The notes beneath the pieces are model-generated. The model saw nothing but the letters and a program-made list of their open reading frames with translations, searched no databases and was not told the DNA's origin. This document shows, piece by piece, positions 1-59,531 of a stretch of 59,531 nucleotides of DNA. The translations under genes were made by a program, and so were the position numbers. How positions within the stretch are numbered: the stretch's first letter is position 1; each line of letters opens with the position of its first letter. The DNA comes from a virus. Where the stretch lies: positions 1 to 59,531 of the IMG/VR virus record IMGVR_UViG_3300021959_000043; one strand, given 5' to 3'.

Positions 1-7
1 TATATAC

Positions 8-26
8 ATACACACGAGGTGTGTAT
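8..26 (-). terminator. Perfect 8-bp inverted repeat after a leftward gene
   Basis: ATACACAC at 8-15 and GTGTGTAT at 19-26 pair perfectly around a GAG loop. The hairpin lies 8 bases beyond the stop codon of the leftward gene at 34-312. There is no clear U-run, so it may be a weak terminator, an mRNA-stabilising hairpin or a protein-binding dyad. Confidence 0.4.
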
Positions 27-33
27 AGCATAG

Positions 34-312
34 TTATAAGTTATACTTCTTCTTGTATTTTTCTATTTTAATAAGCAATACAGATGCTTTAGCATATTCT
101 TCAGCGTCTTCTAGTTCTTTTAAATCTAAGTATAAATCGTCTAGTTCTTGTTTAATTAATTCTTGCTGCGTTATAGTACCATACTCTAATTCAGGGTTTT
201 GTTTTGATATTTCTTCTAAGTCTTCTTTAAACTTCTCATCATATTCTATTTGATGCTTCATTATTTTATCTACTATTAAATCAGCGAGTTCGTTCATTTG
301 TTTTTTATTCAT
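34..312 (-). CDS. Hypothetical acidic coiled-coil protein (92 aa)
   Basis: A small, charged, largely helical protein. Residues about 20-85 are rich in Glu and Lys with leucine/isoleucine spacing typical of a coiled coil. I do not recognise a family. It is the only gene of its leftward transcript, and promoter copy 1 lies immediately upstream. The -10-like GATAAT ends only six bases before the ATG, so the predicted transcript would start at or next to the start codon (leaderless). A perfect hairpin follows the stop. Its place among promoter-served small genes suggests an early function, which is inference. Confidence 0.6.
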   Translation of the reverse strand: MNKKQMNELADLIVDKIMKHQIEYDEKFKEDLEEISKQNPELEYGTITQQELIKQELDDLYLDLKELEDAEEYAKASVLLIKIEKYKKKYNL

Positions 313-317
313 ATTTA

Positions 318-349
318 TATTATCTATTTATTAATTTATTAAGTCCGTG
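318..349 (-). promoter_or_regulatory. Leftward promoter, copy 1
   Basis: On the minus strand the sequence reads CACGGACTT, then 16 bases measured from CACGGA, then ATAGATAATA. The same two blocks with the same 16-base spacing occur at five other sites on this strand, with a weaker seventh. Read as a sigma-70-like promoter it gives GGACTT-N17-GATAAT. It drives the 92-aa gene with essentially no leader. Confidence 0.65.
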
Positions 350-396
350 TGTCTGTCATAATCCTAGCTCCCATTGTTTAACTTTAAATGACAAGT

Positions 397-451
397 AAAA
401 AAGAAATAATATAAATAATATTGTAGTTATTCTATTATATTTGTTTCTTTT
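397..451 (-). terminator. AT-rich inverted repeat ending the leftward small-gene operon
   Basis: On the minus strand AAAAGAAA followed by an ATATAATA block pairs with a TATTAT block and TTTCTTTT further on, ending in a T-run. It sits just after the stop at 459 of the last gene in the 459-1549 operon and before promoter copy 1, where a terminator is expected. The stem is imperfect and AT-only. Confidence 0.35.
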
Positions 452-458
452 AATCATA

Positions 459-668
459 TTAGTTGCCATTTCTATTAAGTGTTAGACCAAGTTGGTCTGC
501 TGCATAGTTAATATGCCTTTGAGTTGTTACACTCCACCAACCTAGCTGATCAAGTGTTTGATTACAATAGTCTATCTTAGCTACCCTAGTTGTATAACTC
601 ATTACGTAATCGTTTCCGTCCCATTGTATTACACATAGGTTTTGCTTGTATTTGCTAAATTTTCTCAT
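459..668 (-). CDS. Small phage protein with W-x-x-TT-x-x-H-x-NYAA motif (69 aa)
   Basis: Residues about 44-57 read WWSVTTQRHINYAADQ, a pattern I associate with a family of tiny phage proteins of unknown role that end in a similar S-x-TT-x-x-H-x-NY motif. The N-terminal half has a W-D-G-N-D-Y-V turn and looks beta-rich. It is the last gene of an operon starting from promoter copy 2. Its ATG overlaps the TGA of the 53-aa gene upstream (ATGA), so translation is probably coupled. Function unknown. Confidence 0.65.
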   Translation of the reverse strand: MRKFSKYKQNLCVIQWDGNDYVMSYTTRVAKIDYCNQTLDQLGWWSVTTQRHINYAADQLGLTLNRNGN

Positions 669-826
669 AATATGTCTAATGTTTTTTTGTTTAATATTAT
701 TGGTGATTCATCTTTATGTGTTGAAACAAAGTATATGCCTGATGTTTCTTTAATTAACACGTTTTTATCTTTAAATTTCTTAGGATATTTATCCTTAACA
801 TATTGTTCTATTTTTTTTCTATTCAT
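665..826 (-). CDS. Hypothetical small basic protein (53 aa)
   Basis: An open frame on the minus strand starts MNRKKIEQYVKDKYPKKF and ends in TLDIL. It is lysine-rich, with an N-terminal helix and a beta-like centre (NVLIKETSGIYFVS). I do not recognise it. Its ATG overlaps the stop of the 160-aa gene upstream (ATGA), and its own TGA overlaps the ATG of the 69-aa gene downstream. That double coupling is the main reason to believe a gene this short. Confidence 0.6.
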   Translation of the reverse strand: MNRKKIEQYVKDKYPKKFKDKNVLIKETSGIYFVSTHKDESPIILNKKTLDIL

Positions 827-1305
827 AATTCTATTTTTATTTCTTGTTGTTTATAGCCTTTACTTTCTAATTCATCAATAATATCTTCTTCAAATCTTTC
901 AGATAAATACTCAAACAATTGGCTTATAGCATCATCAATATACTGTTGATGTAGATCATCTACATATATAATTTCAGGGTAGTCTTCATCACCATTAGAA
1001 TATTTAATAAATTCTTCAAGCGCATCGCCTAAATCACTATCATAATAATATACGTTTTCGCTTATGTTTATATTATTCATATCATGTGTAGCAACGTGAA
1101 CTGAATAACCATCAACTGTTGATTCTTCATATATATAAAAGTCTGCCTTATTATTCCAGTTATCTACAAACTCTATATTAAAATGCTTTAACACTGATTC
1201 TTTAGCTAGATCTTGATCACTAGCTTGTTCATCACCAAAGCCTATAGCTTCTAGTTTTTCATTAATTAATTCGTTTGTGATTAGTTTTTCTTTAGTCATT
1301 GTCAT
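823..1305 (-). CDS. Hypothetical acidic protein (about 160 aa)
   Basis: A strongly acidic protein (many D/E) with a tyrosine-rich middle, NVYYYDSDLGDALEEF. Such acidic small proteins in phage early regions are sometimes DNA mimics or inhibitors, but nothing here proves that. The frame is open as far as 1380. I place the start at 1305 (or 1299), because these two ATGs overlap the stop of the 85-aa gene upstream, within ATGACAATGACTAA. The longer version would sit inside that gene and begin with an unlikely hydrophobic segment. Confidence 0.6.
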   Translation of the reverse strand: MTMTKEKLITNELINEKLEAIGFGDEQASDQDLAKESVLKHFNIEFVDNWNNKADFYIYEESTVDGYSVHVATHDMNNINISENVYYYDSDLGDALEEFIKYSNGDEDYPEIIYVDDLHQQYIDDAISQLFEYLSERFEEDIIDELESKGYKQQEIKIEL

Positions 1306-1549
1306 TTTTTTTAAAGTTATTAAATAAGTTATCGCCATATTTCCAATCCCACGATGATACCATAGACATATTAAGATCACCGAATAGATGTATATTTTTT
1401 ATAGTAGACATAGGTAGATCGTCGTAGAACATAGCATTGTCTAACTCTGCAAGTGTATAGCATACTGTTGAGTAACTATCTACGTTGTTTATAAGAGCAT
1501 TGTGTATCTCTGGTTTTAATCTGTGTAATAAAGTTTCTAGTTCTGCCAT
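1292..1549 (-). CDS. Hypothetical protein, first gene of an early operon (85 aa)
   Basis: The product begins MAELETLLHRLKPEIHNAL and ends in NNFKKNDND. It looks mixed helical with two W residues near the C-terminus. No family recognised. It is the first gene downstream of promoter copy 2, with a predicted leader of about 14 bases. Its stop overlaps the probable start of the 160-aa gene, so these genes form one leftward operon (1549 to 459). Confidence 0.6.
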   Translation of the reverse strand: MAELETLLHRLKPEIHNALINNVDSYSTVCYTLAELDNAMFYDDLPMSTIKNIHLFGDLNMSMVSSWDWKYGDNLFNNFKKNDND

Positions 1550-1569
1550 TGTTTTTGTTTTTATAATTA

Positions 1570-1601
1570 TATTATCTATAAACTAATTTGTTTTATCCGT
1601 G
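1570..1601 (-). promoter_or_regulatory. Leftward promoter, copy 2
   Basis: The minus strand reads CACGGATAA, then 16 bases after CACGGA, then ATAGATAATA. Block sequence and spacing match the other copies. The first downstream ATG (1549) is about 20 bases past the GATAAT box. It serves the operon at 459-1549. Confidence 0.65.
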
Positions 1602-1611
1602 TAGCTATTTT

Positions 1612-1838
1612 GTAACTAGTGAGGAATCGAACCTCAATACCCGTCAGTAAGTCTTATCTCCGTACTTAAACGTGTGATTTTTCCAGACCTAGTTATTCAG
1701 CCTTCCTTCCTCTTTGTAGCGTCATATATCTTGCTACCAGTGCTCGGGTTCAGGCATACTAGCGATTCACTTATGTGTAATTCCAGAGGCAGGAATTTAC
1801 TGACCTTGATTTACCTAATTAAGCTACTCGTCTAGTTA
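1612..1838 (-). ncRNA. Structured RNA with tRNA-like acceptor and T-arm (tmRNA-like or intron-split tRNA candidate)
   Basis: On the minus strand TAACTAG (1838-1832) can pair with CTAGTTA (1619-1613) as a 7-bp acceptor stem. It is preceded on the 3' side by a canonical T-arm, TGAGG-TTCGATT-CCTCA (1636-1620). Inside, GTCAGTAA (1804-1797) pairs perfectly with TTACTGAC (1650-1643). The middle also holds hairpins AATTCC/GGAATT (1797-1779) and GTAGC/GCTAC (1737-1716). A D-loop-like stretch, TAGCTTAATTAGGTA, follows the 5' acceptor strand. This topology (acceptor, D-like region, long helix, insert, T-arm) is that of tmRNA. However, I see no ALAA-type tag codons, no G3-U70 pair and no encoded CCA. 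A second TAACTAG at 1695-1689 could pair with the same 3' strand. It lies directly after the 64-aa gene, whose stop codon falls inside the acceptor strand. Confidence 0.5.
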
Positions 1839-2030
1839 TTTTCTCCGCCATGACCTATGAACCACGGCGGAGAGAGACTGACTTACTATTTGTATAGTGT
1901 TGCCTGTCTTGTGATTGATTATTGGTATATAAGAATATGTTTCTGTTGTTGAACAATCTACACACGTTTTATAACCTAAGGCTAACCTGCCTTCAGGTAT
2001 TTTTGTATTTGGTTTACATTTACAGTACAT
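1836..2030 (-). CDS. Small zinc-ribbon-like protein (64 aa)
   Basis: The N-terminus has CKC at residues 3-5 and C-V-D-C at about 23-26, a CxC...CxxC arrangement that could bind one zinc ion. The centre carries NHKTGNTIQIV, which looks like a conserved surface loop. I recognise this as a type of small phage protein but know no function. Promoter copy 3 lies just upstream (leader about 18 bases). Its stop codon forms part of the acceptor strand of the structured RNA at 1612-1838, so the two are probably co-transcribed. Confidence 0.6.
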   Translation of the reverse strand: MYCKCKPNTKIPEGRLALGYKTCVDCSTTETYSYIPIINHKTGNTIQIVSQSLSAVVHRSWRRK

Positions 2031-2054
2031 AATTATATTTTTTTGTTACACATA

Positions 2055-2086
2055 TATTATCTATAGTAATTTTAAATTAGTCAGTG
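2055..2086 (-). promoter_or_regulatory. Leftward promoter, copy 3
   Basis: The minus strand reads CACTGACTA, then 16 bases after CACTGA, then ATAGATAATA. CTGACT-N17-GATAAT is close to a sigma-70 consensus. It serves the 64-aa gene and the structured RNA. Confidence 0.65.
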
Positions 2087-2092
2087 TAGTAA

Positions 2093-2218
2093 TTACATCA
2101 TATCTACCTCAAAACAAACTTGTGAATTGCAATATCCATTTGTATCTAAAGCACTTCCACATTCTTCACAGCTTACAGGTAAATGCTCGTCCCAGTTATT
2201 ATAGTCATACCAATTCAT
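2093..2218 (-). CDS. Tiny cysteine-rich zinc-finger-like protein (41 aa)
   Basis: The product starts MNWYDYNNWDEHLPVSCEEC. Its cysteines are arranged C18-x2-C21-x8-C30-x4-C35, which suits a single zinc ribbon. The ATG overlaps the TGA of the 135-aa gene upstream (ATGA), supporting translation. It ends just before promoter copy 3. Family unknown. Confidence 0.55.
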   Translation of the reverse strand: MNWYDYNNWDEHLPVSCEECGSALDTNGYCNSQVCFEVDMM

Positions 2219-2622
2219 ATTGAATACATTGTTAAGTTTCTCATGTTATAATTTCTTTTGCAAAATTCTACGATATATATAAGTCGTGCAAGTGGATCAT
2301 GTATTAATTCTCTAGCATAACATATAGCTTTAAGTGTTTTTAGTTTGCCATCTTGTATGACTGTCCATCGCTCTTCACGCTTATACTGTTTGTTTAGTTG
2401 ATATATTCTGTCGCTTGAATTACATCTTCTGACATAACCTGTTTTGTATGAGGCTATTTGATCACCATTAGGCAATACAAATTGTCTTGTGCCATTTTTC
2501 TTTTGTCTGTCAGTAGTCATTTCTTTGATATTGTACTCTACAAACATACGTTTAGCAAATAAATCTACTAATTCTACACGTCTCTGTCGCCAGTCCATAT
2601 GCTCTTGTTCTAAGTTTCTCAT
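2215..2622 (-). CDS. Hypothetical basic protein (135 aa)
   Basis: An Arg/Lys/Tyr-rich soluble protein. The N-terminal third is helical (QEHMDWRQRRVELVDLFAKRMF). The middle has a beta-like QFVLPNGDQIASYKTGYVRR segment, and the C-terminal part is helical with a Cys (about residue 120). No family recognised; the charge would suit nucleic-acid binding. Its start is coupled by ATGA to the 57-aa gene upstream and its stop to the 41-aa gene downstream. Promoter copy 4, inside the upstream gene, would also transcribe it. Confidence 0.6.
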   Translation of the reverse strand: MRNLEQEHMDWRQRRVELVDLFAKRMFVEYNIKEMTTDRQKKNGTRQFVLPNGDQIASYKTGYVRRCNSSDRIYQLNKQYKREERWTVIQDGKLKTLKAICYARELIHDPLARLIYIVEFCKRNYNMRNLTMYSI

Positions 2623-2792
2623 AGCTTTTTTTGTTTTACATTTATATTATCTGTAGTTTTATAAATTAAGTCAGTGTAGTCTTTGTACACAGCTTCTACT
2701 ATTAAGTCTCGCTCGTCGTCACTACAAGTGGCAAAGCCAAACTCGCCAAACCACTCTTGTGCTAATGTATCTAATTTCTTTGTTACGCTCAT
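2619..2792 (-). CDS. Hypothetical small protein overlapping a promoter (57 aa)
   Basis: The product starts MSVTKKLDTLAQEWFGEFGF and ends in NVKQKKL. It is mostly helical and acidic in the middle. Unknown family. The start lies 3 bases after the stop of the 80-aa gene, and its TGA overlaps the next ATG (2622). Its last third (residues about 39-53) is encoded by the same bases that form promoter copy 4, so the reading frame and the promoter constrain each other. Confidence 0.55.
   Translation of the reverse strand: MSVTKKLDTLAQEWFGEFGFATCSDDERDLIVEAVYKDYTDLIYKTTDNINVKQKKL
2645..2676 (-). promoter_or_regulatory. Leftward promoter, copy 4 (inside a gene)
   Basis: The minus strand reads CACTGACTT, then 16 bases after CACTGA, then ACAGATAATA. 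It overlaps the 3' end of the 57-aa gene and would start transcription about 20 bases before the ATG at 2622. Confidence 0.6.
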
Positions 2793-2794
2793 AA

Positions 2795-3037
2795 TTATTG
2801 TATGTTAAATGGTGATGGTACGTATTCTACATAGGTAAGACCTTTATAATTAAAGAATTCAGTAATACCTTCTTGATCTTTTTCTTCGTTATAAATAAAC
2901 GCAAAGCGTTTTGGTAGCTCACCTACAGGATAACCTTTGTATATCACATTATTTAGCGATATAGTAGTTTTGTTTTTGAATTTAATAGTGTTAATCTCCA
3001 TAGTTTCTGGGTTGATTTTGATGTTTGTTTCTCGCAT
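2795..3037 (-). CDS. Hypothetical beta-rich protein (80 aa)
   Basis: Reads as an all-beta small domain: TMEINTIKFKNKTTISLNNVIYKGYPVGEL, then RFAFIYNEEKD and a C-terminal GLTYVEYVPSPFNIQ. No family recognised. It starts 3 bases after the stop of the 42-aa gene and belongs to the operon driven by promoter copy 5. Confidence 0.55.
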   Translation of the reverse strand: MRETNIKINPETMEINTIKFKNKTTISLNNVIYKGYPVGELPKRFAFIYNEEKDQEGITEFFNYKGLTYVEYVPSPFNIQ

Positions 3038-3040
3038 AGT

Positions 3041-3169
3041 TTAAAATATTAATTTAGTTGTTATTTTTTGATATAAGTAATCTTGTATAGTTTCTGTGTA
3101 CTTTTCTACGCAGTCTGTACTTGGATTAAATGGAAACTTTTCCTGTAAGTTGGTTATTAGTTTTTCCAT
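3041..3169 (-). CDS. Hypothetical micro-protein (42 aa)
   Basis: The product starts MEKLITNLQEKFPFNPSTDC and ends in KITTKLIF, probably helical with one Cys. It is the first open frame after promoter copy 5 and is separated from it by a leader of about 90 bases, the longest among these early units. Evidence is only position and tight spacing to the next gene (3 bases between stop and ATG). Confidence 0.45.
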   Translation of the reverse strand: MEKLITNLQEKFPFNPSTDCVEKYTETIQDYLYQKITTKLIF

Positions 3170-3265
3170 AGTTTAAAGGTGTTATTTTGTTTAGTTAATA
3201 AAAAAGGTGTTAAGGTACAATGCACTATGTGACTGCCTGTAACTAATAAATTATGATTTCGAATA

Positions 3266-3297
3266 TATTATCTGTAGTTTGTTGACGCAAGTCCGTG
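3266..3297 (-). promoter_or_regulatory. Leftward promoter, copy 5, with a long leader
   Basis: The minus strand reads GCACGGACTTGCG, with ACAGATAATA 16 bases after CACGGA. A 17-base block ACGCAAGTCCGTGCGAG (plus strand) is identical to that of copy 6. The predicted leader (about 3260-3170) contains AACACCTTT twice and could hold regulation, but I see no known riboswitch. Confidence 0.65.
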
Positions 3298-3321
3298 CGA
3301 GAAACGTAAATGGTAATAAAA

Positions 3322-3369
3322 AACTGACAAAAGCTAATTAAGTATATAAGTAACTAGCTAATGTCAGTG
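3322..3369. promoter_or_regulatory. Divergent promoter dyad 1 (TGACA-N32-TGTCA)
   Basis: The plus strand reads AACTGA-N16-ATATAAGTAA (3322-3353). The minus strand reads CACTGA-N16-ATATACTTAA (3369-3338). The two share a central TATA-rich core and are flanked by ACTGACA and TGTCAGT, so the whole element is an imperfect palindrome holding back-to-back promoters. The same design recurs at 3935-3982. Confidence 0.55.
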
Positions 3370-3375
3370 TGAGGT

Positions 3376-3615
3376 TTATACTATTTTATCTAAGTCTCTT
3401 ACAAATTTTGGTAGATTATTAGAGTTTGTATAAGAGCTGTACTTGTCGAAGCAAGGCATTGAATCAAACTTGCTTTTTAATTGATTGTAAACTAGGTCAT
3501 GGTCGTAAGTACATTGTTCTTTGTTTTTGTTAGTAAATGTAATCACTGTATTTTTACCGATTAGTGACTTACGGATTACAAATCTTTTTGTTGTTAGTTT
3601 TTGTTGAGTTTTCAT
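3376..3615 (-). CDS. Hypothetical basic protein (79 aa)
   Basis: The product starts MKTQQKLTTKRFVIRKSLIG and ends in PKFVRDLDKIV. It is basic, with a beta-like N-terminal half and a helical C-terminal half, and has no recognised family. The frame is open up to 3678, but promoter copy 6 has its -10 box at 3660-3655, inside the longer version. A transcript from it begins near 3648, so the ATG at 3615 (33-base leader) is the better start. Confidence 0.5.
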   Translation of the reverse strand: MKTQQKLTTKRFVIRKSLIGKNTVITFTNKNKEQCTYDHDLVYNQLKSKFDSMPCFDKYSSYTNSNNLPKFVRDLDKIV

Positions 3616-3653
3616 AGAATATAATTTAATATAAGCTTCGTTGCTTACAAACA

Positions 3654-3685
3654 TATTATCATTTATACCAATACGCAAGTCCGTG
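3654..3685 (-). promoter_or_regulatory. Leftward promoter, copy 6
   Basis: The minus strand reads GCACGGACTTGCG, with AATGATAATA 16 bases after CACGGA. It shares ACGCAAGTCCGTGCGAG (plus strand) with copy 5. It serves the 79-aa gene. Confidence 0.6.
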
Positions 3686-3702
3686 CGAGTAGATTAGTAG
3701 GT

Positions 3703-3734
3703 ACATATCAGTATAATGTAGTCGCAAGTCCGTG
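3703..3734 (-). promoter_or_regulatory. Possible leftward promoter, copy 7 (degenerate)
   Basis: The minus strand has CACGGACTTGCG as in copies 5 and 6. The expected -10 position reads ACTGATATGT, matching only part of the consensus. It lies about 50 bases upstream of copy 6 and may be a decayed or weak tandem promoter, or only the binding half-site. Confidence 0.3.
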
Positions 3735-3934
3735 AGTGAGGGTAATAATAACATTAGTATTATAAAAAAAGTCTAAAAGGCTAGACGAAAACCAAACGAT
3801 GGCTTAAAGCTTACAACTCTAGAGCCTAGAAATTGGGCAACCCCGCTAAATCAAAACGATTTTACATTTCAAAAAACTTTTTCAAAAACTAGTAGTAACA
3901 CCATACCCCTCTATTTGTGACAATTTATTATTTT
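3735..3934. other. Non-coding part of the divergent control region
   Basis: No gene is seen here. It contains a small hairpin, AGTCTA/TAGAC-like, around 3769-3785, and a relatively GC-rich patch (TTGGGCAACCCC, 3834-3845), itself a short GGG/CCC hairpin. Near 3870-3900 is an A/T-tract segment with CAAAAAACTTTTTCAAAAACT. It separates the leftward early genes from the rightward genes. A replication origin or regulator-binding site is possible but not shown. Confidence 0.35.
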
Positions 3935-3982
3935 ATGTGACACAAGGTACCTAAGTATATAAGTAGCCGCCTATTGTCAGTC
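3935..3982. promoter_or_regulatory. Divergent promoter dyad 2 (TGACA-N32-TGTCA)
   Basis: The plus strand reads ATGTGA-N16-ATATAAGTAG (3935-3966). The minus strand reads GACTGA-N16-ATATACTTAG (3982-3951). TGACA (3938-3942) and TGTCA (3975-3979) flank exactly 32 bases, as in dyad 1. The rightward arm would transcribe the gene at 4045 with a leader of about 70 bases. A further TATAAT at 4021-4026 lacks a good -35. Confidence 0.55.
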
Positions 3983-4044
3983 TATTTAAAGGTAAAAAAC
4001 CATAAATCTATGTAAGTATATATAATATACCAAAACATTATACA

Positions 4045-4278
4045 ATGGCACAGAAATTAAGCGATAAAGCAAGAAAAGATAAAGCTAAAAGAGATCTTGA
4101 GTATGCTAAAACAGACAGCAGAAGATCTAAAAAAGCTGAAAATCAAAGAAAACGCAGGAAAGCAGAAAAAAAACATGGTAAAAACTGGTTATTAGATAAA
4201 GATTATGACCATACTAAGAAAAGATTTGTTAGTGTTAAAAAAAATAGAGGTAATTACGGAAAAGGAACTAAAAAATAA
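4045..4278 (+). CDS. Small, very basic protein (77 aa)
   Basis: Almost half the residues are Lys or Arg, in a helical pattern (DKARKDKAKRDLEYAKTDSRRSKK... read in pieces). The C-terminal tail is RGNYGKGTKK. It could bind nucleic acid, condense DNA in the capsid or act as a small virion protein; I recognise no family. It is the first rightward gene after the divergent control region and sits 6 bases before the tail-fibre-like gene at 4285. No Shine-Dalgarno sequence precedes it; the leader ends ACATTATACA. Confidence 0.6.
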   Translation: MAQKLSDKARKDKAKRDLEYAKTDSRRSKKAENQRKRRKAEKKHGKNWLLDKDYDHTKKRFVSVKKNRGNYGKGTKK

Positions 4279-4284
4279 ATAAAA

Positions 4285-4812
4285 ATGGCTAATTTAACAG
4301 CATACCCAATAGGTACACCTAAATCAGGAGATCTTATAATAGGAACATCAGTACCAATACCTGGAACAAATCAAAAATCTACTACTAAAAACTTCTCAAT
4401 AAATGAAGTAGTTACATTAGCTACTGAAAATTACGTTGAGTTAACAAAGCAATTGACAAATGCGCAGTGGCTTGCATTAAAAACTACTAGTATAGAGATA
4501 GTGCCAGCTCAAGGTGCAGGCACGGTTGTCCAAGTATTAGCGGCGCATGTTAAATGGACAGCATCGGGTGCTAATTTTGCTTTCAACCAACCTCTAACTC
4601 TAGGTAATGGAACTAGTGGCGTTGTGGGTGTTGTGACTCAAGGTACACTACCAGCAACCTACACGGATATTGATTCTGATGCTACTCAAATATTTACAAT
4701 ATCTGGAGCTGATGCTTCATTGAATTCTTCTATTAACTTTGGATGTGCTTCATCTGCTACACTTGCTGGAGGGGGAACTCTACAGGTTACAGTGAGATAC
4801 CAAGTAATATAA
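4285..4812 (+). CDS. Tail-fibre-associated structural protein (175 aa)
   Basis: A Gly/Thr/Ser-rich, beta-type protein typical of phage fibres and virion appendages. The N-terminal block, GDLIIGTSVPIPGTNQKSTT followed by KNFSINEV, resembles the start of the next gene product (DAWIGTDAGNRRTKQFSAEAV). That suggests both attach to the same virion partner through related N-termini. Residues about 60-175 form a beta sandwich-like tail ending in LQVTVRYQVI. Genes here follow one another with 6-base gaps, as one late transcript. Confidence 0.6.
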   Translation: MANLTAYPIGTPKSGDLIIGTSVPIPGTNQKSTTKNFSINEVVTLATENYVELTKQLTNAQWLALKTTSIEIVPAQGAGTVVQVLAAHVKWTASGANFAFNQPLTLGNGTSGVVGVVTQGTLPATYTDIDSDATQIFTISGADASLNSSINFGCASSATLAGGGTLQVTVRYQVI

Positions 4813-4818
4813 CAACAC

Positions 4819-5499
4819 ATGGCTAGAATAAGTTCATACGGATTTGATAACAATGTTACAGACCTCGATGCTTGGATAGGCACCGATGCTGGTAATCGTA
4901 GAACAAAACAATTTTCTGCAGAAGCTGTAGCTAAATACCTCAACATAAAAGGTAAAATATCTATATCTGCCCAAATGGTATTTAAGTTTACACAAAATAA
5001 TCCTCCAGCTAGCGGTGAATTTTCAGGACCAGCAAACGATAGTAATATATCAGCTATAACTACAATGCAAATATCAAGCGTTGATGCTTCTGACCAGAAC
5101 ACTGTACAGTTCATGGAATACCTAGTAGGTAATGATATACTAATTAGTGAGCAAAACGATATAAGTAAGTTTGGTCATTTTAATATAACATCTTACAATG
5201 TAAACGGTAATGCATATACACTGGTATTAGCAAACATTGGAGGCAACGGAACTTTAGATTTAGATAAGTTCTATGACTTTGCTGTTTTTACTTTATCTTC
5301 ACCTGACAAAACATTTGAGTTTACGCAAGGTCAACCTGCGACAACATGGAACATACAACACGATTTAAATAAATTTCCTTCAGTATCCGTAATTAACAAC
5401 AATAACGTCGTTATTAACGGTGAAGTAACATATATAGATAAAAATAACGTACAAATAAACTTTTCTGCTGGCTTCTCTGGCAAAGCATACTTAAACTAA
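4819..5499 (+). CDS. Tail-fibre-associated structural protein (226 aa)
   Basis: Shares the short N-terminal attachment-like motif with the 175-aa protein upstream. It then has a long beta-rich part and a C-terminal domain (about residues 165-226: PATTWNIQHDLNKFPSVSVI onward) of the kind seen at the ends of phage fibre proteins, where a repeated V-x-Y-I-D-x-N-x-V-x-I-N-F-S pattern forms strands. Probable role: a component of the host-binding apparatus. Exact receptor unknown. Confidence 0.6.
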   Translation: MARISSYGFDNNVTDLDAWIGTDAGNRRTKQFSAEAVAKYLNIKGKISISAQMVFKFTQNNPPASGEFSGPANDSNISAITTMQISSVDASDQNTVQFMEYLVGNDILISEQNDISKFGHFNITSYNVNGNAYTLVLANIGGNGTLDLDKFYDFAVFTLSSPDKTFEFTQGQPATTWNIQHDLNKFPSVSVINNNNVVINGEVTYIDKNNVQINFSAGFSGKAYLN

Positions 5500-5505
5500 C
5501 AAAAC

Positions 5506-7425
5506 ATGGCAATAAATTTTTTAAACAATGTAGCCCTCAACAAAAACGAACTAAGAGGTGCGGCTATAGAAAACCAACCAAATGATTCGGCTGTACCAAA
5601 TCCAGTATCAGGTCAGATATACTTTAACACAACGTCTGATAATCTTAAGATTTACACAGGTGCTGCATGGGAAGAAGTAGGTGGTGGTGTTGAAACCTTA
5701 ACTATAAACCCAGGGACATATGTAAGTCCTAATTCAACTGGTACTGCAAAAAACCCTATTTTCGCCCCAGATCTATCCGCAGTAGATGGATCTGTAGCAG
5801 CAAACGAACGCTTTTTAACTAAAAGTAACAAATGGGCAACTGTAGCTTCTATACCTGGAACGTATACTTGGAAAATATTAACAAACAGTGGCGGGGGTGC
5901 TCTTGCAACTGTTGCTTCAGCGGATACTGTTACTTTTACAAGTGGTAATAGTACTCTTGATATAACAAACTCTGGTTTAAGTGTCAGTATTGGTATGCCT
6001 GCAACAGGTGTAACAGCTGGATCTTATACACGTGCTTCAATTACAGTTGATGCATATGGTAGAATAACTACAGCTTCAAGTGGAGCAGCTCCGGTTATAA
6101 GCGACGCAACTATAACTTTAACAGGCGGTAGCGGTTTAGCAAACGCGGGCGGTGCTTTTACTCTTAACCAATCGGCTGATGAAACAATTAACTTTGAAGT
6201 TGGAGCAGGTGCTGGTATACAAGTTAATGCCAACGATGTAGCCATTGATTATTCTGGTGCAAACAATATTATTGATTCTGCCCCTAATGGTGGTAATATA
6301 GCTACAGTAGATAAAATACTATATGAAGACGCCACAGATACAACAGTAAAAGAAATTGCTGTATCTAGTTTAATAGCTTTAGCACCTCAAGGAGATGTTA
6401 CTGGTATTGACGCTGGTACTTATATATCTATAGACGATCCGAACACAGCAACCCCTACGGTTAATGCTTTAGGAACTGAAGCAGCAACAGCATCTAGACT
6501 TGTAGCAAGAGACTCTAGTGGTTTTGGTTATGTAGCAACTCCTTCAACAGGTGACAGTACAACTAAAATAGCTACAACTGCTTTCGTACAAGCTGCGGTT
6601 ACAGGTTTATTAGAATTTAAAGGTGGGTTTAACGCTAACACTGGTGATTTAGATTCACCATTAAGTGGTGATTTATACGTGGACGTTGCTATATTAGTAG
6701 GTGATTACTACGTAGTAACTACTGCTGGTAATTTCTTTGGAAATACAGCTACACCTTTAACACCTGGAGATTCAGTTATATGTCAAACTGCTAAAACAGC
6801 GGGTAATGCTACTGAAGCAGACTTTATAGTTGTACAATCTGATACAGATCTTGCAACTAACTCCACGCCTGGTTTAATGTTTATAAACCCAACTGGAAGT
6901 GGTATAACTTCAAACATTGCAACAGGTCAAGCAACCTTAACAAACACAGATAAAGGTTCTTCTCAAAACATATTTAAAAGAGTTGACTCTGATTCAGGTA
7001 CAGCAATAGCTGATAATAATGATGACACGTTAAGTATACAAGGTGCTGGAAGTATAACTACATCAGTATCTGGAGATGTGCTTACAATAACAGGTACTGA
7101 CAATCAAGGAGCAATTGGAAAAAGCGTATTGCTAAACAGCGCTTTAGCTTATGTTAGTGCGAGTACTTCTGGAGGCATTACAACCTTTGCTGTAGACGTT
7201 GCAAATTCATCTGTCTTTGGATCAGGTGTTACTGCTATAGATGTTAAGTGCGAAGTTGTAGATGCATCAACGTCAGGAGCTACTGCAGGTCAAACAGTTT
7301 ATGCTGATATAACAAGAGGCGTAAATGCAGGCGGCGCTACTTTTGGTACAGCATCTTTAAACATAGCCTTTACAGGCACAGTATCTAGTTCAGTGTACAA
7401 AGTACTACTTACGTACTTAGGATAA
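5506..7425 (+). CDS. Putative tail fibre protein (639 aa)
   Basis: The N-terminus (NPVSGQIYFNTTSDNLKIYT, about residues 35-55, then GAAWEEVGGG) is a frequent phage-fibre repeat. Its middle contains T/G/S-rich blocks such as ITLTGGSGLANAGGAFTLNQ and TKIATTAFVQAAVTG, which are common in fibres of marine phages. The C-terminal 90 residues (GKSVLLNSALAYVSASTSGG onward) look like a compact tip domain. No catalytic motif seen. It forms a cassette with the giant fibre downstream; both begin MA(I/L)NFL, so their N-termini may dock to the same site. Confidence 0.75.
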   Translation: MAINFLNNVALNKNELRGAAIENQPNDSAVPNPVSGQIYFNTTSDNLKIYTGAAWEEVGGGVETLTINPGTYVSPNSTGTAKNPIFAPDLSAVDGSVAANERFLTKSNKWATVASIPGTYTWKILTNSGGGALATVASADTVTFTSGNSTLDITNSGLSVSIGMPATGVTAGSYTRASITVDAYGRITTASSGAAPVISDATITLTGGSGLANAGGAFTLNQSADETINFEVGAGAGIQVNANDVAIDYSGANNIIDSAPNGGNIATVDKILYEDATDTTVKEIAVSSLIALAPQGDVTGIDAGTYISIDDPNTATPTVNALGTEAATASRLVARDSSGFGYVATPSTGDSTTKIATTAFVQAAVTGLLEFKGGFNANTGDLDSPLSGDLYVDVAILVGDYYVVTTAGNFFGNTATPLTPGDSVICQTAKTAGNATEADFIVVQSDTDLATNSTPGLMFINPTGSGITSNIATGQATLTNTDKGSSQNIFKRVDSDSGTAIADNNDDTLSIQGAGSITTSVSGDVLTITGTDNQGAIGKSVLLNSALAYVSASTSGGITTFAVDVANSSVFGSGVTAIDVKCEVVDASTSGATAGQTVYADITRGVNAGGATFGTASLNIAFTGTVSSSVYKVLLTYLG

Positions 7426-7449
7426 TAATAATGTAATTAAATACAATAT

Positions 7450-10400
7450 ATGGCTTTAAATTTTTTAAGTAACGGAATTTTTGCAGGTGATGTAACTATA
7501 CCAGAATATATATATCATACTGGTAATACCTCACAAGACAAATTTGGTTTTGCTGGTAATGACACTTTTGTTATATCAACTAACGGAACTGACAAATTTA
7601 CAGCTGACGCTAATTCTGCTATATTATTAGAAGCTGGAATAACTAAATTACAAACCACAAGCACAGGTGTTGGTATAACAGGAACAGCTACGGCTACTAC
7701 ATTCTCAGGTGCTGTATCAACTGGGAATGTTGACGGACAAGCAAATATTCCTTTTAAGCTTAGTGTTGACTATAACTCTTACATGGTGGCTGCTGCTGGT
7801 ACTACTTGGGGATTGTTTTGGGCTGGAAATTCTGGGGCAAGATACGGTACAAATGGAAATGGCGGTCCTGGTAATATATGGGGAAACAGTGGTAATCCAA
7901 ATGAATTTGTTTTTGTAGGTGGTGATAGTACAAGATGGACAGTTAATGGCAATAGTGGTGATACTTGGCAATCCGGAGATATATACGTTGGTGGTGGTGA
8001 TATAATTTTATCAGGTACAGGACGTATTCAAGGTGTAGATACAGTAAGTGCTAATACAGACGCGGCTAATAAACTTTATGTAGATAACGCTGTGGCAGCC
8101 TCTCCTCAAGGTACGGTAACTATTAGTGGCACTCCAGTTAATAATCAATTAGCCGTATGGACATCTGCTACAAGCATAGAAGGTGAGTCAGAACTAACAT
8201 ATGATGGTAATACATTTACAGTAGGTGGAACAGGTAATACTACAACTTATTTAGATGTTATAGGTACCAATACAGCAGGAGCACCAGCTACAGCTGCTGC
8301 AATAAGAATATACGGTTACGAAGGAAGAGGTGAAGGAATATTTTATTATGATTCTGCTTACGCTAGTTCAGAGTGGTATAGCGGTGTACCTTATAGCGGC
8401 GGTGACACTTGGCAGATTGGACATGACACGGGAGGTCAAGCACAATATACTGCTAATGCTCTTTTAAGATTTACTACAGCTGGCGCCGCAACTTTTTCAG
8501 GTAATATTACAATGTTGCAAACATCAGGTAATAACACGCTTACTATAGATAGCTCAGGCGGTGGTAACCCTGTAATATATTTAGAAGATCCAACTCGTAA
8601 ATGGGGTCAATTTGTTGCAAGTGGAGATTTATATTTTAAAAATGAAACCACAAATGTAAATACATTATTATTAAGCGGTAGTGATGCAACTTTTGCAGGT
8701 TCTCTTACTATACCAGATTACGTTATACACGCTGGTGATACAACCACCCGTTTTGGTTTTGCGGCTGCTGATACTTTTCAAATAGATACTGACGGTTCAT
8801 TAAGATTTGGGGTAAACAATAGCGGTATGAAATTAGGCGGTGCCAACGCTAGGGTTACAACAATATATGATCAAGACAACATGTCTAGCAATAGCGCAAC
8901 GGCGTTAGCTACGCAACAAAGTATAAAACAATATGTAGATACTGCGGTTTCAAACGCTGGTACAGTAACTGGAACTGGTTCAGCTGGAAGAGTTGCTTTT
9001 TGGAATGGTACAAGCGCCATAGCTTCTAGTTCAAATTTATATTGGGACAATGCAAGTGCTGAACTAGGGGTTGGAACAAGTTCCCCAACTACTTCTTTTA
9101 CAATTCAATCTGGTCACAGTACAACACGAGCAAACTTATATTATAATGGAAGTACTAACGCAAATAATGCTTATATAGACATGTGGGCCTCTGAACCAGG
9201 TGTTACTTATAACGGTTCTGGTATTGGTTCAAATATAAATGGATCTCCTTATTATGGAAGAAAAGTTACAGAACAAGGGCAAACATATATAAGATTTATT
9301 GACGGTCAGTTTGAAGTTTATACTGGAACAAACTCTTCTGGTACAAGTTCAACTGCGGTAAGAAGATTATATATTGAAGATAACGGCTTAGCTACATTTT
9401 CAACCACTCCAGAAGTAGGTACAAGATCAGTTGGTGATAACACAGGCAGAGCGGCATCAACAGCCTTTGTAACAACTGCTATTGGAAATGTAGATACAGG
9501 CGTTCAAAGTGTTAGCGATGATGGAGGCTCAACAATAAACGTAAGTGGTTCAACGACTCAACGTGTAGTAACAGCCGTAACAGGTGCAGTAAGTTCATCT
9601 TCTGCTAATTTAGCAACTGGAGCGCAGATACAAACAGCTATAAATACAGCTATAGGTACAATACCTTCAGGATTAGCATTTGAAGGAAACTGGGATGCTA
9701 GCACAGGTAATCCACCATCTTCATCGCCAAGTAATGGTCAATTTTGGATTGTTACAGTTGCTGGTTCAACTAGTTTAAGTGGAATTACTGATTGGAAAGT
9801 TGGTGATTGGGCTATATACGTAGAACAAGGAGCAGGCACAGATGCTTGGCAAAAAGTAGATAACACTTCTACACTATCTGGTGATGGTGTTGCAAACCAA
9901 TTAACATACTGGACTAGTACATCAAATGTAGCAGGCGACACAGGTTTAACATACAATGCTTCAACAAACAAATTAACTGTTGCTGGAAACTTAAGTGCCG
10001 CTGGATATAATATATTTGGATTAGGTTTATCAACAGGTTCTTGGTATGGTGATTTAGGCAGCAATGGTTATACCCGTGAAACTGGATTGCAAATGACAAG
10101 TGGTTCTGAGTTTGTTGTTGTATCTAAAAACGGGCAAGGATCTACTTTAGTAGATGGTGCTTATTTAGCTTATGAAAGTGCAAATGGATTTTTTGGTTCT
10201 TATAATTCAACCTATGGTAATTTAACAGGAATAAGAGCTACAGCAGCAAATACTTTAACAGTAACACAACTTGATGGCGGGACTGCTAACTTAGCTATAA
10301 CAAGTATTGCAAACGCTACTACTGACACTGATAAATTCTTAGTATCAGACAGTGGAGTTGTTAAGTACAGAACTGGTGCGCAAGTGCTAAGTGACATTGG

Positions 10401-13400
10401 TGCACAAGCATCTGGAAATTACTTACCAGTTGCAAATCCAACTTTTACAGGAACACTTACAGGACCAACAGTTAGGGTTACATCAGGATTATCAGTTGAT
10501 GGCGCTATGCTTGCTGGTAATACTTTTTCTGATCCTGATTTAGTTTTGACAGTTTTAGATACCGATACAACACAATCTATAAGGGATAAAATAAATGACA
10601 CCACAGCTATAACAAAAGTTAGTGATAGCACAGCACCCGCACCTGGTGTTTTTGCAGTTGACGGCGCTAATTATCCACAAGGTTTTGGTCCTTTTTATAC
10701 AATAGACGAAGGTGATACATTTACTTTTGAATTTTGGGTAAAAAAAGAATCTGGCGCTGCTACATCAGCTCTATTATATGCAGGCTCTAATTTTTACAAT
10801 GCCTCAGGAACTTACCTAGGTAACTCACAAAGGTATTGGGGTGAATCTGGACTTCAATTGGCCAACTTTACTGATTGGTATCACGTGAGCGGCACATTGG
10901 GACCTACTAGAGGTAGTAGTACTAGTCAAATACCTACAACAGCTGTTTCTATGAGATTGTTGTTTTTATTTAATTATAATCCTAACGCGTCAATAGTAAC
11001 ACATTATTGTGGCTTAAAAGTATACAAGTCAAGTAAAACGGTAACTCAGTTATATAGAAAAACCTTAGGCAGTGAGGCTAACACAACACGAAACAGAGAT
11101 TTAGTAGTTGATCAAAACGGTGATCTTTATGGTAGCAATTTAACCATTACCGGTAATCTTATTGGTAATACTTCTAACACTACAGAATTAGGTACATATT
11201 CTACAGGTGCTATAAAAAGAATTAGGATGTGTCAAGGTGGTGAATTACACTTTGGTGATACTACTACTAGTGCACCTCTTGGTATAACTGAAGGTCAATG
11301 GAATAGTTTTAGTGACCAAGATAGGTTAAGTATTTATGGAAGAAGCTCAATCACCTTTTATGCAGGTTCAACTGCAGCAGTTTTAGCTGCCACATTACAA
11401 TCAACAGGGCTTACATTAAACACTATAACAAATGCTACTGCAGATACTGATAAATTCTTAGTATCAGACTCAGGTGTAATTAAATATAGAACAGGTGCAC
11501 AGGTTTTATCTGATATTGGCGCAGCTTCTTCTGGTTCTTTAGGTAATTACTTACCTTTAGCAGGCGGCACAATGTCTGGCACTATTAATTCAACCGCGAC
11601 TACAGCTCTTCAAATGGATGGAGCAGCATCAGCTCAAGGTATATTAATGCGAGCAGATTCATCAGGTACTTACCCTGTATTTTTAAGAGAACAAAATCCA
11701 GCTTCTGGAGGAGAGACTTCATCTTGGTTATTTAAAGATGCTGTTTCACCTTGGGGTATATGGCACAATAATCCAAATGATTCATTTGATTGGACTAGAG
11801 CTGGAAACAATCTTGGTATTGCAAATAATGTAGGTGGCGAAACAAATAGCGTTATGATTCGCTTAAGAAGCGCAGATGGTAGTGGAACTTTTGCTGGGAA
11901 CGTAACAGCCACGGGTGATGTAACCGCTGATCAATTTTTCTCTACCAACAATGGTAATGGACAAAACTATAAAATAGGAGATGATGTTTATATTGGTGAT
12001 ATTAATGTAGCTAATACGTTTAGAGTTCAAGGAGCACAAACTCCTGCTAATGGTTATATAACATTTGGTAATTCAAGCAACACCCAATTAGGTAGAGCTG
12101 GAACTGGTCCTTTAACTTGGGGTGGAAACTTTGAAGTTAGCGGAACAACAACCTTAAACAATCAGTTAACATTCCCATATGCATATTTAGGCGATTATAT
12201 TTATCACACCGGGGATGGTAATACTTATTTTGGTTTTCCAAGTAATGACATTTTTAGAGTTGTTACTGGCGGTACAGCAAGATTTGAAATAACTACTTCA
12301 ACTGTTAATGTAAGTAACGCATCTTTCAAAGCTTTAGGCGCTTTAGCTACAGGCCCTGGAATGGCTGAAACAGGAGTTGGATTAGGTCAAGCATCAAACT
12401 ATGCCCACGCTCAATTTAGTGGTTCCGCTGGTGGCTATATTGATTTTGCGGAACCTAATGTAGATTGGTCTGGTCGTATTATTTATACTCATAGTTCTGA
12501 TTCTATGGTATTTTATACAGCAACAACTGCGGTTTTAACGTTAGACAGCTCTAACAACGCAACTTTTACAGGCAATATTGTAATGGGTGATAATGACATT
12601 ACCGGTATAGATGAATTACTATGGAGTTCAGGAACAAAAATAGGAGACGATGGGGCTGGTTTGTTAAAATTAACATCTGCTGCCTCAACAGAATCTGGGA
12701 TACGATTTGATGATGCTGATGGGCAATTACAGGGATATGTGTACGGAGATGGTGGTGCAGCATCTTCTTTTGGTTTATTAGATGGTACCGGTCAATGGGC
12801 AGTAAGATGTTTGGAAAATCAATATGTAGAATTACGTTATGATAATGCTGCAAAGTTTCAAACTCTTACAGATGGAGTGTATGTAGCTGGAAAATTAGGA
12901 ATAGGAACGTCAACTCCAGACACAGATGGTTATGGTTATGCTGAAGACTTAGTTATAAAAGGAGGTGCTTCAGCTCAAGATGGTGCTGGAATTACAATAG
13001 CAGGTAACGGAAAAAGATATGGTGTCATAGCGTTTGGTGATGCCGCAGATGTTAATGCAGGTGAAATATTCTATGACCATAACATAAATGCTCTGTATTT
13101 TAGAACAAACGGTAGCGGTTATAATGTTTTTATTAACTCTGCTGGTAAAGTAACAGCTGGCGCAGCTACAAGTTCTAGTGATGGTTCAAGTACACTTACA
13201 ACTAAAGGCTACGTAGATGCTCATCCAGGTTCAGGCGGTACAGTAACATCTGTTGCAACTGGAGGCGGCTTAGATGGTGGAACTATAACAAATGCCGGAA
13301 CAATAGAAGTAGAATACGACGGTGTTCCTACTAACATAATACAATCAGGTTTTGATTTTACTGGAGATACTGTAGTATCAGGAGATTATATAATGATATC

Positions 13401-14475
13401 AGACCCTGGTTCAACAACTACTAATAGAAGAATTGGTTATGTTACTGTTGGTGATTTGCCTTTTACTAATAATTCAGGTGACATAACAAGTGTTACCGCT
13501 GGCACAGGATTAACTGGTGGTGGTACATCAGGAGGTGTAACTTTAAATGTTGATTATTTAGGTAGTGATAGTATTATAAAAGCAGCGCCAACATTAAGTG
13601 CTGCTGTTGCTTCATCTGATTTTTTACTAATGGCTGCTTCTAATGGTAATGTATTCGAAACAACTTTTAGTAATTTGCCGTTTGTGTCGTCAAATGATAG
13701 TACAGTTATAAGAACTACAGGTGGTCAAACACGTCAAGGTAATAATACATTTGCGGCTACAAGTACTAGTACTAGCTACACCAATGCAGGTGTAGAATTA
13801 AGAGAATCTAATTTATCAGGTTCTTCTGGAACTGCTCCATTTATAAGTTGGCATTGGGGCGGAGTTGTAGCCTCGTCAATGGCGATTGAAGCAAACGGTA
13901 CAATAGCTGTTAGAAACAATCCGGGAACTGCATATGAGAAATTTGCATGCGGTAATTTAACAGCTCACGGCGGCACCTTTGTTTTAGGTAGCGGCGGGGT
14001 TGGTGATATGTACATAGGTAATAACGCAACAAATAAGTATTTTAGGTTTCATACTAATAATAATCAGACCTACTTTGACATGAACTGCGGCACCATTAAC
14101 TGGAGAGAAGGAAGTTCAACTAGGTATTATTTTTATCCTTCGTCTGCTAACATGACTATCAATGGTACGTTGACACAAAACTCTGATGAAAGAGTAAAAG
14201 AAAATATAGTTGAAATAAACGATTGTATTGGTAAGGTTCAAGCAATGAAAGGTGTTTACTATAATAGAACTGATTTTAACACAGAGGTTACAAAGGTGGG
14301 TGTTATAGCCCAAGATGTTGAAGCTGTCTTACCAGAACTTATATTAGAAGCTCCTGATACAGGACTTAAGTCTGTGGCTTATGCAGAATTAACAGCTGTG
14401 CTAATAAACGCAATAAAAGAGCAGCAAGAAATAATAGAAGATTTAAAAACAAGAGTGCAACAATTAGAAAAATAA
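7450..14475 (+). CDS. Giant tail fibre with C-terminal S74 intramolecular chaperone (2341 aa)
   Basis: A very long Gly/Thr/Ser/Asn-rich beta fibre for host recognition. The last 100 residues match the peptidase S74 chaperone of phage fibres and tailspikes. Ser2245 in NSDERVKENI begins the domain, KVGVIAQDVEAVLPELI follows, and a coiled coil (INAIKEQQEIIEDLKTRVQQ) ends it. In this family the domain trimerises, folds the fibre and then cuts itself off at the Ser-Lys dyad. Internal repeats are visible. A Y-I-Y-H-T-G-(D/N)...FGF...F motif appears near residues 20, 420 and 1590. A T/D-KFLVSDSGV(V/I)KYRTG block appears near residues 957 and 1330. It is the largest fibre gene and the likely main host-range determinant. 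Confidence 0.85.
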   Translation: MALNFLSNGIFAGDVTIPEYIYHTGNTSQDKFGFAGNDTFVISTNGTDKFTADANSAILLEAGITKLQTTSTGVGITGTATATTFSGAVSTGNVDGQANIPFKLSVDYNSYMVAAAGTTWGLFWAGNSGARYGTNGNGGPGNIWGNSGNPNEFVFVGGDSTRWTVNGNSGDTWQSGDIYVGGGDIILSGTGRIQGVDTVSANTDAANKLYVDNAVAASPQGTVTISGTPVNNQLAVWTSATSIEGESELTYDGNTFTVGGTGNTTTYLDVIGTNTAGAPATAAAIRIYGYEGRGEGIFYYDSAYASSEWYSGVPYSGGDTWQIGHDTGGQAQYTANALLRFTTAGAATFSGNITMLQTSGNNTLTIDSSGGGNPVIYLEDPTRKWGQFVASGDLYFKNETTNVNTLLLSGSDATFAGSLTIPDYVIHAGDTTTRFGFAAADTFQIDTDGSLRFGVNNSGMKLGGANARVTTIYDQDNMSSNSATALATQQSIKQYVDTAVSNAGTVTGTGSAGRVAFWNGTSAIASSSNLYWDNASAELGVGTSSPTTSFTIQSGHSTTRANLYYNGSTNANNAYIDMWASEPGVTYNGSGIGSNINGSPYYGRKVTEQGQTYIRFIDGQFEVYTGTNSSGTSSTAVRRLYIEDNGLATFSTTPEVGTRSVGDNTGRAASTAFVTTAIGNVDTGVQSVSDDGGSTINVSGSTTQRVVTAVTGAVSSSSANLATGAQIQTAINTAIGTIPSGLAFEGNWDASTGNPPSSSPSNGQFWIVTVAGSTSLSGITDWKVGDWAIYVEQGAGTDAWQKVDNTSTLSGDGVANQLTYWTSTSNVAGDTGLTYNASTNKLTVAGNLSAAGYNIFGLGLSTGSWYGDLGSNGYTRETGLQMTSGSEFVVVSKNGQGSTLVDGAYLAYESANGFFGSYNSTYGNLTGIRATAANTLTVTQLDGGTANLAITSIANATTDTDKFLVSDSGVVKYRTGAQVLSDIGAQASGNYLPVANPTFTGTLTGPTVRVTSGLSVDGAMLAGNTFSDPDLVLTVLDTDTTQSIRDKINDTTAITKVSDSTAPAPGVFAVDGANYPQGFGPFYTIDEGDTFTFEFWVKKESGAATSALLYAGSNFYNASGTYLGNSQRYWGESGLQLANFTDWYHVSGTLGPTRGSSTSQIPTTAVSMRLLFLFNYNPNASIVTHYCGLKVYKSSKTVTQLYRKTLGSEANTTRNRDLVVDQNGDLYGSNLTITGNLIGNTSNTTELGTYSTGAIKRIRMCQGGELHFGDTTTSAPLGITEGQWNSFSDQDRLSIYGRSSITFYAGSTAAVLAATLQSTGLTLNTITNATADTDKFLVSDSGVIKYRTGAQVLSDIGAASSGSLGNYLPLAGGTMSGTINSTATTALQMDGAASAQGILMRADSSGTYPVFLREQNPASGGETSSWLFKDAVSPWGIWHNNPNDSFDWTRAGNNLGIANNVGGETNSVMIRLRSADGSGTFAGNVTATGDVTADQFFSTNNGNGQNYKIGDDVYIGDINVANTFRVQGAQTPANGYITFGNSSNTQLGRAGTGPLTWGGNFEVSGTTTLNNQLTFPYAYLGDYIYHTGDGNTYFGFPSNDIFRVVTGGTARFEITTSTVNVSNASFKALGALATGPGMAETGVGLGQASNYAHAQFSGSAGGYIDFAEPNVDWSGRIIYTHSSDSMVFYTATTAVLTLDSSNNATFTGNIVMGDNDITGIDELLWSSGTKIGDDGAGLLKLTSAASTESGIRFDDADGQLQGYVYGDGGAASSFGLLDGTGQWAVRCLENQYVELRYDNAAKFQTLTDGVYVAGKLGIGTSTPDTDGYGYAEDLVIKGGASAQDGAGITIAGNGKRYGVIAFGDAADVNAGEIFYDHNINALYFRTNGSGYNVFINSAGKVTAGAATSSSDGSSTLTTKGYVDAHPGSGGTVTSVATGGGLDGGTITNAGTIEVEYDGVPTNIIQSGFDFTGDTVVSGDYIMISDPGSTTTNRRIGYVTVGDLPFTNNSGDITSVTAGTGLTGGGTSGGVTLNVDYLGSDSIIKAAPTLSAAVASSDFLLMAASNGNVFETTFSNLPFVSSNDSTVIRTTGGQTRQGNNTFAATSTSTSYTNAGVELRESNLSGSSGTAPFISWHWGGVVASSMAIEANGTIAVRNNPGTAYEKFACGNLTAHGGTFVLGSGGVGDMYIGNNATNKYFRFHTNNNQTYFDMNCGTINWREGSSTRYYFYPSSANMTINGTLTQNSDERVKENIVEINDCIGKVQAMKGVYYNRTDFNTEVTKVGVIAQDVEAVLPELILEAPDTGLKSVAYAELTAVLINAIKEQQEIIEDLKTRVQQLEK
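10327..10350 (+). repeat. DNA repeat within the giant fibre gene, copy 1
   Basis: A 24-base stretch encoding T-D-K-F-L-V-S-D is identical to 11446-11469. The surrounding protein repeat is longer (about 35 residues) but diverged at the DNA level. Such repeats allow unequal recombination in fibre genes. Confidence 0.7.
11446..11469 (+). repeat. DNA repeat within the giant fibre gene, copy 2
   Basis: The identical partner of 10327-10350, about 1.1 kb downstream in the same reading frame. Recombination between them would delete about 373 codons in frame. Confidence 0.7.
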
Positions 14476-14484
14476 AATAAAATT

Positions 14485-14865
14485 ATGGCAATTACTTATA
14501 AGTGGGAAATATCACAAATGAATGCTCATATTCAATCAGAAGGCGAAGACAATGTAATCTTTAGAGTGGAATATAATTACGTAGGTTACGAAGAATCCGG
14601 AGGTGTTACTTATACATTCAGTATTATGAGCTTTGAAGATTTTGTTTATGTAGCAGGCGAACCTTTTGTACCTTACGAGGATACTGAAGATTTTGAAAAT
14701 GTAGTTATTGGGTGGTTAGAAGATGCTGCAGATGTTTCTACAATGCAATCTCGCATAGCTGCAGATATACAGTCTCAAATTACACCAGTAAATGAAGAGT
14801 TGTATTTTACATGGCAAAATCCAACGCCAGTACCAACACCAGATGTTGAAGAAGAAGAGGAGTAG
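14485..14865 (+). CDS. Conserved phage protein, tail-fibre neighbour (126 aa)
   Basis: Begins MAITYKWEISQMNAHIQSEG and is beta-rich up to residue 60. A helical part follows, and the C-terminus is acidic (PVPTPDVEEEEE). The N-terminal pattern is one I know from small proteins of unknown function in marine myoviruses and other ocean phages, next to fibres or neck genes. Ten bases separate it from the giant fibre gene. It could be an accessory or assembly factor for the fibre; that is inference from position. Confidence 0.6.
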   Translation: MAITYKWEISQMNAHIQSEGEDNVIFRVEYNYVGYEESGGVTYTFSIMSFEDFVYVAGEPFVPYEDTEDFENVVIGWLEDAADVSTMQSRIAADIQSQITPVNEELYFTWQNPTPVPTPDVEEEEE

Positions 14866-14951
14866 GTAAATATTACTAAAAACCAGTGATAATATAAATA
14901 TACCCTGCTCGGGATAGAGCAATAACCAAAATTAATTTAAAACCAATACCG

Positions 14952-15272
14952 ATGACGTATTTTTATTACAAGACTAATACGTGGAATAGTCAACCACAAA
15001 TCTCCGAAGACCAAATAAAACTTTGGAAACATCTCTCAGAAAAGAAAAACTGGAGAATTGTTCAACTACCAAATGGATTCTTTCAAACAGAGCACAAAGA
15101 TTTTAATTGTGACTGTGATCCTGAAAAAGACACGTGCTGTGAAAACTGGCTAGATGTTACTAGAAGGGAAACAATTGAAGGAGCCGAGCAAGCTATAGAT
15201 AGTTCTGTAAGTCATTACTCTAAAAAAATAGAGTATACTAAAGGGCCAAAGGTTGTAAAAACATTTAAATAA
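14952..15272 (+). CDS. Hypothetical protein with clustered cysteines (106 aa)
   Basis: The N-terminal half (YYKTNTWNSQPQISEDQIKL...NWRIVQLPNGFFQTEHKD) leads into a cysteine cluster, CDCDPEKDTCC (about residues 55-65), which may bind a metal. The C-terminus is helical and then basic. I do not know its role. It precedes groEL by 32 bases and sits after an 86-base gap (14866-14951) that has only a small TGCTC/GAGCA hairpin at 14906-14921. Confidence 0.55.
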   Translation: MTYFYYKTNTWNSQPQISEDQIKLWKHLSEKKNWRIVQLPNGFFQTEHKDFNCDCDPEKDTCCENWLDVTRRETIEGAEQAIDSSVSHYSKKIEYTKGPKVVKTFK

Positions 15273-15304
15273 AAACAATTTAATTCAATTTAATTTAATT
15301 CAAA

Positions 15305-16858
15305 ATGTCAGACAAAATAGTAAAAAACCTTAGTTTTGGAAAACAAGCTAAGGAAGAGGTTTTTATTGGTATAGAAAAACTAGCAAAAGCTGTTAGCTCA
15401 ACTTTAGGAGCTGGTGGTAGTTGCGTTTTATTAGAAGACCAGTTTGGAAACCCAATGATAACAAAAGATGGAGTTACAGTCGCTGAAAGCGTAGTGTTAA
15501 GAAACCCAGTAGAAAACTTAGGTTGCAACTTATTAAAGCAAGCTGCAAAAAAAACTGTAAAAGAAGCGGGAGACGGCACTACCACAGCCACTGTTTTAGC
15601 CTACGCAATACTGCAAGAGGCTTATAAAGTACAAGAAAAAACAAACAATAGAGAGTTAAAAGAAGGTATAAACAAAGCTGTTGATGAGGTTATAGAGTAT
15701 TTATGTAAAATATCAAAACCCATAAAGAATAACATGGTTAATCAAATAGCTACTATATCTACTAATAATGATAAAAAACTAGGTAACTTAATAGGTGAAG
15801 CTTTTAAATCTGTAAATAATACAGGTGTAGTAATGATGGAGCAGTCAGACTCTGATAAAACAGAGTTAGAAACAATAGAAGGCTCTCAGTATTTTAAAGG
15901 ATTATTAAGCCCTCACTTTGTTACTAATAAAATTAAAAAAACAGCAGAACTAAACAACCCTTTAGTTTTGTTGATAGAAAATAACGTTGAAAACATAAGA
16001 CAAATACAAAGTGTCTTAGAATATGTTATAAAAAATAATAAACCATTATTAATTATAGCTGACTTAAGCCCCGAGGTTTTATCTGCTTTAGCAATGAATA
16101 AAACTAAAGGTAACATAAAAGTAAACGTTATATCAGCACCAGTTTTAGGTGTAAACAGAAAACAAATGTTTGATGATCTAGCGCTTCTAACTGGCGCTAC
16201 TTTAATAAACGAGGATTTAGGTGACGATATGGATTTAATTGAAATAGAACACTTAGGAGCATGTTTTAAATCAATAACTAGCGATCAAGATACTATACTT
16301 CAGTTTGAATCTCAGAATAACGAGTGCTTTGAAATAATTAAAGACATAAAGAAAAAGCTTTTAACATGTAAGATACCTGATCAAATAATAAGTTTAGAAA
16401 AAAGATTAGCAATGTTATCTTCAAAGATAGCTGTAGTAAAAGTAGGTGCTAATTCTGAAATAGAACTTAAAGAGAAGATGGATAGGGTTGAAGATGCTAT
16501 TTGTGCTACAAAAGCCGCTGTTAAAGAAGGTATTGTTCCTGGAGGTGGTATAGCTTTGTTAAATGCTTCTAACCATATAAATGCAGAAACTATTGCAGGT
16601 AAGGTTTTAGCTAAAGCTATTAAAGCTCCTTACGAAACAATACTAACAAACGCTGGACTAAAAATAAATTATCCAAAAAATGATTGTTTTGGTTTAGATG
16701 TGGTTACAGGAAATATGGTAAATATGACTAATCAAGGAATAATTGATCCCTTATTAGTTACTAAAAGCGCTTTAAAAAATGCGGCTTCTGTGGCAACAAC
16801 TATTTTATCTACAAATTGTGTAATCAATAATTTAAGAATAGATGAAAGCAATAGGTAG
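15305..16858 (+). CDS. groEL: Phage-encoded chaperonin GroEL (517 aa)
   Basis: ATP-driven protein-folding chamber, acting in the cytoplasm with GroES. Visible hallmarks are ITKDGVTVA with the ATPase Asp near residue 54, the nucleotide-binding GDGTTTATVLA at about 88-98, and VEDAICATKAAVKEGIVPGG with the second catalytic Asp near 397. The equatorial C-terminal block is DPLLVTKSALKNAASVA. The apical domain lies at about 185-370. Differences from bacterial GroEL are as follows. The usual T-L-G-P-K-G-R-N-V reads TLGAGGSCV. The flexible GGM tail is absent, giving 517 rather than about 545 residues. It overlaps groES by 17 bases and sits among late structural genes, so it probably folds capsid or fibre proteins. 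The leader consists of AATTTAATTC-like repeats. Confidence 0.93.
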   Translation: MSDKIVKNLSFGKQAKEEVFIGIEKLAKAVSSTLGAGGSCVLLEDQFGNPMITKDGVTVAESVVLRNPVENLGCNLLKQAAKKTVKEAGDGTTTATVLAYAILQEAYKVQEKTNNRELKEGINKAVDEVIEYLCKISKPIKNNMVNQIATISTNNDKKLGNLIGEAFKSVNNTGVVMMEQSDSDKTELETIEGSQYFKGLLSPHFVTNKIKKTAELNNPLVLLIENNVENIRQIQSVLEYVIKNNKPLLIIADLSPEVLSALAMNKTKGNIKVNVISAPVLGVNRKQMFDDLALLTGATLINEDLGDDMDLIEIEHLGACFKSITSDQDTILQFESQNNECFEIIKDIKKKLLTCKIPDQIISLEKRLAMLSSKIAVVKVGANSEIELKEKMDRVEDAICATKAAVKEGIVPGGGIALLNASNHINAETIAGKVLAKAIKAPYETILTNAGLKINYPKNDCFGLDVVTGNMVNMTNQGIIDPLLVTKSALKNAASVATTILSTNCVINNLRIDESNR

Positions 16859-17102
16859 AAATTTAATTATAGATATAAAAAAAGAAGGTACAACAACCAC
16901 AAAAGGTGGTTTACTTCTTTCAGAAAATCAAAAAGAAGATTTAAGATACAGAGAAGCTAAAGTAATTAGTGTAGGCTTGGATGTAGAGGGAGTTAAAGAA
17001 AAAGATGAAATATTTTTTGATAGGCACGCTGGTCATAAAATAGAATTTAATAAAAAAATATACCACATAATAAAATCACAAGATGTGGTCGTTGTTAAAT
17101 GA
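16842..17102 (+). CDS. groES: Phage-encoded co-chaperonin GroES (86 aa)
   Basis: The lid of the GroEL chamber. The N-terminal strand KAIGRNLIIDIKKEG, the mobile loop TTTTKGGLLLSENQ (cf. GGIVL in bacterial GroES), the REAKVISVG strand and the C-terminal IIKSQDVVVV strand follow the GroES order. Length is slightly below the usual 95. The start lies within the end of groEL (17-base overlap), giving the order groEL-groES. Bacterial operons are groES-groEL. It ends in an ATGA overlap with the winged-helix gene. Confidence 0.9.
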   Translation: MKAIGRNLIIDIKKEGTTTTKGGLLLSENQKEDLRYREAKVISVGLDVEGVKEKDEIFFDRHAGHKIEFNKKIYHIIKSQDVVVVK

Positions 17103-17545
17103 GAAAGCTAGATGCAGATGATTTGAAAGAATTAAACCTGCTAAAACATTACCGTATAATACGCAAATGGGCTTGTAAAAACAACGGCTTAACAGATGCT
17201 GAGCTTGAGTTATTGATATATTTAGATTCTATAGAGTACTTTACTAAAAAAGATTTTATAAAAGGTACTTATTCATACAGTTGGAATAATAGAAGATGGA
17301 ATAAGCTTAAAAACAAAGATTGGATTGTTGTTTGGAGAAATAGAAATAGAACAACTCAAAAATATAATATATATAAAGTATCTTTTAAATTTAAGCAACT
17401 TATTAATAAAATATACAAAATAATGTTAGGTGAAGAAGATATACCTACTAGCATTAGAAGAAATAACATTATAAAATGCAAAAGTTATACTGATAAAGTA
17501 CTTACAAAAGCTATTTATAATGTTAATAAAGATAAAAATAGATAA
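17099..17545 (+). CDS. Winged-helix (MarR-like) DNA-binding protein (148 aa)
   Basis: Residues about 15-90 have the MarR-type pattern: a helix (HYRIIRKWACKNNGLTDAELELLIYLDS), a second helix, then a wing WIVVWRNRNRTTQKYNIYKVS. The C-terminal third is basic and helical. Proteins like this occur beside structural genes in flavophages and crAss-like phages, where they may regulate late transcription or sit in the virion. Translation is coupled to groES by ATGA. No sensing residues can be assigned. Confidence 0.6.
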   Translation: MRKLDADDLKELNLLKHYRIIRKWACKNNGLTDAELELLIYLDSIEYFTKKDFIKGTYSYSWNNRRWNKLKNKDWIVVWRNRNRTTQKYNIYKVSFKFKQLINKIYKIMLGEEDIPTSIRRNNIIKCKSYTDKVLTKAIYNVNKDKNR

Positions 17546-17546
17546 A

Positions 17547-18563
17547 ATGGGCTTTAGATCAAATAGATTATATTCTCACGGAACTCAATTAGCAAATCAA
17601 GTTGAAGAAAAAAAAATAGCAGATCAAGCTAGAATTGATTCAATGAAATCCGTTCCTGGTTCTGTTTATTATGACCCAACTTTTCAACAAAAAAGCGTTG
17701 ATAAATATGGTGCTGATATAAGTAATAACCAAAACGTATATGATCCTCTTGGAACATCTAAGCCGTCTTTACATTCTGGCCAACTAACAATGCAACAGTT
17801 TATGGATCAAAAACAATCACAATATATGAAATCACAGCAAGAATTAAACCAATTTGGACCAGCAGGTGCACCTAATATAATACCTAGCCAATCAAATGTA
17901 CCTAGCACTTTCAGTCAAAGCGCAGTATCTAATGCTAATGCTATGTATGGAAATAACATGGAAAGAAATGCTGCTGTAAATAATGGTATAGTACCTTCTT
18001 ACATTCAAGAACAAGCAAACTCACCTATAGCTTTTACAAATCCTCCTGGATCTGCGTATAGCGCTTTAGATACTTTAAAAAATTCTATGAAAAGCTTAGG
18101 AGACATTGCTTCTAGTGGAGGTAAAACAAACTACAACAGAGATACTAAAGGTGTTTATAACTCTATGCCTGGATTAGCACCATTACCAACAGATTCAACA
18201 GGTTCTAATTTAACTGGTTCTTATTCGAACCCATCTAGCAGTTCTAAAACACCATCTGTTACTATAAACAATACTCCAAATAGTGAAAACAAATATGATT
18301 TTTTAGAAAATCCGTCAACTCAAACTAAGATAGAGGTTACAAACCCACATATGAATTCATATACTGGTGCTTGGAAAAAAGACAACAAAACTTACGAAGC
18401 TAGAATACAAGAAGCAAAAGACGCTGGTAAAGTAAACAAAGCAGCTAGAATACAAAAAAAATATGACGATTTTACAAATAGAGGTGGTGATAGTAAAGTA
18501 AGACACGCTTTAGGTAAAATAGCAGGTGCTTTTAAATCAAAAAAAAATAAAAAAACAACATAA
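17547..18563 (+). CDS. Low-complexity Ser/Asn/Gln-rich probable virion protein (338 aa)
   Basis: Starts MGFRSNRLYSHG; an upstream in-frame ATG at 17520 would overlap the winged-helix gene, so 17547 is preferred. Residues 1-250 are S/N/Q/P-rich and probably disordered. The last 80 are a charged helix with a Lys-rich end (AFKSKKNKKTT). No domain recognised. The composition suits an internal or flexible surface virion protein. Confidence 0.55.
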   Translation: MGFRSNRLYSHGTQLANQVEEKKIADQARIDSMKSVPGSVYYDPTFQQKSVDKYGADISNNQNVYDPLGTSKPSLHSGQLTMQQFMDQKQSQYMKSQQELNQFGPAGAPNIIPSQSNVPSTFSQSAVSNANAMYGNNMERNAAVNNGIVPSYIQEQANSPIAFTNPPGSAYSALDTLKNSMKSLGDIASSGGKTNYNRDTKGVYNSMPGLAPLPTDSTGSNLTGSYSNPSSSSKTPSVTINNTPNSENKYDFLENPSTQTKIEVTNPHMNSYTGAWKKDNKTYEARIQEAKDAGKVNKAARIQKKYDDFTNRGGDSKVRHALGKIAGAFKSKKNKKTT

Positions 18564-18574
18564 AAACATAAATT

Positions 18575-18796
18575 ATGCATCATTCAAAATATGATCCAGC
18601 AATGGAAAAATTAAAACCAGGAACTAAAGTTGGTATAGTTGGAGAATCTCACGTTTGGGATGGTCCTTTAGATCAAACAGGAAGATCTCATGGAGAAGGT
18701 TCAAGTTCAGGCATAAGCGGTATGCAAATACTAAAAGCTCCTTGTCGTACATGTGAATCTAGTATACCAATTACTAAACGCGCTAAATTAGGATAA
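18575..18796 (+). CDS. Hypothetical small protein with CxxC (73 aa)
   Basis: Starts MHHSKYDPAMEKLKPGTKVG, has a Gly/Ser-rich middle, and ends CRTCESSIPITKRAKLG with a CxxC pair. Like its neighbours it has a His/Ser/Lys-rich N-terminus. It lies 11 bases after the previous gene and 1 base before the next. Function unknown; probably a minor virion or assembly component by context. Confidence 0.5.
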   Translation: MHHSKYDPAMEKLKPGTKVGIVGESHVWDGPLDQTGRSHGEGSSSGISGMQILKAPCRTCESSIPITKRAKLG

Positions 18797-18797
18797 T

Positions 18798-19229
18798 ATG
18801 TTTATAGGTAAAATTCAACACTCGGCTAAAACAAGTCCTTTGCAAAAAAAAGGGCCTTGTTGGAAAAACTACGAAATGGTAGGTATGAAAACAAAAGGAG
18901 GTAAAAAAGTTCCTAATTGTGTTCCTGTAAAAATGGAAGGTGACGTTTTAGACGGTCCATTAAAAAAAAAACGTGCAAAAAAGGAAATAAGAAAAACTAC
19001 TAAGGGTAAAGGAAGAAACTTTAGAACAAAGGAGGAAGGCGCTGGCATGACCAGTAAAGGCGTTAAAGAATATAGAAGAAAAAACCCAGGTAGTAAATTA
19101 AAGACAGCAGTTACAGGTGACGTAAAACCAGGTAGCAAAGCTGCTAAAAGAAGAAAATCATTTTGTGCTAGGTCCAAAGGTTGGACTGGCGAAAGAGGTA
19201 AAGCGGCGCGTAAGCGTTGGAAATGCTAA
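18798..19229 (+). CDS. Basic protein with DUF6321-like C-terminus and SPLQ motif (143 aa)
   Basis: Two parts. The N-terminal segment has TSPLQKKGPCWKNYEMVGMK, then GGKKVPNCVPVK. The C-terminal half runs GAGMTSKGVKEYRRKNPGSK, then LKTAVTGDVKPGSKAAKRRK and SFCARSKGW. That C-terminal pattern (G-x-T/S-x-K-G...N-P-G-S-x-L-K...A-K-R-R-K-S-F-C-A-R) is one I know as a small phage/virus domain of unknown function, often found in basic virion proteins. Overall charge is very positive, suited to DNA binding. Conserved cysteines at about 24, 41, 124 and 143 could coordinate a metal. Confidence 0.65.
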   Translation: MFIGKIQHSAKTSPLQKKGPCWKNYEMVGMKTKGGKKVPNCVPVKMEGDVLDGPLKKKRAKKEIRKTTKGKGRNFRTKEEGAGMTSKGVKEYRRKNPGSKLKTAVTGDVKPGSKAAKRRKSFCARSKGWTGERGKAARKRWKC

Positions 19230-19242
19230 AAAAAATATAACA

Positions 19243-19539
19243 ATGCCATCACCAATTAAAAATCATCACGATAAAAAAAACGTATTGCAAGACGACGGTT
19301 CTTCAATACAAGTGTCTAGCTCTGATCTTAAAAGTAAAGGAGTAGACGCTATTAAAAGCCAAATGTTAAAAGACAATCCTCCTGGTAGTGAGGGAAGAAG
19401 AGATGTTTACAATAAGTTAGACTGGAAGTATGACAATACTGTGCCAAAAACTTTTAGTGAAAAAGTAAGTCTTTTTGCAAAAACAGCTAAACATATGATT
19501 GGTAAAAAAGCAACAAACATATTAGATAAACTTAAATAA
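19243..19539 (+). CDS. Small protein starting with SPIK motif (98 aa)
   Basis: Starts MPSPIKNHHDKKNVLQDDG; the frame is open upstream to 19165, but that part lies inside the preceding gene, and 19243 follows an A-rich leader. The rest is polar with a C-terminal amphipathic helix (SLFAKTAKHMIGKKATNIL). The Met-x-Ser-Pro-Ile-Lys N-terminus recurs in the gene at 20422 and, as SPLK, in others nearby. Function unknown. Confidence 0.55.
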   Translation: MPSPIKNHHDKKNVLQDDGSSIQVSSSDLKSKGVDAIKSQMLKDNPPGSEGRRDVYNKLDWKYDNTVPKTFSEKVSLFAKTAKHMIGKKATNILDKLK

Positions 19540-19547
19540 ATAAAAAA

Positions 19548-20006
19548 ATGGGACAATACTCAGGAAATCACCCAAGATACTCGGGACAAAAATATGACGC
19601 TAAAGAAGCTTATAATAAAGACTTAACAGATAAGGCTAGATTACATTATCTAGAAAACAGTGAGCACGATAAGCATGCCCCTAAGATGTGTGGCAGCGAT
19701 CACGCACCTAAGATGTACGGAGAACCAGCAGCTAAATTTAATTCTGGTCTTAGAGAAGCTTCTGACTTAGGAAAGTTAGATAATAATCCTAAATTCAAAG
19801 CAGCTGTTGATGCAGCTCCTAAAATGTCTGGCGACATGGGTCACAACGTTTTAGCGGAAGACATGACATCTAATTCACAATCAATAGTAGGTGGAGATGC
19901 TGGATACGCAGGAGACGGAGCACCAGCAGCTATGATGAAAGCTTTAGGTAAACCAGCTATGTTGATGAAAAAAGGTATTTCATCAATGTGCGGTATGAAA
20001 AAATAA
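19548..20006 (+). CDS. Probable virion protein with three APKM motifs (152 aa)
   Basis: His/Met/Gly-rich. HAPKMCG, HAPKMYG and AAPKMSG occur near residues 43, 51 and 89. A second half, rich in Ala/Gly/Met, ends SSMCGMKK. The repeated A-P-K-M motif resembles the S-P-(L/I)-K-M motif of neighbouring proteins. No enzyme signature. It lies just upstream of the special leader of the 94-aa gene. Confidence 0.5.
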   Translation: MGQYSGNHPRYSGQKYDAKEAYNKDLTDKARLHYLENSEHDKHAPKMCGSDHAPKMYGEPAAKFNSGLREASDLGKLDNNPKFKAAVDAAPKMSGDMGHNVLAEDMTSNSQSIVGGDAGYAGDGAPAAMMKALGKPAMLMKKGISSMCGMKK

Positions 20007-20034
20007 AACAGTAGGGAACTGTAAAACCCAAGTC

Positions 20035-20070
20035 AAACACAAACACAAACACAAACACAAACACAAACAC
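20035..20070 (+). repeat. (AAACAC)6 tandem repeat forming a gene leader
   Basis: Six perfect copies of AAACAC end 1 base before the ATG at 20072. The repeat has no G or T, so the RNA leader is unstructured. It takes the place of a ribosome-binding site for the 94-aa protein gene. Copy number is open to slippage. A short CAGT/ACTG hairpin precedes it near 20009-20021. Confidence 0.85.
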
Positions 20071-20071
20071 A

Positions 20072-20356
20072 ATGGCAAAATTTATCGAAATCCCAGTAAC
20101 AAGCTCAACTGCTTACGAAGCTGGAAAAAAATTAATCAACGTAGAAGATGTATCACTAGGAGTATGTAGTGCTGCTAACACTGTTAAACTATTTTTAGGA
20201 ACAGGAGGAAAGCATATTGCACTTACAACATCTGCTGGTAAAGGTCTTGATGTATTAAACGCTTGTAACGCGGCTATGACAGCTAACCCAGGGGGTATCA
20301 AAGCTAAAGTACAATTACCAACTGGAGTAGCAATTTCAGCAGTAGCAGTAGCTTAA
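20072..20356 (+). CDS. Probable abundant virion protein (94 aa)
   Basis: A small neutral beta-rich protein: MAKFIEIPVTSS, LINVEDVSLGVCSAANTVKL, then an Ala/Gly-rich C-terminus ending VAISAVAVA. No family recognised. It stands as its own unit, with an unstructured (AAACAC)6 leader in front and a strong intrinsic terminator behind. That arrangement, codon use and small size suggest a highly made capsid decoration or head-fibre protein. This is inference. Confidence 0.6.
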   Translation: MAKFIEIPVTSSTAYEAGKKLINVEDVSLGVCSAANTVKLFLGTGGKHIALTTSAGKGLDVLNACNAAMTANPGGIKAKVQLPTGVAISAVAVA

Positions 20357-20375
20357 TTTAAAAAAAAACAAATAT

Positions 20376-20407
20376 CCCCGTAGCTAAATAGTTGCGGGGT
20401 TTATTTT
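20376..20407 (+). terminator. Intrinsic terminator after the 94-aa gene
   Basis: CCCCGTAGC (20376-20384) pairs with GTTGCGGGG (20391-20399) around a TAAATA loop, followed by TTTATTTT. It lies 20 bases after the stop codon. Confidence 0.85.
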
Positions 20408-20421
20408 AAAAAAATCAATAT

Positions 20422-20889
20422 ATGAGTTCACCTATAAAACACTGTTGGAGCTCTATGATGCATAATCCTGAATGGGGTAAAATGCGTGGTAGAAGTGGTT
20501 CTGGAACCGGTAATGACGCTGCTTTTAAAGCCGCTAAGGAAAAAAGAACATCTCCATTAAAAATGGGTTTTAAGATGAAAGGATCTCCATATAATGAAGA
20601 ATCAGGCAATACACCTATATTACACGTTGATATGGATGAAGGCACATTAGGTATGGCTACTAATAATGGTAGCATACTTGTAAATAAAGACATTAAAGAT
20701 CCAAAACAACAACAAGAAGTTGTAGACCATGAAATGGTACACATTAAGCAGATAAAAGACGGTAGGCTAAGCTACGATGAAGATAACGTTTATTGGGAAG
20801 GAAAAAAGTTTTCAAGAGACGATATGAATGAAGGTGCTAAAAACTTACCATGGGAAAAAGAGGCTTATAGTCAAACTAAAGACGCGTAG
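20422..20889 (+). CDS. HEMVH zincin-like protein with SPIK/SPLK motifs (155 aa)
   Basis: Two parts. Residues 1-55 carry MSSPIKHCW and TSPLKMGFKMKGSPY. Residues 60-155 form a small metallopeptidase-like domain: a strand GSILVNKDI, the helix EVVDHEMVHIKQI with an HExxH zinc motif near residue 103, and a downstream NLPWEKEAY whose Glu could be the third ligand. Small domains of this shape (DUF4157-like) occur in phage virion-associated and toxin proteins. It may process virion or host proteins. Activity is not proven. Confidence 0.6.
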   Translation: MSSPIKHCWSSMMHNPEWGKMRGRSGSGTGNDAAFKAAKEKRTSPLKMGFKMKGSPYNEESGNTPILHVDMDEGTLGMATNNGSILVNKDIKDPKQQQEVVDHEMVHIKQIKDGRLSYDEDNVYWEGKKFSRDDMNEGAKNLPWEKEAYSQTKDA

Positions 20890-20891
20890 AT

Positions 20892-22970
20892 ATGGCATTT
20901 AAGAAAAATTATTTTAAAGGATTACAAAGTGGTGTTAATCACAGTCCACTTAAAATGCATGACGGTAAACCTCATAGTAAAAAAGATTTTAAAGGTTTAC
21001 TAGCACATAAGCTTGCTAGTAAAGAACCTGTAGTCAACGAAAGACTACAAAACCAAAATACTTCAGATAATCTAACTGTAGAAAAATTTAGAAAAAATAA
21101 CAATATATCTTCAGAAAATTTAAAAAATAACGCGGCCGTAATAAAAGAGCGAAAGGTAAGAAAAATACAGGAAAATCAAAACAAAAACAGAGCAAGTATT
21201 AGCCAAGGAGCTGTAACAGAACAAGAAAAAGAACAAGCAGCAATAGAAAGTAAAAGAGGCGAAGAAATAAACAACGCATCATTAAGCTTACTAGAAAGAC
21301 CTCTAGCTTACTTAAATGATCCCTCTGCTGTTTTAGGTGATATGGGTATTAATTCTTTTTTAGGTTTTAATACTGGAAACACAACACAGTTAGCTAAAGA
21401 TATAGAAACAATGAGGCAAGATCCTAACTTGTCTTATTTTGATAAACTAAAAGCTAAAACTAAAATGGGTGTTGATATGGTTCCAGCAGCAACTGTTAAT
21501 ACTGCGTTAGGTATGATAGGTGCTGGAGGTGTAGGTACTGGAGCTAAAGGAGCAGCTAGTTATATGGGAAATATTTTAAACAATGCTCTTAATCCTTTAG
21601 CTGGTCTAGGTAAACCTACGGGGCAAGTTTTTAATAATATTGTTAAAAACGTTGATAACAAAGCTGCTAATGCGGTTACAAAATTTGGCAAAGAAAACGC
21701 AAGTACTTGGAATAAAATAACTGGAAGGTTTAAGCCTAAAGTTAAGGAAGATATGTATAATACACTTTCTGGTTTGGCCGAAGGAGCAGACATGAGCACT
21801 GCTCAAAGAGAAGCTTTAATTGAAAGAATTAATTCACCAGAAGGTAGGAAAAGATTATTTGATCAAGAACTCAGTTATTTAGAAAGTCAACTTGAATCTA
21901 CAGGAGAATTAATTAAAAATCCTAAATCACATTATCATCCTTGGATAAGAAATCAAGATCCTTTAAATCCAAACTTAAGTATTACTGAAAACTCATTAGG
22001 AGGTGTTTTGCAAAATCAAAAAAACTTATTCAGCGATGACTTAAGTACTCAAGCAATGAAAAACGTTGATTTTAGAATAAAAGAATTATCTAAACCTAAC
22101 ATAAATGAGTTAGCAAAAGATGCAATAGAAGGTGGTAAGTTAAATTATAGCAAAGGATCAGATTTATTATATAGTGACAAACTTCCAGAAAATTTTTTAA
22201 ATAATAATGCAACTTTTGGTGGTCAAATAGATGGTAGTACAGCAAGTCAGATGACTAACCCTATAGGTGAAGCTATTTATGGACCTCAACAAAGTTCACA
22301 ATTAAACGACGGGGTTTTTGTATTAGGAGGTAAAGGAACTAAAAACAAACAAACGTGGGCACATGAAATACAACATGGTGGTCAAGCAGGTCGTGTAACG
22401 CCTCTTGATGATGAACTTCGTGCTATAATTAAACCAAATAAAGCTATAAAAAAATACGAACAAACTGTTCAAGACCTTATAGAAGCTAGAGATGTTCACG
22501 CTATGGGAAGCGAAAAGGGATATTCTATGCAAGGGTATCGCAAAGGTCAACAAGCCTTAGATGATTATATAGAAGTTTCTGATAAATTTATAGGAGATCA
22601 GTTGTTTGATTATAATTATTTTCAAACTGGTTCTGCAGGAAAAGAACCATTAGCTTTTGCAGGTGAATTAAGGCAAAGTCTAATAGATGGTGGTTTTTTG
22701 AAACATGAATATGATAACATAACGCCAAATGTTTTATTAAAAGCAAAAAAACATTTTAAATCAAACCCAGTTATTAGCAAAGCTACTATTGCCCCTGGCT
22801 CAACTGCAAATGTTAGTGCTCATAGAATTTTTGATTTTATGGATGACTCGATGGAAAACATGAAAAAATTATCAAGCTCACTAAACAAATTACCATTATC
22901 TGTGGCTCCAATAATAGGTGCCAGCGCTATGCTTTCGCAAAATAAAGAACAAGAACAAGAACAACAGTAA
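20892..22970 (+). CDS. Large virion-associated protein with HEIQH motif (692 aa)
   Basis: The N-terminus has HSPLKMHDGKPHSKKDFKGL. Residues about 45-130 are charged and helical, 185-240 are Ala/Gly-rich and may insert in a membrane, and 270-470 are helical. Near residue 490 sits KQTWAHEIQHGGQAGRV, an HExxH zinc motif within a domain resembling the peptidase-like modules of phage large polyvalent proteins. The C-terminus ends in a Gln/Glu run. It probably travels in the virion and is injected, or acts on assembly proteins. It follows the other HExxH gene by 2 bases. Confidence 0.55.
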   Translation: MAFKKNYFKGLQSGVNHSPLKMHDGKPHSKKDFKGLLAHKLASKEPVVNERLQNQNTSDNLTVEKFRKNNNISSENLKNNAAVIKERKVRKIQENQNKNRASISQGAVTEQEKEQAAIESKRGEEINNASLSLLERPLAYLNDPSAVLGDMGINSFLGFNTGNTTQLAKDIETMRQDPNLSYFDKLKAKTKMGVDMVPAATVNTALGMIGAGGVGTGAKGAASYMGNILNNALNPLAGLGKPTGQVFNNIVKNVDNKAANAVTKFGKENASTWNKITGRFKPKVKEDMYNTLSGLAEGADMSTAQREALIERINSPEGRKRLFDQELSYLESQLESTGELIKNPKSHYHPWIRNQDPLNPNLSITENSLGGVLQNQKNLFSDDLSTQAMKNVDFRIKELSKPNINELAKDAIEGGKLNYSKGSDLLYSDKLPENFLNNNATFGGQIDGSTASQMTNPIGEAIYGPQQSSQLNDGVFVLGGKGTKNKQTWAHEIQHGGQAGRVTPLDDELRAIIKPNKAIKKYEQTVQDLIEARDVHAMGSEKGYSMQGYRKGQQALDDYIEVSDKFIGDQLFDYNYFQTGSAGKEPLAFAGELRQSLIDGGFLKHEYDNITPNVLLKAKKHFKSNPVISKATIAPGSTANVSAHRIFDFMDDSMENMKKLSSSLNKLPLSVAPIIGASAMLSQNKEQEQEQQ

Positions 22971-23048
22971 TGTAATAAACTTAACTAATATGTAATTATT
23001 TACATAGAGATTATATATTGAATCTTTATAATAATTAAATCAAATATT

Positions 23049-23474
23049 ATGTTAAAAAACTTAAGTGCAACAAACATGCTTTATGGAATTGGAGCTGCAA
23101 TCGTTATTTTAGGAGCTTTGTTTAAAATTCAACACTGGCAAGGTGGTTCTTTATTATTAACCATAGGTATGATAACAGAAGCTATTGTTTTTACTTATTC
23201 TGCTTTTGAAAAAAAAGAAGATAAAATAATTAGTAGTGATCCATATGATCCTACTGTTATTATAAGTGCTCAAAAAGAATATGTTAAACAAATTAAAGAC
23301 GCTGTTAAAAATGTTTCTTTAATGAATGAAGTTCATGAAAATCAACTTAAACTCGCTAAGAGTTCAACCGGTGCTTATAAAACAATTAATACAGAAGCTA
23401 ATTCTTTAGCTCAACATACTTATTTTATGAGTAAAACTTATTATTCAATATTAAAAGCAATGAAAAGCAAATAA
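23049..23474 (+). CDS. GldL-like gliding/type 9 secretion motor protein (141 aa)
   Basis: Two transmembrane helices at residues about 10-28 and 34-53 match the N-terminus of GldL, the proton-driven motor subunit of Bacteroidota gliding and type 9 secretion. The match runs LYGIGAAIVILGALFKIQHW and then LLLTIGMITEAIVFTYSAFE. Compared with Flavobacterium johnsoniae GldL as I remember it, Tyr12, Lys26, His29, Glu44 and Glu54 correspond to Tyr13, Lys27, His30, Glu49 and Glu59, the intramembrane residues tied to motor function. The last 70 residues (AQKEYVKQIKDAVKNVSLMN...SKTYYSILKAM) fit the GldL C-terminal helix. The middle linker of about 70 residues is missing (141 vs about 215). No gldM is present. 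It lies 3 bases before the holin gene. Effect on the host motor is inferred. Confidence 0.85.
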   Translation: MLKNLSATNMLYGIGAAIVILGALFKIQHWQGGSLLLTIGMITEAIVFTYSAFEKKEDKIISSDPYDPTVIISAQKEYVKQIKDAVKNVSLMNEVHENQLKLAKSSTGAYKTINTEANSLAQHTYFMSKTYYSILKAMKSK

Positions 23475-23476
23475 CT

Positions 23477-23878
23477 ATGAAAAAAATATGGGAATGGTTA
23501 AGTGGTAGCGTTATAAAAGAGGTTGGTGAAGTTATTGATAAACTAACTACTACTAAAGAAGAAAAGCTTTTAATAAAAAAAGAAATACAAAAAATATTAG
23601 AAGAAGCAGATAATAAAGCTCAAGAGCAAGTTACTAAAAGATGGGAGTCAGACATGCAGTCAGACAGTATATTGTCAAAGAACATAAGACCTTTAGTGCT
23701 TATATATTTAACTGTTATATTTACTGCTTGCGCTTTTTTTCACGGTAATGTAGGAGAGTTTAAAATAGCAGAAGAATATATACCAATATTTCAAACATTA
23801 TTAGTAACTGTTTACGGTGCTTATTTTGTTGGTAGAACTTGGGAAAAAGCAAAAAAAATAACAAATAAAAAAGATTAA
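23477..23878 (+). CDS. Phage holin of the 3-TM type (133 aa)
   Basis: A short N-terminal helix (MKKIWEWLSGSVIKEVGEVI) is followed by a charged coil (KLTTTKEEKLLIKKEIQKIL...) and the conserved segment SDSILSKNIRPLVLIYLTVI. Hydrophobic helices lie at about 72-92 and 100-122. This is the layout of the Holin_3TMs family, which permeabilises the inner membrane to start lysis. It sits directly after the GldL-like gene; the amidase lies 29 kb downstream. A short terminal Lys-rich tail is cytoplasmic. Confidence 0.75.
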   Translation: MKKIWEWLSGSVIKEVGEVIDKLTTTKEEKLLIKKEIQKILEEADNKAQEQVTKRWESDMQSDSILSKNIRPLVLIYLTVIFTACAFFHGNVGEFKIAEEYIPIFQTLLVTVYGAYFVGRTWEKAKKITNKKD

Positions 23879-23880
23879 AA

Positions 23881-24201
23881 ATGGGACAATTTAAAATACA
23901 AGACTCTACTATAAGTCAAGCTATGCCTTTGACGGCGGCTATGATAGCTAGTATTGACGTTAGACCAGCTTGGGCATTTGAAAACCAAAGTGGAACATTA
24001 GGTACTAACCTAAATTCATCTGTAATATATTGCGGTGTAATGCCAGCTGACGCATCAATAAGCGTAAGACTACCAGGTAATTCACAAGTAATAGAATTTA
24101 AAGGTTTACAATCTGGATCAATACTTCCAGTAGTTGTTGATTACGTTACAGCTGTGGCAGGCACTGGTGTAACAGTAAGTGACTTTATAGTAGGAAAATA
24201 A
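23881..24201 (+). CDS. Possible capsid decoration or head-fibre protein (106 aa)
   Basis: A small all-beta protein: GQFKIQDSTISQAMPLTAAM, VIYCGVMPADASISVRLPGN, FKGLQSGSILPVVVDYVTAV. It is short, neutral and Gly/Val/Ser-rich, like auxiliary capsid proteins. It is 2 bases after the holin gene. No family recognised; the capsid role is inferred from composition and from the packaging and head genes that follow. Confidence 0.5.
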   Translation: MGQFKIQDSTISQAMPLTAAMIASIDVRPAWAFENQSGTLGTNLNSSVIYCGVMPADASISVRLPGNSQVIEFKGLQSGSILPVVVDYVTAVAGTGVTVSDFIVGK

Positions 24202-24251
24202 AAACAAAACAAGTAACTATATAAATATTAATAATCAAATAAAATCAAATT

Positions 24252-24512
24252 ATGAGTGAAGTAAAAGAGTTAACAAAAAAAATTACAGAAGAACAACTTA
24301 AGACAGTTCAAGACCAACAAGGTAAGCTACAGGAAGCTTTGAGAACTATAGGTGTTTTAGATGTTCAAAAACAAAACGTTCACGGTCAAATATCTTTATT
24401 ATCTAAAGAAATAGAAGAGACAAAGAAAGGACTAGAAGAAGAGTACGGTCAAGTAAATATTAACTTACAAGATGGTACATATGAAGAGATTGTAGAAGAA
24501 GATGAAAAATAA
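24252..24512 (+). CDS. Coiled-coil phage protein (86 aa)
   Basis: Heptad-like helix from residue 3 to about 68 (KKITEEQLKTVQDQQGKLQE..., SLLSKEIEETKKGLEEEYG), ending VNINLQDGTYEEIVEEDEK. This pattern (E-E-E-Y-G-x-V-N-I-N-L-x-D-G-x-Y) is one I know from small proteins just upstream of terminase genes in marine phages. Function unknown. It overlaps the next gene by 11 bases. Confidence 0.6.
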   Translation: MSEVKELTKKITEEQLKTVQDQQGKLQEALRTIGVLDVQKQNVHGQISLLSKEIEETKKGLEEEYGQVNINLQDGTYEEIVEEDEK

Positions 24513-24729
24513 TATAAGAAAAATAAGCATAGGTTCTGATTATAAAAACGACGCTATGCATTATTCTATTGGTCAACAAGTTTATGGCGGTCACGAGATA
24601 TCGCATATAATATTTGAAGAGCAAGATAATTCTTATAATATACATATAAAGAAAAAAGACGAGGTATTGCCATGGAAGAAATTTAATTCTAACATGGCTA
24701 TATCAGTTGAGTATGATCTACAGTATTAA
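24502..24729 (+). CDS. Conserved small beta protein upstream of terminase (75 aa)
   Basis: Short beta-strand pattern: IRKISIGSDYKNDAMHYSIG, HEISHIIFEEQDNSYNIHIK, AISVEYDLQY. The S-I-G-x-D-Y-K-x-x-A-M-x-Y phrase looks conserved in this neighbourhood of marine phages. No known activity. Its last base overlaps the start of the next gene (TAATG). Confidence 0.55.
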   Translation: MKNNIRKISIGSDYKNDAMHYSIGQQVYGGHEISHIIFEEQDNSYNIHIKKKDEVLPWKKFNSNMAISVEYDLQY

Positions 24730-25334
24730 TGAAAAGTATATATGACTTTATAGTTAAACCTTTAGGTGAAAAATATAATAATAAAATAAACATAAAAAAT
24801 AAAGAGTTATATTTAAACACAAAAATAGAAGGATGGAAATTTGTTAATAGACTTGCTATTGTTGTGGAAACACCTCTAGCATTTGATATTGGTATAAAAA
24901 AAGGTGATACCGTTGTTATACATCAAAATGTTTTTAGAACTTTTTATAACAGTAAAGGTGTTAAGAAAAAAAGTAGATCTTTTTTTAAAGAAGATTTATA
25001 TTTTTGTGCTTTAGATCAAATATATTTATATAAAAATAACTCAACATGGAAGTCTATCGGTGATAGATGTTTTGTTATGCCTATAATTAATAACGATCAG
25101 TTTAGCAACAAAAAAGAAAAAGACCTTATTGGTGTATTAAAATACGACAATAGCTCTTTAAACGCGCTAGAAATAACATCTGGAGATCTTGTTGGTTATA
25201 CGCCAAATAGTGAATGGGAGTTTTTAATAGAAGGGCAAAGACTTTATTGTATGAAATCTAATGATATTGTAATTAAATATGAATACCAAGGAAACGAAAA
25301 AGAATATAATCCAAGCTGGGCACGTAGCGGTTGA
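24729..25334 (+). CDS. Tandem GroES-like beta-barrel protein (201 aa)
   Basis: Two segments resemble GroES folds. Residues about 38-70 contain AIVVETPLAFDIGIKKGDTV and VIHQNVF (strand, 'G-I-K-x-G-D-x-V' turn, strand). Residues about 138-185 contain IGVLKYD...LEITSGDLVGY and WEFLIEGQRLYCMKSNDIVI, close to the GroES C-terminal strand pattern. This could be a second, double co-chaperonin for the phage GroEL, or an unrelated barrel protein in packaging. It sits three genes before the large terminase. Assignment is moderate. Confidence 0.5.
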   Translation: MKSIYDFIVKPLGEKYNNKINIKNKELYLNTKIEGWKFVNRLAIVVETPLAFDIGIKKGDTVVIHQNVFRTFYNSKGVKKKSRSFFKEDLYFCALDQIYLYKNNSTWKSIGDRCFVMPIINNDQFSNKKEKDLIGVLKYDNSSLNALEITSGDLVGYTPNSEWEFLIEGQRLYCMKSNDIVIKYEYQGNEKEYNPSWARSG

Positions 25335-25554
25335 GGAATTAATAAAGGTTGCTAAGGAAGCTATTGTTGATTCAGACGACGATATTTCTGCTGATAGATT
25401 AAAAAACGCGGCTGCAACTAAAAAACTAGCTATATTTGATGCATTTGAAATATTAAGCCGTATCGAGGAAGAAGAGAATTTATTAAATAATAAGCCTAAA
25501 GAAGTTAAAGAAGAAAGAACTTTTAAAGGTTTTGCAGAAGGTAGATCTAAGTAA
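25279..25554 (+). CDS. Putative small terminase subunit analogue (91 aa)
   Basis: Helical throughout: VAVEELIKVAKEAI, DDDISADRLKNAAATKKLAI, DAFEILSRIEEEENLL, then a basic tail TFKGFAEGRSK. It overlaps the preceding gene by 56 bases and the large terminase by 1 base (TAATG), exactly where the small subunit is expected. Size and helical make-up fit. No helix-turn-helix is certain, so the call rests largely on position. Confidence 0.5.
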   Translation: MNTKETKKNIIQAGHVAVEELIKVAKEAIVDSDDDISADRLKNAAATKKLAIFDAFEILSRIEEEENLLNNKPKEVKEERTFKGFAEGRSK

Positions 25555-27767
25555 TGTATATTCAAAGTTTATATAAAGTATTAAAAAACCACATTAAACC
25601 AAAAGTTCTTAATAGAATGAATAGGTACAATAAATGGGAGTATGGATATAATGAAGAGCACGATATAATTGTAATAAGCAAAGATGGAACTGTAGGTGAA
25701 GTATATGAAATACAAAATTTAAAAATAGCTTTACCTAAAAAACCAGAAAAACCTCACGGGTTTGTTTCTAATAAATGGGAATACACTGAATATCCTAAAG
25801 AATTAAAAAAGATTAAATCTGTTTTTGATTGGGAAGAGTATTCTATTAATTTTAAAGAAAAATGGTATGATTACATCGATAATGAGTTTAATAAAAGAGA
25901 ACAAGGTTTTTGGTTCAATAATAAAAACGTGGCTACTTACATTACTGGTACTCACTATATGTACTTGCAGTGGAGCAAAATTGACGTTGGGCAGCCAGAC
26001 TTTAGGGAGTCAAACAGATTATTCTACATATTCTGGGAAGCTTGCAAAGCAGATGACAGGTGTTATGGAATGTGTTATCTTAAAAACCGTCGAAGCGGAT
26101 TCTCATTTATGTCCTCAGCTGAGTCAGTTAACCTTGCGACAATATCAACGGATTCACGGTTCGGCATACTGTCCAAATCTGGTCCCGATGCTAAAAAGAT
26201 GTTCACAGATAAGGTTGTACCAATTTCCGTTAACTATCCCTTCTTCTTCAAACCAATCCAGGACGGTATGGACAGACCAAAAACCGAGCTCGCGTACAGA
26301 GTACCCGCGTCAAAATTCACAAGAAGAAAACTTGAATCCAATGAAGCCATTGCAGAAATCACAGGGCTTGACACCACCATCGACTGGAAAAATACAGGTG
26401 ACAATTCCTATGATGGAGAAAAACTTAAACTTCTAGTACACGATGAATCAGGTAAATGGGAAAAGCCAAATAATATACTCAACAACTGGAGAGTTACAAA
26501 AACAACATTAAGATTAGGTGGTACAATAATAGGTAAGTGTATGATGGGTTCTACCTCTAACGCTTTAGATAAGGGTGGTAGTAATTTTAAAAAATTATAT
26601 TATGATTCAAATGTTGAGGAAAGAAACGCCAATGGAGAGACTCGCTCAGGATTATATTCTCTGTTCATACCTATGGAATGGAACTACGAAGGATACATTG
26701 ATTCTTATGGCTTACCTGTCTTCGAAGATCCAAAAAAAGATAGATTTAGTCCGCAAGGAAAAAGAATAAGAATAGGTGTAATAGAATATTGGCAAAACGA
26801 AGTAGATGGATTAAAAAAAGACCAAGATGGTTTAAATGAATTCTACAGACAATTCCCAAGAACAGAGCAACACGCTTTTAGAGATGAAGCAAAACAATCT
26901 TTGTTTAATTTGACAAAGATATATGAGCAAATAGATTATAATCAAGATGTAAGAAACGAATCATTAGTTACAAAAGGTTCTTTTCAATGGCAAAACGGAA
27001 TACAAGACAGTAGTGTTTTATTTGTACCTAACAAAAACGGTAGGTTTTTAGTAACATGGGTTCCACCTATAGAGCTACAAAATAGAGTTATTTTAAAAAA
27101 TGGTTTAAAATACCCTGGTAATGAACATTGTGGAGCTTTTGGATGTGATCCATATGATATATCTGGTACAGTTGACTCAAGAGGTTCTAACGGTTCACTG
27201 CACGGTTTAACTAAATTTTCAATGGAAAAAGTACCTAATAGTTTATTTTTCTTAGAATACATAGCTAGACCACAAACTGCTGAAATATTTTTTGAAGATG
27301 TGCTTATGGCTTGTGTTTTTTATGGTATGCCAATATTAGCTGAAAACAATAAACCTAGATTATTATATCATTTCAAAAGAAGAGGTTACAGAGGTTATAG
27401 TATGAATAGACCAGATAAGGTTTATATGAAGCTATCTATAACAGAAAGAGAAATAGGTGGTATACCTAACTCTAGTCAAGATATAAAGCAAGCTCATGCT
27501 GCTGCTATAGAGTCTTATATAGAAAACTATGTAGGTAATTTAGATGGTAGATATGGAGATATTTATTTTCAAAGAACATTAGAAGACTGGTCAAGGTTTG
27601 ATATAAATAATAGAACAAAGCACGATGCTTCTATTAGTTCTGGTTTAGCTTTAATGGCGTGCAATAAAAATTTATATACTCCAGTTTTTAAAAGACAATT
27701 AGAGCAAAAACCTTTAGGTTTTAAAAAGTATGATAACAAAGGATTTAGTTCAAAAATAATAAGATAA
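25554..27767 (+). CDS. terL: Terminase large subunit (737 aa)
   Basis: The DNA-packaging motor and headful nuclease. ATPase motifs: a Walker A-like loop KNRRSGFSFMSS near residues 176-187, Walker B LLVHDES near 292-298, and coupling motif CMMGSTSN near 329-336. The nuclease domain begins around 470, with a metal-binding Asp in GCDPYDISG near 530 and acidic residues further on (EIFFEDVL). Length fits flavophage/crAss-like TerL. The segment from about 26041 to 26405 has a clearly higher GC content and different codon choice from the rest of the gene. It is followed directly by the portal gene (no gap). Confidence 0.92.
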   Translation: MYIQSLYKVLKNHIKPKVLNRMNRYNKWEYGYNEEHDIIVISKDGTVGEVYEIQNLKIALPKKPEKPHGFVSNKWEYTEYPKELKKIKSVFDWEEYSINFKEKWYDYIDNEFNKREQGFWFNNKNVATYITGTHYMYLQWSKIDVGQPDFRESNRLFYIFWEACKADDRCYGMCYLKNRRSGFSFMSSAESVNLATISTDSRFGILSKSGPDAKKMFTDKVVPISVNYPFFFKPIQDGMDRPKTELAYRVPASKFTRRKLESNEAIAEITGLDTTIDWKNTGDNSYDGEKLKLLVHDESGKWEKPNNILNNWRVTKTTLRLGGTIIGKCMMGSTSNALDKGGSNFKKLYYDSNVEERNANGETRSGLYSLFIPMEWNYEGYIDSYGLPVFEDPKKDRFSPQGKRIRIGVIEYWQNEVDGLKKDQDGLNEFYRQFPRTEQHAFRDEAKQSLFNLTKIYEQIDYNQDVRNESLVTKGSFQWQNGIQDSSVLFVPNKNGRFLVTWVPPIELQNRVILKNGLKYPGNEHCGAFGCDPYDISGTVDSRGSNGSLHGLTKFSMEKVPNSLFFLEYIARPQTAEIFFEDVLMACVFYGMPILAENNKPRLLYHFKRRGYRGYSMNRPDKVYMKLSITEREIGGIPNSSQDIKQAHAAAIESYIENYVGNLDGRYGDIYFQRTLEDWSRFDINNRTKHDASISSGLALMACNKNLYTPVFKRQLEQKPLGFKKYDNKGFSSKIIR
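26041..26405 (+). other. Compositionally distinct patch inside terL
   Basis: Hand counts give 26/60 and 27/60 G+C on the lines starting 26221 and 26281, versus 19/60 at 27541. Codons such as GTC, TCC, CGA and CTC, rare elsewhere in the window, cluster here. Similar patches occur in nrdA, nrdB and the scaffold gene. It spans the Walker A region. It could be a recombination tract or recoded site. Confidence 0.55.
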
Positions 27768-30182
27768 ATGATTTATAGCAATTACGTAGGTTCGTTTCCT
27801 AGTCAGGTAGTATCTGATGAAGAAAAGCAAGGTTATGATTATGGTTACGCCGTAGGACGAGCTATTGAAGGAGAGTGGTTTTCTGGAGATAGAGGTGGAC
27901 TAGGTAATAGGTATCAAAACAGTTGGTTAAATTTTCATAGACTAAGATTATATGCTAGAGGTGAACAACCTGTTCAAAAATATAAAGATGAATTGTCTAT
28001 AAATGGTGATTTGTCTTATTTAAATTTAGACTGGAAGCCAGTGCCTATAATACCTAAATTTGTTGATATTATAGTTAATGGTATGTCTCAAAAAATATTT
28101 GACATAAAAGCTTTTGCTCAAGATCCAGAGTCGTTAAAGAAAAGAACAAAATATGCAGACTCTATAATGAGAGATATGTACGCTAAAGAAATAATACAAG
28201 CTACTAACCAAGCAACAGGCATGGATTTCTTTAACAGCAACGACCCTAATAACATACCTGAAACTCAACAAGAACTAGATCTTCACATGCAGTTAAGTTA
28301 CAAGCAGTCAATTGAAATAGCAGAAGAAGAAGCTATTGAGAATGTTTTAGCTTTTAATAAATATGATTTAATAAAGAAAAGATTAATTCAAGATTTAACA
28401 ATAATAGGTATAAGTGCTGTTAAAACAGATTTTAATTTAGCTAATGGCGTTACAATAAATTATGTTGACCCAGCTAATTTAGTTTATTCTTATACAGAAG
28501 ACCCTAATTTTGATGACATATATTATGCAGGTGAAGTTAAGTCTATAAGTTTAGTTGAATTAAAAAAGCAATTTCCTAGCTTATCAGACGAAGAGTTGAA
28601 AAAAATAGAAAAATTTCCTGGTGATGCTAATTACACTAGAAACTTTTATGCTCAACAAGATTCTCAAAATCAAGTTCAAGTATTGTATTTTGAATATAAA
28701 ACATATTCAAATCAAATATTTAAAATAAAACAAACAGAGCAAGGATTAGAAAAAGCTTTAGAAAAACCAGACACGTTTAATCCTCAACCAAATGATAATT
28801 TTGAAAGAGTAGGTAGAGCTATAGAAGTTTTATATACTGGTGCTAAAATACTAGGCCACGAAATGATGTTAGAGTGGAAAATGTCAGAAAATATGACTAG
28901 ACCTAATTCTAATTTAACTAAAGTTAATATGAATTATTCTATATGTGCACCACGCATGTATAAAGGTATGATAGAATCAACAGTTAGCAGAGTAACTGGT
29001 TTTGCTGATATGATTCAATTAACTCATTTAAAGTTACAACAAGTGTTGTCTAGAATGGTACCAGATGGTGTTTTTGTAGACGTAGATGGATTAGCTGAAG
29101 TTGATTTAGGTAATGGAACAAACTATAATGCTCAAGAAGCACTTAACATGTATTTCCAAACAGGTTCTATAGTTGGTAGGTCAATGACGCAAGATGGTGA
29201 TTTAAATAGAGGTAAAGTGCCTATTCAAGAACTACAAACAGGTAGTGGAGGTGCTAAAATACAAAGCTTAATACAAACGTATCAATACTATTTACAAATG
29301 ATACGTGATGTAACAGGGCTTAATGAAGCAACAGACGCTAGTACTCCTGATGCTCACGCTTTAGTTGGTTTACAGAAAATGGCAGCAGCAAATTCTAATA
29401 CAGCACTTAGACACGTAATGCAAGGTGGTTTATACTTAACACTAAGAACGTGTGAGAATATATCACTAAGAATAGCTGATGCTTTAGGTTATCCTTTAAC
29501 TAGAGCCGCGTTGATAGACTCTATATCATCTTATAATACAGGTACTTTAGAAGAGTTGCAAGAAAAAAATCTTCAAGATTTTGGTATATTTTTAGAACTA
29601 GAACCAGACGAAGAAATAAAAGCTCAACTAGAACAAAATATACAAATAGCTCTTCAAAGCGGAGGTATAGACTTAGATGATGCAATAGATATCAGGCAAG
29701 TTAAAAACATGAAACTTGCTAATGCTTTGTTAAAGCAAAAAAGAAAACAAAAAGCAAAACAAGACCAAGCTAACCAACAAGCTAATATTCAAGCACAGGC
29801 ACAAGCTAATTCTCAAGCTTCACAAGAAGCAATTGAAGCAGAAATGCACAAGCAGCAGGCTCTTGCTGAGACTACAATTCAAATAGAAACATCTAAAATG
29901 CAGCTTGAAATAAAAAAGATGCTACAAGAAGCCGAGATAAAAAAAGGTTTAATGGCGGAAGAGTTTCAATACAATATACAATTAGCTGAAATAAAATCTA
30001 AAGCTGAGACTCAAAAAGAGTCTGAAATAGAAAATAGAAAAGATAATAGAGTACAAATGCAAGGTACTCAAGAGTCTAAATTAATAAACCAAAGACAAAA
30101 CAACACATTACCACAAGAGTTTGAATCCGCTGGATTTGATAACTTAGGTGGTTTTGGATTAGAGCAATTTGATCCTAGATAA
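27768..30182 (+). CDS. Portal protein (804 aa)
   Basis: Follows terL and precedes scaffold and capsid genes, the standard place. The N-terminal 60 residues (YNYAVG-like GYDYGYAVGRAIEGEW) lead into a helical/beta core. Residues about 380-470 hold NYSICAPRMYKGMIESTVSR and the long stem/crown helices. Residues about 640-780 are a Gln/Lys/Glu-rich helical barrel-like extension. Size (804 aa) matches crAss-like portals closely. It forms the dodecameric DNA channel at one capsid vertex. No enzymatic motif expected. Confidence 0.85.
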   Translation: MIYSNYVGSFPSQVVSDEEKQGYDYGYAVGRAIEGEWFSGDRGGLGNRYQNSWLNFHRLRLYARGEQPVQKYKDELSINGDLSYLNLDWKPVPIIPKFVDIIVNGMSQKIFDIKAFAQDPESLKKRTKYADSIMRDMYAKEIIQATNQATGMDFFNSNDPNNIPETQQELDLHMQLSYKQSIEIAEEEAIENVLAFNKYDLIKKRLIQDLTIIGISAVKTDFNLANGVTINYVDPANLVYSYTEDPNFDDIYYAGEVKSISLVELKKQFPSLSDEELKKIEKFPGDANYTRNFYAQQDSQNQVQVLYFEYKTYSNQIFKIKQTEQGLEKALEKPDTFNPQPNDNFERVGRAIEVLYTGAKILGHEMMLEWKMSENMTRPNSNLTKVNMNYSICAPRMYKGMIESTVSRVTGFADMIQLTHLKLQQVLSRMVPDGVFVDVDGLAEVDLGNGTNYNAQEALNMYFQTGSIVGRSMTQDGDLNRGKVPIQELQTGSGGAKIQSLIQTYQYYLQMIRDVTGLNEATDASTPDAHALVGLQKMAAANSNTALRHVMQGGLYLTLRTCENISLRIADALGYPLTRAALIDSISSYNTGTLEELQEKNLQDFGIFLELEPDEEIKAQLEQNIQIALQSGGIDLDDAIDIRQVKNMKLANALLKQKRKQKAKQDQANQQANIQAQAQANSQASQEAIEAEMHKQQALAETTIQIETSKMQLEIKKMLQEAEIKKGLMAEEFQYNIQLAEIKSKAETQKESEIENRKDNRVQMQGTQESKLINQRQNNTLPQEFESAGFDNLGGFGLEQFDPR

Positions 30183-30187
30183 ACAAT

Positions 30188-30213
30188 TATCAATTTTTTA
30201 ATTATATTATATT
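30188..30213 (+). promoter_or_regulatory. Shared leader upstream of the scaffold gene
   Basis: Ends in a 19-base sequence, TTAATTATATTATATTATG including the start codon, which is identical to the leader of the gene at 32968. It is AT-only with no Shine-Dalgarno site. It may be a late promoter -10/translation-start module. Confidence 0.45.
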
Positions 30214-31425
30214 ATGTCAGAAAAAACAAATGAACCTGTTAAGCAGGAAGGTGACTTTAAAATGAAGTCAAAGAAAAAAGCTCCGAAAAAGCTAGTAACC
30301 CCAGTAGAAACTATAAAAATGGATCTTGCTGCGGTTAATAAAGAAGAACCTATAAAGGTTGACTTAACAAAAAAAGAAAAAACAGATGCCGTTCAAAAGC
30401 AAGAAACAGAGAGCAGCGTGCTACGCGAAAAACGATCCGAGGTGGAATTGCAAGCAGTGGGACAAGGAGACGAAAAACCCGTTGAGAATGTTATTAAAGA
30501 AATACAAGAAGTAAAAGCTACTGATAAAAAAGTAGAAGAAGTAAAAAAAGAAATAAAAGAAGCTGTAAGAGATGAAAAAGTTTTAGGTAAAAAACTACCT
30601 GAAAACATTGAAAAGTTAGTTTCTTTTATGGAAGAAATACCTGGTTCAACAATAGAAGATTACGTTAGGTTAAACGCTGATTATTCTAATGTTGACAGTG
30701 ACACTTTACTTAGAGAGTATTATAAAAACACGCGTCCTCATTTAGAATATGATGAAGTTAATTTCTTGTTAGAAGATAACTTTAAATACAATGAAGATGA
30801 AGACGAAGAAAGAGATGTTAGAAAGAAAAAACTAGCATATAAAGAAGAAATTGGAAAAGCCAAAAGCTATTTAGAAGGTCTTAAGGATAAATATTATGAT
30901 GAAATCAAGTTGAAATCATCTTTAAGTCCAGACCAACAAAAAGCAACTGACTTTTTTAATAGATATAATGAAGATCAAAGAATGATATCTAAACAACGCG
31001 AAGAATTTGAGCGTGTAACTAAAAATACTTTTAACGATGAATTTGAAGGTTTCGATTTTGACTTAGGAGAGAAAAAATTTAGATACGGCGTAAAAAACAG
31101 AACCGATGTTATTGAAAATCAGTTAGACATTAGTAATTTCGTTAAGACGTTCTTAAACGAAAAAAATGAACTCACTGACCCAAAGGGATATCATAAAGCC
31201 ATGTATGCTGCACGAAACTCAGATACTATAGCTAGACATTTTTATGAACAAGGTAAAGCTGACGCGGTTAAAGACGTGGTGGCTAAGTCTAAAAATATTA
31301 CTACTGAAACAAGAAAAGAAAGTGGTAATAATAGTGGAAATGTTTTTGTTAATGGATTAAAAGTTAGAGCAATAAGTGGCGCTGATTCTTCTAAATTAAA
31401 AATAAAAAGTAAAAAATTTAACTAA
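30214..31425 (+). CDS. Probable scaffolding protein (403 aa)
   Basis: The first 140 residues are very Lys/Glu-rich and disordered or coiled (VEEVKKEIKEAVRDEKVLGK). The middle is an acidic helical block (NYNEDEDEERD-type). The C-terminal 120 residues are more compact, ending in a basic SKLKIKSKKFN. A charged coiled-coil protein between portal and major capsid genes is the typical scaffold, which shapes the procapsid and then leaves. A short GC-rich codon-shifted patch lies at about 30410-30485. Confidence 0.65.
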   Translation: MSEKTNEPVKQEGDFKMKSKKKAPKKLVTPVETIKMDLAAVNKEEPIKVDLTKKEKTDAVQKQETESSVLREKRSEVELQAVGQGDEKPVENVIKEIQEVKATDKKVEEVKKEIKEAVRDEKVLGKKLPENIEKLVSFMEEIPGSTIEDYVRLNADYSNVDSDTLLREYYKNTRPHLEYDEVNFLLEDNFKYNEDEDEERDVRKKKLAYKEEIGKAKSYLEGLKDKYYDEIKLKSSLSPDQQKATDFFNRYNEDQRMISKQREEFERVTKNTFNDEFEGFDFDLGEKKFRYGVKNRTDVIENQLDISNFVKTFLNEKNELTDPKGYHKAMYAARNSDTIARHFYEQGKADAVKDVVAKSKNITTETRKESGNNSGNVFVNGLKVRAISGADSSKLKIKSKKFN

Positions 31426-31439
31426 AAAAACTTAAAATT

Positions 31440-32882
31440 ATGAGTTTAAACAAACAATTTGGGAGTATAATCCCATCTCAATCACAAGAAATATTAAACA
31501 GTAACTACTTACAGTGGACTGATAAGACTGGTGCTGATTTCGTTGATTTTGCACAGCAATATCTACCTGAAGTATATGAACAAGAAGTAGAGCGTTATGG
31601 AAACAGAACGTTATCTGGATTCTTAAGAATGGTTGGTGCTGAAATGCCAATGACTTCTGATCAAGTAATCTGGTCTGAACAAAACAGATTACACATTGCG
31701 TATGACGGACTTACACCTGCTTATGGAACTAGTAACGTTATTGCATTTACTGGAACACCAGCTGATGTACTAAATGTTATTTCTGTTGGAGCAACTGTTG
31801 TGGTAATGGACGATTTTGGAGCTGAAGTAAAATGTTATGTTAGCGCATCAGTTCCTGGTGGAGCTGGAACAGGGCAAATAACTGCTTTACCTTATACGGC
31901 TAACACTATTGCTCTTGCTGGATTATCAGGTACTGTTAAAGTATTTGTATATGGTTCTGAATACCAAAAAGGTTCTTCTACACCTAATTACTCAGCTACT
32001 CAAACAGATGGATATATTAGTGTTGATCCTCAGTTTAGTCAATTTAGTAACTCACCTATCATAATCAGAAATAAATACGTTGTAAACGGATCTGATATGG
32101 CACAAATAGGTTGGGTTGAAGTTGCAACTGAAGATGGAACTTCTGGGTATTTATGGTATTTAAAAGCTGAATCTGAAACAAGATTACGTTTTGAAGATTA
32201 CTTAGAAATGGCGTTAGTAGAAGGTGAAATCGCTACTGGAACTGCTGCTGTTGCTGCTAAAGTAAATGGTACAGAAGGTATGTTTGCTGCTATCTCAAAT
32301 AGAGGTAATGTAAACACAGGATTTACTGCTGCTGCAGGAATTGATTCTTTTGATGCTATTTTGAAAAACTTAGATACTCAAGGAGCTATTGAAGAAAACA
32401 TGCTATTTTTACAAAGACAAACTGCTTTGGATTTTGACGATATGTTAGCTTCTATTTCTGGCGGATATGCTGGAGGTACTGCTTTTGGATTATTTGAAAA
32501 TTCTGAAGAAATGGCTTTAAACTTAGGCTTTAGCGGATTCCGTAGAGGATCTTACGACTTCTATAAAACAGATTGGAAATACTTAAATGATGCTTCTACA
32601 AGAGGTGCTATGGTAGGACCTTCTTCTATTGAAGGTGTATTAATTCCTGCTGGAACTTCTACAGTTTACGATCAAATTCTAGGAACAAACATTAGAAGAC
32701 CATTCTTACACGTACGTTATAGAGCATCTCAAGGAGATGACAGACGTATGAAGTCTTGGTTAACTGGTTCTGCTGGTGGTGCATTTACATCTGATCTTGA
32801 TGCTATGGAAGTAAACTTCCTATCTGAAAGATGTTTAGTTGTACAAGCTGCTAACAATTTCGTATTGTTCAAAGGATTATAA
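31440..32882 (+). CDS. Major capsid protein (480 aa)
   Basis: HK97-fold capsid subunit by context and pattern. The N-terminus, NKQFGSIIPSQSQEILNSNY then RTLSGFLRMVGAEMPMTSDQ and VIWSEQNRLHIAYD, is the conserved start of the capsid proteins of flavophage/crAss-like podoviruses. Residues about 95-190 form a beta insertion (VISVGATVVVMDDFGAEVKC...). The C-terminal part, RYRASQGDDRRMKSWLTGSA then MEVNFLSERCLVVQAANNFV, is the P-domain end. Codons are well adapted, and a strong terminator follows. Confidence 0.88.
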   Translation: MSLNKQFGSIIPSQSQEILNSNYLQWTDKTGADFVDFAQQYLPEVYEQEVERYGNRTLSGFLRMVGAEMPMTSDQVIWSEQNRLHIAYDGLTPAYGTSNVIAFTGTPADVLNVISVGATVVVMDDFGAEVKCYVSASVPGGAGTGQITALPYTANTIALAGLSGTVKVFVYGSEYQKGSSTPNYSATQTDGYISVDPQFSQFSNSPIIIRNKYVVNGSDMAQIGWVEVATEDGTSGYLWYLKAESETRLRFEDYLEMALVEGEIATGTAAVAAKVNGTEGMFAAISNRGNVNTGFTAAAGIDSFDAILKNLDTQGAIEENMLFLQRQTALDFDDMLASISGGYAGGTAFGLFENSEEMALNLGFSGFRRGSYDFYKTDWKYLNDASTRGAMVGPSSIEGVLIPAGTSTVYDQILGTNIRRPFLHVRYRASQGDDRRMKSWLTGSAGGAFTSDLDAMEVNFLSERCLVVQAANNFVLFKGL

Positions 32883-32904
32883 GAATCCAAAATTAATGTA
32901 ATTT

Positions 32905-32940
32905 TTACCCTCGTTTTATCAACGGGGGTAATTATTACTT
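32905..32940 (+). terminator. Intrinsic terminator after the capsid gene
   Basis: TTACCCTCGTT (32905-32915) pairs with AACGGGGGTAA (32921-32931, one G-T pair) around TTATC. A T-rich tail follows. It lies 22 bases after the stop and would limit read-through from the abundant capsid transcript. Confidence 0.8.
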
Positions 32941-32948
32941 TTATCAAT

Positions 32949-32967
32949 TATTTAATTATATTATATT
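32949..32967 (+). promoter_or_regulatory. Shared leader, second copy
   Basis: Same 19-base sequence (with ATG) as before the scaffold gene at 30214. Placed after the capsid terminator, it probably restarts expression. Confidence 0.45.
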
Positions 32968-33723
32968 ATGAAAAAAGAAAACACACAGAAGTGGGACATA
33001 AAAGATAGAAGATATATTCTTTCAAACAATATGGAACCACTTACATATACTATACCGTCTAAACACACGAAAAAACACGCTTTATTGTTTTTTGATGAAA
33101 CAACCGGTAAACAAAAAGAAATTAGATATGCAACTAATCAAGATTCTCCATTTGTAGAAGAACAAAAAGGAGAAGCAACATTAGGTCATATTATATTTAA
33201 AGATGGTGTTCTTATGGTGCCAAAAGAAAAACAAAATCTACAAAGGTTGCTTTCGCTATATCACCCATCAAGAAATAAAAGTTTTTATGAATACGATCCA
33301 GTTGAAGTTGCTGTAGATGAATTAGATTTATTAAACCTACAAGTAGACGCTCTTAACGCTGCCAGACAAGTAGATATAGATACAGCTGAAGCTATAATGA
33401 GAGTCGAGATAGGATCTAAGGTATCTACGATGAGTTCTAAAGAACTTAAAAGAGATTTACTTATATTTGCTAGATCAAACCCGCAGTTATTCATAGAACT
33501 TGTAAGTGATGATAATGTTCAGCTAAGAAATGTAGCTATAAAAGCTGTTGAAGCTAAAATAATATCATTATCTCAAGATCAAAGATTTTTCACTTGGACA
33601 TCAAATGGCAAGAAACTAATGACGGTTCCTTTTGATGAAAACCCTTACTCAGCTATGGCTGCTTTCTTTAAAACGGATGAAGGTGTTGAAATATTTAAAT
33701 CTATCGAGAAAAAGTTTAAATAA
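32968..33723 (+). CDS. Capsid-associated protein (251 aa)
   Basis: The N-terminal half is beta-rich (EPLTYTIPSKHTKKHALLFF, GEATLGHIIFKDGVLMVPKE). The C-terminal half is helical with E-L-K-R-D-L-L-I-F-A-R-S-N-P-Q-L-F-I-E-L and a final QDQRFFTWTSNGKKLMTVPF segment. Proteins of this form follow the capsid gene in several marine phages and may be an auxiliary capsid or head-completion component. It has its own leader after the capsid terminator and a GC hairpin behind it. Confidence 0.55.
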   Translation: MKKENTQKWDIKDRRYILSNNMEPLTYTIPSKHTKKHALLFFDETTGKQKEIRYATNQDSPFVEEQKGEATLGHIIFKDGVLMVPKEKQNLQRLLSLYHPSRNKSFYEYDPVEVAVDELDLLNLQVDALNAARQVDIDTAEAIMRVEIGSKVSTMSSKELKRDLLIFARSNPQLFIELVSDDNVQLRNVAIKAVEAKIISLSQDQRFFTWTSNGKKLMTVPFDENPYSAMAAFFKTDEGVEIFKSIEKKFK

Positions 33724-33740
33724 CATGTAATACTAATATA

Positions 33741-33760
33741 GGGCTCGTTCACTCGGGCCC
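33741..33760 (+). terminator. GC-rich hairpin between head and neck genes
   Basis: GGGCTCG pairs with CGGGCCC (one T-G pair) around TTCACT-like loop bases at 33741-33760. No T-run follows (AATATTATAATAAAAA), so it could be a processing or weak termination site. Confidence 0.5.
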
Positions 33761-33783
33761 AATATTATAATAAAAATACTAAA

Positions 33784-34728
33784 ATGGCGATAAACGTAGA
33801 TCAAGTTTATAAAACAATCTTGTTAATCATAAACAAAGAGCAAAGAGGTTATTTAACTCCTTCAGAGTTTAACAAGCTAGCAACTCAAGTTCAACTAGAA
33901 ATAGTTGATACTTATTTTGAGACTATTAACCAGCAAATGCGTGTGCCACAAAATGACAGTGAATACGGTGATAGATATAAAAACGTACAAGAAAAATTAG
34001 ATGTTTTTAAAACTATAGGCTCCTGCGCCTACACAGCACCTACTAATACGGTTCCAGGTTATTTTACAACCCCATCTTCTTCAGGTGTAGCATCAGGAAC
34101 TCAAACTATAGCCACCTTAACAGGTGAAGTATCATACCCTCTCACAACAATAACTCAAGCTCAAGTAGAAACTAGTTCTGTTTTTGTAACTTTAGAAACA
34201 CCAACAGGTAGTGCTGGTGCTGCTTACGCTGACTTTACTATAACAGGCGGCGCACTTCAATTAACTTCAGGTGCTATAGCTACTGGTAATACGTTAAGAA
34301 TAGTTTTATATCCAAAAGATTTTTATAAATTAGGCACTGTTTTTTATAAAGAAGATAGAGCTGTTGAAATGGTTAGAAGAAACGAACTAGCATTAATGAA
34401 ACTATCTCCAATAACAAAGCCTTCAGAACACTTTCCTGTCTTTGTGTATGAAAACTCAAGAATAATAATACACCCTCAAACTATAAACTCATCTATTGAA
34501 GCCACATATATAAGAAAACCATCTGACGTAGTTTGGAATTTTTCTTCTACAGCTGGCTATTATGTTTGGGATCCAGCTAATTCTGTTGATTTTGAATTAG
34601 ATATAACAGAACAAACAAATGTTATATTACAAATATTACAATATGCAGGTATTATTATAAAAGATCCTATGATAATTCAAGCAGCTACAGCAGAAATACA
34701 GCAGGAAAAACAAAACGAAAGAAACTAA
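33784..34728 (+). CDS. Neck/ring (connector adaptor) protein (314 aa)
   Basis: Begins AINVDQVYKTILLIINKEQR then GYLTPSEFNKLATQVQLEIV, a start I recognise from ring or adaptor proteins that sit beneath the portal in flavophage and crAss-like podoviruses. Residues about 85-185 are a Thr/Gly-rich beta insertion. The C-terminal helix (NVILQILQYAGIIIKDPMII) likely lines the ring. It opens the tail block. Confidence 0.65.
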   Translation: MAINVDQVYKTILLIINKEQRGYLTPSEFNKLATQVQLEIVDTYFETINQQMRVPQNDSEYGDRYKNVQEKLDVFKTIGSCAYTAPTNTVPGYFTTPSSSGVASGTQTIATLTGEVSYPLTTITQAQVETSSVFVTLETPTGSAGAAYADFTITGGALQLTSGAIATGNTLRIVLYPKDFYKLGTVFYKEDRAVEMVRRNELALMKLSPITKPSEHFPVFVYENSRIIIHPQTINSSIEATYIRKPSDVVWNFSSTAGYYVWDPANSVDFELDITEQTNVILQILQYAGIIIKDPMIIQAATAEIQQEKQNERN

Positions 34729-34734
34729 TATAAC

Positions 34735-36003
34735 ATGGCAATACAACCAACAAACGATGGACTTATAACTGAAAATGCTCAGCAATATTACTCTGGCGCT
34801 CAAGGATTTAGAGCTTTATCTAATAACGCTAATAATCAAGAATTTGTAACGACTTTTAATACAGAGTTATATTTAGGTAGTTGGAATCAAAGCAATGTTG
34901 ATTATGGTTTAAACAACTTTAAAGTATATACTAGTGAAACAGGTCTACCTAATTCTTATACAGAATGGTTAACTGAAATGTCAGTTGGTTCTGACAATAG
35001 AACCTTAACGCTAGCTGCCGGACCAGGCGTTAACGCTTATGTTGTTGTTCAACTAACAATATTAACAGGTGGTAAATATGGTCAAACAGAATCTCAAAAA
35101 GCATATGGTGAAGCTACTGAAGATAATTACGGTAGTTATCAATACATTAAACTAAACGATATTATAAACAACTTTCAAGTTGGGTACGTTGGTCAAGATA
35201 AAATATTACCACGTGTAAAAAGAAGTGATTTAATATTTTTTGCTAAAAGGTCAATGCAAGAGTTTAGCTACGATACATTAAAAAGTATTAAGTCGGCAGA
35301 ATTAACCGTTCCACCAACTCTAACATTAGTATTACCACAAGACTATGTTAATTACGTTAGATGTTCTTGGATAGATAATTTAGGTGTTAAGCACATAATA
35401 TATCCAACAAACAATATAACTATAAGTCCTTATTATACTCAAGTTCAAGACTCTACAGGTATACCAACTCAAGACAATTTTGGTAATGATATAGAAGGAA
35501 CTTCAATAACTCAAGACAGGTGGCACAACTCGGACTCTAATTTAGTAGATGGAGTTGCTCAAACTGGTAATGATTTTTCAGAATCAGACTGGTATGGCTA
35601 TGGGTATGGTTGGGGTGTAACAGGTGGTTACGGATATGGTCAGTTATACGGCATGGATCCTCAAGCATCACAAGGTAATGGTTGGTTTAATATAAACGAA
35701 AGAGAAAACAAACTTTCTTTTTCTAGCAACTTAGTTGATAAGTTAATTGTTCTTGAATATGTATCAGACGGATTAGCTTATGATCTAGATAGTAGAGTAC
35801 CTAAGATGGCTGAAGAAGCTATGTACGCTGCTATATTATACTCATTAGTATCTGGAAGGATAAATCAACCAGAGTATGTAGTACAAAGATTAAGAAAGGA
35901 TAAAATATCTAAACTAAGAAATGCTAAGATAAGATTATCAAATATAAAACTAGATGAAATATCTCAAGTAATGAGAGGTAAATCTAAATGGATTAAACAC
36001 TAA
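34735..36003 (+). CDS. Tail ring/hub protein (422 aa)
   Basis: Related in logic to the ring protein upstream: a Tyr/Gly-rich insertion (YGYGYGWGVTGGYGYGQLYG near residues 283-305) within a helical/beta core that ends in a basic helix (KDKISKLRNAKIRLSNIKLD). The D-I-I-N-N-F-Q-V-G-Y-V-G-Q-D-K segment looks conserved in this position among such phages. It probably forms a ring joining portal and tail. Confidence 0.65.
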   Translation: MAIQPTNDGLITENAQQYYSGAQGFRALSNNANNQEFVTTFNTELYLGSWNQSNVDYGLNNFKVYTSETGLPNSYTEWLTEMSVGSDNRTLTLAAGPGVNAYVVVQLTILTGGKYGQTESQKAYGEATEDNYGSYQYIKLNDIINNFQVGYVGQDKILPRVKRSDLIFFAKRSMQEFSYDTLKSIKSAELTVPPTLTLVLPQDYVNYVRCSWIDNLGVKHIIYPTNNITISPYYTQVQDSTGIPTQDNFGNDIEGTSITQDRWHNSDSNLVDGVAQTGNDFSESDWYGYGYGWGVTGGYGYGQLYGMDPQASQGNGWFNINERENKLSFSSNLVDKLIVLEYVSDGLAYDLDSRVPKMAEEAMYAAILYSLVSGRINQPEYVVQRLRKDKISKLRNAKIRLSNIKLDEISQVMRGKSKWIKH

Positions 36004-36007
36004 GAAA

Positions 36008-36340
36008 ATGCATCATCATAATTTCCCTAAATTATTTCCAAAAGCTCACGCTAGAAAGTCTAGAGGGGAAAATACTATTTATGTTACAGGTAATCAAGGT
36101 AATTATGAATTTCATAACACACCTCAATTCGAAAATCATAAACCATCTAGTCATTTAATGGCAGATGACAATGAAAGTAAAGCGTGGCCTTCTATATATA
36201 GAGACGAGGCTGGTAATTGGTCTAATCAAACGTTTGATCAAGCCAGTGAAAGAAAAGAGGTTTATACTTTTAAAGGTAAAAATGCTAAGAATAAAATGAT
36301 TGAATTTGCTAGAAAAGGCAGTTGGAAACCAAAAAATTAA
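36008..36340 (+). CDS. Hypothetical tail-region protein (110 aa)
   Basis: His/Lys/Asn-rich N-terminus (MHHHNFPKLFPKAHARKSRG) with a polar C-terminal domain ending EFARKGSWKPKN. No family. It lies between ring and muzzle genes with gaps of 3-4 bases, so it is probably a tail assembly component. Its MHH start recalls the 73-aa protein at 18575. Confidence 0.5.
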   Translation: MHHHNFPKLFPKAHARKSRGENTIYVTGNQGNYEFHNTPQFENHKPSSHLMADDNESKAWPSIYRDEAGNWSNQTFDQASERKEVYTFKGKNAKNKMIEFARKGSWKPKN

Positions 36341-36343
36341 GAA

Positions 36344-39300
36344 ATGGCAGAAGCTAAAAATAGTTTCATTAAGTCTAGAATGAACAAAGACTTAGATGAA
36401 AGATTAATTCCAAATAACGAATACAGAGATGCTTTAAATATAGCTATATCTAGATCAGAAGGTAGTGACGTTGGCGCTGTTGAATCTATATTGGGTAACT
36501 CTTCTACAGCTGTAAAACCTGATAGTGGTAATCATATAATAGGTCTTTATTCTGATGAAGCAAATAATAAATTATATTATTTTAGAACAAACCACACTAA
36601 TACAAAAGAAAACGCACCTTTATCTGCTATTTGCACTATAGGTTATTTAAATACATTAAACAACACAAACGTAGTTTTAGTTCAAGGTTCTTTTTTAAAC
36701 TTTTGTAGCGAAGACTTTGTAAACGGTATAAGTTTAATTGAAAATCAATTGTTTTTTACAGACAATAGAAACCAACCAAGAAAAATAAACGTAGAGCAAA
36801 AGCTAGGTTATTACACAAATGAAGACCAAATATCTGTTGCTAAATTTGCACCATACACGCCACCTTCTTTTATTAACTTAAGAGCAGGTGCTTCTTATTA
36901 TGCTAATTTTACAAACACAACAAAACCTTCTACAATGTCGGATGCTCAAGATCCACCAATTGTACAGATAGGTATATACAAATTATCACAAAATAACTTA
37001 AGTGTTAAAAAATATAGAAACGGCGATGTGATACCAGAGTCAACCACGTTGTCTGATTGGAATCAAAAAAATACAAATGAAATAGGTTCTTGGTGTTATT
37101 ACGCTAATTACAATGGTAACGGTATAACATATGGACTTCTTTATAATAAGTGGGCTATTATGGATGCTAGAGGTTTAGCCCCAGTAGGTCACACTATACC
37201 TTCATTAGCAGATTGGAATGGCATTATTTCAGCAGGAACAACAAATGCTAATTTATATAAAAGCACCGATTTATGGAGTTCAGGACCTGGAAGTAACCAA
37301 ATAGGTTCAGATGTTTTACCTGCTGGTTTTAGAGACGGTACAACTACTAGTTCAGATGGGTTTATTAACTTAACAGCAGAATCTAGATTTTGGACAAGTG
37401 ACGCTATTTCAAATAGTAGCGCCCCTTATGTTAAGTTTGATACCACAGCAAATATTAATGTATCTGGTACTTCACCTACTGTTGATGGTTATTCTGTTAG
37501 AGTTTTAAGAGATGGAAACTATACAGGCTGGAACGGTGATCCAGATTATTTATCAGATAAATTTGTAAAATTTTCTTATAGGTTTAAATTTGATGACAAT
37601 GAGTATTCTACTGTAGCTCCTTTTAGTCAAGATGTTTTTATACCTTATCAAGAAGGTGAGTTTGTTAATGACGATGAAAATCAAGCTTTCATATCTAGCG
37701 TTGTTGAATTTATGCAGAACTCTATTAATAATGCTGTATTAAATATAGAATTACCTTGTATTGATATAATAAACAAATACAAAGTAAAAGCTATTGATAT
37801 AATTATTAAGCAGTCAGACATGCAGGCTTATCAAGTTATAGAAACAGTAAAAGTAGATTCTAACTTTATATCAAATCTTAACAATACTAATATTTATCAA
37901 TATTCTTATGAATCAACAATTCCGATTCAAACCCTACCTGATAGTCAATCAACTAGAGTTTTTGACAAAGTACCTGTAAAAGCTTTAGCTCAAGAATCTA
38001 CTGGCAACAGAATAATGTATTCAAACTATTTAGAAAGCCATAGCGCACCTAATGGTTTAGACTATTATGTAGGTATTGGTAATAAAAGTTTACAACAGTT
38101 TGTTGAATACCCTCAGCATTCATTGAAACAAAATAGAAATTATCAAGTTGGTATAATACTTGTTGATAAATATGGAAGACAGACAGATGTTATACTTTCT
38201 AATTATGATGGTGTTTTAGATGAAAATGGAAACCCACAACCAGGTTCTAATTACTATAGTGATTATAAACCAATTAGTTGGAGTAGTTTACAATTACCAA
38301 CATGGCCTGGGGATACGTTAGAATTAAAATATTTGCAACCTATACCAGAAGGTGATATAGGTATTAATGGTTATCCTGGCGCTTATGCTGTTGGTAATTA
38401 CTATGAGGTTGACACAGAAACAGCTAGTTCACCAAGTGCTTTATATGCTTATTTTCACAGTATAGGAACACAATGTATTATACCCACAGCTCTACAAACT
38501 GTTTTTAACACAGCTATAGTTTATGCTGATGCAACAGCTTCTTCAAATACTTTTAATGTATATGTAGATTCAGGTAATGGATGGATATTACAAAACCCTT
38601 CAACAACTCCACCAACTTATACTGTTTTAGATAATTCTGGAAGTGTTAGAGTAACCTTTAATTCAGGTCTTGCGGTAAATCAAGTTGTTAAGTTTGAAGT
38701 TCTTTACACTAATGACAAATACTACAAATACGCGACAGGAGCCGCATCTAGTACAACTAGACCTCTTTTTCCTAATTTTCCAGCTCAATATTCAAAATAT
38801 TATTCTGTTGGTAAGAAGTTAAAAGGATTATATATAGATTATACAGAAATAGCTAGTGTAACACCTATATCTGATTCTAATGGTGTTAGAGCTGTAACTT
38901 TTTTTACAAAACAAGAAGTTGATACTAATTATCTTTTTGACGAAACACCTGCGGCTAGACCTGAGCCTTCTAAATTTGATCAAAAAAACACTTATGCTAC
39001 ATACAATATAAATGTTTTAGGTTTTTATATTTATAAGTCAGCGGTAAAACAACAACAACAAGATTACTATAATGTGTATCTTCCTGGTATTGTAAATGGA
39101 TACCCAATTAGTGGCGAAACTTTAGAACAAGGTGAAATAGCGTTTACTACATTAATAAGTGACAACATAAATAAAGTTCCTAGAAACCTACAAGACGTAG
39201 GCCCTAATCAAGAGCAGTTTACTAGTGACGTGACAATGTGGCCTAGGGTAACTAATATGACAGAGGTTGAATCAAGTACAATTACATATTCTACTTTCAA

Positions 39301-41371
39301 CAAGCAGGTAGATCCTGAAGCTTCTGCAGATCAAGTAGATTTAGTGGGAGGATTAAAAGATATATTTCCAGGTTTAGTAAGTGATGTCCTACCACCTGTT
39401 ATTGCAACTGGAAAAGTTAATCCTTTTTCTATATATAATTTTAGTACTAAACCTTTTGTTGCTAAAATAGCAACACAAAAATCCGTTGGATTAGGTGAGT
39501 CGGCTTACACAGCTCCATCAACTAACAATGGTAACTATCCATATTCACCAGATATGGGGTTAGCTGTATATGAAACATCGCCATATGTTTCTCCATTAGA
39601 GTTATTTTATGAATCATCTACTGCTGATTTAATTTCATCTTTAAATTTAGATATAGAAAACGAAAATACAAACATAACAGGTATAAGTGCTTTTACATAT
39701 GTGTTTGAAGAAAGTTTTGCTTTGGGTACACAAGTAACTTCAGACTTTTTTCCAGTAGCTAGCGGTACGAATTTAGTAGACACAACGTTATCGCCTTCAA
39801 TACCATTTACATGTTTTAGTTATTTTCCGCAAAACTCTGGCGCTAGTGCCGGCTCATTAGATACTAACACCCCACAAGATGGAAGATTTGTATTAGAAAC
39901 CGGAGCTCAATCAGGTAGTTATAGAATTAGAACAAATGATAGATTTTATGCTGGTTCTTCTACAGAAAACGAAGACGTAACAAATAGAGGTAGATTTTTA
40001 TTCACTATTAATTTTGTTCAATCAGACGGAACGGAAGTTTCACAACAATTAACACTTCAACTAGCTAATTCAGCACCTGTTTGTGCACCTACAATTGTTT
40101 CTCCAACTATTACACAATCAACTCAAACATTGGTTGACTACACGTCGTCTAATGGCGGAAGAAATGGTTCTGCTAGAAACGTAAATTTAAATGATTCAAC
40201 CCCAGTAGGAACAACTTTTGGATCTGCTAATCTTACATCAGGTTGGACAATTGATAGAATAACTAAAACGGCAGCAACTACAGGTAACGTACAAGTTATA
40301 ACTACAACTAGCACGCCTGATATTAATGATGTTGTTAAAACTTACCAAGGCACAGACGATTTTCCAACAGCTCAACAAGGTCAATTTGGAGCTATTGGTG
40401 GAAGTGATGATCAAGCTAACTTTATTTTACAATCAAAAACTGATATAAACGGCAACATGCCAGGTTTCATGAATGAAGCTGGTTTTTCATATGAAATTTA
40501 TATGAACTTAACCGATACGCTAGGAGCTCAAAGTACACAGATAGGTGGTGCTAATAGTGCTAAAATAGAATATTCTGTTGGTGCAGCTACTTTTATAGGT
40601 AAAGTTATAATATTACCTTATAATAATAATGATGCTACAAGCTCTCTTACAGGAGACGGTATTACTGTTAACAATGGTGGTTCTAGCGCAGCTAGAGTCA
40701 ATCGTTATCAAATACAAAACTGGACGGATCAAGATGTTTATATATATATTGAAGCCTCTGTAGCTACTAGTACCACAGCACAAAGCACATCTGTAACAAC
40801 TCAAAGCCCATCATCAACGGGTAAGTATGGAAATAATACTATAAGCATCACCGCAAACGCATCTAATGGTTATCCATATTTTTCACAGGCCTCAACGTAT
40901 GTTATAAACGCAAACACTCAAGCATCTAGTCAAACAACTTTCACGAATGGCTTAGGTAGTAGCGCTGGTCCAATTAGTAGGCTTCAGTGTATTAAACTTC
41001 AACGCTTTAACCGACAAGGTATAACAACACCTAATTTAAATATAAACCAAAGAGACGTTGGTTTTCAAGATATCATACAAGGTGGTGTTAGGCCTGGACA
41101 AAAAAGTACAGTACAAAACAACCTATATAAATATGATTTTTCAGCTTGCGCTGTTGTTAACTTTCCAATTTCTATGATTCCTGGAAACAACGCTAATACA
41201 ACCGGTTCTTTTTCACTTAGTTGGTCTCATTCGCCAGGTCAAACAACTCCTTCAAGCTCTGTTAACCAACTAACATATGTTAACAATGTTTCGCCACCAT
41301 TTTATACGAATACAACTGGAGTGGCTCCTGGGTACCCAACCGTTTTACCTGTACCTGCTGGCCCTAACTAA
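36344..41371 (+). CDS. Tail stabilisation/muzzle-like protein with inserted FISUMP domain (1675 aa)
   Basis: The start, FIKSRMNKDLDERLIPNNEY then RDALNIAISRSEGSDVGAVE, is the well-known beginning of the large stabilisation or muzzle proteins of crAss-like and related phages. These form the lower tail tube. Residues about 235-398 form a FISUMP-type (Fibrobacter major paralogous) insertion, with YGLLYNKWAIMDARGLAPVG, IPSLADWNGIISAG, FRDG and YSVRVLRDGN in family order. Residues beyond 1240 are Ig/fibronectin-like and Thr/Ser-rich. The insertion and the C-terminal domains probably face outward and may bind host glycans. Confidence 0.75.
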   Translation: MAEAKNSFIKSRMNKDLDERLIPNNEYRDALNIAISRSEGSDVGAVESILGNSSTAVKPDSGNHIIGLYSDEANNKLYYFRTNHTNTKENAPLSAICTIGYLNTLNNTNVVLVQGSFLNFCSEDFVNGISLIENQLFFTDNRNQPRKINVEQKLGYYTNEDQISVAKFAPYTPPSFINLRAGASYYANFTNTTKPSTMSDAQDPPIVQIGIYKLSQNNLSVKKYRNGDVIPESTTLSDWNQKNTNEIGSWCYYANYNGNGITYGLLYNKWAIMDARGLAPVGHTIPSLADWNGIISAGTTNANLYKSTDLWSSGPGSNQIGSDVLPAGFRDGTTTSSDGFINLTAESRFWTSDAISNSSAPYVKFDTTANINVSGTSPTVDGYSVRVLRDGNYTGWNGDPDYLSDKFVKFSYRFKFDDNEYSTVAPFSQDVFIPYQEGEFVNDDENQAFISSVVEFMQNSINNAVLNIELPCIDIINKYKVKAIDIIIKQSDMQAYQVIETVKVDSNFISNLNNTNIYQYSYESTIPIQTLPDSQSTRVFDKVPVKALAQESTGNRIMYSNYLESHSAPNGLDYYVGIGNKSLQQFVEYPQHSLKQNRNYQVGIILVDKYGRQTDVILSNYDGVLDENGNPQPGSNYYSDYKPISWSSLQLPTWPGDTLELKYLQPIPEGDIGINGYPGAYAVGNYYEVDTETASSPSALYAYFHSIGTQCIIPTALQTVFNTAIVYADATASSNTFNVYVDSGNGWILQNPSTTPPTYTVLDNSGSVRVTFNSGLAVNQVVKFEVLYTNDKYYKYATGAASSTTRPLFPNFPAQYSKYYSVGKKLKGLYIDYTEIASVTPISDSNGVRAVTFFTKQEVDTNYLFDETPAARPEPSKFDQKNTYATYNINVLGFYIYKSAVKQQQQDYYNVYLPGIVNGYPISGETLEQGEIAFTTLISDNINKVPRNLQDVGPNQEQFTSDVTMWPRVTNMTEVESSTITYSTFNKQVDPEASADQVDLVGGLKDIFPGLVSDVLPPVIATGKVNPFSIYNFSTKPFVAKIATQKSVGLGESAYTAPSTNNGNYPYSPDMGLAVYETSPYVSPLELFYESSTADLISSLNLDIENENTNITGISAFTYVFEESFALGTQVTSDFFPVASGTNLVDTTLSPSIPFTCFSYFPQNSGASAGSLDTNTPQDGRFVLETGAQSGSYRIRTNDRFYAGSSTENEDVTNRGRFLFTINFVQSDGTEVSQQLTLQLANSAPVCAPTIVSPTITQSTQTLVDYTSSNGGRNGSARNVNLNDSTPVGTTFGSANLTSGWTIDRITKTAATTGNVQVITTTSTPDINDVVKTYQGTDDFPTAQQGQFGAIGGSDDQANFILQSKTDINGNMPGFMNEAGFSYEIYMNLTDTLGAQSTQIGGANSAKIEYSVGAATFIGKVIILPYNNNDATSSLTGDGITVNNGGSSAARVNRYQIQNWTDQDVYIYIEASVATSTTAQSTSVTTQSPSSTGKYGNNTISITANASNGYPYFSQASTYVINANTQASSQTTFTNGLGSSAGPISRLQCIKLQRFNRQGITTPNLNINQRDVGFQDIIQGGVRPGQKSTVQNNLYKYDFSACAVVNFPISMIPGNNANTTGSFSLSWSHSPGQTTPSSSVNQLTYVNNVSPPFYTNTTGVAPGYPTVLPVPAGPN

Positions 41372-41403
41372 AAAATAAATAAAACAAGTGATTATATAAT
41401 AAT

Positions 41404-42699
41404 ATGGCATCAATACCTGTTAAATACTATAATACCTTTGTGTTAAGAAAATTTGCACAAGGAGACGTTAATGCCGCTTTTAATTGGTATATTGAAGAAT
41501 CTAGAATAAAAGGTGGTTACAATAATGTACAAACGGGTCTAGCTCCTAGGGCTTTTTTAAGAGCTGAGAGCAATAGACAAGAAACATTAAGTAACTCTAT
41601 AATATACTCTGGTATATTAAACTCTAGAACAGGTATAAATCAAACAAATCAATTTCCTTCTGGTGAAGACATCACTAGAACAGTAGATCCTAGCAAAGGG
41701 TCTATACAAAAACTATATGCAGAAGATACTAATTTAATTATTTTTCAAGAAAATAAAGTAAATAGAGCTTTAATAGACAAAGACGCTGTTTACACACAAG
41801 AAGGAGTACCTATGCAAACAACATCTAATGTCGTAATAGGTGCAATACAACCTTATGCTGGTGAATTTGGTATTTCTAAAAACCCTGAGTCATTTGCTGT
41901 ATATGGTTATAGAAAGTACTTCACAGACGCTAGCCAAGGAGCTGTTTTAAGGCTGTCTAGAGATGGTATAACAGAAATATCAGCTAATGGTATGTATGAT
42001 TTCTTTAGAGATCAATTTGCTACATTAGGTACGGGTCGATCTGTTGGTGGTTGGGATATTCACAACAAATGTTATACGTTGTCAATACAACCTTCTATTG
42101 GTTCTAATTTTGAAACTTTAAGTTTTGATGAAATAGCTAAGGGTTGGGTTAGTAGATATAGTTATAAACCAGATTTATTTTCAAACGTACAGAATAATTT
42201 TTATTCTACCAAGGATGGTGGTATATACTTACACTATGTTAGCAGTGTAAATAGAGCTAATTTTTATGGTAATGGAAGTAGTTCTACTGTTACTACTGTA
42301 TTTAACGCTAATCCTTCTTTAGTTAAAAACTTTCAAACAATAAACTACGAAGGCGCTGGTAATTGGGAATTAACTAGTATTTCTACTGACTCTAATGACT
42401 CAGCCAACAGCGTACAACCATTTACTCAACCTACAAGCTTAGTTGAACTAGATAATCAGTTATTTAAAAACGAGTTTAAAAGAAAAGAAAATAAATATTT
42501 TGCCAACTTAGTTAACACATCTAGTTTTAATCAAGGTGAAGTAACGCCTCTTTTCTTAGGTGGTAACACAACTAATTGGTCAGTATCTGGAATAAAAGGT
42601 TTTACAGCTCAAGCATTACTTACAGCAACAAACAATGCTGGATCAGGTAATAATGAATTATTTGCTGTTTCAACTAATTATAAAGAATCTTCTTACTAA
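41404..42699 (+). CDS. Tail tube/appendage protein (431 aa)
   Basis: Reads like the beta-propeller-like part of tail tubular proteins: YNTFVLRKFAQGDVNAAFNW, IEESRIKGGYNN, then SIQKLYAEDTNLIIFQENKV and a series of strands. It is similar in style to the core of the protein upstream and may be a split second tubular component. Both are in the same frame-spaced late transcript, 32 bases apart. No catalytic motif. Confidence 0.6.
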   Translation: MASIPVKYYNTFVLRKFAQGDVNAAFNWYIEESRIKGGYNNVQTGLAPRAFLRAESNRQETLSNSIIYSGILNSRTGINQTNQFPSGEDITRTVDPSKGSIQKLYAEDTNLIIFQENKVNRALIDKDAVYTQEGVPMQTTSNVVIGAIQPYAGEFGISKNPESFAVYGYRKYFTDASQGAVLRLSRDGITEISANGMYDFFRDQFATLGTGRSVGGWDIHNKCYTLSIQPSIGSNFETLSFDEIAKGWVSRYSYKPDLFSNVQNNFYSTKDGGIYLHYVSSVNRANFYGNGSSSTVTTVFNANPSLVKNFQTINYEGAGNWELTSISTDSNDSANSVQPFTQPTSLVELDNQLFKNEFKRKENKYFANLVNTSSFNQGEVTPLFLGGNTTNWSVSGIKGFTAQALLTATNNAGSGNNELFAVSTNYKESSY

Positions 42700-42706
42700 A
42701 AAATAA

Positions 42707-43111
42707 ATGATAGAAATTAAAAATATAGACATAAGCTTATATTTTGAAAAAATAAACGATTGGTTTAAATATTACAATAAAGTAGATTTAAATATAAAAC
42801 TATTACCTAAAGGAGAAGAATACTGCTTAGGTGCTTTTGTTAATAATAAAATTGTAGCATGTACCTTTATATATACAACAAACTCATGTGTTTGGTATTG
42901 TGATTTTTTAATAGCAGATTATAAATATAGGAATAGTAATAGAAATAAAGTTTTATTAAAACTAATAAATGAAGCCGTAGAGTCTTCATTAAAAAAAGGA
43001 GCAGAGGCTGTATGGTGTACAACACCTTATGAATCTGTTCTAGAAAAATTAAAAAAATTAAAATATAGTGTATCTAATAAAAAACACTATATAATATGTA
43101 AAAACAAATAA
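42707..43111 (+). CDS. GNAT-like acetyltransferase (134 aa)
   Basis: The pattern fits a small GNAT fold: strand LGAFVNNKIVACTFIYTT, then WYCDFLIADYKYRNSNRNKV leading into a long helix (LLKLINEAVESSLKKGAEAV), strand WCTTPYES and a final HYIICKNK strand. The acetyl-CoA loop R-N-S-N-R-N-K is a weak version of Q-x-x-G-x-G/A. GNAT enzymes acetylate proteins or small molecules. One inside a tail gene block is unusual and may modify virion or host proteins. Activity uncertain. Confidence 0.5.
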   Translation: MIEIKNIDISLYFEKINDWFKYYNKVDLNIKLLPKGEEYCLGAFVNNKIVACTFIYTTNSCVWYCDFLIADYKYRNSNRNKVLLKLINEAVESSLKKGAEAVWCTTPYESVLEKLKKLKYSVSNKKHYIICKNK

Positions 43112-43113
43112 GT

Positions 43114-43824
43114 ATGGGAGCAGTTAGTGGAATAACCAGCATAGTTAGCGGTGTTGGTGGTATGGTCCAGGCTAATCAAGCACAAAAGCAAGCTAAAGGA
43201 GCTATGAATAATGCTAGAAACGAAAAGAAAAGATTACAAGCAGAGCTAGAGTCTTTAGAAAATAGTAGACAACCTATCATAAATCCATATGCTAATGTTA
43301 AAGACACTACAGGTAACTTAAGTAATACCTACGCTAACCTAGGTGTTGCTACTCAAGCTGCTGAATTTCAAGCCGAGCAAGCTGAAATATCTTTATCAAA
43401 CACTTTAGATACGTTAAGAGCTACAGGCGCTTCTGCAGGTGGCGCAACAGCTTTAGCTCAAGCAGCTTTAGCTAGTAAAAAACAAATATCAGCTAGTTTA
43501 GAAATGCAAGAAGGTGCTAATCAAAAGCTTTTTGCTAAAGGAGAAGAACAATTGCAGAGGTTAAAAATGGCAGAGGATCAAAGGCTTCAAAATGCCGACG
43601 TAATGGGTAAACAATTTATGTTTGGTCAACAGGACAAAAGAGAAATGCAAAGACTAAACAGAAAAGCTGGTCAGTTAGATAACGCCACAGCTGATCTAAG
43701 ACAAGCAGAAGCGACATATGCTTCAGCAGAAGCAAATAAACAAGGAGCTTTATTTAGCGGTATTACTGATGTATTGTCAGGAGGTGGAGATTTATATGTT
43801 AATAGAGATAACCTTTTCGGCTAA
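43114..43824 (+). CDS. Internal virion protein, T7 gp14-like (236 aa)
   Basis: A Gly/Ala-rich hydrophobic N-terminus (AVSGITSIVSGVGGMVQANQ) is followed by a long Ala/Gln/Glu helix to about residue 215. This is the composition of short-tailed-phage ejection proteins that exit with the DNA and form a channel across the envelope. It sits directly before two other probable internal proteins. Confidence 0.6.
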   Translation: MGAVSGITSIVSGVGGMVQANQAQKQAKGAMNNARNEKKRLQAELESLENSRQPIINPYANVKDTTGNLSNTYANLGVATQAAEFQAEQAEISLSNTLDTLRATGASAGGATALAQAALASKKQISASLEMQEGANQKLFAKGEEQLQRLKMAEDQRLQNADVMGKQFMFGQQDKREMQRLNRKAGQLDNATADLRQAEATYASAEANKQGALFSGITDVLSGGGDLYVNRDNLFG

Positions 43825-43844
43825 AAAATATAAAAATATAAAAA

Positions 43845-45575
43845 ATGAGTTACGAAAATCCACAAAGACTATATACGGGAGACACACCAGCTGGAGCTTA
43901 TTTGAAGCAAATTCAAATGCAACAAAACCAAAGAGACGCTGAAGAAAAGCAAAGAAAAGCTGACACCTTAAGAAAGCAAGCTGAGGAAAAGCAGCTTATT
44001 CAAAGAATGCAAAGAGTTCAAGGTGATGCTGATGTTTGGAACTTAGAGCAGATGAGTAATTTGGCTACCGCTCCAAAGACTAGCGCTATACAAGATGAAT
44101 TAATGAAAACATTGAATAGTAGAATAGATATAGCAACTCAAGCACAAATATATTTAAAAACACAATTTGGTGATAGTGAAAAAAGAAACTTAGCTAAAAA
44201 AGCAATACAAGATTATTACGATTTACTTAATTTAACATCAAAGACAACTAAAAACTTTGTTGCAACTGGAGATTACTGGAAAGAAAATGCACCTCAAATA
44301 GGTAAAAAAATAACTATATTAGGTGATACTCCTGATGAAATAGCAAATAATCAGTTTTTAGTAAATGCTCTTGGTGGTATATACAGTAATGCAAACTTTG
44401 AAATGGTTTATGACGAAGAAAAAAACGACATAATGGTAAAAGTTTCAGGTAATGAACCACAAAGATTACAAGACGGTAAACTAATAGAAGGAGATTATAG
44501 AGAAAAATATATAAGTGCTAGAGCGTGGGATGCCAACGTTGTCCAAGGGGATAACTTTTCTTTTATATCTACAGTTCCACAGTTGGTAAACGAATCTATA
44601 GAAATGATGAAACCAGCTGATAAAACCAAAAACGGCAATGGCTTAGGTATAGTAGGTGCAAATGGTCAGTTTGCTAACAAGTACTGGTCTGAACCTGTTA
44701 TATTTAGAGATAGAATACAAATAGAAGGTAGTAAAAGAAGTAGAAGAACTGAAGAAATAAGATCTTATTTAAACATGGATTTAGTTAAACAAGACATGGA
44801 ATCTATATTAGCTTCAAAAATAAAAGGCGTTACTTCAAACGTTCAACAAGCAGCTAATGGATGGAACGTTGACCTTAAAAAACTTGACGAAGGAATAGAA
44901 AATGATTATCAAACTCTTCAGCCTTCAGAGCAAGAATATAAAGATGCTTTGTTTCAACAAATAATGGAAGCAAGAACAAACGGTTTAGTTCAAGATAGTC
45001 AAGGTAGGTGGTATAAAGCTCAAAACAAAAGTATAACTCAACCAACTGGCAAAGGTAGTGGAAAAACAATAACACCACCAGGGTATAGATCAGAATATTA
45101 TGACAATATAATAATGGCTGATGGAGACAACAATGAAGACACTATTATAGAAAACTTAACTAAAATAACTGGTCCTAATAGTAGATACATGAGTAGAGAT
45201 AAAGCTTATTCTTACTGGCTTAGTGCTCCTAAAAACAGCAAGTTTCCAAACGGCTCAACTAATGAAGAATACTACGAAGATAAAGACGAAGACCCGAGAG
45301 CTGCTTTTAATAAAAAGCTACCTAAAGATGGTCTTTACAAGTACGTCAATGGTCAGTTAAGATACGCTGGTGATTATGACCTTAATAGCGCTGAAGAAAG
45401 ACTTAATTTTGCTTTAGATAACTCAACTGCGTCTGAAAGAAAAGTAATAGATAAATCTGGATTAAGATTAAAAGCTATAAAAATAGATTGGATGAGTAAT
45501 AATCCTATGAGAGGCATGGAGACGCCAGAAGGATATGCTTTAAGAATGAATGAAGCTTTAAAAATAAAAAAATAA
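43845..45575 (+). CDS. Probable internal/cargo virion protein (576 aa)
   Basis: The first 60 residues are a Gln/Lys helix (YLKQIQMQQNQRDAEEKQRK). The rest is mixed, with conserved-looking blocks (DYYDLLNLTSKTTKNFVATG; SYWLSAPKNSKFPNGSTNEE). It lies between the gp14-like protein and the giant 2452-aa protein with no gap to the latter. That is the usual order of injected proteins in podoviruses. No enzymatic motif found. Confidence 0.55.
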   Translation: MSYENPQRLYTGDTPAGAYLKQIQMQQNQRDAEEKQRKADTLRKQAEEKQLIQRMQRVQGDADVWNLEQMSNLATAPKTSAIQDELMKTLNSRIDIATQAQIYLKTQFGDSEKRNLAKKAIQDYYDLLNLTSKTTKNFVATGDYWKENAPQIGKKITILGDTPDEIANNQFLVNALGGIYSNANFEMVYDEEKNDIMVKVSGNEPQRLQDGKLIEGDYREKYISARAWDANVVQGDNFSFISTVPQLVNESIEMMKPADKTKNGNGLGIVGANGQFANKYWSEPVIFRDRIQIEGSKRSRRTEEIRSYLNMDLVKQDMESILASKIKGVTSNVQQAANGWNVDLKKLDEGIENDYQTLQPSEQEYKDALFQQIMEARTNGLVQDSQGRWYKAQNKSITQPTGKGSGKTITPPGYRSEYYDNIIMADGDNNEDTIIENLTKITGPNSRYMSRDKAYSYWLSAPKNSKFPNGSTNEEYYEDKDEDPRAAFNKKLPKDGLYKYVNGQLRYAGDYDLNSAEERLNFALDNSTASERKVIDKSGLRLKAIKIDWMSNNPMRGMETPEGYALRMNEALKIKK

Positions 45576-48500
45576 ATGGAAATATATATTCTACCTAACG
45601 GACAAGAGATAGATTTATCTAATTATTCTCAACAAGAAAAAATATTGTGGCTTTCGGAAAACACTGGTGCTAAATTAAAAAAAGAACAGGGTGTTGCAGC
45701 GAGTGCAAATGCGATGCCATCAAACATGTTTGCACAAGAGCAAAATGGGGGTTTAGTTTCGGAAAATACTTTATCGGTATCTCCAGGTAGTTTAGATATA
45801 AATAGTTTTCAATATTTTAATGAAGACCCACAAGAAACAGAAGAACTAACTAATTCAATAGGATCTGCTTTAGGTAAGTATAATAGTAACGAAAAACCTA
45901 GCATCAATAGGTTTGGGTTATATGAAGATCAAAATATTCAATTAGCTATAGATGGAAACTTTATAAACGAAGAAGATTTAATAAATGCTGGTTATAAAGA
46001 TGATCCTTCTGGTTTGTCAGCTATAAAACCTGTAACTGCAGAGCAAAGATTAACAGCTAGAAATAAAATAGCAACGTATCAAAGCAAGAGTGAAAATGAA
46101 ATATCTTCTTATATAGATATTTTAAAACTAAACGAACCTTATATATATGAAGATAAAAGCTCTAATGATGAGTTTGTTAATGAAATATACGGTGATGTAG
46201 AATTAGATGGATTTAATACCACTGATTTTGATGGGTATATGGAATCTAAAGGTTATAAAAATGACTTAAAAAGATTTTTAGAATTAGAAATGGATACTAA
46301 GTCTTATGGTACTAATGTTGATACTGAACTTTCTTACGAGCAAAAAAAGCTGCAGTATCTTAACATGTATATAAATGACCAAATACAGAGAGATATAAAA
46401 CAACAGCAGTTAATGTATCAAGCTGAAACAGGTATTGATCCTAAACTGAAAGGTGTTAAATTTAATTTATCAGAAGGTAACATAAAACTTCAAAATTATG
46501 AAAATTATTTAAGACAAGATTTTCCTGTTTTATCTTCTAAAATGCAAGCTGTTGATGAAAAAAATCAATTAGAATACCAAAAATTAATAGACTCTGATGG
46601 AAACATAGGAGCTGGTCAGTTTCTTTTAAATATAGGTGGCAATGGTTTAAATGGTTTATCTGATGCTATATCTCAATTTAGTGCTTCTGTATATGGTGCA
46701 TTACCAGGTGATTACTTTGAGGGTATAGCCGAGCAAACAAGACAAGAATTGCTGTTGGAAGAAATGGGTTTAGATACTGATGGAACATTTTATACAGGTC
46801 CAGGTAGATTTGTTAGTGGAATAGGAAAATCCATAATAGATAAAGACACAGGTACTAAATATTTAGTTACAGAAAACGGTAGAATATTTGACAAAGATAG
46901 ATCTTTGGATGCAACCAACTTTTTAAGTCAACAAAAGGCAAATCAAATAAGAAAAGAAGCCAGAAAAAGAGGCGTAAAAGATAACGCATTTAGTGTTCTT
47001 GGTGCTTTTGATTCTGGAGCTAATGTTGTTGGTGACTTATTTTTTCAAATAGCTTTAACAAGAAGCATAGGTAACGGTATTAGATCTGTTGGTGGTTTTA
47101 CCGCAGGTTTAGGTGTTTTAGGAAAAACAAAAGGTTTTTTAAAATCTATTCCTATTAAGAAAAGCATGGGAGATGCTATAATAGGTCAATCCACATTAGG
47201 TTTTTCTAGAGGATATGAAGAAACGTTATCTCAAGCTAGAAAAATGGGTTTAAATGATAACGAAGCTTCTGAACTAGCGGCTATAGCATCTGTTCAAACA
47301 GGTATACTATATGCTTTAACAGCACCAATATCCCCTCAAACTAAAGCAACAGACGCTATATTTGGTAAATTGACAACTTCAAACATAGTGGGTAATGCTT
47401 TAAAAGAATATACTAAAAAAGGAAAAAAAGGTTTTTTAGACTACTTTAGAACTGGCAAGCTTGGCACACTTGTAAATGTAAGTGGAGAAGGAATTAAAGA
47501 AGTGTTTCAAGAAAATGTTCAACAGTCGGGTGAAATGTTTGTTGTAAACAAAAACACAAACGATAGAGCCGCTAGAAAAATAATGAAAGATACCATAAGT
47601 CTTCAAGATTTTATAGATACTACTGTTTTATCTTTCTTTGCTGGCGCTATAATACCTGGAGCTGGAGTTACTTTAAATTTAGCTAAGAAAACAGCTAGAG
47701 ACATGTTAGGTATGTCTAATGTAGATAGATTTAATAATTTAAGTTATTTATCATATAATAAAGAAAAAGTAAAAAGCTTGTTGGCTACTCAAGTTGAACA
47801 AGGTATATATACGCAACAAGAGGCTGATCAAGTTATTGAGGAAATGAATGTTTTTAATGATAACATAAACAGAATGCCTCAAGATTTATCTGCAGACGCT
47901 GCTACAGAAATTCTAGGAGATGTTAACGAGGTAGGTAAGCTTAGACAACAAAGAAAAACAGAAAGTCCATCTTTTCATGCTGAAACAGATAAGAGAATAA
48001 AGGAGTTAGATGATAAAATACAAAGAGCATATTATAATGATATAACTAAAAGAAAATCTGGTGTTATAGTTAAAGCTATAAAAAAAGGTGTTATAAAGAA
48101 TATTTCTTGGAATGAATTTGAATCCACAGACAAGGTAGTTGATTTTTTAGTTAATGAATTAAACTATACTAAAGCTAAAGCTGTAGAGACAGCTTCTAAA
48201 TATGGTATTGCTGTTCAAAGAGATGGAAAACAATATATACTTATAAACAACGAAAAATCTGCTAAAGATGGTAAAATAACTGTTAAAGAGCACGAGTTTT
48301 TACATGCTGTTATATATGAAACTATAAAAAACGACACGGAAGCACAGGTATTATTAGGTAGATCTTTATTAAGTGAGGTTTTAAAACTACAAGATAAAAT
48401 AAACTTAACTGACTCAGATAAAAAAGCTCTTCCAGAAGAGTTTCTTCAAGATTATGCTGGTTATATTGCTTTTTATAATAAATTAATAAAAGGTCTTGAC

Positions 48501-51500
48501 TTAGATTTAAAATCTGGAATTATAAATAAAATAGAGTACGACAATAAAGTAAGTCAAGCTATAGGTAATCAATGGGAAGAGGTGTTAACATTGTATTCAG
48601 ATGCTATAACAGTAGGAGCCGTTAGTTACGATCAAGACACCATGACTAGACTAGGAGACGTGCTTAGGCAAGTCTTGCAATTTTTAGGTTTAAAAGATAT
48701 AAAATTTTCTAGTGCTAAAGATGTTTATAATTTTATAAAAGACTATAACAATAGTATAAATAATAGAATACTAAGTATAGATAAAAACAGATCAATAAAA
48801 AAATTAGCTACTAAAGGAACAACTATAGATAAAGAAGCTTTAAAAACTGAAATTAAAAAATCAGAAAATAAGTTTAAAAAAGAAGCTCCTAAAGAACCTA
48901 TACTTGATAGAGAACCAACAATAGATGAAATAGAAGAAATAGAAGACATTTATAATTTTGATGAAAAGTTTTCTTTAAAACCAAATAGAAGATATACTCA
49001 AGATGAATTTCAAGCTGGTATAAATTCTTTATATAATAAAAATAAATGGGAAAAACCTAGCGGTATTGACGCTGTTCTTTATGATGTGTTAAGTAACTAT
49101 GAAAAAATAATACTTGACAAAGCTTACTCAATGTATAGCCAACTACCTGATTATAGTTCTGAAGATATGCTAGCAGAAACAACTATAGCTTTAATTCCAC
49201 ATATAAGAAATTTTAATAAAGAATTTTTACAATTAAGAAGTAAAAAAAGAAAAGAACTACAAGATAAGGGTTTATCATCTAGCGAAATAAATAGCACTTT
49301 AAACAAATTAGATGAAAAAGGTTATACTAACAGTAAAGGTGTAGTTGTAAAAGAAAACAATAATCTTAACGGTTGGATAAATAGTCAGTTGAGAAACAAA
49401 ATGAAAGTTGCTTTAAAGTCTGGAAATGTAACTAGCCAACAATATACAGATGAAATAGATGAAAAAATAACATCTATAGAAACTACTAACCCTGATGTTT
49501 TAGATCAAGAAAAACAAGAGTACGAAAAAAATCAAGATGAACTTGTTGTTTTACTTAAAAATCCTAACTTTGGTTTTTCAAATAAAGATGGTGAGCCTAT
49601 ATTAATAGAAGGCGTACCTGTTGGCGGTGACTTCGCTATAACAGCTGAAGATCCATCTATAGCTGTTAATAGAAAACTAAAAACAGTTAGTGATCCAGCC
49701 ATAAAATCTCAATTAGAACAAGAAAAAAGAGATTTAAAAAGAGGTTTAGAGTTAGAATCAAAAGAGTCTTTGAGTAATGACGAGGTAAAAGAATTAAAAG
49801 AATTAAAATCTTTTAAAACTTATAGTTTAGCGTCTGGTGGCATGATAAAAACATATAAGGCTTATTCTGAACAAATAAATCCAGCCGCAATAATAGCTGC
49901 TGAAGTTAGAAAAGAAATAATATCTTCACCTAATATAGAAACTTTAAATTTTAGATCTTTTAAAAAGAAACTAGCGTTGCTTTCTCAAACACTTACTAGA
50001 AGAATGACTTTTCAAAATAGTAAAGAACTAGAATCTTTTATGTTTAATAACTGGAAACTAATATGGGATGTTATAAATAACCCTATAGATCCAGTTACAG
50101 GTGAGTCAACTTATGCTATAAAGAAAATACCACCTAGGTTAAAACAAACTAATGATAAAGGTTTTCCTATAAAGACTAAAAATATAAATGTTGCTAGTTT
50201 TTTACAAAATTATTTTGGATTAGATGAAGCTACTAGAATAATACAAACTTTTAGTAAAAACCCTAACACTTTAATTAAAAAACTATCACCTATAGAACTA
50301 GGTAGAACTGGTAATAAACTTTGGTCAACGGCTTATTTTGATAGAAGAACAGCATTGATGGAGTTATTTGGAGATGTTGTTGTGCTTCAAGAAGCAAGAA
50401 AATCTATTAAAAACGATGCTTTTATAAATGAGATATCTAAAAGAAACCCAGGCTTAGCTAATGATTTGAAAGACTCAAACATTAGAAGTAAAGTTTTAAA
50501 CAATTTAGCTTCTGGTAAATCTTCAAACGTTAAATTTAGCCTAAAAAATGGTTCTAAAAATAACTCTAAAATAACATCTTACTTAAAATCAACTAATAAT
50601 ATAGATGAACAATTGTTCTTAGCTAGAATACTAGATAAAGCGACCTCAGAGGTTATAAAATATAACAGAAAAGCAATAAAGTTTAATGTTCCAGATCTTG
50701 GTAAAATGAATGATAAAGCGGTTTCTTATTATTTAATAAATAAAATATCTCAAGGCTATAATGATTTTTATTTTAAAAATGATAAAAACTGGAAAGGCAA
50801 AGAATCTAGAAATGTTTTAGATACATCTGATGTTAAGTTTTCTTTAAATAACGATAGAAATGAATTAAGCTCAAACTTGTCAACTGCTTTTAATCAAATA
50901 ATAGAAGAAAATTCTGGAATACCTTTTGATGAAACTTTTTCTAAAGCAAGAGCTGAAAACATGGGTAGAAAACTAGGCAAAGAAGGAGTATATCTTCCTT
51001 CTGGTGACTCTGACTTTTTAGGTTTAATGTATATGATAGCTTCTGCTAAAGGTAAAAAAGGTGAAAAACAACTTAAATGGCTAGATGATAATCTTATAAG
51101 TCTATACTCACAAGGTGTTTTAGATATGATAAACGCTAGAAACGCAGCTCATAGAGACTGGAAGAATTTATTTGACAAACCAACAAAAAAATTAATAAGA
51201 AAAGAATCTTCTTATGCAGGCTTTACAAATGATCAAGCTATAAGAGTTTATTTATGGAAAAAAGCAGGTTTTGAAATAAGTGACTTAGATAATAAAGATA
51301 TTTTTAATTTATCAGAGGTAGTAAGAAATAACCCTCGTCTTAGAAAGATAGCACAAGAAGTTAGTAGACTATCTAAGCAACCTGGTGGTTATTTAGAACC
51401 TCCAAGAGCTTGGCAAGAAGGTAACATACTTACTGATATTCAAAACATATTGTCTAAAGTAAATAGATTAAAGTATTTAACAAGGTTTAAACAAAATGTT

Positions 51501-52934
51501 GATTTGATATTTAGCAAGGAAAATATAAACAAACTAGAAGCTACTTTAGGTGAAGATTATGTTGAAGCTTTACAAAATATATTAGATAGAATGATATCAG
51601 GATCAAATAGACCTGATATAAAATCTAAAAATAGTAGAGCTTGGGTTGATTGGTTAAATGGTTCTATAGGTGTTACTATGTTTTTTAACATGAGATCAGC
51701 TGCTTTACAGTTGCTTTCTTCTACGAATTTTATTAACATGGATTTCAATAACCCTTTTGCTGCTGGTAAAGCTGTATTGAATTTACCTCAAATGCAAAAA
51801 GATTTTTTAACACTTTGGAATTCTCCATATTTAAAAGATAGAAGATCAGGTTTATTAAGTGATCTACAAGAATCAGAAATAGTTGACGTTGTTAATAATC
51901 CTAATAATAAAAACTGGATAGATAAATCAAAAGGTTTAATATTTTGGGCTTTAAAGAAAGGTTTTATACCAACTAGAGCCGCTGATAGTTTAGCTATAAC
52001 GTTAGGTGGTACTACTTTTTATAGAAACAGAATAAATGATCTAGTTAAAAAAGGCATGGAGCTAGAAGCCGCTGAAAAACAAGCTTTTAAAGAATTTTAT
52101 GAAACTGCTGAAATGAGTCAACAGTCAGCTGATCCTTCTAAAATATCTAAAAACCAAGCCTCTATAGAAGGTAGGTTGTTTTTATCATTTCAAAACACTC
52201 CATTACAGTACTCTAGAATAATGAAAAAATCATTTATAGATATAGCTAAAGGAAGAGGCAATGCATATGGACATGTTGCTAAAATAGCTTATTATGCTGC
52301 TGTACAAAATGTAGTATTTAACTTTTTACAAAATGCGTTATTTAGAATGTGGGACGATCCTGAAGATAGAGACTTAACTAGAAGTAAGAGTAGAGCTGTA
52401 CAAGGAAGTATAGATACATTATTAAAAGGTGCAGGATTATATGGAACTTATTTTGCTGCTATAAAAAACGTAATGCTAAAAGTTTATCAATTGTCTCAAG
52501 AAGAAAGAGGTGGAAGAGGAAAAGCTGCTGAGATATTAGTTGAAGCGTTACAAGTTATGCCACCTGTTGGTATAAAGGCTAGAAAAATAGAAAGAGCTTG
52601 GAATGATTACTCTTACAATACTGATTATTTTGATGAGTACGGGTGGAATCCTATTAAAAATAAATATGCTATCAACGCATTAACAACTTTAACAGCAGCA
52701 ACACTAAATGTTCCATTAGATAGATTATATCAAAAATCACAAAACCTAGCAGGTGCTATGGACTCTTCTTATGACACGTGGGAAAGAATTGCTATGTTTA
52801 GTGGATATAGTAAATGGAATTTAGATTTAGCAGATGAACAAATACAACAAAAAGGTAATAATAACGAATTAGACTTAGGTGTAGATCTAGATTTAGATTT
52901 AGACCTTGATTTAAATCTTGATTTAGGTTTTTAA
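45576..52934 (+). CDS. Giant internal virion protein with HEFLH motif (2452 aa)
   Basis: A very large, mostly helical multidomain protein of the 'large polyvalent protein' kind that phages carry in the capsid and inject. N-terminus MEIYILPNGQEIDLSNYSQQ. A membrane-active Gly-rich stretch lies near residues 490-560. An HExxH zinc motif, TVKEHEFLHAVIYETI, lies near residue 905. The region at about residues 2030-2260 (NMRSAALQLLSSTNFINMDF...; LFLSFQNTPLQYSRIMKKSF) resembles a conserved C-terminal polyvalent domain. The protein ends in a Asp-Leu repeat (DLDLDLDLDLNLDL). Cargo or ejection role is likely. No RNA polymerase DxDxD active site is convincing. Confidence 0.65.
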   Translation: MEIYILPNGQEIDLSNYSQQEKILWLSENTGAKLKKEQGVAASANAMPSNMFAQEQNGGLVSENTLSVSPGSLDINSFQYFNEDPQETEELTNSIGSALGKYNSNEKPSINRFGLYEDQNIQLAIDGNFINEEDLINAGYKDDPSGLSAIKPVTAEQRLTARNKIATYQSKSENEISSYIDILKLNEPYIYEDKSSNDEFVNEIYGDVELDGFNTTDFDGYMESKGYKNDLKRFLELEMDTKSYGTNVDTELSYEQKKLQYLNMYINDQIQRDIKQQQLMYQAETGIDPKLKGVKFNLSEGNIKLQNYENYLRQDFPVLSSKMQAVDEKNQLEYQKLIDSDGNIGAGQFLLNIGGNGLNGLSDAISQFSASVYGALPGDYFEGIAEQTRQELLLEEMGLDTDGTFYTGPGRFVSGIGKSIIDKDTGTKYLVTENGRIFDKDRSLDATNFLSQQKANQIRKEARKRGVKDNAFSVLGAFDSGANVVGDLFFQIALTRSIGNGIRSVGGFTAGLGVLGKTKGFLKSIPIKKSMGDAIIGQSTLGFSRGYEETLSQARKMGLNDNEASELAAIASVQTGILYALTAPISPQTKATDAIFGKLTTSNIVGNALKEYTKKGKKGFLDYFRTGKLGTLVNVSGEGIKEVFQENVQQSGEMFVVNKNTNDRAARKIMKDTISLQDFIDTTVLSFFAGAIIPGAGVTLNLAKKTARDMLGMSNVDRFNNLSYLSYNKEKVKSLLATQVEQGIYTQQEADQVIEEMNVFNDNINRMPQDLSADAATEILGDVNEVGKLRQQRKTESPSFHAETDKRIKELDDKIQRAYYNDITKRKSGVIVKAIKKGVIKNISWNEFESTDKVVDFLVNELNYTKAKAVETASKYGIAVQRDGKQYILINNEKSAKDGKITVKEHEFLHAVIYETIKNDTEAQVLLGRSLLSEVLKLQDKINLTDSDKKALPEEFLQDYAGYIAFYNKLIKGLDLDLKSGIINKIEYDNKVSQAIGNQWEEVLTLYSDAITVGAVSYDQDTMTRLGDVLRQVLQFLGLKDIKFSSAKDVYNFIKDYNNSINNRILSIDKNRSIKKLATKGTTIDKEALKTEIKKSENKFKKEAPKEPILDREPTIDEIEEIEDIYNFDEKFSLKPNRRYTQDEFQAGINSLYNKNKWEKPSGIDAVLYDVLSNYEKIILDKAYSMYSQLPDYSSEDMLAETTIALIPHIRNFNKEFLQLRSKKRKELQDKGLSSSEINSTLNKLDEKGYTNSKGVVVKENNNLNGWINSQLRNKMKVALKSGNVTSQQYTDEIDEKITSIETTNPDVLDQEKQEYEKNQDELVVLLKNPNFGFSNKDGEPILIEGVPVGGDFAITAEDPSIAVNRKLKTVSDPAIKSQLEQEKRDLKRGLELESKESLSNDEVKELKELKSFKTYSLASGGMIKTYKAYSEQINPAAIIAAEVRKEIISSPNIETLNFRSFKKKLALLSQTLTRRMTFQNSKELESFMFNNWKLIWDVINNPIDPVTGESTYAIKKIPPRLKQTNDKGFPIKTKNINVASFLQNYFGLDEATRIIQTFSKNPNTLIKKLSPIELGRTGNKLWSTAYFDRRTALMELFGDVVVLQEARKSIKNDAFINEISKRNPGLANDLKDSNIRSKVLNNLASGKSSNVKFSLKNGSKNNSKITSYLKSTNNIDEQLFLARILDKATSEVIKYNRKAIKFNVPDLGKMNDKAVSYYLINKISQGYNDFYFKNDKNWKGKESRNVLDTSDVKFSLNNDRNELSSNLSTAFNQIIEENSGIPFDETFSKARAENMGRKLGKEGVYLPSGDSDFLGLMYMIASAKGKKGEKQLKWLDDNLISLYSQGVLDMINARNAAHRDWKNLFDKPTKKLIRKESSYAGFTNDQAIRVYLWKKAGFEISDLDNKDIFNLSEVVRNNPRLRKIAQEVSRLSKQPGGYLEPPRAWQEGNILTDIQNILSKVNRLKYLTRFKQNVDLIFSKENINKLEATLGEDYVEALQNILDRMISGSNRPDIKSKNSRAWVDWLNGSIGVTMFFNMRSAALQLLSSTNFINMDFNNPFAAGKAVLNLPQMQKDFLTLWNSPYLKDRRSGLLSDLQESEIVDVVNNPNNKNWIDKSKGLIFWALKKGFIPTRAADSLAITLGGTTFYRNRINDLVKKGMELEAAEKQAFKEFYETAEMSQQSADPSKISKNQASIEGRLFLSFQNTPLQYSRIMKKSFIDIAKGRGNAYGHVAKIAYYAAVQNVVFNFLQNALFRMWDDPEDRDLTRSKSRAVQGSIDTLLKGAGLYGTYFAAIKNVMLKVYQLSQEERGGRGKAAEILVEALQVMPPVGIKARKIERAWNDYSYNTDYFDEYGWNPIKNKYAINALTTLTAATLNVPLDRLYQKSQNLAGAMDSSYDTWERIAMFSGYSKWNLDLADEQIQQKGNNNELDLGVDLDLDLDLDLNLDLGF

Positions 52935-52935
52935 A

Positions 52936-53376
52936 ATGAGAAAAATAAACAAAATTATAGTACACTGCTCGGCGACACAAGAAGGCAGAGACTTAGATGC
53001 AGCTGAAATAAATCGCTGGCACTTAAAAAGAGGATGGAATGGTATAGGTTATCATTATGTAGTTTTGCTAGACGGCACTATAGAATACGGTCGTAGTATA
53101 TACAAACAAGGAGCTCACGTTAAAGGTGAAAATGAAGGTTCTATAGGAATTTGTTACATTGGAGGCGTTGAATCAGAACGTGGTTCTAATGGCAAATGGA
53201 TTGCTAAAGATACTAGAACACCTGAACAAAAAGAAAGCTTGTTATTATTGCTTAAAACATTAAAAAAAATGCATAAAAATGCTACGATACATGGCCACAA
53301 TGAGTTTGCTGCGAAAAGTTGCCCGTGTTTTGACGCTAATAAAGAATATTGTAACATAAATAATACATCAATATAA
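52936..53376 (+). CDS. N-acetylmuramoyl-L-alanine amidase, endolysin (146 aa)
   Basis: Cuts the bond between muramic acid and the peptide stem of peptidoglycan. It is the T7 lysozyme-like Amidase_2 fold: IIVHCSAT with zinc-ligand His10, GYHYVV with Tyr39, GSIGICYIGG, and a C-terminal HGHNEFAAKSCPCFD carrying His121, Lys127 and Cys129 for zinc and catalysis. Length is normal for a single-domain endolysin. No signal peptide, so a holin is needed. It is followed by a 51-aa single-helix protein. Confidence 0.92.
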   Translation: MRKINKIIVHCSATQEGRDLDAAEINRWHLKRGWNGIGYHYVVLLDGTIEYGRSIYKQGAHVKGENEGSIGICYIGGVESERGSNGKWIAKDTRTPEQKESLLLLLKTLKKMHKNATIHGHNEFAAKSCPCFDANKEYCNINNTSI

Positions 53377-53379
53377 AAA

Positions 53380-53535
53380 ATGGACATACAACAAGCTAAA
53401 CTTTACATTATAAATGCGTCAACACTAGGCGTAACAACATTTACTAACATAGAAATGGGTCTAAAAATAATACTTTTGCTAGTAACAATAGGTTACACCG
53501 TAGACAAATGGTTAAAATTTAAAAAAAATAAATAA
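53380..53535 (+). CDS. Single-TM small protein beside the endolysin (51 aa)
   Basis: The product MDIQQAKLYIINASTLGVTT continues to one hydrophobic helix (MGLKIILLLVTIGYTV, about residues 26-41) and a basic tail DKWLKFKKNK. One membrane helix plus positive tail next to an amidase is the profile of a pinholin-like or spanin-assisting protein. I do not recognise a family. It sits 3 bases after the endolysin stop. Confidence 0.6.
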   Translation: MDIQQAKLYIINASTLGVTTFTNIEMGLKIILLLVTIGYTVDKWLKFKKNK

Positions 53536-53536
53536 T

Positions 53537-53770
53537 ATGTGGAAATTAACAAAACAATACTTAATAGACGTTTGGAATTTACTTTGGAGTAAAACAAGCA
53601 TTGATGAAAAAGCGATAAAAACAGCTCAAGAAATAAAAAGGAGATATAAATTGACATCTAAAGAGTTGAAAGATGTAGCTAATGCTATAAGAGAGGTTGG
53701 TAATCAAATAGGTGATATTGATGACGCTATAATGGGTGGTAAAAGAAAAGGTAGAAAATTAAAAAAATAA
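53537..53770 (+). CDS. Hypothetical basic helical protein (77 aa)
   Basis: Aromatic N-terminus (MWKLTKQYLIDVWNLLWSKT), then helices EIKRRYKLTSKELKDVANAI and a Lys/Arg tail GGKRKGRKLKK. It could associate with membrane or DNA. The region between the endolysin and the last late gene often holds lysis accessories, but nothing specific is visible. Confidence 0.55.
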   Translation: MWKLTKQYLIDVWNLLWSKTSIDEKAIKTAQEIKRRYKLTSKELKDVANAIREVGNQIGDIDDAIMGGKRKGRKLKK

Positions 53771-53773
53771 AAT

Positions 53774-54472
53774 ATGGAAGACGAAGAATTACTTTTAAGA
53801 AGAACAACTCCAGATCCAAGTTCAAACAGGCTTTCTGATGAAGATTTTCAAGCACAGTTTAATCAGGGACAATTAATTCAAGGTGGTGAAGATGTAGATC
53901 TTGGTTTTGTAAAAACTAAAACAGGTGAAGGTAGTTTAAATCAAAAGGTGCAAGATATGAAAAATATGTTACAACAAAGAGCAGAAGCAAATGGAATTTC
54001 TGTTGCTCAAGCGCCTCCTTCTCTTAATCCAAAATCTGGAACAGATAAAGATGGTATTTTAGATAAACTATCTTTTGCTGTTCAAAATCCTATGACTGCA
54101 GCTAGTATGATGTTTAAACCTGGAAGCGCTGGTTACATACCTAGTGGTGCTCAAAAAGCTGTAGATGCTGGTGGCTTACAAAGAAATGATTTAGATTCTT
54201 TTGGAACTGATGTAATAAACTTACCTGGAGCAATGACAAAATTATCAGAAGGCTTATTTGGTGGTGATTATGCTAAAGCAGGAAAAGGCCTTTTGTATTC
54301 TTTACCTTATGCTAAAACTATAAGTAAAGCTTTTGGAGGTATAAATGCAGTAGAAAAAGCTGGAAAAGCATACAAAGCAACTGCAAATGCAATTACTCCA
54401 TCTGCTGTATCTGCTGGAAATTCTAAATTATTAGCAAAAGTACTACAAAAAAAGCTGTTAGATAGAAGTTAA
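53774..54472 (+). CDS. Last late gene, probable virion protein (232 aa)
   Basis: The N-terminus is acidic and Gln-rich (DEDFQAQFNQGQLIQGGEDV). The middle is helical, and residues about 85-230 are Ala/Gly/Lys-rich with possible membrane-active segments (MTKLSEGLFGGDYAKAGKGL). No family recognised. Composition resembles other internal proteins of this phage. A bidirectional terminator follows within 60 bases. Confidence 0.5.
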   Translation: MEDEELLLRRTTPDPSSNRLSDEDFQAQFNQGQLIQGGEDVDLGFVKTKTGEGSLNQKVQDMKNMLQQRAEANGISVAQAPPSLNPKSGTDKDGILDKLSFAVQNPMTAASMMFKPGSAGYIPSGAQKAVDAGGLQRNDLDSFGTDVINLPGAMTKLSEGLFGGDYAKAGKGLLYSLPYAKTISKAFGGINAVEKAGKAYKATANAITPSAVSAGNSKLLAKVLQKKLLDRS

Positions 54473-54523
54473 AAAAAAGGAACAAAATAAAATGGGCGTA
54501 CCATACCCAAAGTTCCTGTAACC

Positions 54524-54557
54524 GAAAAAGGGCCCTCAATTACGAGAGCCCTTTTTT
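54524..54557. terminator. Bidirectional intrinsic terminator
   Basis: AAAAAGGGC-C-CTC pairs with GAG-A-GCCCTTTTT (one mismatch) around AATTAC, with A-run and T-run on the two sides. It can stop the rightward late transcript and the leftward nrdA transcript that converge here. Confidence 0.88.
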
Positions 54558-54561
54558 GATT

Positions 54562-56280
54562 TTAACCATCACACGCTAAACAGTCTTCACTCATTGCTTG
54601 CTGTGCTATATCGCCTCGTAAAACGCTTTCTGTTCTTGTATAGTATAAAGTCTTAACTCCTTTCTTCCACGCATCAAAATGTACTTTATTAAGCCATTTA
54701 GGCGTTGCTATGCTAGGAAAAGCTAAGTTTAAACTAACTGACTGATCTACATACTGCTGTCTCAGCCCAGCTTGATTAACTAACTCTAGTTGATTAATCT
54801 CCTTAAAAGTTTTAAATACCTCCTTTGCGGATGTTTCGTGTGCCATAACAACATCATCAAGCTCAGCAATATTTTGCACGCTACCACCGTCTGCCATGAT
54901 TTTTTCCCATGTTTCATTGTTGTTTATTTTAAGTTTTCTTAATAATTTAACAAGAGTAGGATTTTTTCTTATAAATGTACCTTTTGCTGATTGCTCTGTA
55001 AAAACATTCGCTGCCCAAGGTTCTATTCCCGGCGAGACATTGCCGCTGAGCTTACTATTGCTAACGGTAGGAGCAACAGCGCGAAGATGAGTATTACGCA
55101 TGCCAGTTCCAGAACACCATAAAGGCTCTCCATAAGTTTCAGCAAGCGACATGGAAGCTCTTTCACTTTCAATTTTGATCTGACTAAAAATTTTCCTAGT
55201 TTCAAACTGAGCAAGTAAACCTTCGAACGATATACCTTTTTCTTGTAGGTATGTGTGCCAGCCCAAAACTCCCAAGCCAAGCGCTCTTCCTTTCGTAGCC
55301 GATCGTACTGCATTCTCGAAGCCTCGTAAACCTTTAGCTCTCTGTATAAACTCTTCCATGACTCCATCAAGGAACCATATACTGTCATAAATAAGACTTG
55401 TACCTTTCCACTCTTCATATTTTGCTAAATTTAATGATGACAAACAACAAACAAAACTGTGATTTTCATCGGTGTGTAATGTAATCTCAGAACATATATT
55501 AGTCATATGTACTTTTAATCCATTTTCTTTATAAGCTTTAGGATTCTTTTTGTTAACGTTGCCTTTAAACATAATATACGGCTCTCCAGTTGCTTTTCGC
55601 TTTCTAAGTAGTTTACTCCATCTATTCCTAGCTGCTGCATCTCCTTGTTCAAGTTTACGCATAAACTTATCGCCAACAATTGCGCACTGATGTAAGTTAA
55701 GCGATTGTCTGTTAATATCTCCCTTAGGTTCTCTAATTTCAAGCCACTCTTCGAAATCGTCATGCTCAATGTTAATATTAACTGACGCAGCTCCTCGTCT
55801 AACTGATCCTTGATTAGTGGCAAGAATTGTTGAATCGTATATTTTACAAAAAGGGACGACTCCATCTGATGTTCCATTTCCTGTTATTCTAGCGCCGGCG
55901 GGTCTTATTTGATTTATACCGATACCAACTCCACCGCCATGCTTAGCGAGTAGCATCATCTCTAAGTTCTTACCACCTATGTCTTGTATACTATCAGCCA
56001 CATCAATACCAAAGCAACTAATAGGCAAACCACGATCAGTACCTGTATTAGATAATACTGGCGAAGCGAGGCAAAGCCACCCGTTCCATATGTACTCGAA
56101 GAATTTCTCAGCCATTTCAGGCTTATAAAGTCTTCTAGCAACAGTTTTAGCCACACGATTGTAAGCATCGCGAGGAGTTTCACCGTGTAGAAGATATCCT
56201 CCAGATATTGTTTTTTTATACACTTCTGTGTCTCCCCATTTTGGGTAATCTTTTCCTTTAATCCACTCATTATTCCACAT
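54562..56280 (-). CDS. nrdA: Ribonucleoside-diphosphate reductase, large subunit NrdA (572 aa)
   Basis: Makes dNDPs from NDPs with NrdB. Catalytic residues are all present: Cys89 (LPISCFG), Asn261-Cys263-Glu265 (NICSEITLHT), the partner Cys278/279, the radical-transfer pair Tyr546-Tyr547 (TLYYTRTES) and a C-terminal Cys567-x2-Cys570 for re-reduction. At 572 residues it lacks the N-terminal ATP cone of cellular enzymes (about 750), so it is probably free of dATP feedback, as in other short phage NrdA. Parts of the gene (for example 55261-55320, 32/60 G+C by hand count) are much more GC-rich than the phage average. It is the last gene of the leftward nucleotide operon. Confidence 0.92.
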   Translation of the reverse strand: MWNNEWIKGKDYPKWGDTEVYKKTISGGYLLHGETPRDAYNRVAKTVARRLYKPEMAEKFFEYIWNGWLCLASPVLSNTGTDRGLPISCFGIDVADSIQDIGGKNLEMMLLAKHGGGVGIGINQIRPAGARITGNGTSDGVVPFCKIYDSTILATNQGSVRRGAASVNINIEHDDFEEWLEIREPKGDINRQSLNLHQCAIVGDKFMRKLEQGDAAARNRWSKLLRKRKATGEPYIMFKGNVNKKNPKAYKENGLKVHMTNICSEITLHTDENHSFVCCLSSLNLAKYEEWKGTSLIYDSIWFLDGVMEEFIQRAKGLRGFENAVRSATKGRALGLGVLGWHTYLQEKGISFEGLLAQFETRKIFSQIKIESERASMSLAETYGEPLWCSGTGMRNTHLRAVAPTVSNSKLSGNVSPGIEPWAANVFTEQSAKGTFIRKNPTLVKLLRKLKINNNETWEKIMADGGSVQNIAELDDVVMAHETSAKEVFKTFKEINQLELVNQAGLRQQYVDQSVSLNLAFPSIATPKWLNKVHFDAWKKGVKTLYYTRTESVLRGDIAQQAMSEDCLACDG

Positions 56281-56283
56281 ATT

Positions 56284-56448
56284 TTATCCTATAAAATGTT
56301 TTGTCCAAGCTATTAAACCATTTAAGTTTAAAGCTACTAAATTCCATTGTTTTCTTGACGCTGTTTGTATCATAACACAAATAAAACCTAAGATATAAAG
56401 CTTAGGTTCTAATGTCCACTGTGCTGCAATTAAAAAACCAGCACCCAT
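56284..56448 (-). CDS. Small membrane protein between nrdB and nrdA (54 aa or more)
   Basis: Two hydrophobic helices: GAGFLIAAQWTLEPKLYILG then FICVMIQTASRK, ending LNLNGLIAWTKHFIG. The frame is open up to 56550, but that part overlaps the 78-aa gene; the ATG at 56448 lies 11 bases after that gene's stop. The stretch before it (WKRLATRAGY) also looks protein-like, so a longer start is possible. Unknown function. Confidence 0.5.
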   Translation of the reverse strand: MGAGFLIAAQWTLEPKLYILGFICVMIQTASRKQWNLVALNLNGLIAWTKHFIG

Positions 56449-56458
56449 GTATCCTGCT

Positions 56459-56695
56459 CTAGTCGCTAGACGTTTCCAAGGACTTAGCCTTTTCTGTCTT
56501 ACTAGATTCTTTAACAATATCTTCTTTAATTTTGTTAATTGCTTTTTCATAACCTTTTTTATCCATTATTTTTAAACATTCTAAAGTTCCTACTGCTAAA
56601 TCTCTTATGTTACTAATTTCGTTTAGTATATGCTCTATTATTCTACTTTGAGCATCAAGAGTTCTTTTCATCTCTATTAATTTGCTTTCTTTCAT
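56459..56695 (-). CDS. Hypothetical coiled-coil protein (78 aa)
   Basis: Helical with heptad-like spacing (MKRTLDAQSRIIEHILNEIS, KGYEKAINKIKEDIVKESSK) and a polar end. It overlaps the 71-aa gene upstream by about 40 bases. No family recognised; part of the nrd operon by spacing. Confidence 0.5.
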   Translation of the reverse strand: MKESKLIEMKRTLDAQSRIIEHILNEISNIRDLAVGTLECLKIMDKKGYEKAINKIKEDIVKESSKTEKAKSLETSSD

Positions 56696-56870
56696 TTTTA
56701 TAATCTATTATAAACCCTACAAAAACAACTATATTCATACCTAAACTAGCTATAATTTTGTATACGTCTTGCATATCATTTACTGATAAATGTATGTGAC
56801 CTACTATCCAAAAAGGCATTGCTAAGTTTTGACTTATCCAAACTATAGTATATTTTATAAAGCTTTTCAT
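56655..56870 (-). CDS. Small membrane protein (71 aa)
   Basis: Two probable transmembrane helices (KYTIVWISQNLAMPFWIVGH and KIIASLGMNIVVFVGFIIDY) joined by a short loop, with a charged C-terminal tail (KNERKQINRDEKNS). Its ATG overlaps the stop of the frame ending at 56867 (ATGA). Function unknown. Confidence 0.5.
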   Translation of the reverse strand: MKSFIKYTIVWISQNLAMPFWIVGHIHLSVNDMQDVYKIIASLGMNIVVFVGFIIDYKNERKQINRDEKNS

Positions 56871-57085
56871 TTATATTTTTTTTTAACAAAATCTCTCATA
56901 CCATTCCAGTTAAGATCTTTATATATATCTTCTTCTGTTATATCTATTTTACCAGATATCTTCGAAGTCTTCACCTTCGTTAGCCTTTGAATAATCAGTT
57001 GGCCTAATAGCGAAAAAATCAGTATGAGTGACGCCCCCGGTAAGATGGTAAAACCAATCAAGATTAGACGCTGCTTTTTTGTCAT
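56867..57085 (-). CDS. Uncertain ORF overprinted on the 3' end of nrdB (up to 72 aa)
   Basis: The C-terminal part beyond nrdB encodes DITEEDIYKDLNWNGMRDF and a Lys-rich end, which looks like real protein, and the stop is coupled (ATGA) to the next gene. No usual start codon lies outside nrdB. The nearest useful ATG (57085) is 136 bases inside nrdB in another frame and would add a strongly hydrophobic helix (LILIGFTILPGASLILIFSL). Either this is an overprinted membrane protein, or translation starts at a rare codon near 56945. Confidence 0.3.
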   Translation of the reverse strand: MTKKQRLILIGFTILPGASLILIFSLLGQLIIQRLTKVKTSKISGKIDITEEDIYKDLNWNGMRDFVKKKYK

Positions 57086-57917
57086 AAGCGAAATACGATC
57101 CCAAGTCGATATAACCAAGTTCCACAAGTTTTTCATTTGCTCTCTTTTTTATAAATTGTTTTAAATCATTAGCTGATATACCTTCAATGTCTCCAGCTTC
57201 AAACATCTTATCAATGTAACTGCTTTCAAGAATAACCATTGTTTCAGCAGCTTTTATTATATCTTCTCGACATAAATGTAGTAATTGCTCATTTTCTTTA
57301 CACATATCACGGTATAGCTTACAGCCCATTTTACTGTGTAATGATTCATCTCTTACTGACCATTTCATTTGTTGCCCGATACCCTTGAGTAAATTTCGAA
57401 GCTGAAAACTATACAACACTGCAAAAGCAGAATACAAACTGACTCCTTCAGCGAAGGCTGAAAATACAGCCAAGCTTTTCGCAATGCCCACAGGATTATT
57501 CCCGTCACAAGCAACCAAATTATCAAATCTTGCAGACGTCGCTGGTTCGTGTAAAAACGCTTCATAATCTTCTAGTTTTAAAGTTTCATTTAAGTAACTA
57601 TATGCTACAGCATGCACAGTTTCCTGTGAGCCAAACATCATAGCCATTTGTCTTATTTCGTGTTTAGGAAACCACGATACGACGTTCTGGGTCCAATAGT
57701 CTGATACCGCGCATTCCGTCTGCGCGAATCCAAGAAGTATGTTCCCGACAAGGTGTTTTTCTTTTTCGTTAAGTTTTTCATTCCAATCTTTTATATCGCT
57801 CTGCATTGATATTTCGGTGTGTAACCAAAATGCTTGAGCTTGTTTTAACCAACCTTCTGTGTAATATTCAGGGTATTCAAACGGTTTGTACGCTATGCGC
57901 TCATCAAACAATCCCAT
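56949..57917 (-). CDS. nrdB: Ribonucleoside-diphosphate reductase, small subunit NrdB (322 aa)
   Basis: Holds the di-iron centre and tyrosyl radical that start NrdA catalysis. Metal ligands fit: Glu68 (QTECAV, first acid ligand, tentative), Glu99 and His102 (SQETVHAVAY), Glu157 (FAEGVSLY), Glu191 and His194 (RDESLHSK). Radical Tyr106 lies in the expected place after His102. The acidic C-terminus (GEDFEDIW) suits docking to NrdA. Around 57661-57780 the gene is GC-rich (30/60 by hand count on one line). The stop is followed by a run of tiny genes before nrdA. Confidence 0.92.
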   Translation of the reverse strand: MGLFDERIAYKPFEYPEYYTEGWLKQAQAFWLHTEISMQSDIKDWNEKLNEKEKHLVGNILLGFAQTECAVSDYWTQNVVSWFPKHEIRQMAMMFGSQETVHAVAYSYLNETLKLEDYEAFLHEPATSARFDNLVACDGNNPVGIAKSLAVFSAFAEGVSLYSAFAVLYSFQLRNLLKGIGQQMKWSVRDESLHSKMGCKLYRDMCKENEQLLHLCREDIIKAAETMVILESSYIDKMFEAGDIEGISANDLKQFIKKRANEKLVELGYIDLGSYFAYDKKAASNLDWFYHLTGGVTHTDFFAIRPTDYSKANEGEDFEDIW

Positions 57918-58102
57918 TATTTATACACAGTTAAGCAAAAGTCAATAAAAGGCACGTATAATACCCATGATACTTGCTCAGGTTCATCGTATGTTCTTAT
58001 TCCAAATAATAAGCCAGGATATAATCCTACCTCTATTGACCAATACGCTTTTTTATCTTTATTACCCATAAACTTTAATCTCATATTTATCTTGAATTTC
58101 AA
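57917..58102 (-). CDS. Small conserved phage protein before nrdB (50-61 aa)
   Basis: Core GNKDKKAYWSIEVGLYPGLL then FGIRTYDEPEQVSWVLYVPF, a beta-hairpin-like protein often seen near RNR or MazG genes in marine phages. Alternative starts are 58102, 58084 or 58069. The last gives an 8-base overlap with the stop of the 57-aa gene upstream. Its stop overlaps the nrdB start by one base. Function unknown. Confidence 0.6.
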   Translation of the reverse strand: MKFKINMRLKFMGNKDKKAYWSIEVGLYPGLLFGIRTYDEPEQVSWVLYVPFIDFCLTVYK

Positions 58103-58235
58103 TTAGTTCTTTATATTTAATTTTTCCTCTCATTTCCCAACTCCACTTACACCATTTATCTATTTGTCTTTCAGCATATTTTTGTCTAGCTAACCTTTTT
58201 GTTTGTTTAGGATTATTCCTACTGTTTCGTCGCAT
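58062..58235 (-). CDS. Basic Trp-rich small protein (57 aa)
   Basis: Begins MRRNSRNNPKQTKRLARQKY, then ERQIDKWCKWSWEMRGKIKY and ends EIKVYG. The ATG lies inside the last 46 bases of the nuclease gene (58190) in another frame. Overlaps at both ends fit this tightly packed operon. Unknown family; the positive N-terminus could bind nucleic acid. Confidence 0.5.
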   Translation of the reverse strand: MRRNSRNNPKQTKRLARQKYAERQIDKWCKWSWEMRGKIKYKELIEIQDKYEIKVYG

Positions 58236-58651
58236 TCTTTTTGATTTTGTGGTTTGTATAATGTATATCCTGGAAACTGTCTAACTATTAATTGTTTAAA
58301 TAATTTCCATCTCATAGGAAAAGACTCATTAGCCCTACCTTTTGTTTCAATTATAAAATTATCACCAATAAAATCAGGTGTATATTTTATAGGTAATATA
58401 CGTTTACAACCTCTGTTTTTATAATCACCCTTACCATTTGACTGCCTTTCATATACTTCGTTTTCAAAATGAAAACCATTTAATAAAACAAATGTTTCTC
58501 CTTCGTATTTACATTTTATTTTAGCTTTTCTTAAAGCCATATACATATAACGCTCTAGACCTGATGCAAAATTAATACCATCATATGTTACTCTTCTTGA
58601 TACAACAGGCCCACGTTTTTTGCTTTTTCTTTTATAAGGTATTTTTTTCAT
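58190..58651 (-). CDS. PD-(D/E)XK nuclease, T7 endonuclease I-like resolvase (153 aa)
   Basis: Pattern of the phage endonuclease I/Holliday resolvase type: Glu in FASGLERYMYMALRKA (near residue 33), YTPDFIGDNFIIETKGRANE with Asp near 92 and the E-x-K pair near 101-103, and a following basic helix (KLFKQLIVRQF). The N-terminus is very basic (KKIPYKRKSKKRGPVVSRRV). Such enzymes cut branched DNA during packaging and host DNA degradation. It overlaps the upstream MazG-like gene by 20 bases. Confidence 0.7.
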   Translation of the reverse strand: MKKIPYKRKSKKRGPVVSRRVTYDGINFASGLERYMYMALRKAKIKCKYEGETFVLLNGFHFENEVYERQSNGKGDYKNRGCKRILPIKYTPDFIGDNFIIETKGRANESFPMRWKLFKQLIVRQFPGYTLYKPQNQKECDETVGIILNKQKG

Positions 58652-58928
58652 AATGTGTTCCTTCGTTACCGTTTTGTCCTATGATATTTATTCTGTTCAT
58701 CATTGCTTCTTCTATTTCATCTGTTAAACATCTTCTAGCAGCTTCTATGTACAGTAAAGCGTCCATAAGTTCTTCTTGAACATCAACTAAAAATCTATCA
58801 AGATCTTTTTTTTGACCTTGTATTTCTTCCATCATTGTTGCTCCATATTTTTTCTGACCTATCAAGCTACGCTTGTCCATCTTAGCTAATACAGCTTGTA
58901 CTATCTTATCTTCTGTTTTTATTCTCAT
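58632..58928 (-). CDS. MazG-like NTP pyrophosphohydrolase family protein (98 aa)
   Basis: All-helical pattern: SLIGQKKYGATMMEE, then FLVDVQEELMDALLYIEAAR with the acidic E-E-L-x-D-A metal-binding motif near residues 52-57. Short phage members of this family hydrolyse dNTPs or NTPs to monophosphates. It overlaps the nuclease gene downstream and joins the second MazG gene by a TAATG junction. Confidence 0.6.
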   Translation of the reverse strand: MRIKTEDKIVQAVLAKMDKRSLIGQKKYGATMMEEIQGQKKDLDRFLVDVQEELMDALLYIEAARRCLTDEIEEAMMNRINIIGQNGNEGTHYEKNTL

Positions 58929-59479
58929 TATAGCGTGTTTTTTACAAAAGTTCCATTAATCATTTTACCTTTTCTTTTAGCTATTTCATTATAAGCATAG
59001 TCTATACAGTCTTCTATTTTCATATCCTCTAAGGTAGCTAAGTTAGTTAAAACAACTACAATATCACCAATAGCATCATATATTTCTTTTCTATCTTTTT
59101 TTAATAAAGCTTGAGCTAATTCACCTGATTCTTCCATCAGTTTAACGTACTGTGTATGTGAATTACCTTCAGTAGTTATACCTCTAACGTCAGCCCATTC
59201 TCTTATTAAATTAAATCTAGATATTTCTGGATCGCTAGAAGGATTATGCTTTGGATTTAAAAAAGATTCATAAAAAGCTTTATTATATATAAAACATCTT
59301 TCGTTGTCAAACATAGAAGATTTTGCATTTGCCATTATCCATCTTATAGTTTCTGTTGTTAGCTTAAAGTTTCCAAGATTTGTTTTCCACTTTAATCCAA
59401 CGTTATCCATTAATCTTCCTTTAAGTTTATTTAAAGGGCATGGAAAAGTTGAAGTTTGCTCTGTTGCGTTTATTTTCAT
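58928..59479 (-). CDS. MazG-type nucleotide pyrophosphohydrolase (183 aa)
   Basis: The C-terminal half (from about residue 108) is a MazG domain: YVKLMEESGELAQALLKKDR with the E-E-S-G-E acids, KEIYDAIGDIVVVLTNLA with the D-A-I-G-D motif, then the typical IEDCIDYAYNEIAKRKGKMI end. Phage MazG proteins remove damaged or signalling nucleotides and may keep the host in a growth-like state. The N-terminal 100 residues are an extra region of unknown role (FDNERCFIYNKAFYESFLNP). It is the most upstream gene of this operon in the window. Confidence 0.8.
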   Translation of the reverse strand: MKINATEQTSTFPCPLNKLKGRLMDNVGLKWKTNLGNFKLTTETIRWIMANAKSSMFDNERCFIYNKAFYESFLNPKHNPSSDPEISRFNLIREWADVRGITTEGNSHTQYVKLMEESGELAQALLKKDRKEIYDAIGDIVVVLTNLATLEDMKIEDCIDYAYNEIAKRKGKMINGTFVKNTL

Positions 59480-59531
59480 TTTATTTAATATTGGATTTAA
59501 ATTATTATATTTATGAAGATCAATTTTATAG
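59480..59531 (-). other. AT-rich leader at the window edge
   Basis: Non-coding as far as seen: on the minus strand it reads into ATAATAATTTAAATCC... before the ATG at 59479. The promoter of the nucleotide operon, or another gene, probably lies beyond the window. Confidence 0.3.

Follow-up and report, generated by a model that had tools for sequence, protein, structure and literature searches.

In the promoter-polymerase families of phages T7, T3 and SP6, the initiation half of the promoter is kept and the specificity half is switched together with a phage protein. Promoters of the sigma70 class (the E. coli type) combine a -10 element TATAAT with a -35 element TTGACA at a spacing of 17 ± 1 bases, with the start about 7 bases after the -10. 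Phages of Bacteroidota must initiate transcription where the primary sigma uses an unusual promoter code; that of Flavobacterium psychrophilum reads TAnnTTTG at -12 to -5 (PMC9723704). Some phages bring their own machinery, as with the virion RNA polymerases of N4, P23-45 (PMC10770324) and crAss-like phages, where a very large late-gene protein is proposed to initiate early transcription after entering the cell. Others encode sigma factors (phrog_351; e.g. the phiEco32-like phage 7-11, PMC8948821), which are made after infection.

The window, that is, the whole stretch of DNA analyzed here, is the 59,531-base IMG/VR virus contig IMGVR_UViG_3300021959_000043 (G000 in the comparisons). Terminase identity is 63% with an uncultured podovirus from Manatee Spring, 45% with the Flavobacterium phages elemo and 33-41% with Cellulophaga, Maribacter and Tenacibaculum phages, and terminase comparison also shows the clade to be distantly related to crAss-like phages; the first 12 kb of the window had no DNA similarity to phage records. 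Judging from the cultured relatives, the host is probably flavobacterial. The genome consists of three blocks:

34-3615, minus strand: small genes
4045-54472, plus strand: late genes (structural genes, GroEL, terminase, portal)
54562-59531, minus strand: ribonucleotide reductase, MazG and others

The MazG frame is still open at the end of the window, and relatives hold many further early genes there; therefore, the record is truncated partway through the early cluster. The position and gene type of the small-gene region suggest that it, too, is expressed early.

This region contains six minus-strand sites of the form CACKGA-N19-GATAAT which, as predicted from sequence, are almost certainly the promoters of the small genes:

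3653-3685, minus strand: promoter copy 1, CACGGACTT-N16-GATAATAT; predicted start 3648; 5'-terminal hairpin GTAAGC-aacgaa-GCTTAT, then ORF 3376-3615
3265-3297, minus strand: promoter copy 2, with a palindromic element immediately upstream; predicted start 3260, followed by an apparently non-coding leader and the ORFs 3041-3169 and 2795-3037
2644-2676, minus strand: promoter copy 3, CACTGACTT variant; predicted start 2639; ORF 2215-2622
2054-2086, minus strand: promoter copy 4; predicted start 2049; ORF 1836-2030
1569-1601, minus strand: promoter copy 5, CACGGATAA variant; predicted start 1564; ORF 1292-1549
317-349, minus strand: promoter copy 6; predicted start 312; ORF 34-312, with a leaderless start at 312 or an in-frame ATG at 297
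3702-3734, minus strand: decayed half-site, with the -35 part CACGGACTT only and GATATG in place of GATAAT

Dinucleotide shuffling (200 shuffles) yielded 0.015 such sites per window, with a maximum of one, against the six observed, and 0.27 per window when the gap was freed to 10-30 bases, bearing out the suggestion of an earlier note on this DNA that identical spacing across these sites is hard to explain by chance. The fixed spacing described there is also real: in all six copies, exactly 19 bases, the 16 originally noted plus three, separate CAC(G/T)GA from GATAAT. The seventh copy that had been listed, at 3703/3734, has CACGGACTT but GATATG and scores 10.7 bits, compared with 24.7-30.7 bits for the six full copies; it is therefore a half-site, and the count is six. 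The form A(T/C)AGATAAT ascribed to the copies does not extend to the one at 3654 on the minus strand, which has AAATGATAAT instead. Placement just before a small-gene unit, claimed for every strong copy, is right for five of the six, with a plausible ATG after a leader of 0-33 nt, but not for copy 2 (3297), where an apparently non-coding leader of about 90 nt precedes a 42-aa ORF. Copy 3 (2676) overlaps the 3' end of a 57-aa ORF (2619-2792), and the hairpin of copy 1 begins exactly at +1 (3648). A scan of the rest of the window, suggested as a check at the time, confined the six sites to the left minus-strand small-gene region, the right-hand minus-strand block (54562-59531) and the late strand being free of copies.

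The other proposed search, in related phages, showed that the motif recurs, with its spacing kept, in about 30 IMG/VR contigs, mostly multi-copy relatives of 60-68 kb. The scan pattern, CACKGACTT-N16-GATAATAT, matched 39 stretches, mostly several per contig in large phage contigs; among them were several single-copy matches (e.g. L105, L114, L115 and L121, which are a single stretch) that were set aside as apparent chance or coding hits. With the gap left free in the fetched related loci, 109 of the 114 matches had 19 bases, strong support for a promoter family with fixed spacing, with the caveat that many of these contigs were picked by the fixed-gap pattern and part of the uniformity follows from that choice. 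The same 19-base gap is found in 18 sites outside the reach of the search pattern (CACGGAGTT, CACGGAATT, CACGGACTA etc.). All 62 sites from 13 genomes lie outside ORFs of at least 80 aa and are oriented toward small genes, most at no more than about 120 nt from one, although some overlap the end of a shorter ORF. The logo of 65 sites reads ct-A-CACGGACTTA-N14-A-GATAATATA, with a purine, mostly preceded by a pyrimidine, in 97% at the predicted +1, 7 bases after GATAAT, which is where the earlier note had placed the start (6-8 bases). A hairpin begins exactly at +1 in about 14 of 60 sites, with different stem sequences; over all sites, the excess of 5' hairpins is modest (9 with at least 6 pairs versus 2.8 in shuffles, maximum 8).

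In general construction, these sites resemble sigma70-class promoters: GATAAT, present at all six sites and contained in the logo as GATAATATA, is one base away from TATAAT, the 17-base spacer between CGGACT and GATAAT fits 17 ± 1, the -35 core GGAC within CACGGACTTA includes the GAC of TTGACA (with which CGGACT agrees at 3 of 6 positions and CTGACT at 4 of 6), and the purine lies 7 bases on. Unlike in that class, both the -35 (CACGGACTTA) and the -10 (GATAATATA) are longer and stricter, and the relatives of this phage have Bacteroidota hosts, whose promoter code does not consist of sigma70-type sequences. With the promoters of the Flavobacterium primary sigma (PMC9723704), the sites share the general position relative to the start but not the TAnnTTTG box at -12 to -5, where the logo consensus is GATAATAT. 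Given the sigma70-class build in a lineage related to Flavobacteriaceae phages, where the primary sigma reads TAnnTTTG, the sites are most likely served by the host core RNA polymerase with a phage-supplied sigma, and we consider it probable that the sigma comes from the phage rather than from the host.

The closest relatives by the small gene 2215-2622 (protein 84-91% identical) include phages without CACGGACTT, hereinafter non-A, as opposed to type A, the phages with CACGGACTT promoters. De novo search of the same region in non-A phages revealed arrays with the same GATAATA and, upstream of it, either TACAAAC or TCGAAT plus AATACGA; TACAAAC and CACGGACTT occupy the same register. Thus, within this clade, the -10 is fixed and the -35 is switched. 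Like the T7, T3 and SP6 families, the clade keeps the initiation half and switches the specificity half with a phage protein, but with a partner other than a single-subunit polymerase and with co-segregation as the sole link.

Candidate partners came from a screen of all protein families for those found in at least 8 of the 13 genomes of type A but in none of the 13 others. The survivors were a giant late-operon protein, its neighbor (in two alignments) and the 92-aa early protein encoded at 34-312, which co-segregates with the promoter type in 10 of 13, and nothing else. The relevant features of the late operon are:

43845-45575, plus strand: 576-aa neighbor of the giant, also co-segregating with promoter type
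45576-52934, plus strand: giant late-operon protein, 2452 aa, identified by the family screen and alignments
48291-48305, plus strand: zincin motif HEFLH (HExxH), giant aa 906-910, present in both promoter types
48966-49445, plus strand: putative sigma region 2-like segment, giant aa 1131-1290, behind the zincin motif, with an insertion between the second and last helices

Residues 1700-2420 of the giant are common to the whole clade, whereas full-length homology of residues 1-1690 is found only within type A, so that the N-terminal ~1,700 aa separate the promoter types. In the tree of TerL, portal and MCP, type A forms two clades, with the non-A phages G001, G005, G006, G007 and G009 beside that of the window (support 0.87), and shared ancestry alone therefore poorly explains the match between giant and promoter; if type A were a single clade, the key node having a support of 0.87, the co-segregation would amount to one event. 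No contig or genome with discordant giant and -35 types was found. Another 22 contigs carry a type-A giant, and a promoter site is present in one of them; the others looked like counterexamples, but among the 14 contigs that were read, all except the site-bearing one lack the small-gene and sigma markers.

The giant closes the series of very large genes in the late operon, at a point where the elemo phages have an annotated 3694-aa ‘structural protein’, a position suggesting that it is packaged in the virion. According to structure prediction, it seems to carry a sigma region 2-like domain. In type-A giants, the segment reads YDIL.EYE.II.KA..LY..LP..S.ED...ET.IALIPHIRNFNKEF ... LN.WINSQL.NKMK.AL, which resembles sigma region 2 with an insertion, and five giants have weak PF04542 hits, which in G004, G017 and G025 fall on this segment and in G010 and G012 on the equivalent position; Pfam gave no sigma hit on the giant of the window. 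An AlphaFold model of residues 1120-1660 of the latter (11 sequences, mean pLDDT 72) was compared with known structures using VIA-align, and each of the first 14 rows was a sigma factor (Z 5.7-7.2) matched on model residues 7-175. When the segment of the non-A giant G012 was folded independently with AlphaFold (6 sequences, useful confidence at residues 27-108 only), 35 of the 37 Foldseek PDB rows were sigma chains, and nearly all VIA-align rows were sigma factors (best Z 7.3). Singly, these matches are below significance on the scale of the tools (Z below 8, Foldseek E above 0.1); the case for sigma region 2 is made by the agreement of two independent models from divergent lineages, not by any single score. 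A PDB sequence search with the segment returned nothing relevant, a viral structure library gave no significant match, and no region 4 was detected by Pfam or by fold search of residues 1120-1660. The type-A profile of the segment did not hit the non-A giants, which leaves position and fold as the only links between the two sigma2-like segments.

The best candidate for the phage-supplied sigma with which the host core RNA polymerase would read the sites is the giant, delivered by the virion, a tentative proposal to which we give somewhat less than an even chance. The giant would be packaged in the virion, ejected with the DNA into the cell, and bound to the host core RNA polymerase via its sigma2-like domain. 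This domain would read the invariant -10, and the lineage-specific neighboring part of the giant would read the -35, such that the giant-bearing host polymerase could start transcription at the six sites, presumably early in infection. In its full evolutionary form, which is possible but clearly short of an even bet, a sigma domain within an ejected giant virion protein would seize the core at once, the part specifying the -35 having been swapped between lineages and the early promoters having followed. The giant resembles the virion RNA polymerases of N4, P23-45 (PMC10770324) and crAss-like phages in its size, its encoding by a late gene and its proposed role, entry into the cell followed by the start of early transcription, but no polymerase motif was seen in it, and it has a predicted sigma2-like domain instead, so the host core polymerase would be needed.

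The main rival to the giant as the reader is sigma254, a 250-aa sigma70-family protein (phrog_351, E 1e-13 to 3e-19) with hits to PF04542 and PF04545, that is, regions 2 and 4, which is encoded in the early cluster of all near-complete genomes of the clade; the window, cut inside that cluster, has no match, and the giant segment showed weak similarity to sigma254 in profile-profile comparison. Were it the reader, the sites would be middle or self-amplifying promoters, and the giant would be only linked to them, its sigma2-like part doing something else, such as restraining the host polymerase. This would accord with the constancy of the -10 within the same clade and with the phages that lack both sigma254 and the motif (elemoA, MW202828, phi38:1, phi19:3 and Panino), which reach chance-level motif scores only (phi38:1 and phi19:3 scanned to 50 kb); de novo pairs in these five proved to be collagen-like or simple repeats. 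However, no column of the sigma254 alignment separates phages with different -35 elements, its tree follows the genomes rather than the promoter type, and sigma254 would have to be synthesized before its own promoters could function, which makes this explanation rather doubtful. In encoding such a protein, the relatives resemble other phages with their own sigma (e.g. 7-11, PMC8948821), but theirs does not track the -35 type; the proposed giant would differ from both in arriving with the virion instead of being made after infection. An ECF-type sigma (G004, 19021-19614) was discarded as the common reader because it occurs in only 3 of 45 records. Host RNA polymerase with its own sigma, the primary sigmaA or an alternative one, is used by many phages and would be the simplest plan for early genes, compatible with the sigma70-like spacing and near-consensus -10, but it is an unlikely reader of sites that lack the flavobacterial box, and switching of the -35 within one phage clade along with a phage protein would not be expected.

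A phage or virion RNA polymerase of the N4 or crAss type comes to mind given the distant crAss relationship by terminase, crAss-like phages carrying their virion polymerase in a giant protein. The two-box, sigma70-like geometry argues against it, as does the lack of DFDxD or DxDGD motifs in the scanned smaller plus-strand proteins and giants, the giants having no PDB sequence match either; we dismissed a polymerase encoded in the window on these grounds and regard this type of reader as highly improbable. The DFDDT of non-A giants looks like a HAD phosphatase motif rather than a polymerase one. Short repeats on one strand of one region could also be protein-binding or replication sites, but the sense orientation of all 62 before genes, the -35/-10 architecture, the conserved purine start and the hairpins starting exactly at +1 in about a quarter of the sites leave very little room for that.

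If the giant is indeed an ejected sigma, this delivery route is apparently undescribed, a partial literature search having found no description of it. Promoter-reader co-evolution becomes directly testable here, as the promoter is defined and its start predicted, some relatives have switched nothing but the -35, and a structural-type protein is the candidate reader. A promoter/sigma pair independent of the host code could, in addition, be of use in Bacteroidota genetics.

The sigma254 gene mostly adjoins the gene for a 207-aa protein with a C-terminal helix-turn-helix (HTH), which does not track the -35 type either, a single column of its alignment separating the types. The window contains two copies of an interrupted palindrome:

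3325-3366, no strand assigned: TGACA-N32-TGTCA, upstream of promoter copy 2
3938-3979, no strand assigned: second palindrome copy, before the late genes

In most genomes of the clade, of both promoter types, TGACA-N32..34-TGTCA precedes the HTH-sigma operon and recurs either ahead of a single early promoter or where early and late genes meet; the HTH protein may use it as its operator.

A conserved interrupted palindrome, TGACAnTAG...CTAnTGTCA, with arms 32-34 bases apart in 43 of the matches found, is located immediately 5' of the operon encoding a helix-turn-helix (HTH) protein and a sigma factor in most genomes of the clade, and also lies close to one early promoter or to the early/late boundary. 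Probably, this palindrome is the operator of the HTH protein. Copies in the window and in related IMG/VR phage contigs (G handles) include:

window 3325-3366 and 3938-3979
G004 15191, 15813 and 20518
G022 16886 and 24721
G002 5835 and 14125, with further copies elsewhere

The leader 3' of one early promoter (window 3170-3260, minus strand) is apparently non-coding. A ATAGTGCATT-like stretch is common to the leader of this promoter in the window and in four relatives (downstream of G004 15884, G030 51850, G033 47797 and G025 50153), and the leader itself is possibly a small RNA or structured. The 240 bases that separate the promoter at 1601 from the ORF at 1836-2030 (window 1610-1900) contain no called ORF or tRNA, whereas the early regions of relatives contain tRNAs.

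Three relatives sharing the -35 half of the window's early promoters (type A) encode a second, ECF-type sigma factor within the small-gene region:

G004 19021-19614
G025 54726-55214
G033 52480-52965

In the giant late-operon protein of non-A phages (same -10, other -35), a well conserved HAD-like block, VFDFDDTLA ... LTARP, precedes the shared C-terminal part (e.g. the giant at 11104-19467 of L178, another related contig); this block is absent from the type-A consensus. Large insertions of about 750 aa past aa ~1650 (window numbering), lacking in other type-A phages, occur in these type-A giants:

G031 25456-35154
G015 45011-55051
G024 18422-28069

Follow-up and report, generated by a model that had tools for sequence, protein, structure and literature searches.

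An anticodon-less tRNA-like RNA of a marine flavobacterial phage, conserved in its relatives by compensatory change

The tRNA-like domain (TLD) of tmRNA has no anticodon stem-loop, and SmpB occupies that space (PMC4131195). Some tmRNAs consist of this domain only, as in Mallomonadaceae plastids and in mycobacteriophage DS6A, the one phage case cited earlier. A molecule of the DS6A kind, whether chargeable or not, has been reported to strongly inhibit tmRNA, perhaps by titrating SmpB (PMC4131195; restated in PMC11915505). Here we describe TLS-1, an RNA element encoded in a viral record of 59,531 bases from IMG/VR, the whole of which was analysed (the window). The terminase, portal and capsid proteins of the window match PHROG head-and-packaging families, and its capsid protein shares 42-50% identity with the capsid proteins of Flavobacterium elemo phages, a Manatee Spring podovirus and Maribacter phage Panino; Cellulophaga phages come lower in the match list. 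The window phage is a marine phage with a flavobacterial host. It also encodes a GroEL-like chaperonin at 15305-16858 (+).

TLS-1 shares with TLD-only tmRNAs, including the mini-tmRNAs of its relatives described below, its small size, its tRNA-like form, the lack of an anticodon arm and of a tag, its canonical T-arm and its phage origin. As in the DS6A type, a D-loop GG follows about 4 nt after the 7-bp acceptor (4-5 nt in the family, 4 nt in the window), as it does in the tmRNA D-loop (Rfam consensus GGGGguG-AucuGG), and no anticodon stem-loop is present. It differs from them in having a D-like stem around the GG, an arm with a GACG tetraloop and no G3.U70 pair, and the TLS-1 of the window is not matched by the Rfam tmRNA model with its interior deleted. 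The likeness to full-length tmRNA (ssrA, RF00023), as in phages Calle_1 and Panino, lies in a tRNA-like domain without an anticodon stem-loop, but TLS-1 has no mRNA-like domain, pseudoknots, tag or alanine identity pair, whereas tmRNA has neither a D-stem enclosing the GG nor a GACG arm. Where tmRNA carries G3.U70 with A73, the window has A3-U70 and the TLS-1 family A-U or G-C; the original prediction, which had been made from this sequence alone, had likewise seen neither a tag ending in LAA nor G3.U70. With tRNA, TLS-1 shares the cloverleaf, a 7-bp acceptor, a canonical T-arm and a tail like those of the phages' own tRNAs, but it carries a 4-bp arm with a GACG tetraloop in place of the 5-bp, 7-nt anticodon arm, and its GG lies too close to the acceptor. 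Like plant-virus tRNA-like structures and bacterial Y RNAs (YrlA), it joins a mimic of the tRNA elbow to another RNA; unlike these, it has no pseudoknotted acceptor and comes from a DNA phage.

Fold and conservation of TLS-1

Comparison of relatives shows TLS-1 to be a small structured phage RNA that copies the acceptor, T-arm and elbow half of a tRNA without a decoding arm, and the predicted structure, set out in Table 1, is secure. The insert of its D-like arm is a variable hairpin, and acceptor and T-stem together form a stack of 12-13 bp, of which acceptor pair 1 is closed in the window but unpaired in roughly half of the family members. The acceptor sequence changes from lineage to lineage, and an anticodon is absent. 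Within the tail, the C and the A in third place vary hardly or not at all (alignment A1, 41 sequences), and the mini-tmRNA and tRNA-Met genes of relatives end in A-CTAA or A-CCTAA. The T-loop motif GGTTCRANNCC occurs once in the whole 59.5 kb. ARAGORN does not recognise TLS-1 and, together with the Rfam models, finds the window free of tRNAs, tmRNAs and introns (RF00005 up to E 10, RF00023, and group I intron models, the last also without a match in 11 relative loci).

Table 1. Features of the TLS-1 locus and examples of mini-tmRNAs (window positions unless a contig is named)
Feature	Position	Strand	Remarks
TLS-1, tRNA-like cloverleaf, 87 nt	1609..1695	-	model R2, 71.3 bits, E 5e-18; RNA 5' end at 1695
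Acceptor 5' strand TAACTAG (inner copy)	1689..1695	-	pairs with 1613-1619; covaries
D-like arm	1651..1688	-	stem GTCT 1688-1685 / AGAC 1654-1651; GG 1684-1683; variable insert 1682-1655
Small arm at anticodon position, TACT-GACG-GGTA	1638..1649	-	4 bp; invariant GACG tetraloop; no anticodon
T-arm TGAGG-TTCGATT-CCTCA	1620..1636	-	canonical; conserved loop TTCGANT; stem covaries
Acceptor 3' strand CTAGTTA	1613..1619	-	covaries
Unpaired conserved tail C-A-A-A (family: C-W-A-A)	1609..1612	-	
Short structured spacer	1696..1757	-	hairpin GTAGC 1737-1733 / GCTAC 1720-1716
Module B, separate RNA module	1758..1836	-	closed by ACTAG 1836-1832 / CTAGT 1762-1758
64-aa Cys-rich ORF	1836..2030	-	stop TAA 1838-1836 overlaps start of module B
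Promoter-like GATAATAT	2054..2061	-	putative promoter upstream of 64-aa ORF and RNA
Promoter-like GATAATAT	1569..1576	-	just 3' of TLS-1; putative promoter of following gene
Mini-tmRNA examples in relatives (about 47 more)	L121:8369-8448; L107:7291-7371; L063:1113-1192; L005:4406-4486	-; -; -; +	

Two patterns were used to collect relatives from IMG/VR contigs. The first, an exact match to the T-arm and 3' acceptor strand, returned 51 stretches. Nearly all of them carry AACTAG some 50-110 nt further upstream, followed by GTNNGG and a variable hairpin, with YTACYGACGRGTA preceding the T-arm. The second, which fixes the GACG hairpin and T-loop and leaves the acceptor free, returned 49 stretches whose acceptors differ and yet stay complementary (GAACTAA/TTAGTTC, CAGCTTG/CAAGCTG, TAGCACG/CGTGCTA, TAACTTG/CAAGTTA). 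Across the four stems of A1, which was drawn from sequences found by these patterns, 92.3% of cells are paired, against 78.3% after shuffling and at most 47.6% when the structure is slid; double-sided, compensatory change is seen in 14 of the 20 pairs, a score that none of 500 shuffles reached. Pairs 1-3 of the D-stem covary (GC/AU; UA/GC/AU/CG; AU/CG/GC/UA, respectively), and the GACG arm is 100% paired, with UA/AU/GU at pair 1 and CG/UA/UG at pair 4. A separate count over 71 sequences agrees.

Because the patterns behind A1 had fixed parts of the element (in one case the T-arm with the 3' strand of the acceptor, in the other the T-loop with the GACG hairpin), the test was repeated on loci fetched only through similarity to the neighbouring 64-aa protein. 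These gave 31 matches, 24 of them distinct, with 90.4% pairing, double changes in 17 pairs and again 0 of 500 shuffles reaching the score. We treat this second set as supporting rather than primary evidence, since it was aligned by fit to the model and includes nine weaker matches (28-31 bits), some of them tRNA-Met.

At E <= 1e-8 the model R2 recovers TLS-1 in 95 of the 99 pattern loci. In total, about 100 IMG/VR contigs carry it, the relatives among them all being metagenomic, usually with one strong copy per record and essentially one per phage. That TLS-1 could be a decaying tRNA gene or a chance T-arm-like sequence is an idea to which the silence of every tRNA program lends itself, but it is refuted by covariation, all four stems having been kept by compensatory change throughout these contigs, and we regard it as barely credible. 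The family, which is missing from Rfam, has strong compensatory evolution behind it, the phages retaining a tRNA elbow while dropping decoding. A pattern search of 84,980 bacterial and archaeal genomes gave seven matches in scattered taxa, presumed to be chance or tRNA-like; one of these, L154, may lie on a contig of the L060 type, and L060 is no TLS-1. BLASTN against named phages returned just short, chance-like matches to the T-arm or promoter, a search through the 85-aa downstream ORF found no nucleotide-level relatives, and TLS-1 was not found in Elemovirus elemoF or MW202828. In Panino the top R2 match is weak and is one of the phage's own tRNAs. Sister phages do carry annotated tmRNAs, at 27557-27889 in Panino (PP540027.1) and 43002-43361 in Calle_1 (Callevirus, MT732432.1), and the Panino tmRNA sequence may be circularly permuted.

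These comparisons also decide between folds. The original prediction drew a tmRNA, or a tRNA split by an intron, in which an acceptor formed by 1838-1832 and 1619-1613 enclosed a perfect 8-bp helix and a structured insert of 140 bases. The canonical T-arm on which it was built, followed directly by CTAGTTA, is present, as are the two copies of TAACTAG (1838-1832 and 1695-1689, both on the minus strand), and the 3' strand at 1619-1613 does belong to a real 7-bp acceptor. Its partner, as compensatory changes in relatives show, is however the inner copy; the outer one has to be rejected because the partner of CTAGTT across relatives is the copy lying about 50-110 nt upstream, and 1838-1832 covaries with 1762-1758 instead. 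This settles the choice between two folds with a common 3' half that the duplication had raised. Complementarity between GTCAGTAA (1804-1797) and TTACTGAC (1650-1643) does exist in the window sequence itself, but 22% of 227-nt sequences simulated with equal composition contain a perfect 8-bp helix by chance, none of the relatives tested has the reverse complement of the helix strand, and TTACTGAC is really part of the conserved hairpin TACY-GACG-RGTA. The 140-base insert is likewise ruled out by the relatives, while the folding energy of the whole 237-nt region is no better than that of shuffles (z -0.48) and so uninformative. Nothing speaks for a split tRNA, there being no anticodon arm and no group I intron match. 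The structure as drawn, with neither tag ORF nor G3.U70 nor an Rfam tmRNA, tRNA or intron match, is refuted by covariation, and we give it practically no weight; what survives is the suggestion of a new type of phage tRNA mimic, in the form of an anticodon-less cloverleaf kept in relatives, and a link to tmRNA through the genuine TLD-only tmRNAs that lie beside TLS-1 in those relatives.

The RNA island and its mini-tmRNAs

TLS-1 forms the 3' end of the RNA island that follows the 64-aa ORF, and the outer TAACTAG begins on the stop codon of this ORF. The 64-aa protein matches neither Pfam nor PHROG families; it has at least 262 relatives in IMG/VR. In related phages the gene mostly has an RNA island after it. 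Module B, which starts at this stop codon, is made up of the conserved strands GACGAGTAGCTTAATTAG (1832-1815) and CATAAGTGAATCG (1775-1763) with a variable apical hairpin between them, and its closing helix varies in a compensatory manner (GCTAG/CTAGC, GTCAG/CTGAC and GCAGG/CCTGC in relatives): among 74 sequences, the 34 distinct closing helices are 77% paired against 66.9 +/- 1.9% after shuffling, a value reached by 0 of 1000 shuffles. The short structured spacer also occurs in the closest relative (L027/L171). The motif GATAATAT recurs in the window, with six of its eight copies on the minus strand upstream of small genes (324, 1576, 2061, 2651, 3272 and 3660); several copies have a box resembling ACACGGA or ACACTGA about 25-28 nt upstream.

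Many islands of relatives hold an RNA of about 80-110 nt that is matched end to end by the Rfam tmRNA model, with the model's 304-nt interior replaced, in the best cases, by about 11 nt (E 3.7e-25 in L121, 4.3e-24 in L063 and 3.6e-23 in L107; several are weaker). These mini-tmRNAs keep G3.U70 and A73, end in a CTAA tail and have no pseudoknots and no room for a tag. A pattern that itself fixes G3.U70 found 51 of them, and a small model, R3, was built. Among the best 80 of the 64-aa protein homologues, 58 have a mini-tmRNA, 22 a strong TLS-1 and 16 both, and in all 16 TLS-1 comes first and the mini-tmRNA follows on the same strand, with a gap down to 0-2 nt. A separate count gave 29 TLS-1/mini-tmRNA pairs, 25 of them within about 220 nt and with TLS-1 first. 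In many relatives, then, TLS-1 is followed head-to-tail by a mini-tmRNA or tRNA-Met; the window has neither a mini-tmRNA nor a tRNA, and its TLS-1 stands alone. We found no description of mini-tmRNAs or TLS-1 from this phage group in the open-access literature.

A possible descent of TLS-1 from tmRNA was tested by sequence comparison. Scanned with the Rfam tmRNA model, TLS-1 elements give a full-length match in L085 alone (E 2e-8, below gathering; E 4e-8 with R2), and R3, the mini-tmRNA model, reaches the TLS-1 of the window at no better than E 0.4. Specific descent from tmRNA is not proven, because R2 scores the tRNA-Met of relatives as high as or above their mini-tmRNAs.

Possible functions of TLS-1

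TLS-1 may serve the phage to jam the translation machinery of its host or to borrow it. Since TLS-1 has the minimal features of the tmRNA TLD and adjoins mini-tmRNAs, we propose, tentatively and at somewhat less than even likelihood, that it is a tRNA-elbow decoy that damps trans-translation as the partner of the mini-tmRNA. It would be cut from the transcript by tRNA-processing enzymes and, once freed, would fold into an L-shape seen by elbow-binding factors. As it cannot decode and has no alanine identity pair, it would compete instead of serving as an adaptor, its most likely target for titration being SmpB (or else EF-Tu or tRNA-maturation enzymes). The expected outcome would be that trans-translation is damped during infection, alongside the alanylatable mini-tmRNA of most relatives; in the window, where there is no mini-tmRNA, TLS-1 would act alone. 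Processing, SmpB binding and inhibition are all inferred.

The main rival is a role in cis, in which TLS-1 would be a tRNA-shaped processing or stability signal that ends the transcript of the 64-aa ORF and RNA island, with RNase P and RNase Z (or a terminator-like function) setting its ends and shielding it from 3' exonucleases. We judge this the less likely of the two, although several features suit it. TLS-1 is the last element of its transcription unit, with the next promoter-like motif following some 36 nt on, and among relatives it forms tandems with tRNAs and mini-tmRNAs in the manner of a punctuation mark; its C-W-A-A tail is similar to the tails of neighbouring tRNAs; and RNase P reads a stacked length of 12-13 bp and a T-loop, both of which TLS-1 offers. 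Punctuation does not, however, need an invariant GACG stub, a conserved GG or a hypervariable insert, and an adjoining real tRNA or mini-tmRNA could serve instead. A tRNA shape without a decoding function would also be expected if TLS-1 and its sister modules were decoys (or sensors) for tRNA-attacking toxins or host defence nucleases, with hypervariable caps produced by an arms race, and the variable arm does share exchangeable hairpin cassettes with other modules of the island. Most known tRNA-cutting defence enzymes, on the other hand, attack the anticodon loop, which is just what TLS-1 is missing, and no defence partner was identified, so that we think this explanation improbable.

The elbow-decoy reading has a broader version, which is more speculative and in our view rather unlikely: that many marine flavobacterial phages encode a pair of RNAs, an unchargeable cloverleaf (TLS-1) and an alanylatable mini-tmRNA, as exchangeable modules that jointly block or redirect ribosome rescue in the host. 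If true, the paired device would be an RNA-only anti-trans-translation system. The link between TLS-1 and TLD-only tmRNAs makes the control of ribosome rescue by phage RNA mimics directly testable.

Other RNA modules of related islands

Further T-arm RNAs with long modular inserts lie in L044, just 3' of 9019 (+), and in L034, on the reverse strand upstream of its TLS-1; their acceptors are GCCCAAG/CTTGGGC and CGGGTGT/ACACCCG, and both are ARAGORN-negative. The intergenic islands of L006, L020, L044, L105, L111 and L119 are beads-on-a-string arrays of several structured RNA modules that differ from one another, each with a complementary stem of its own to close it. Apical hairpin cassettes such as GTAAACGTTTTCACGAGC and GAAATAGGAGACGAAAGTCACACTAACTT recur in different module scaffolds, an exchange between RNA modules that is unusual.
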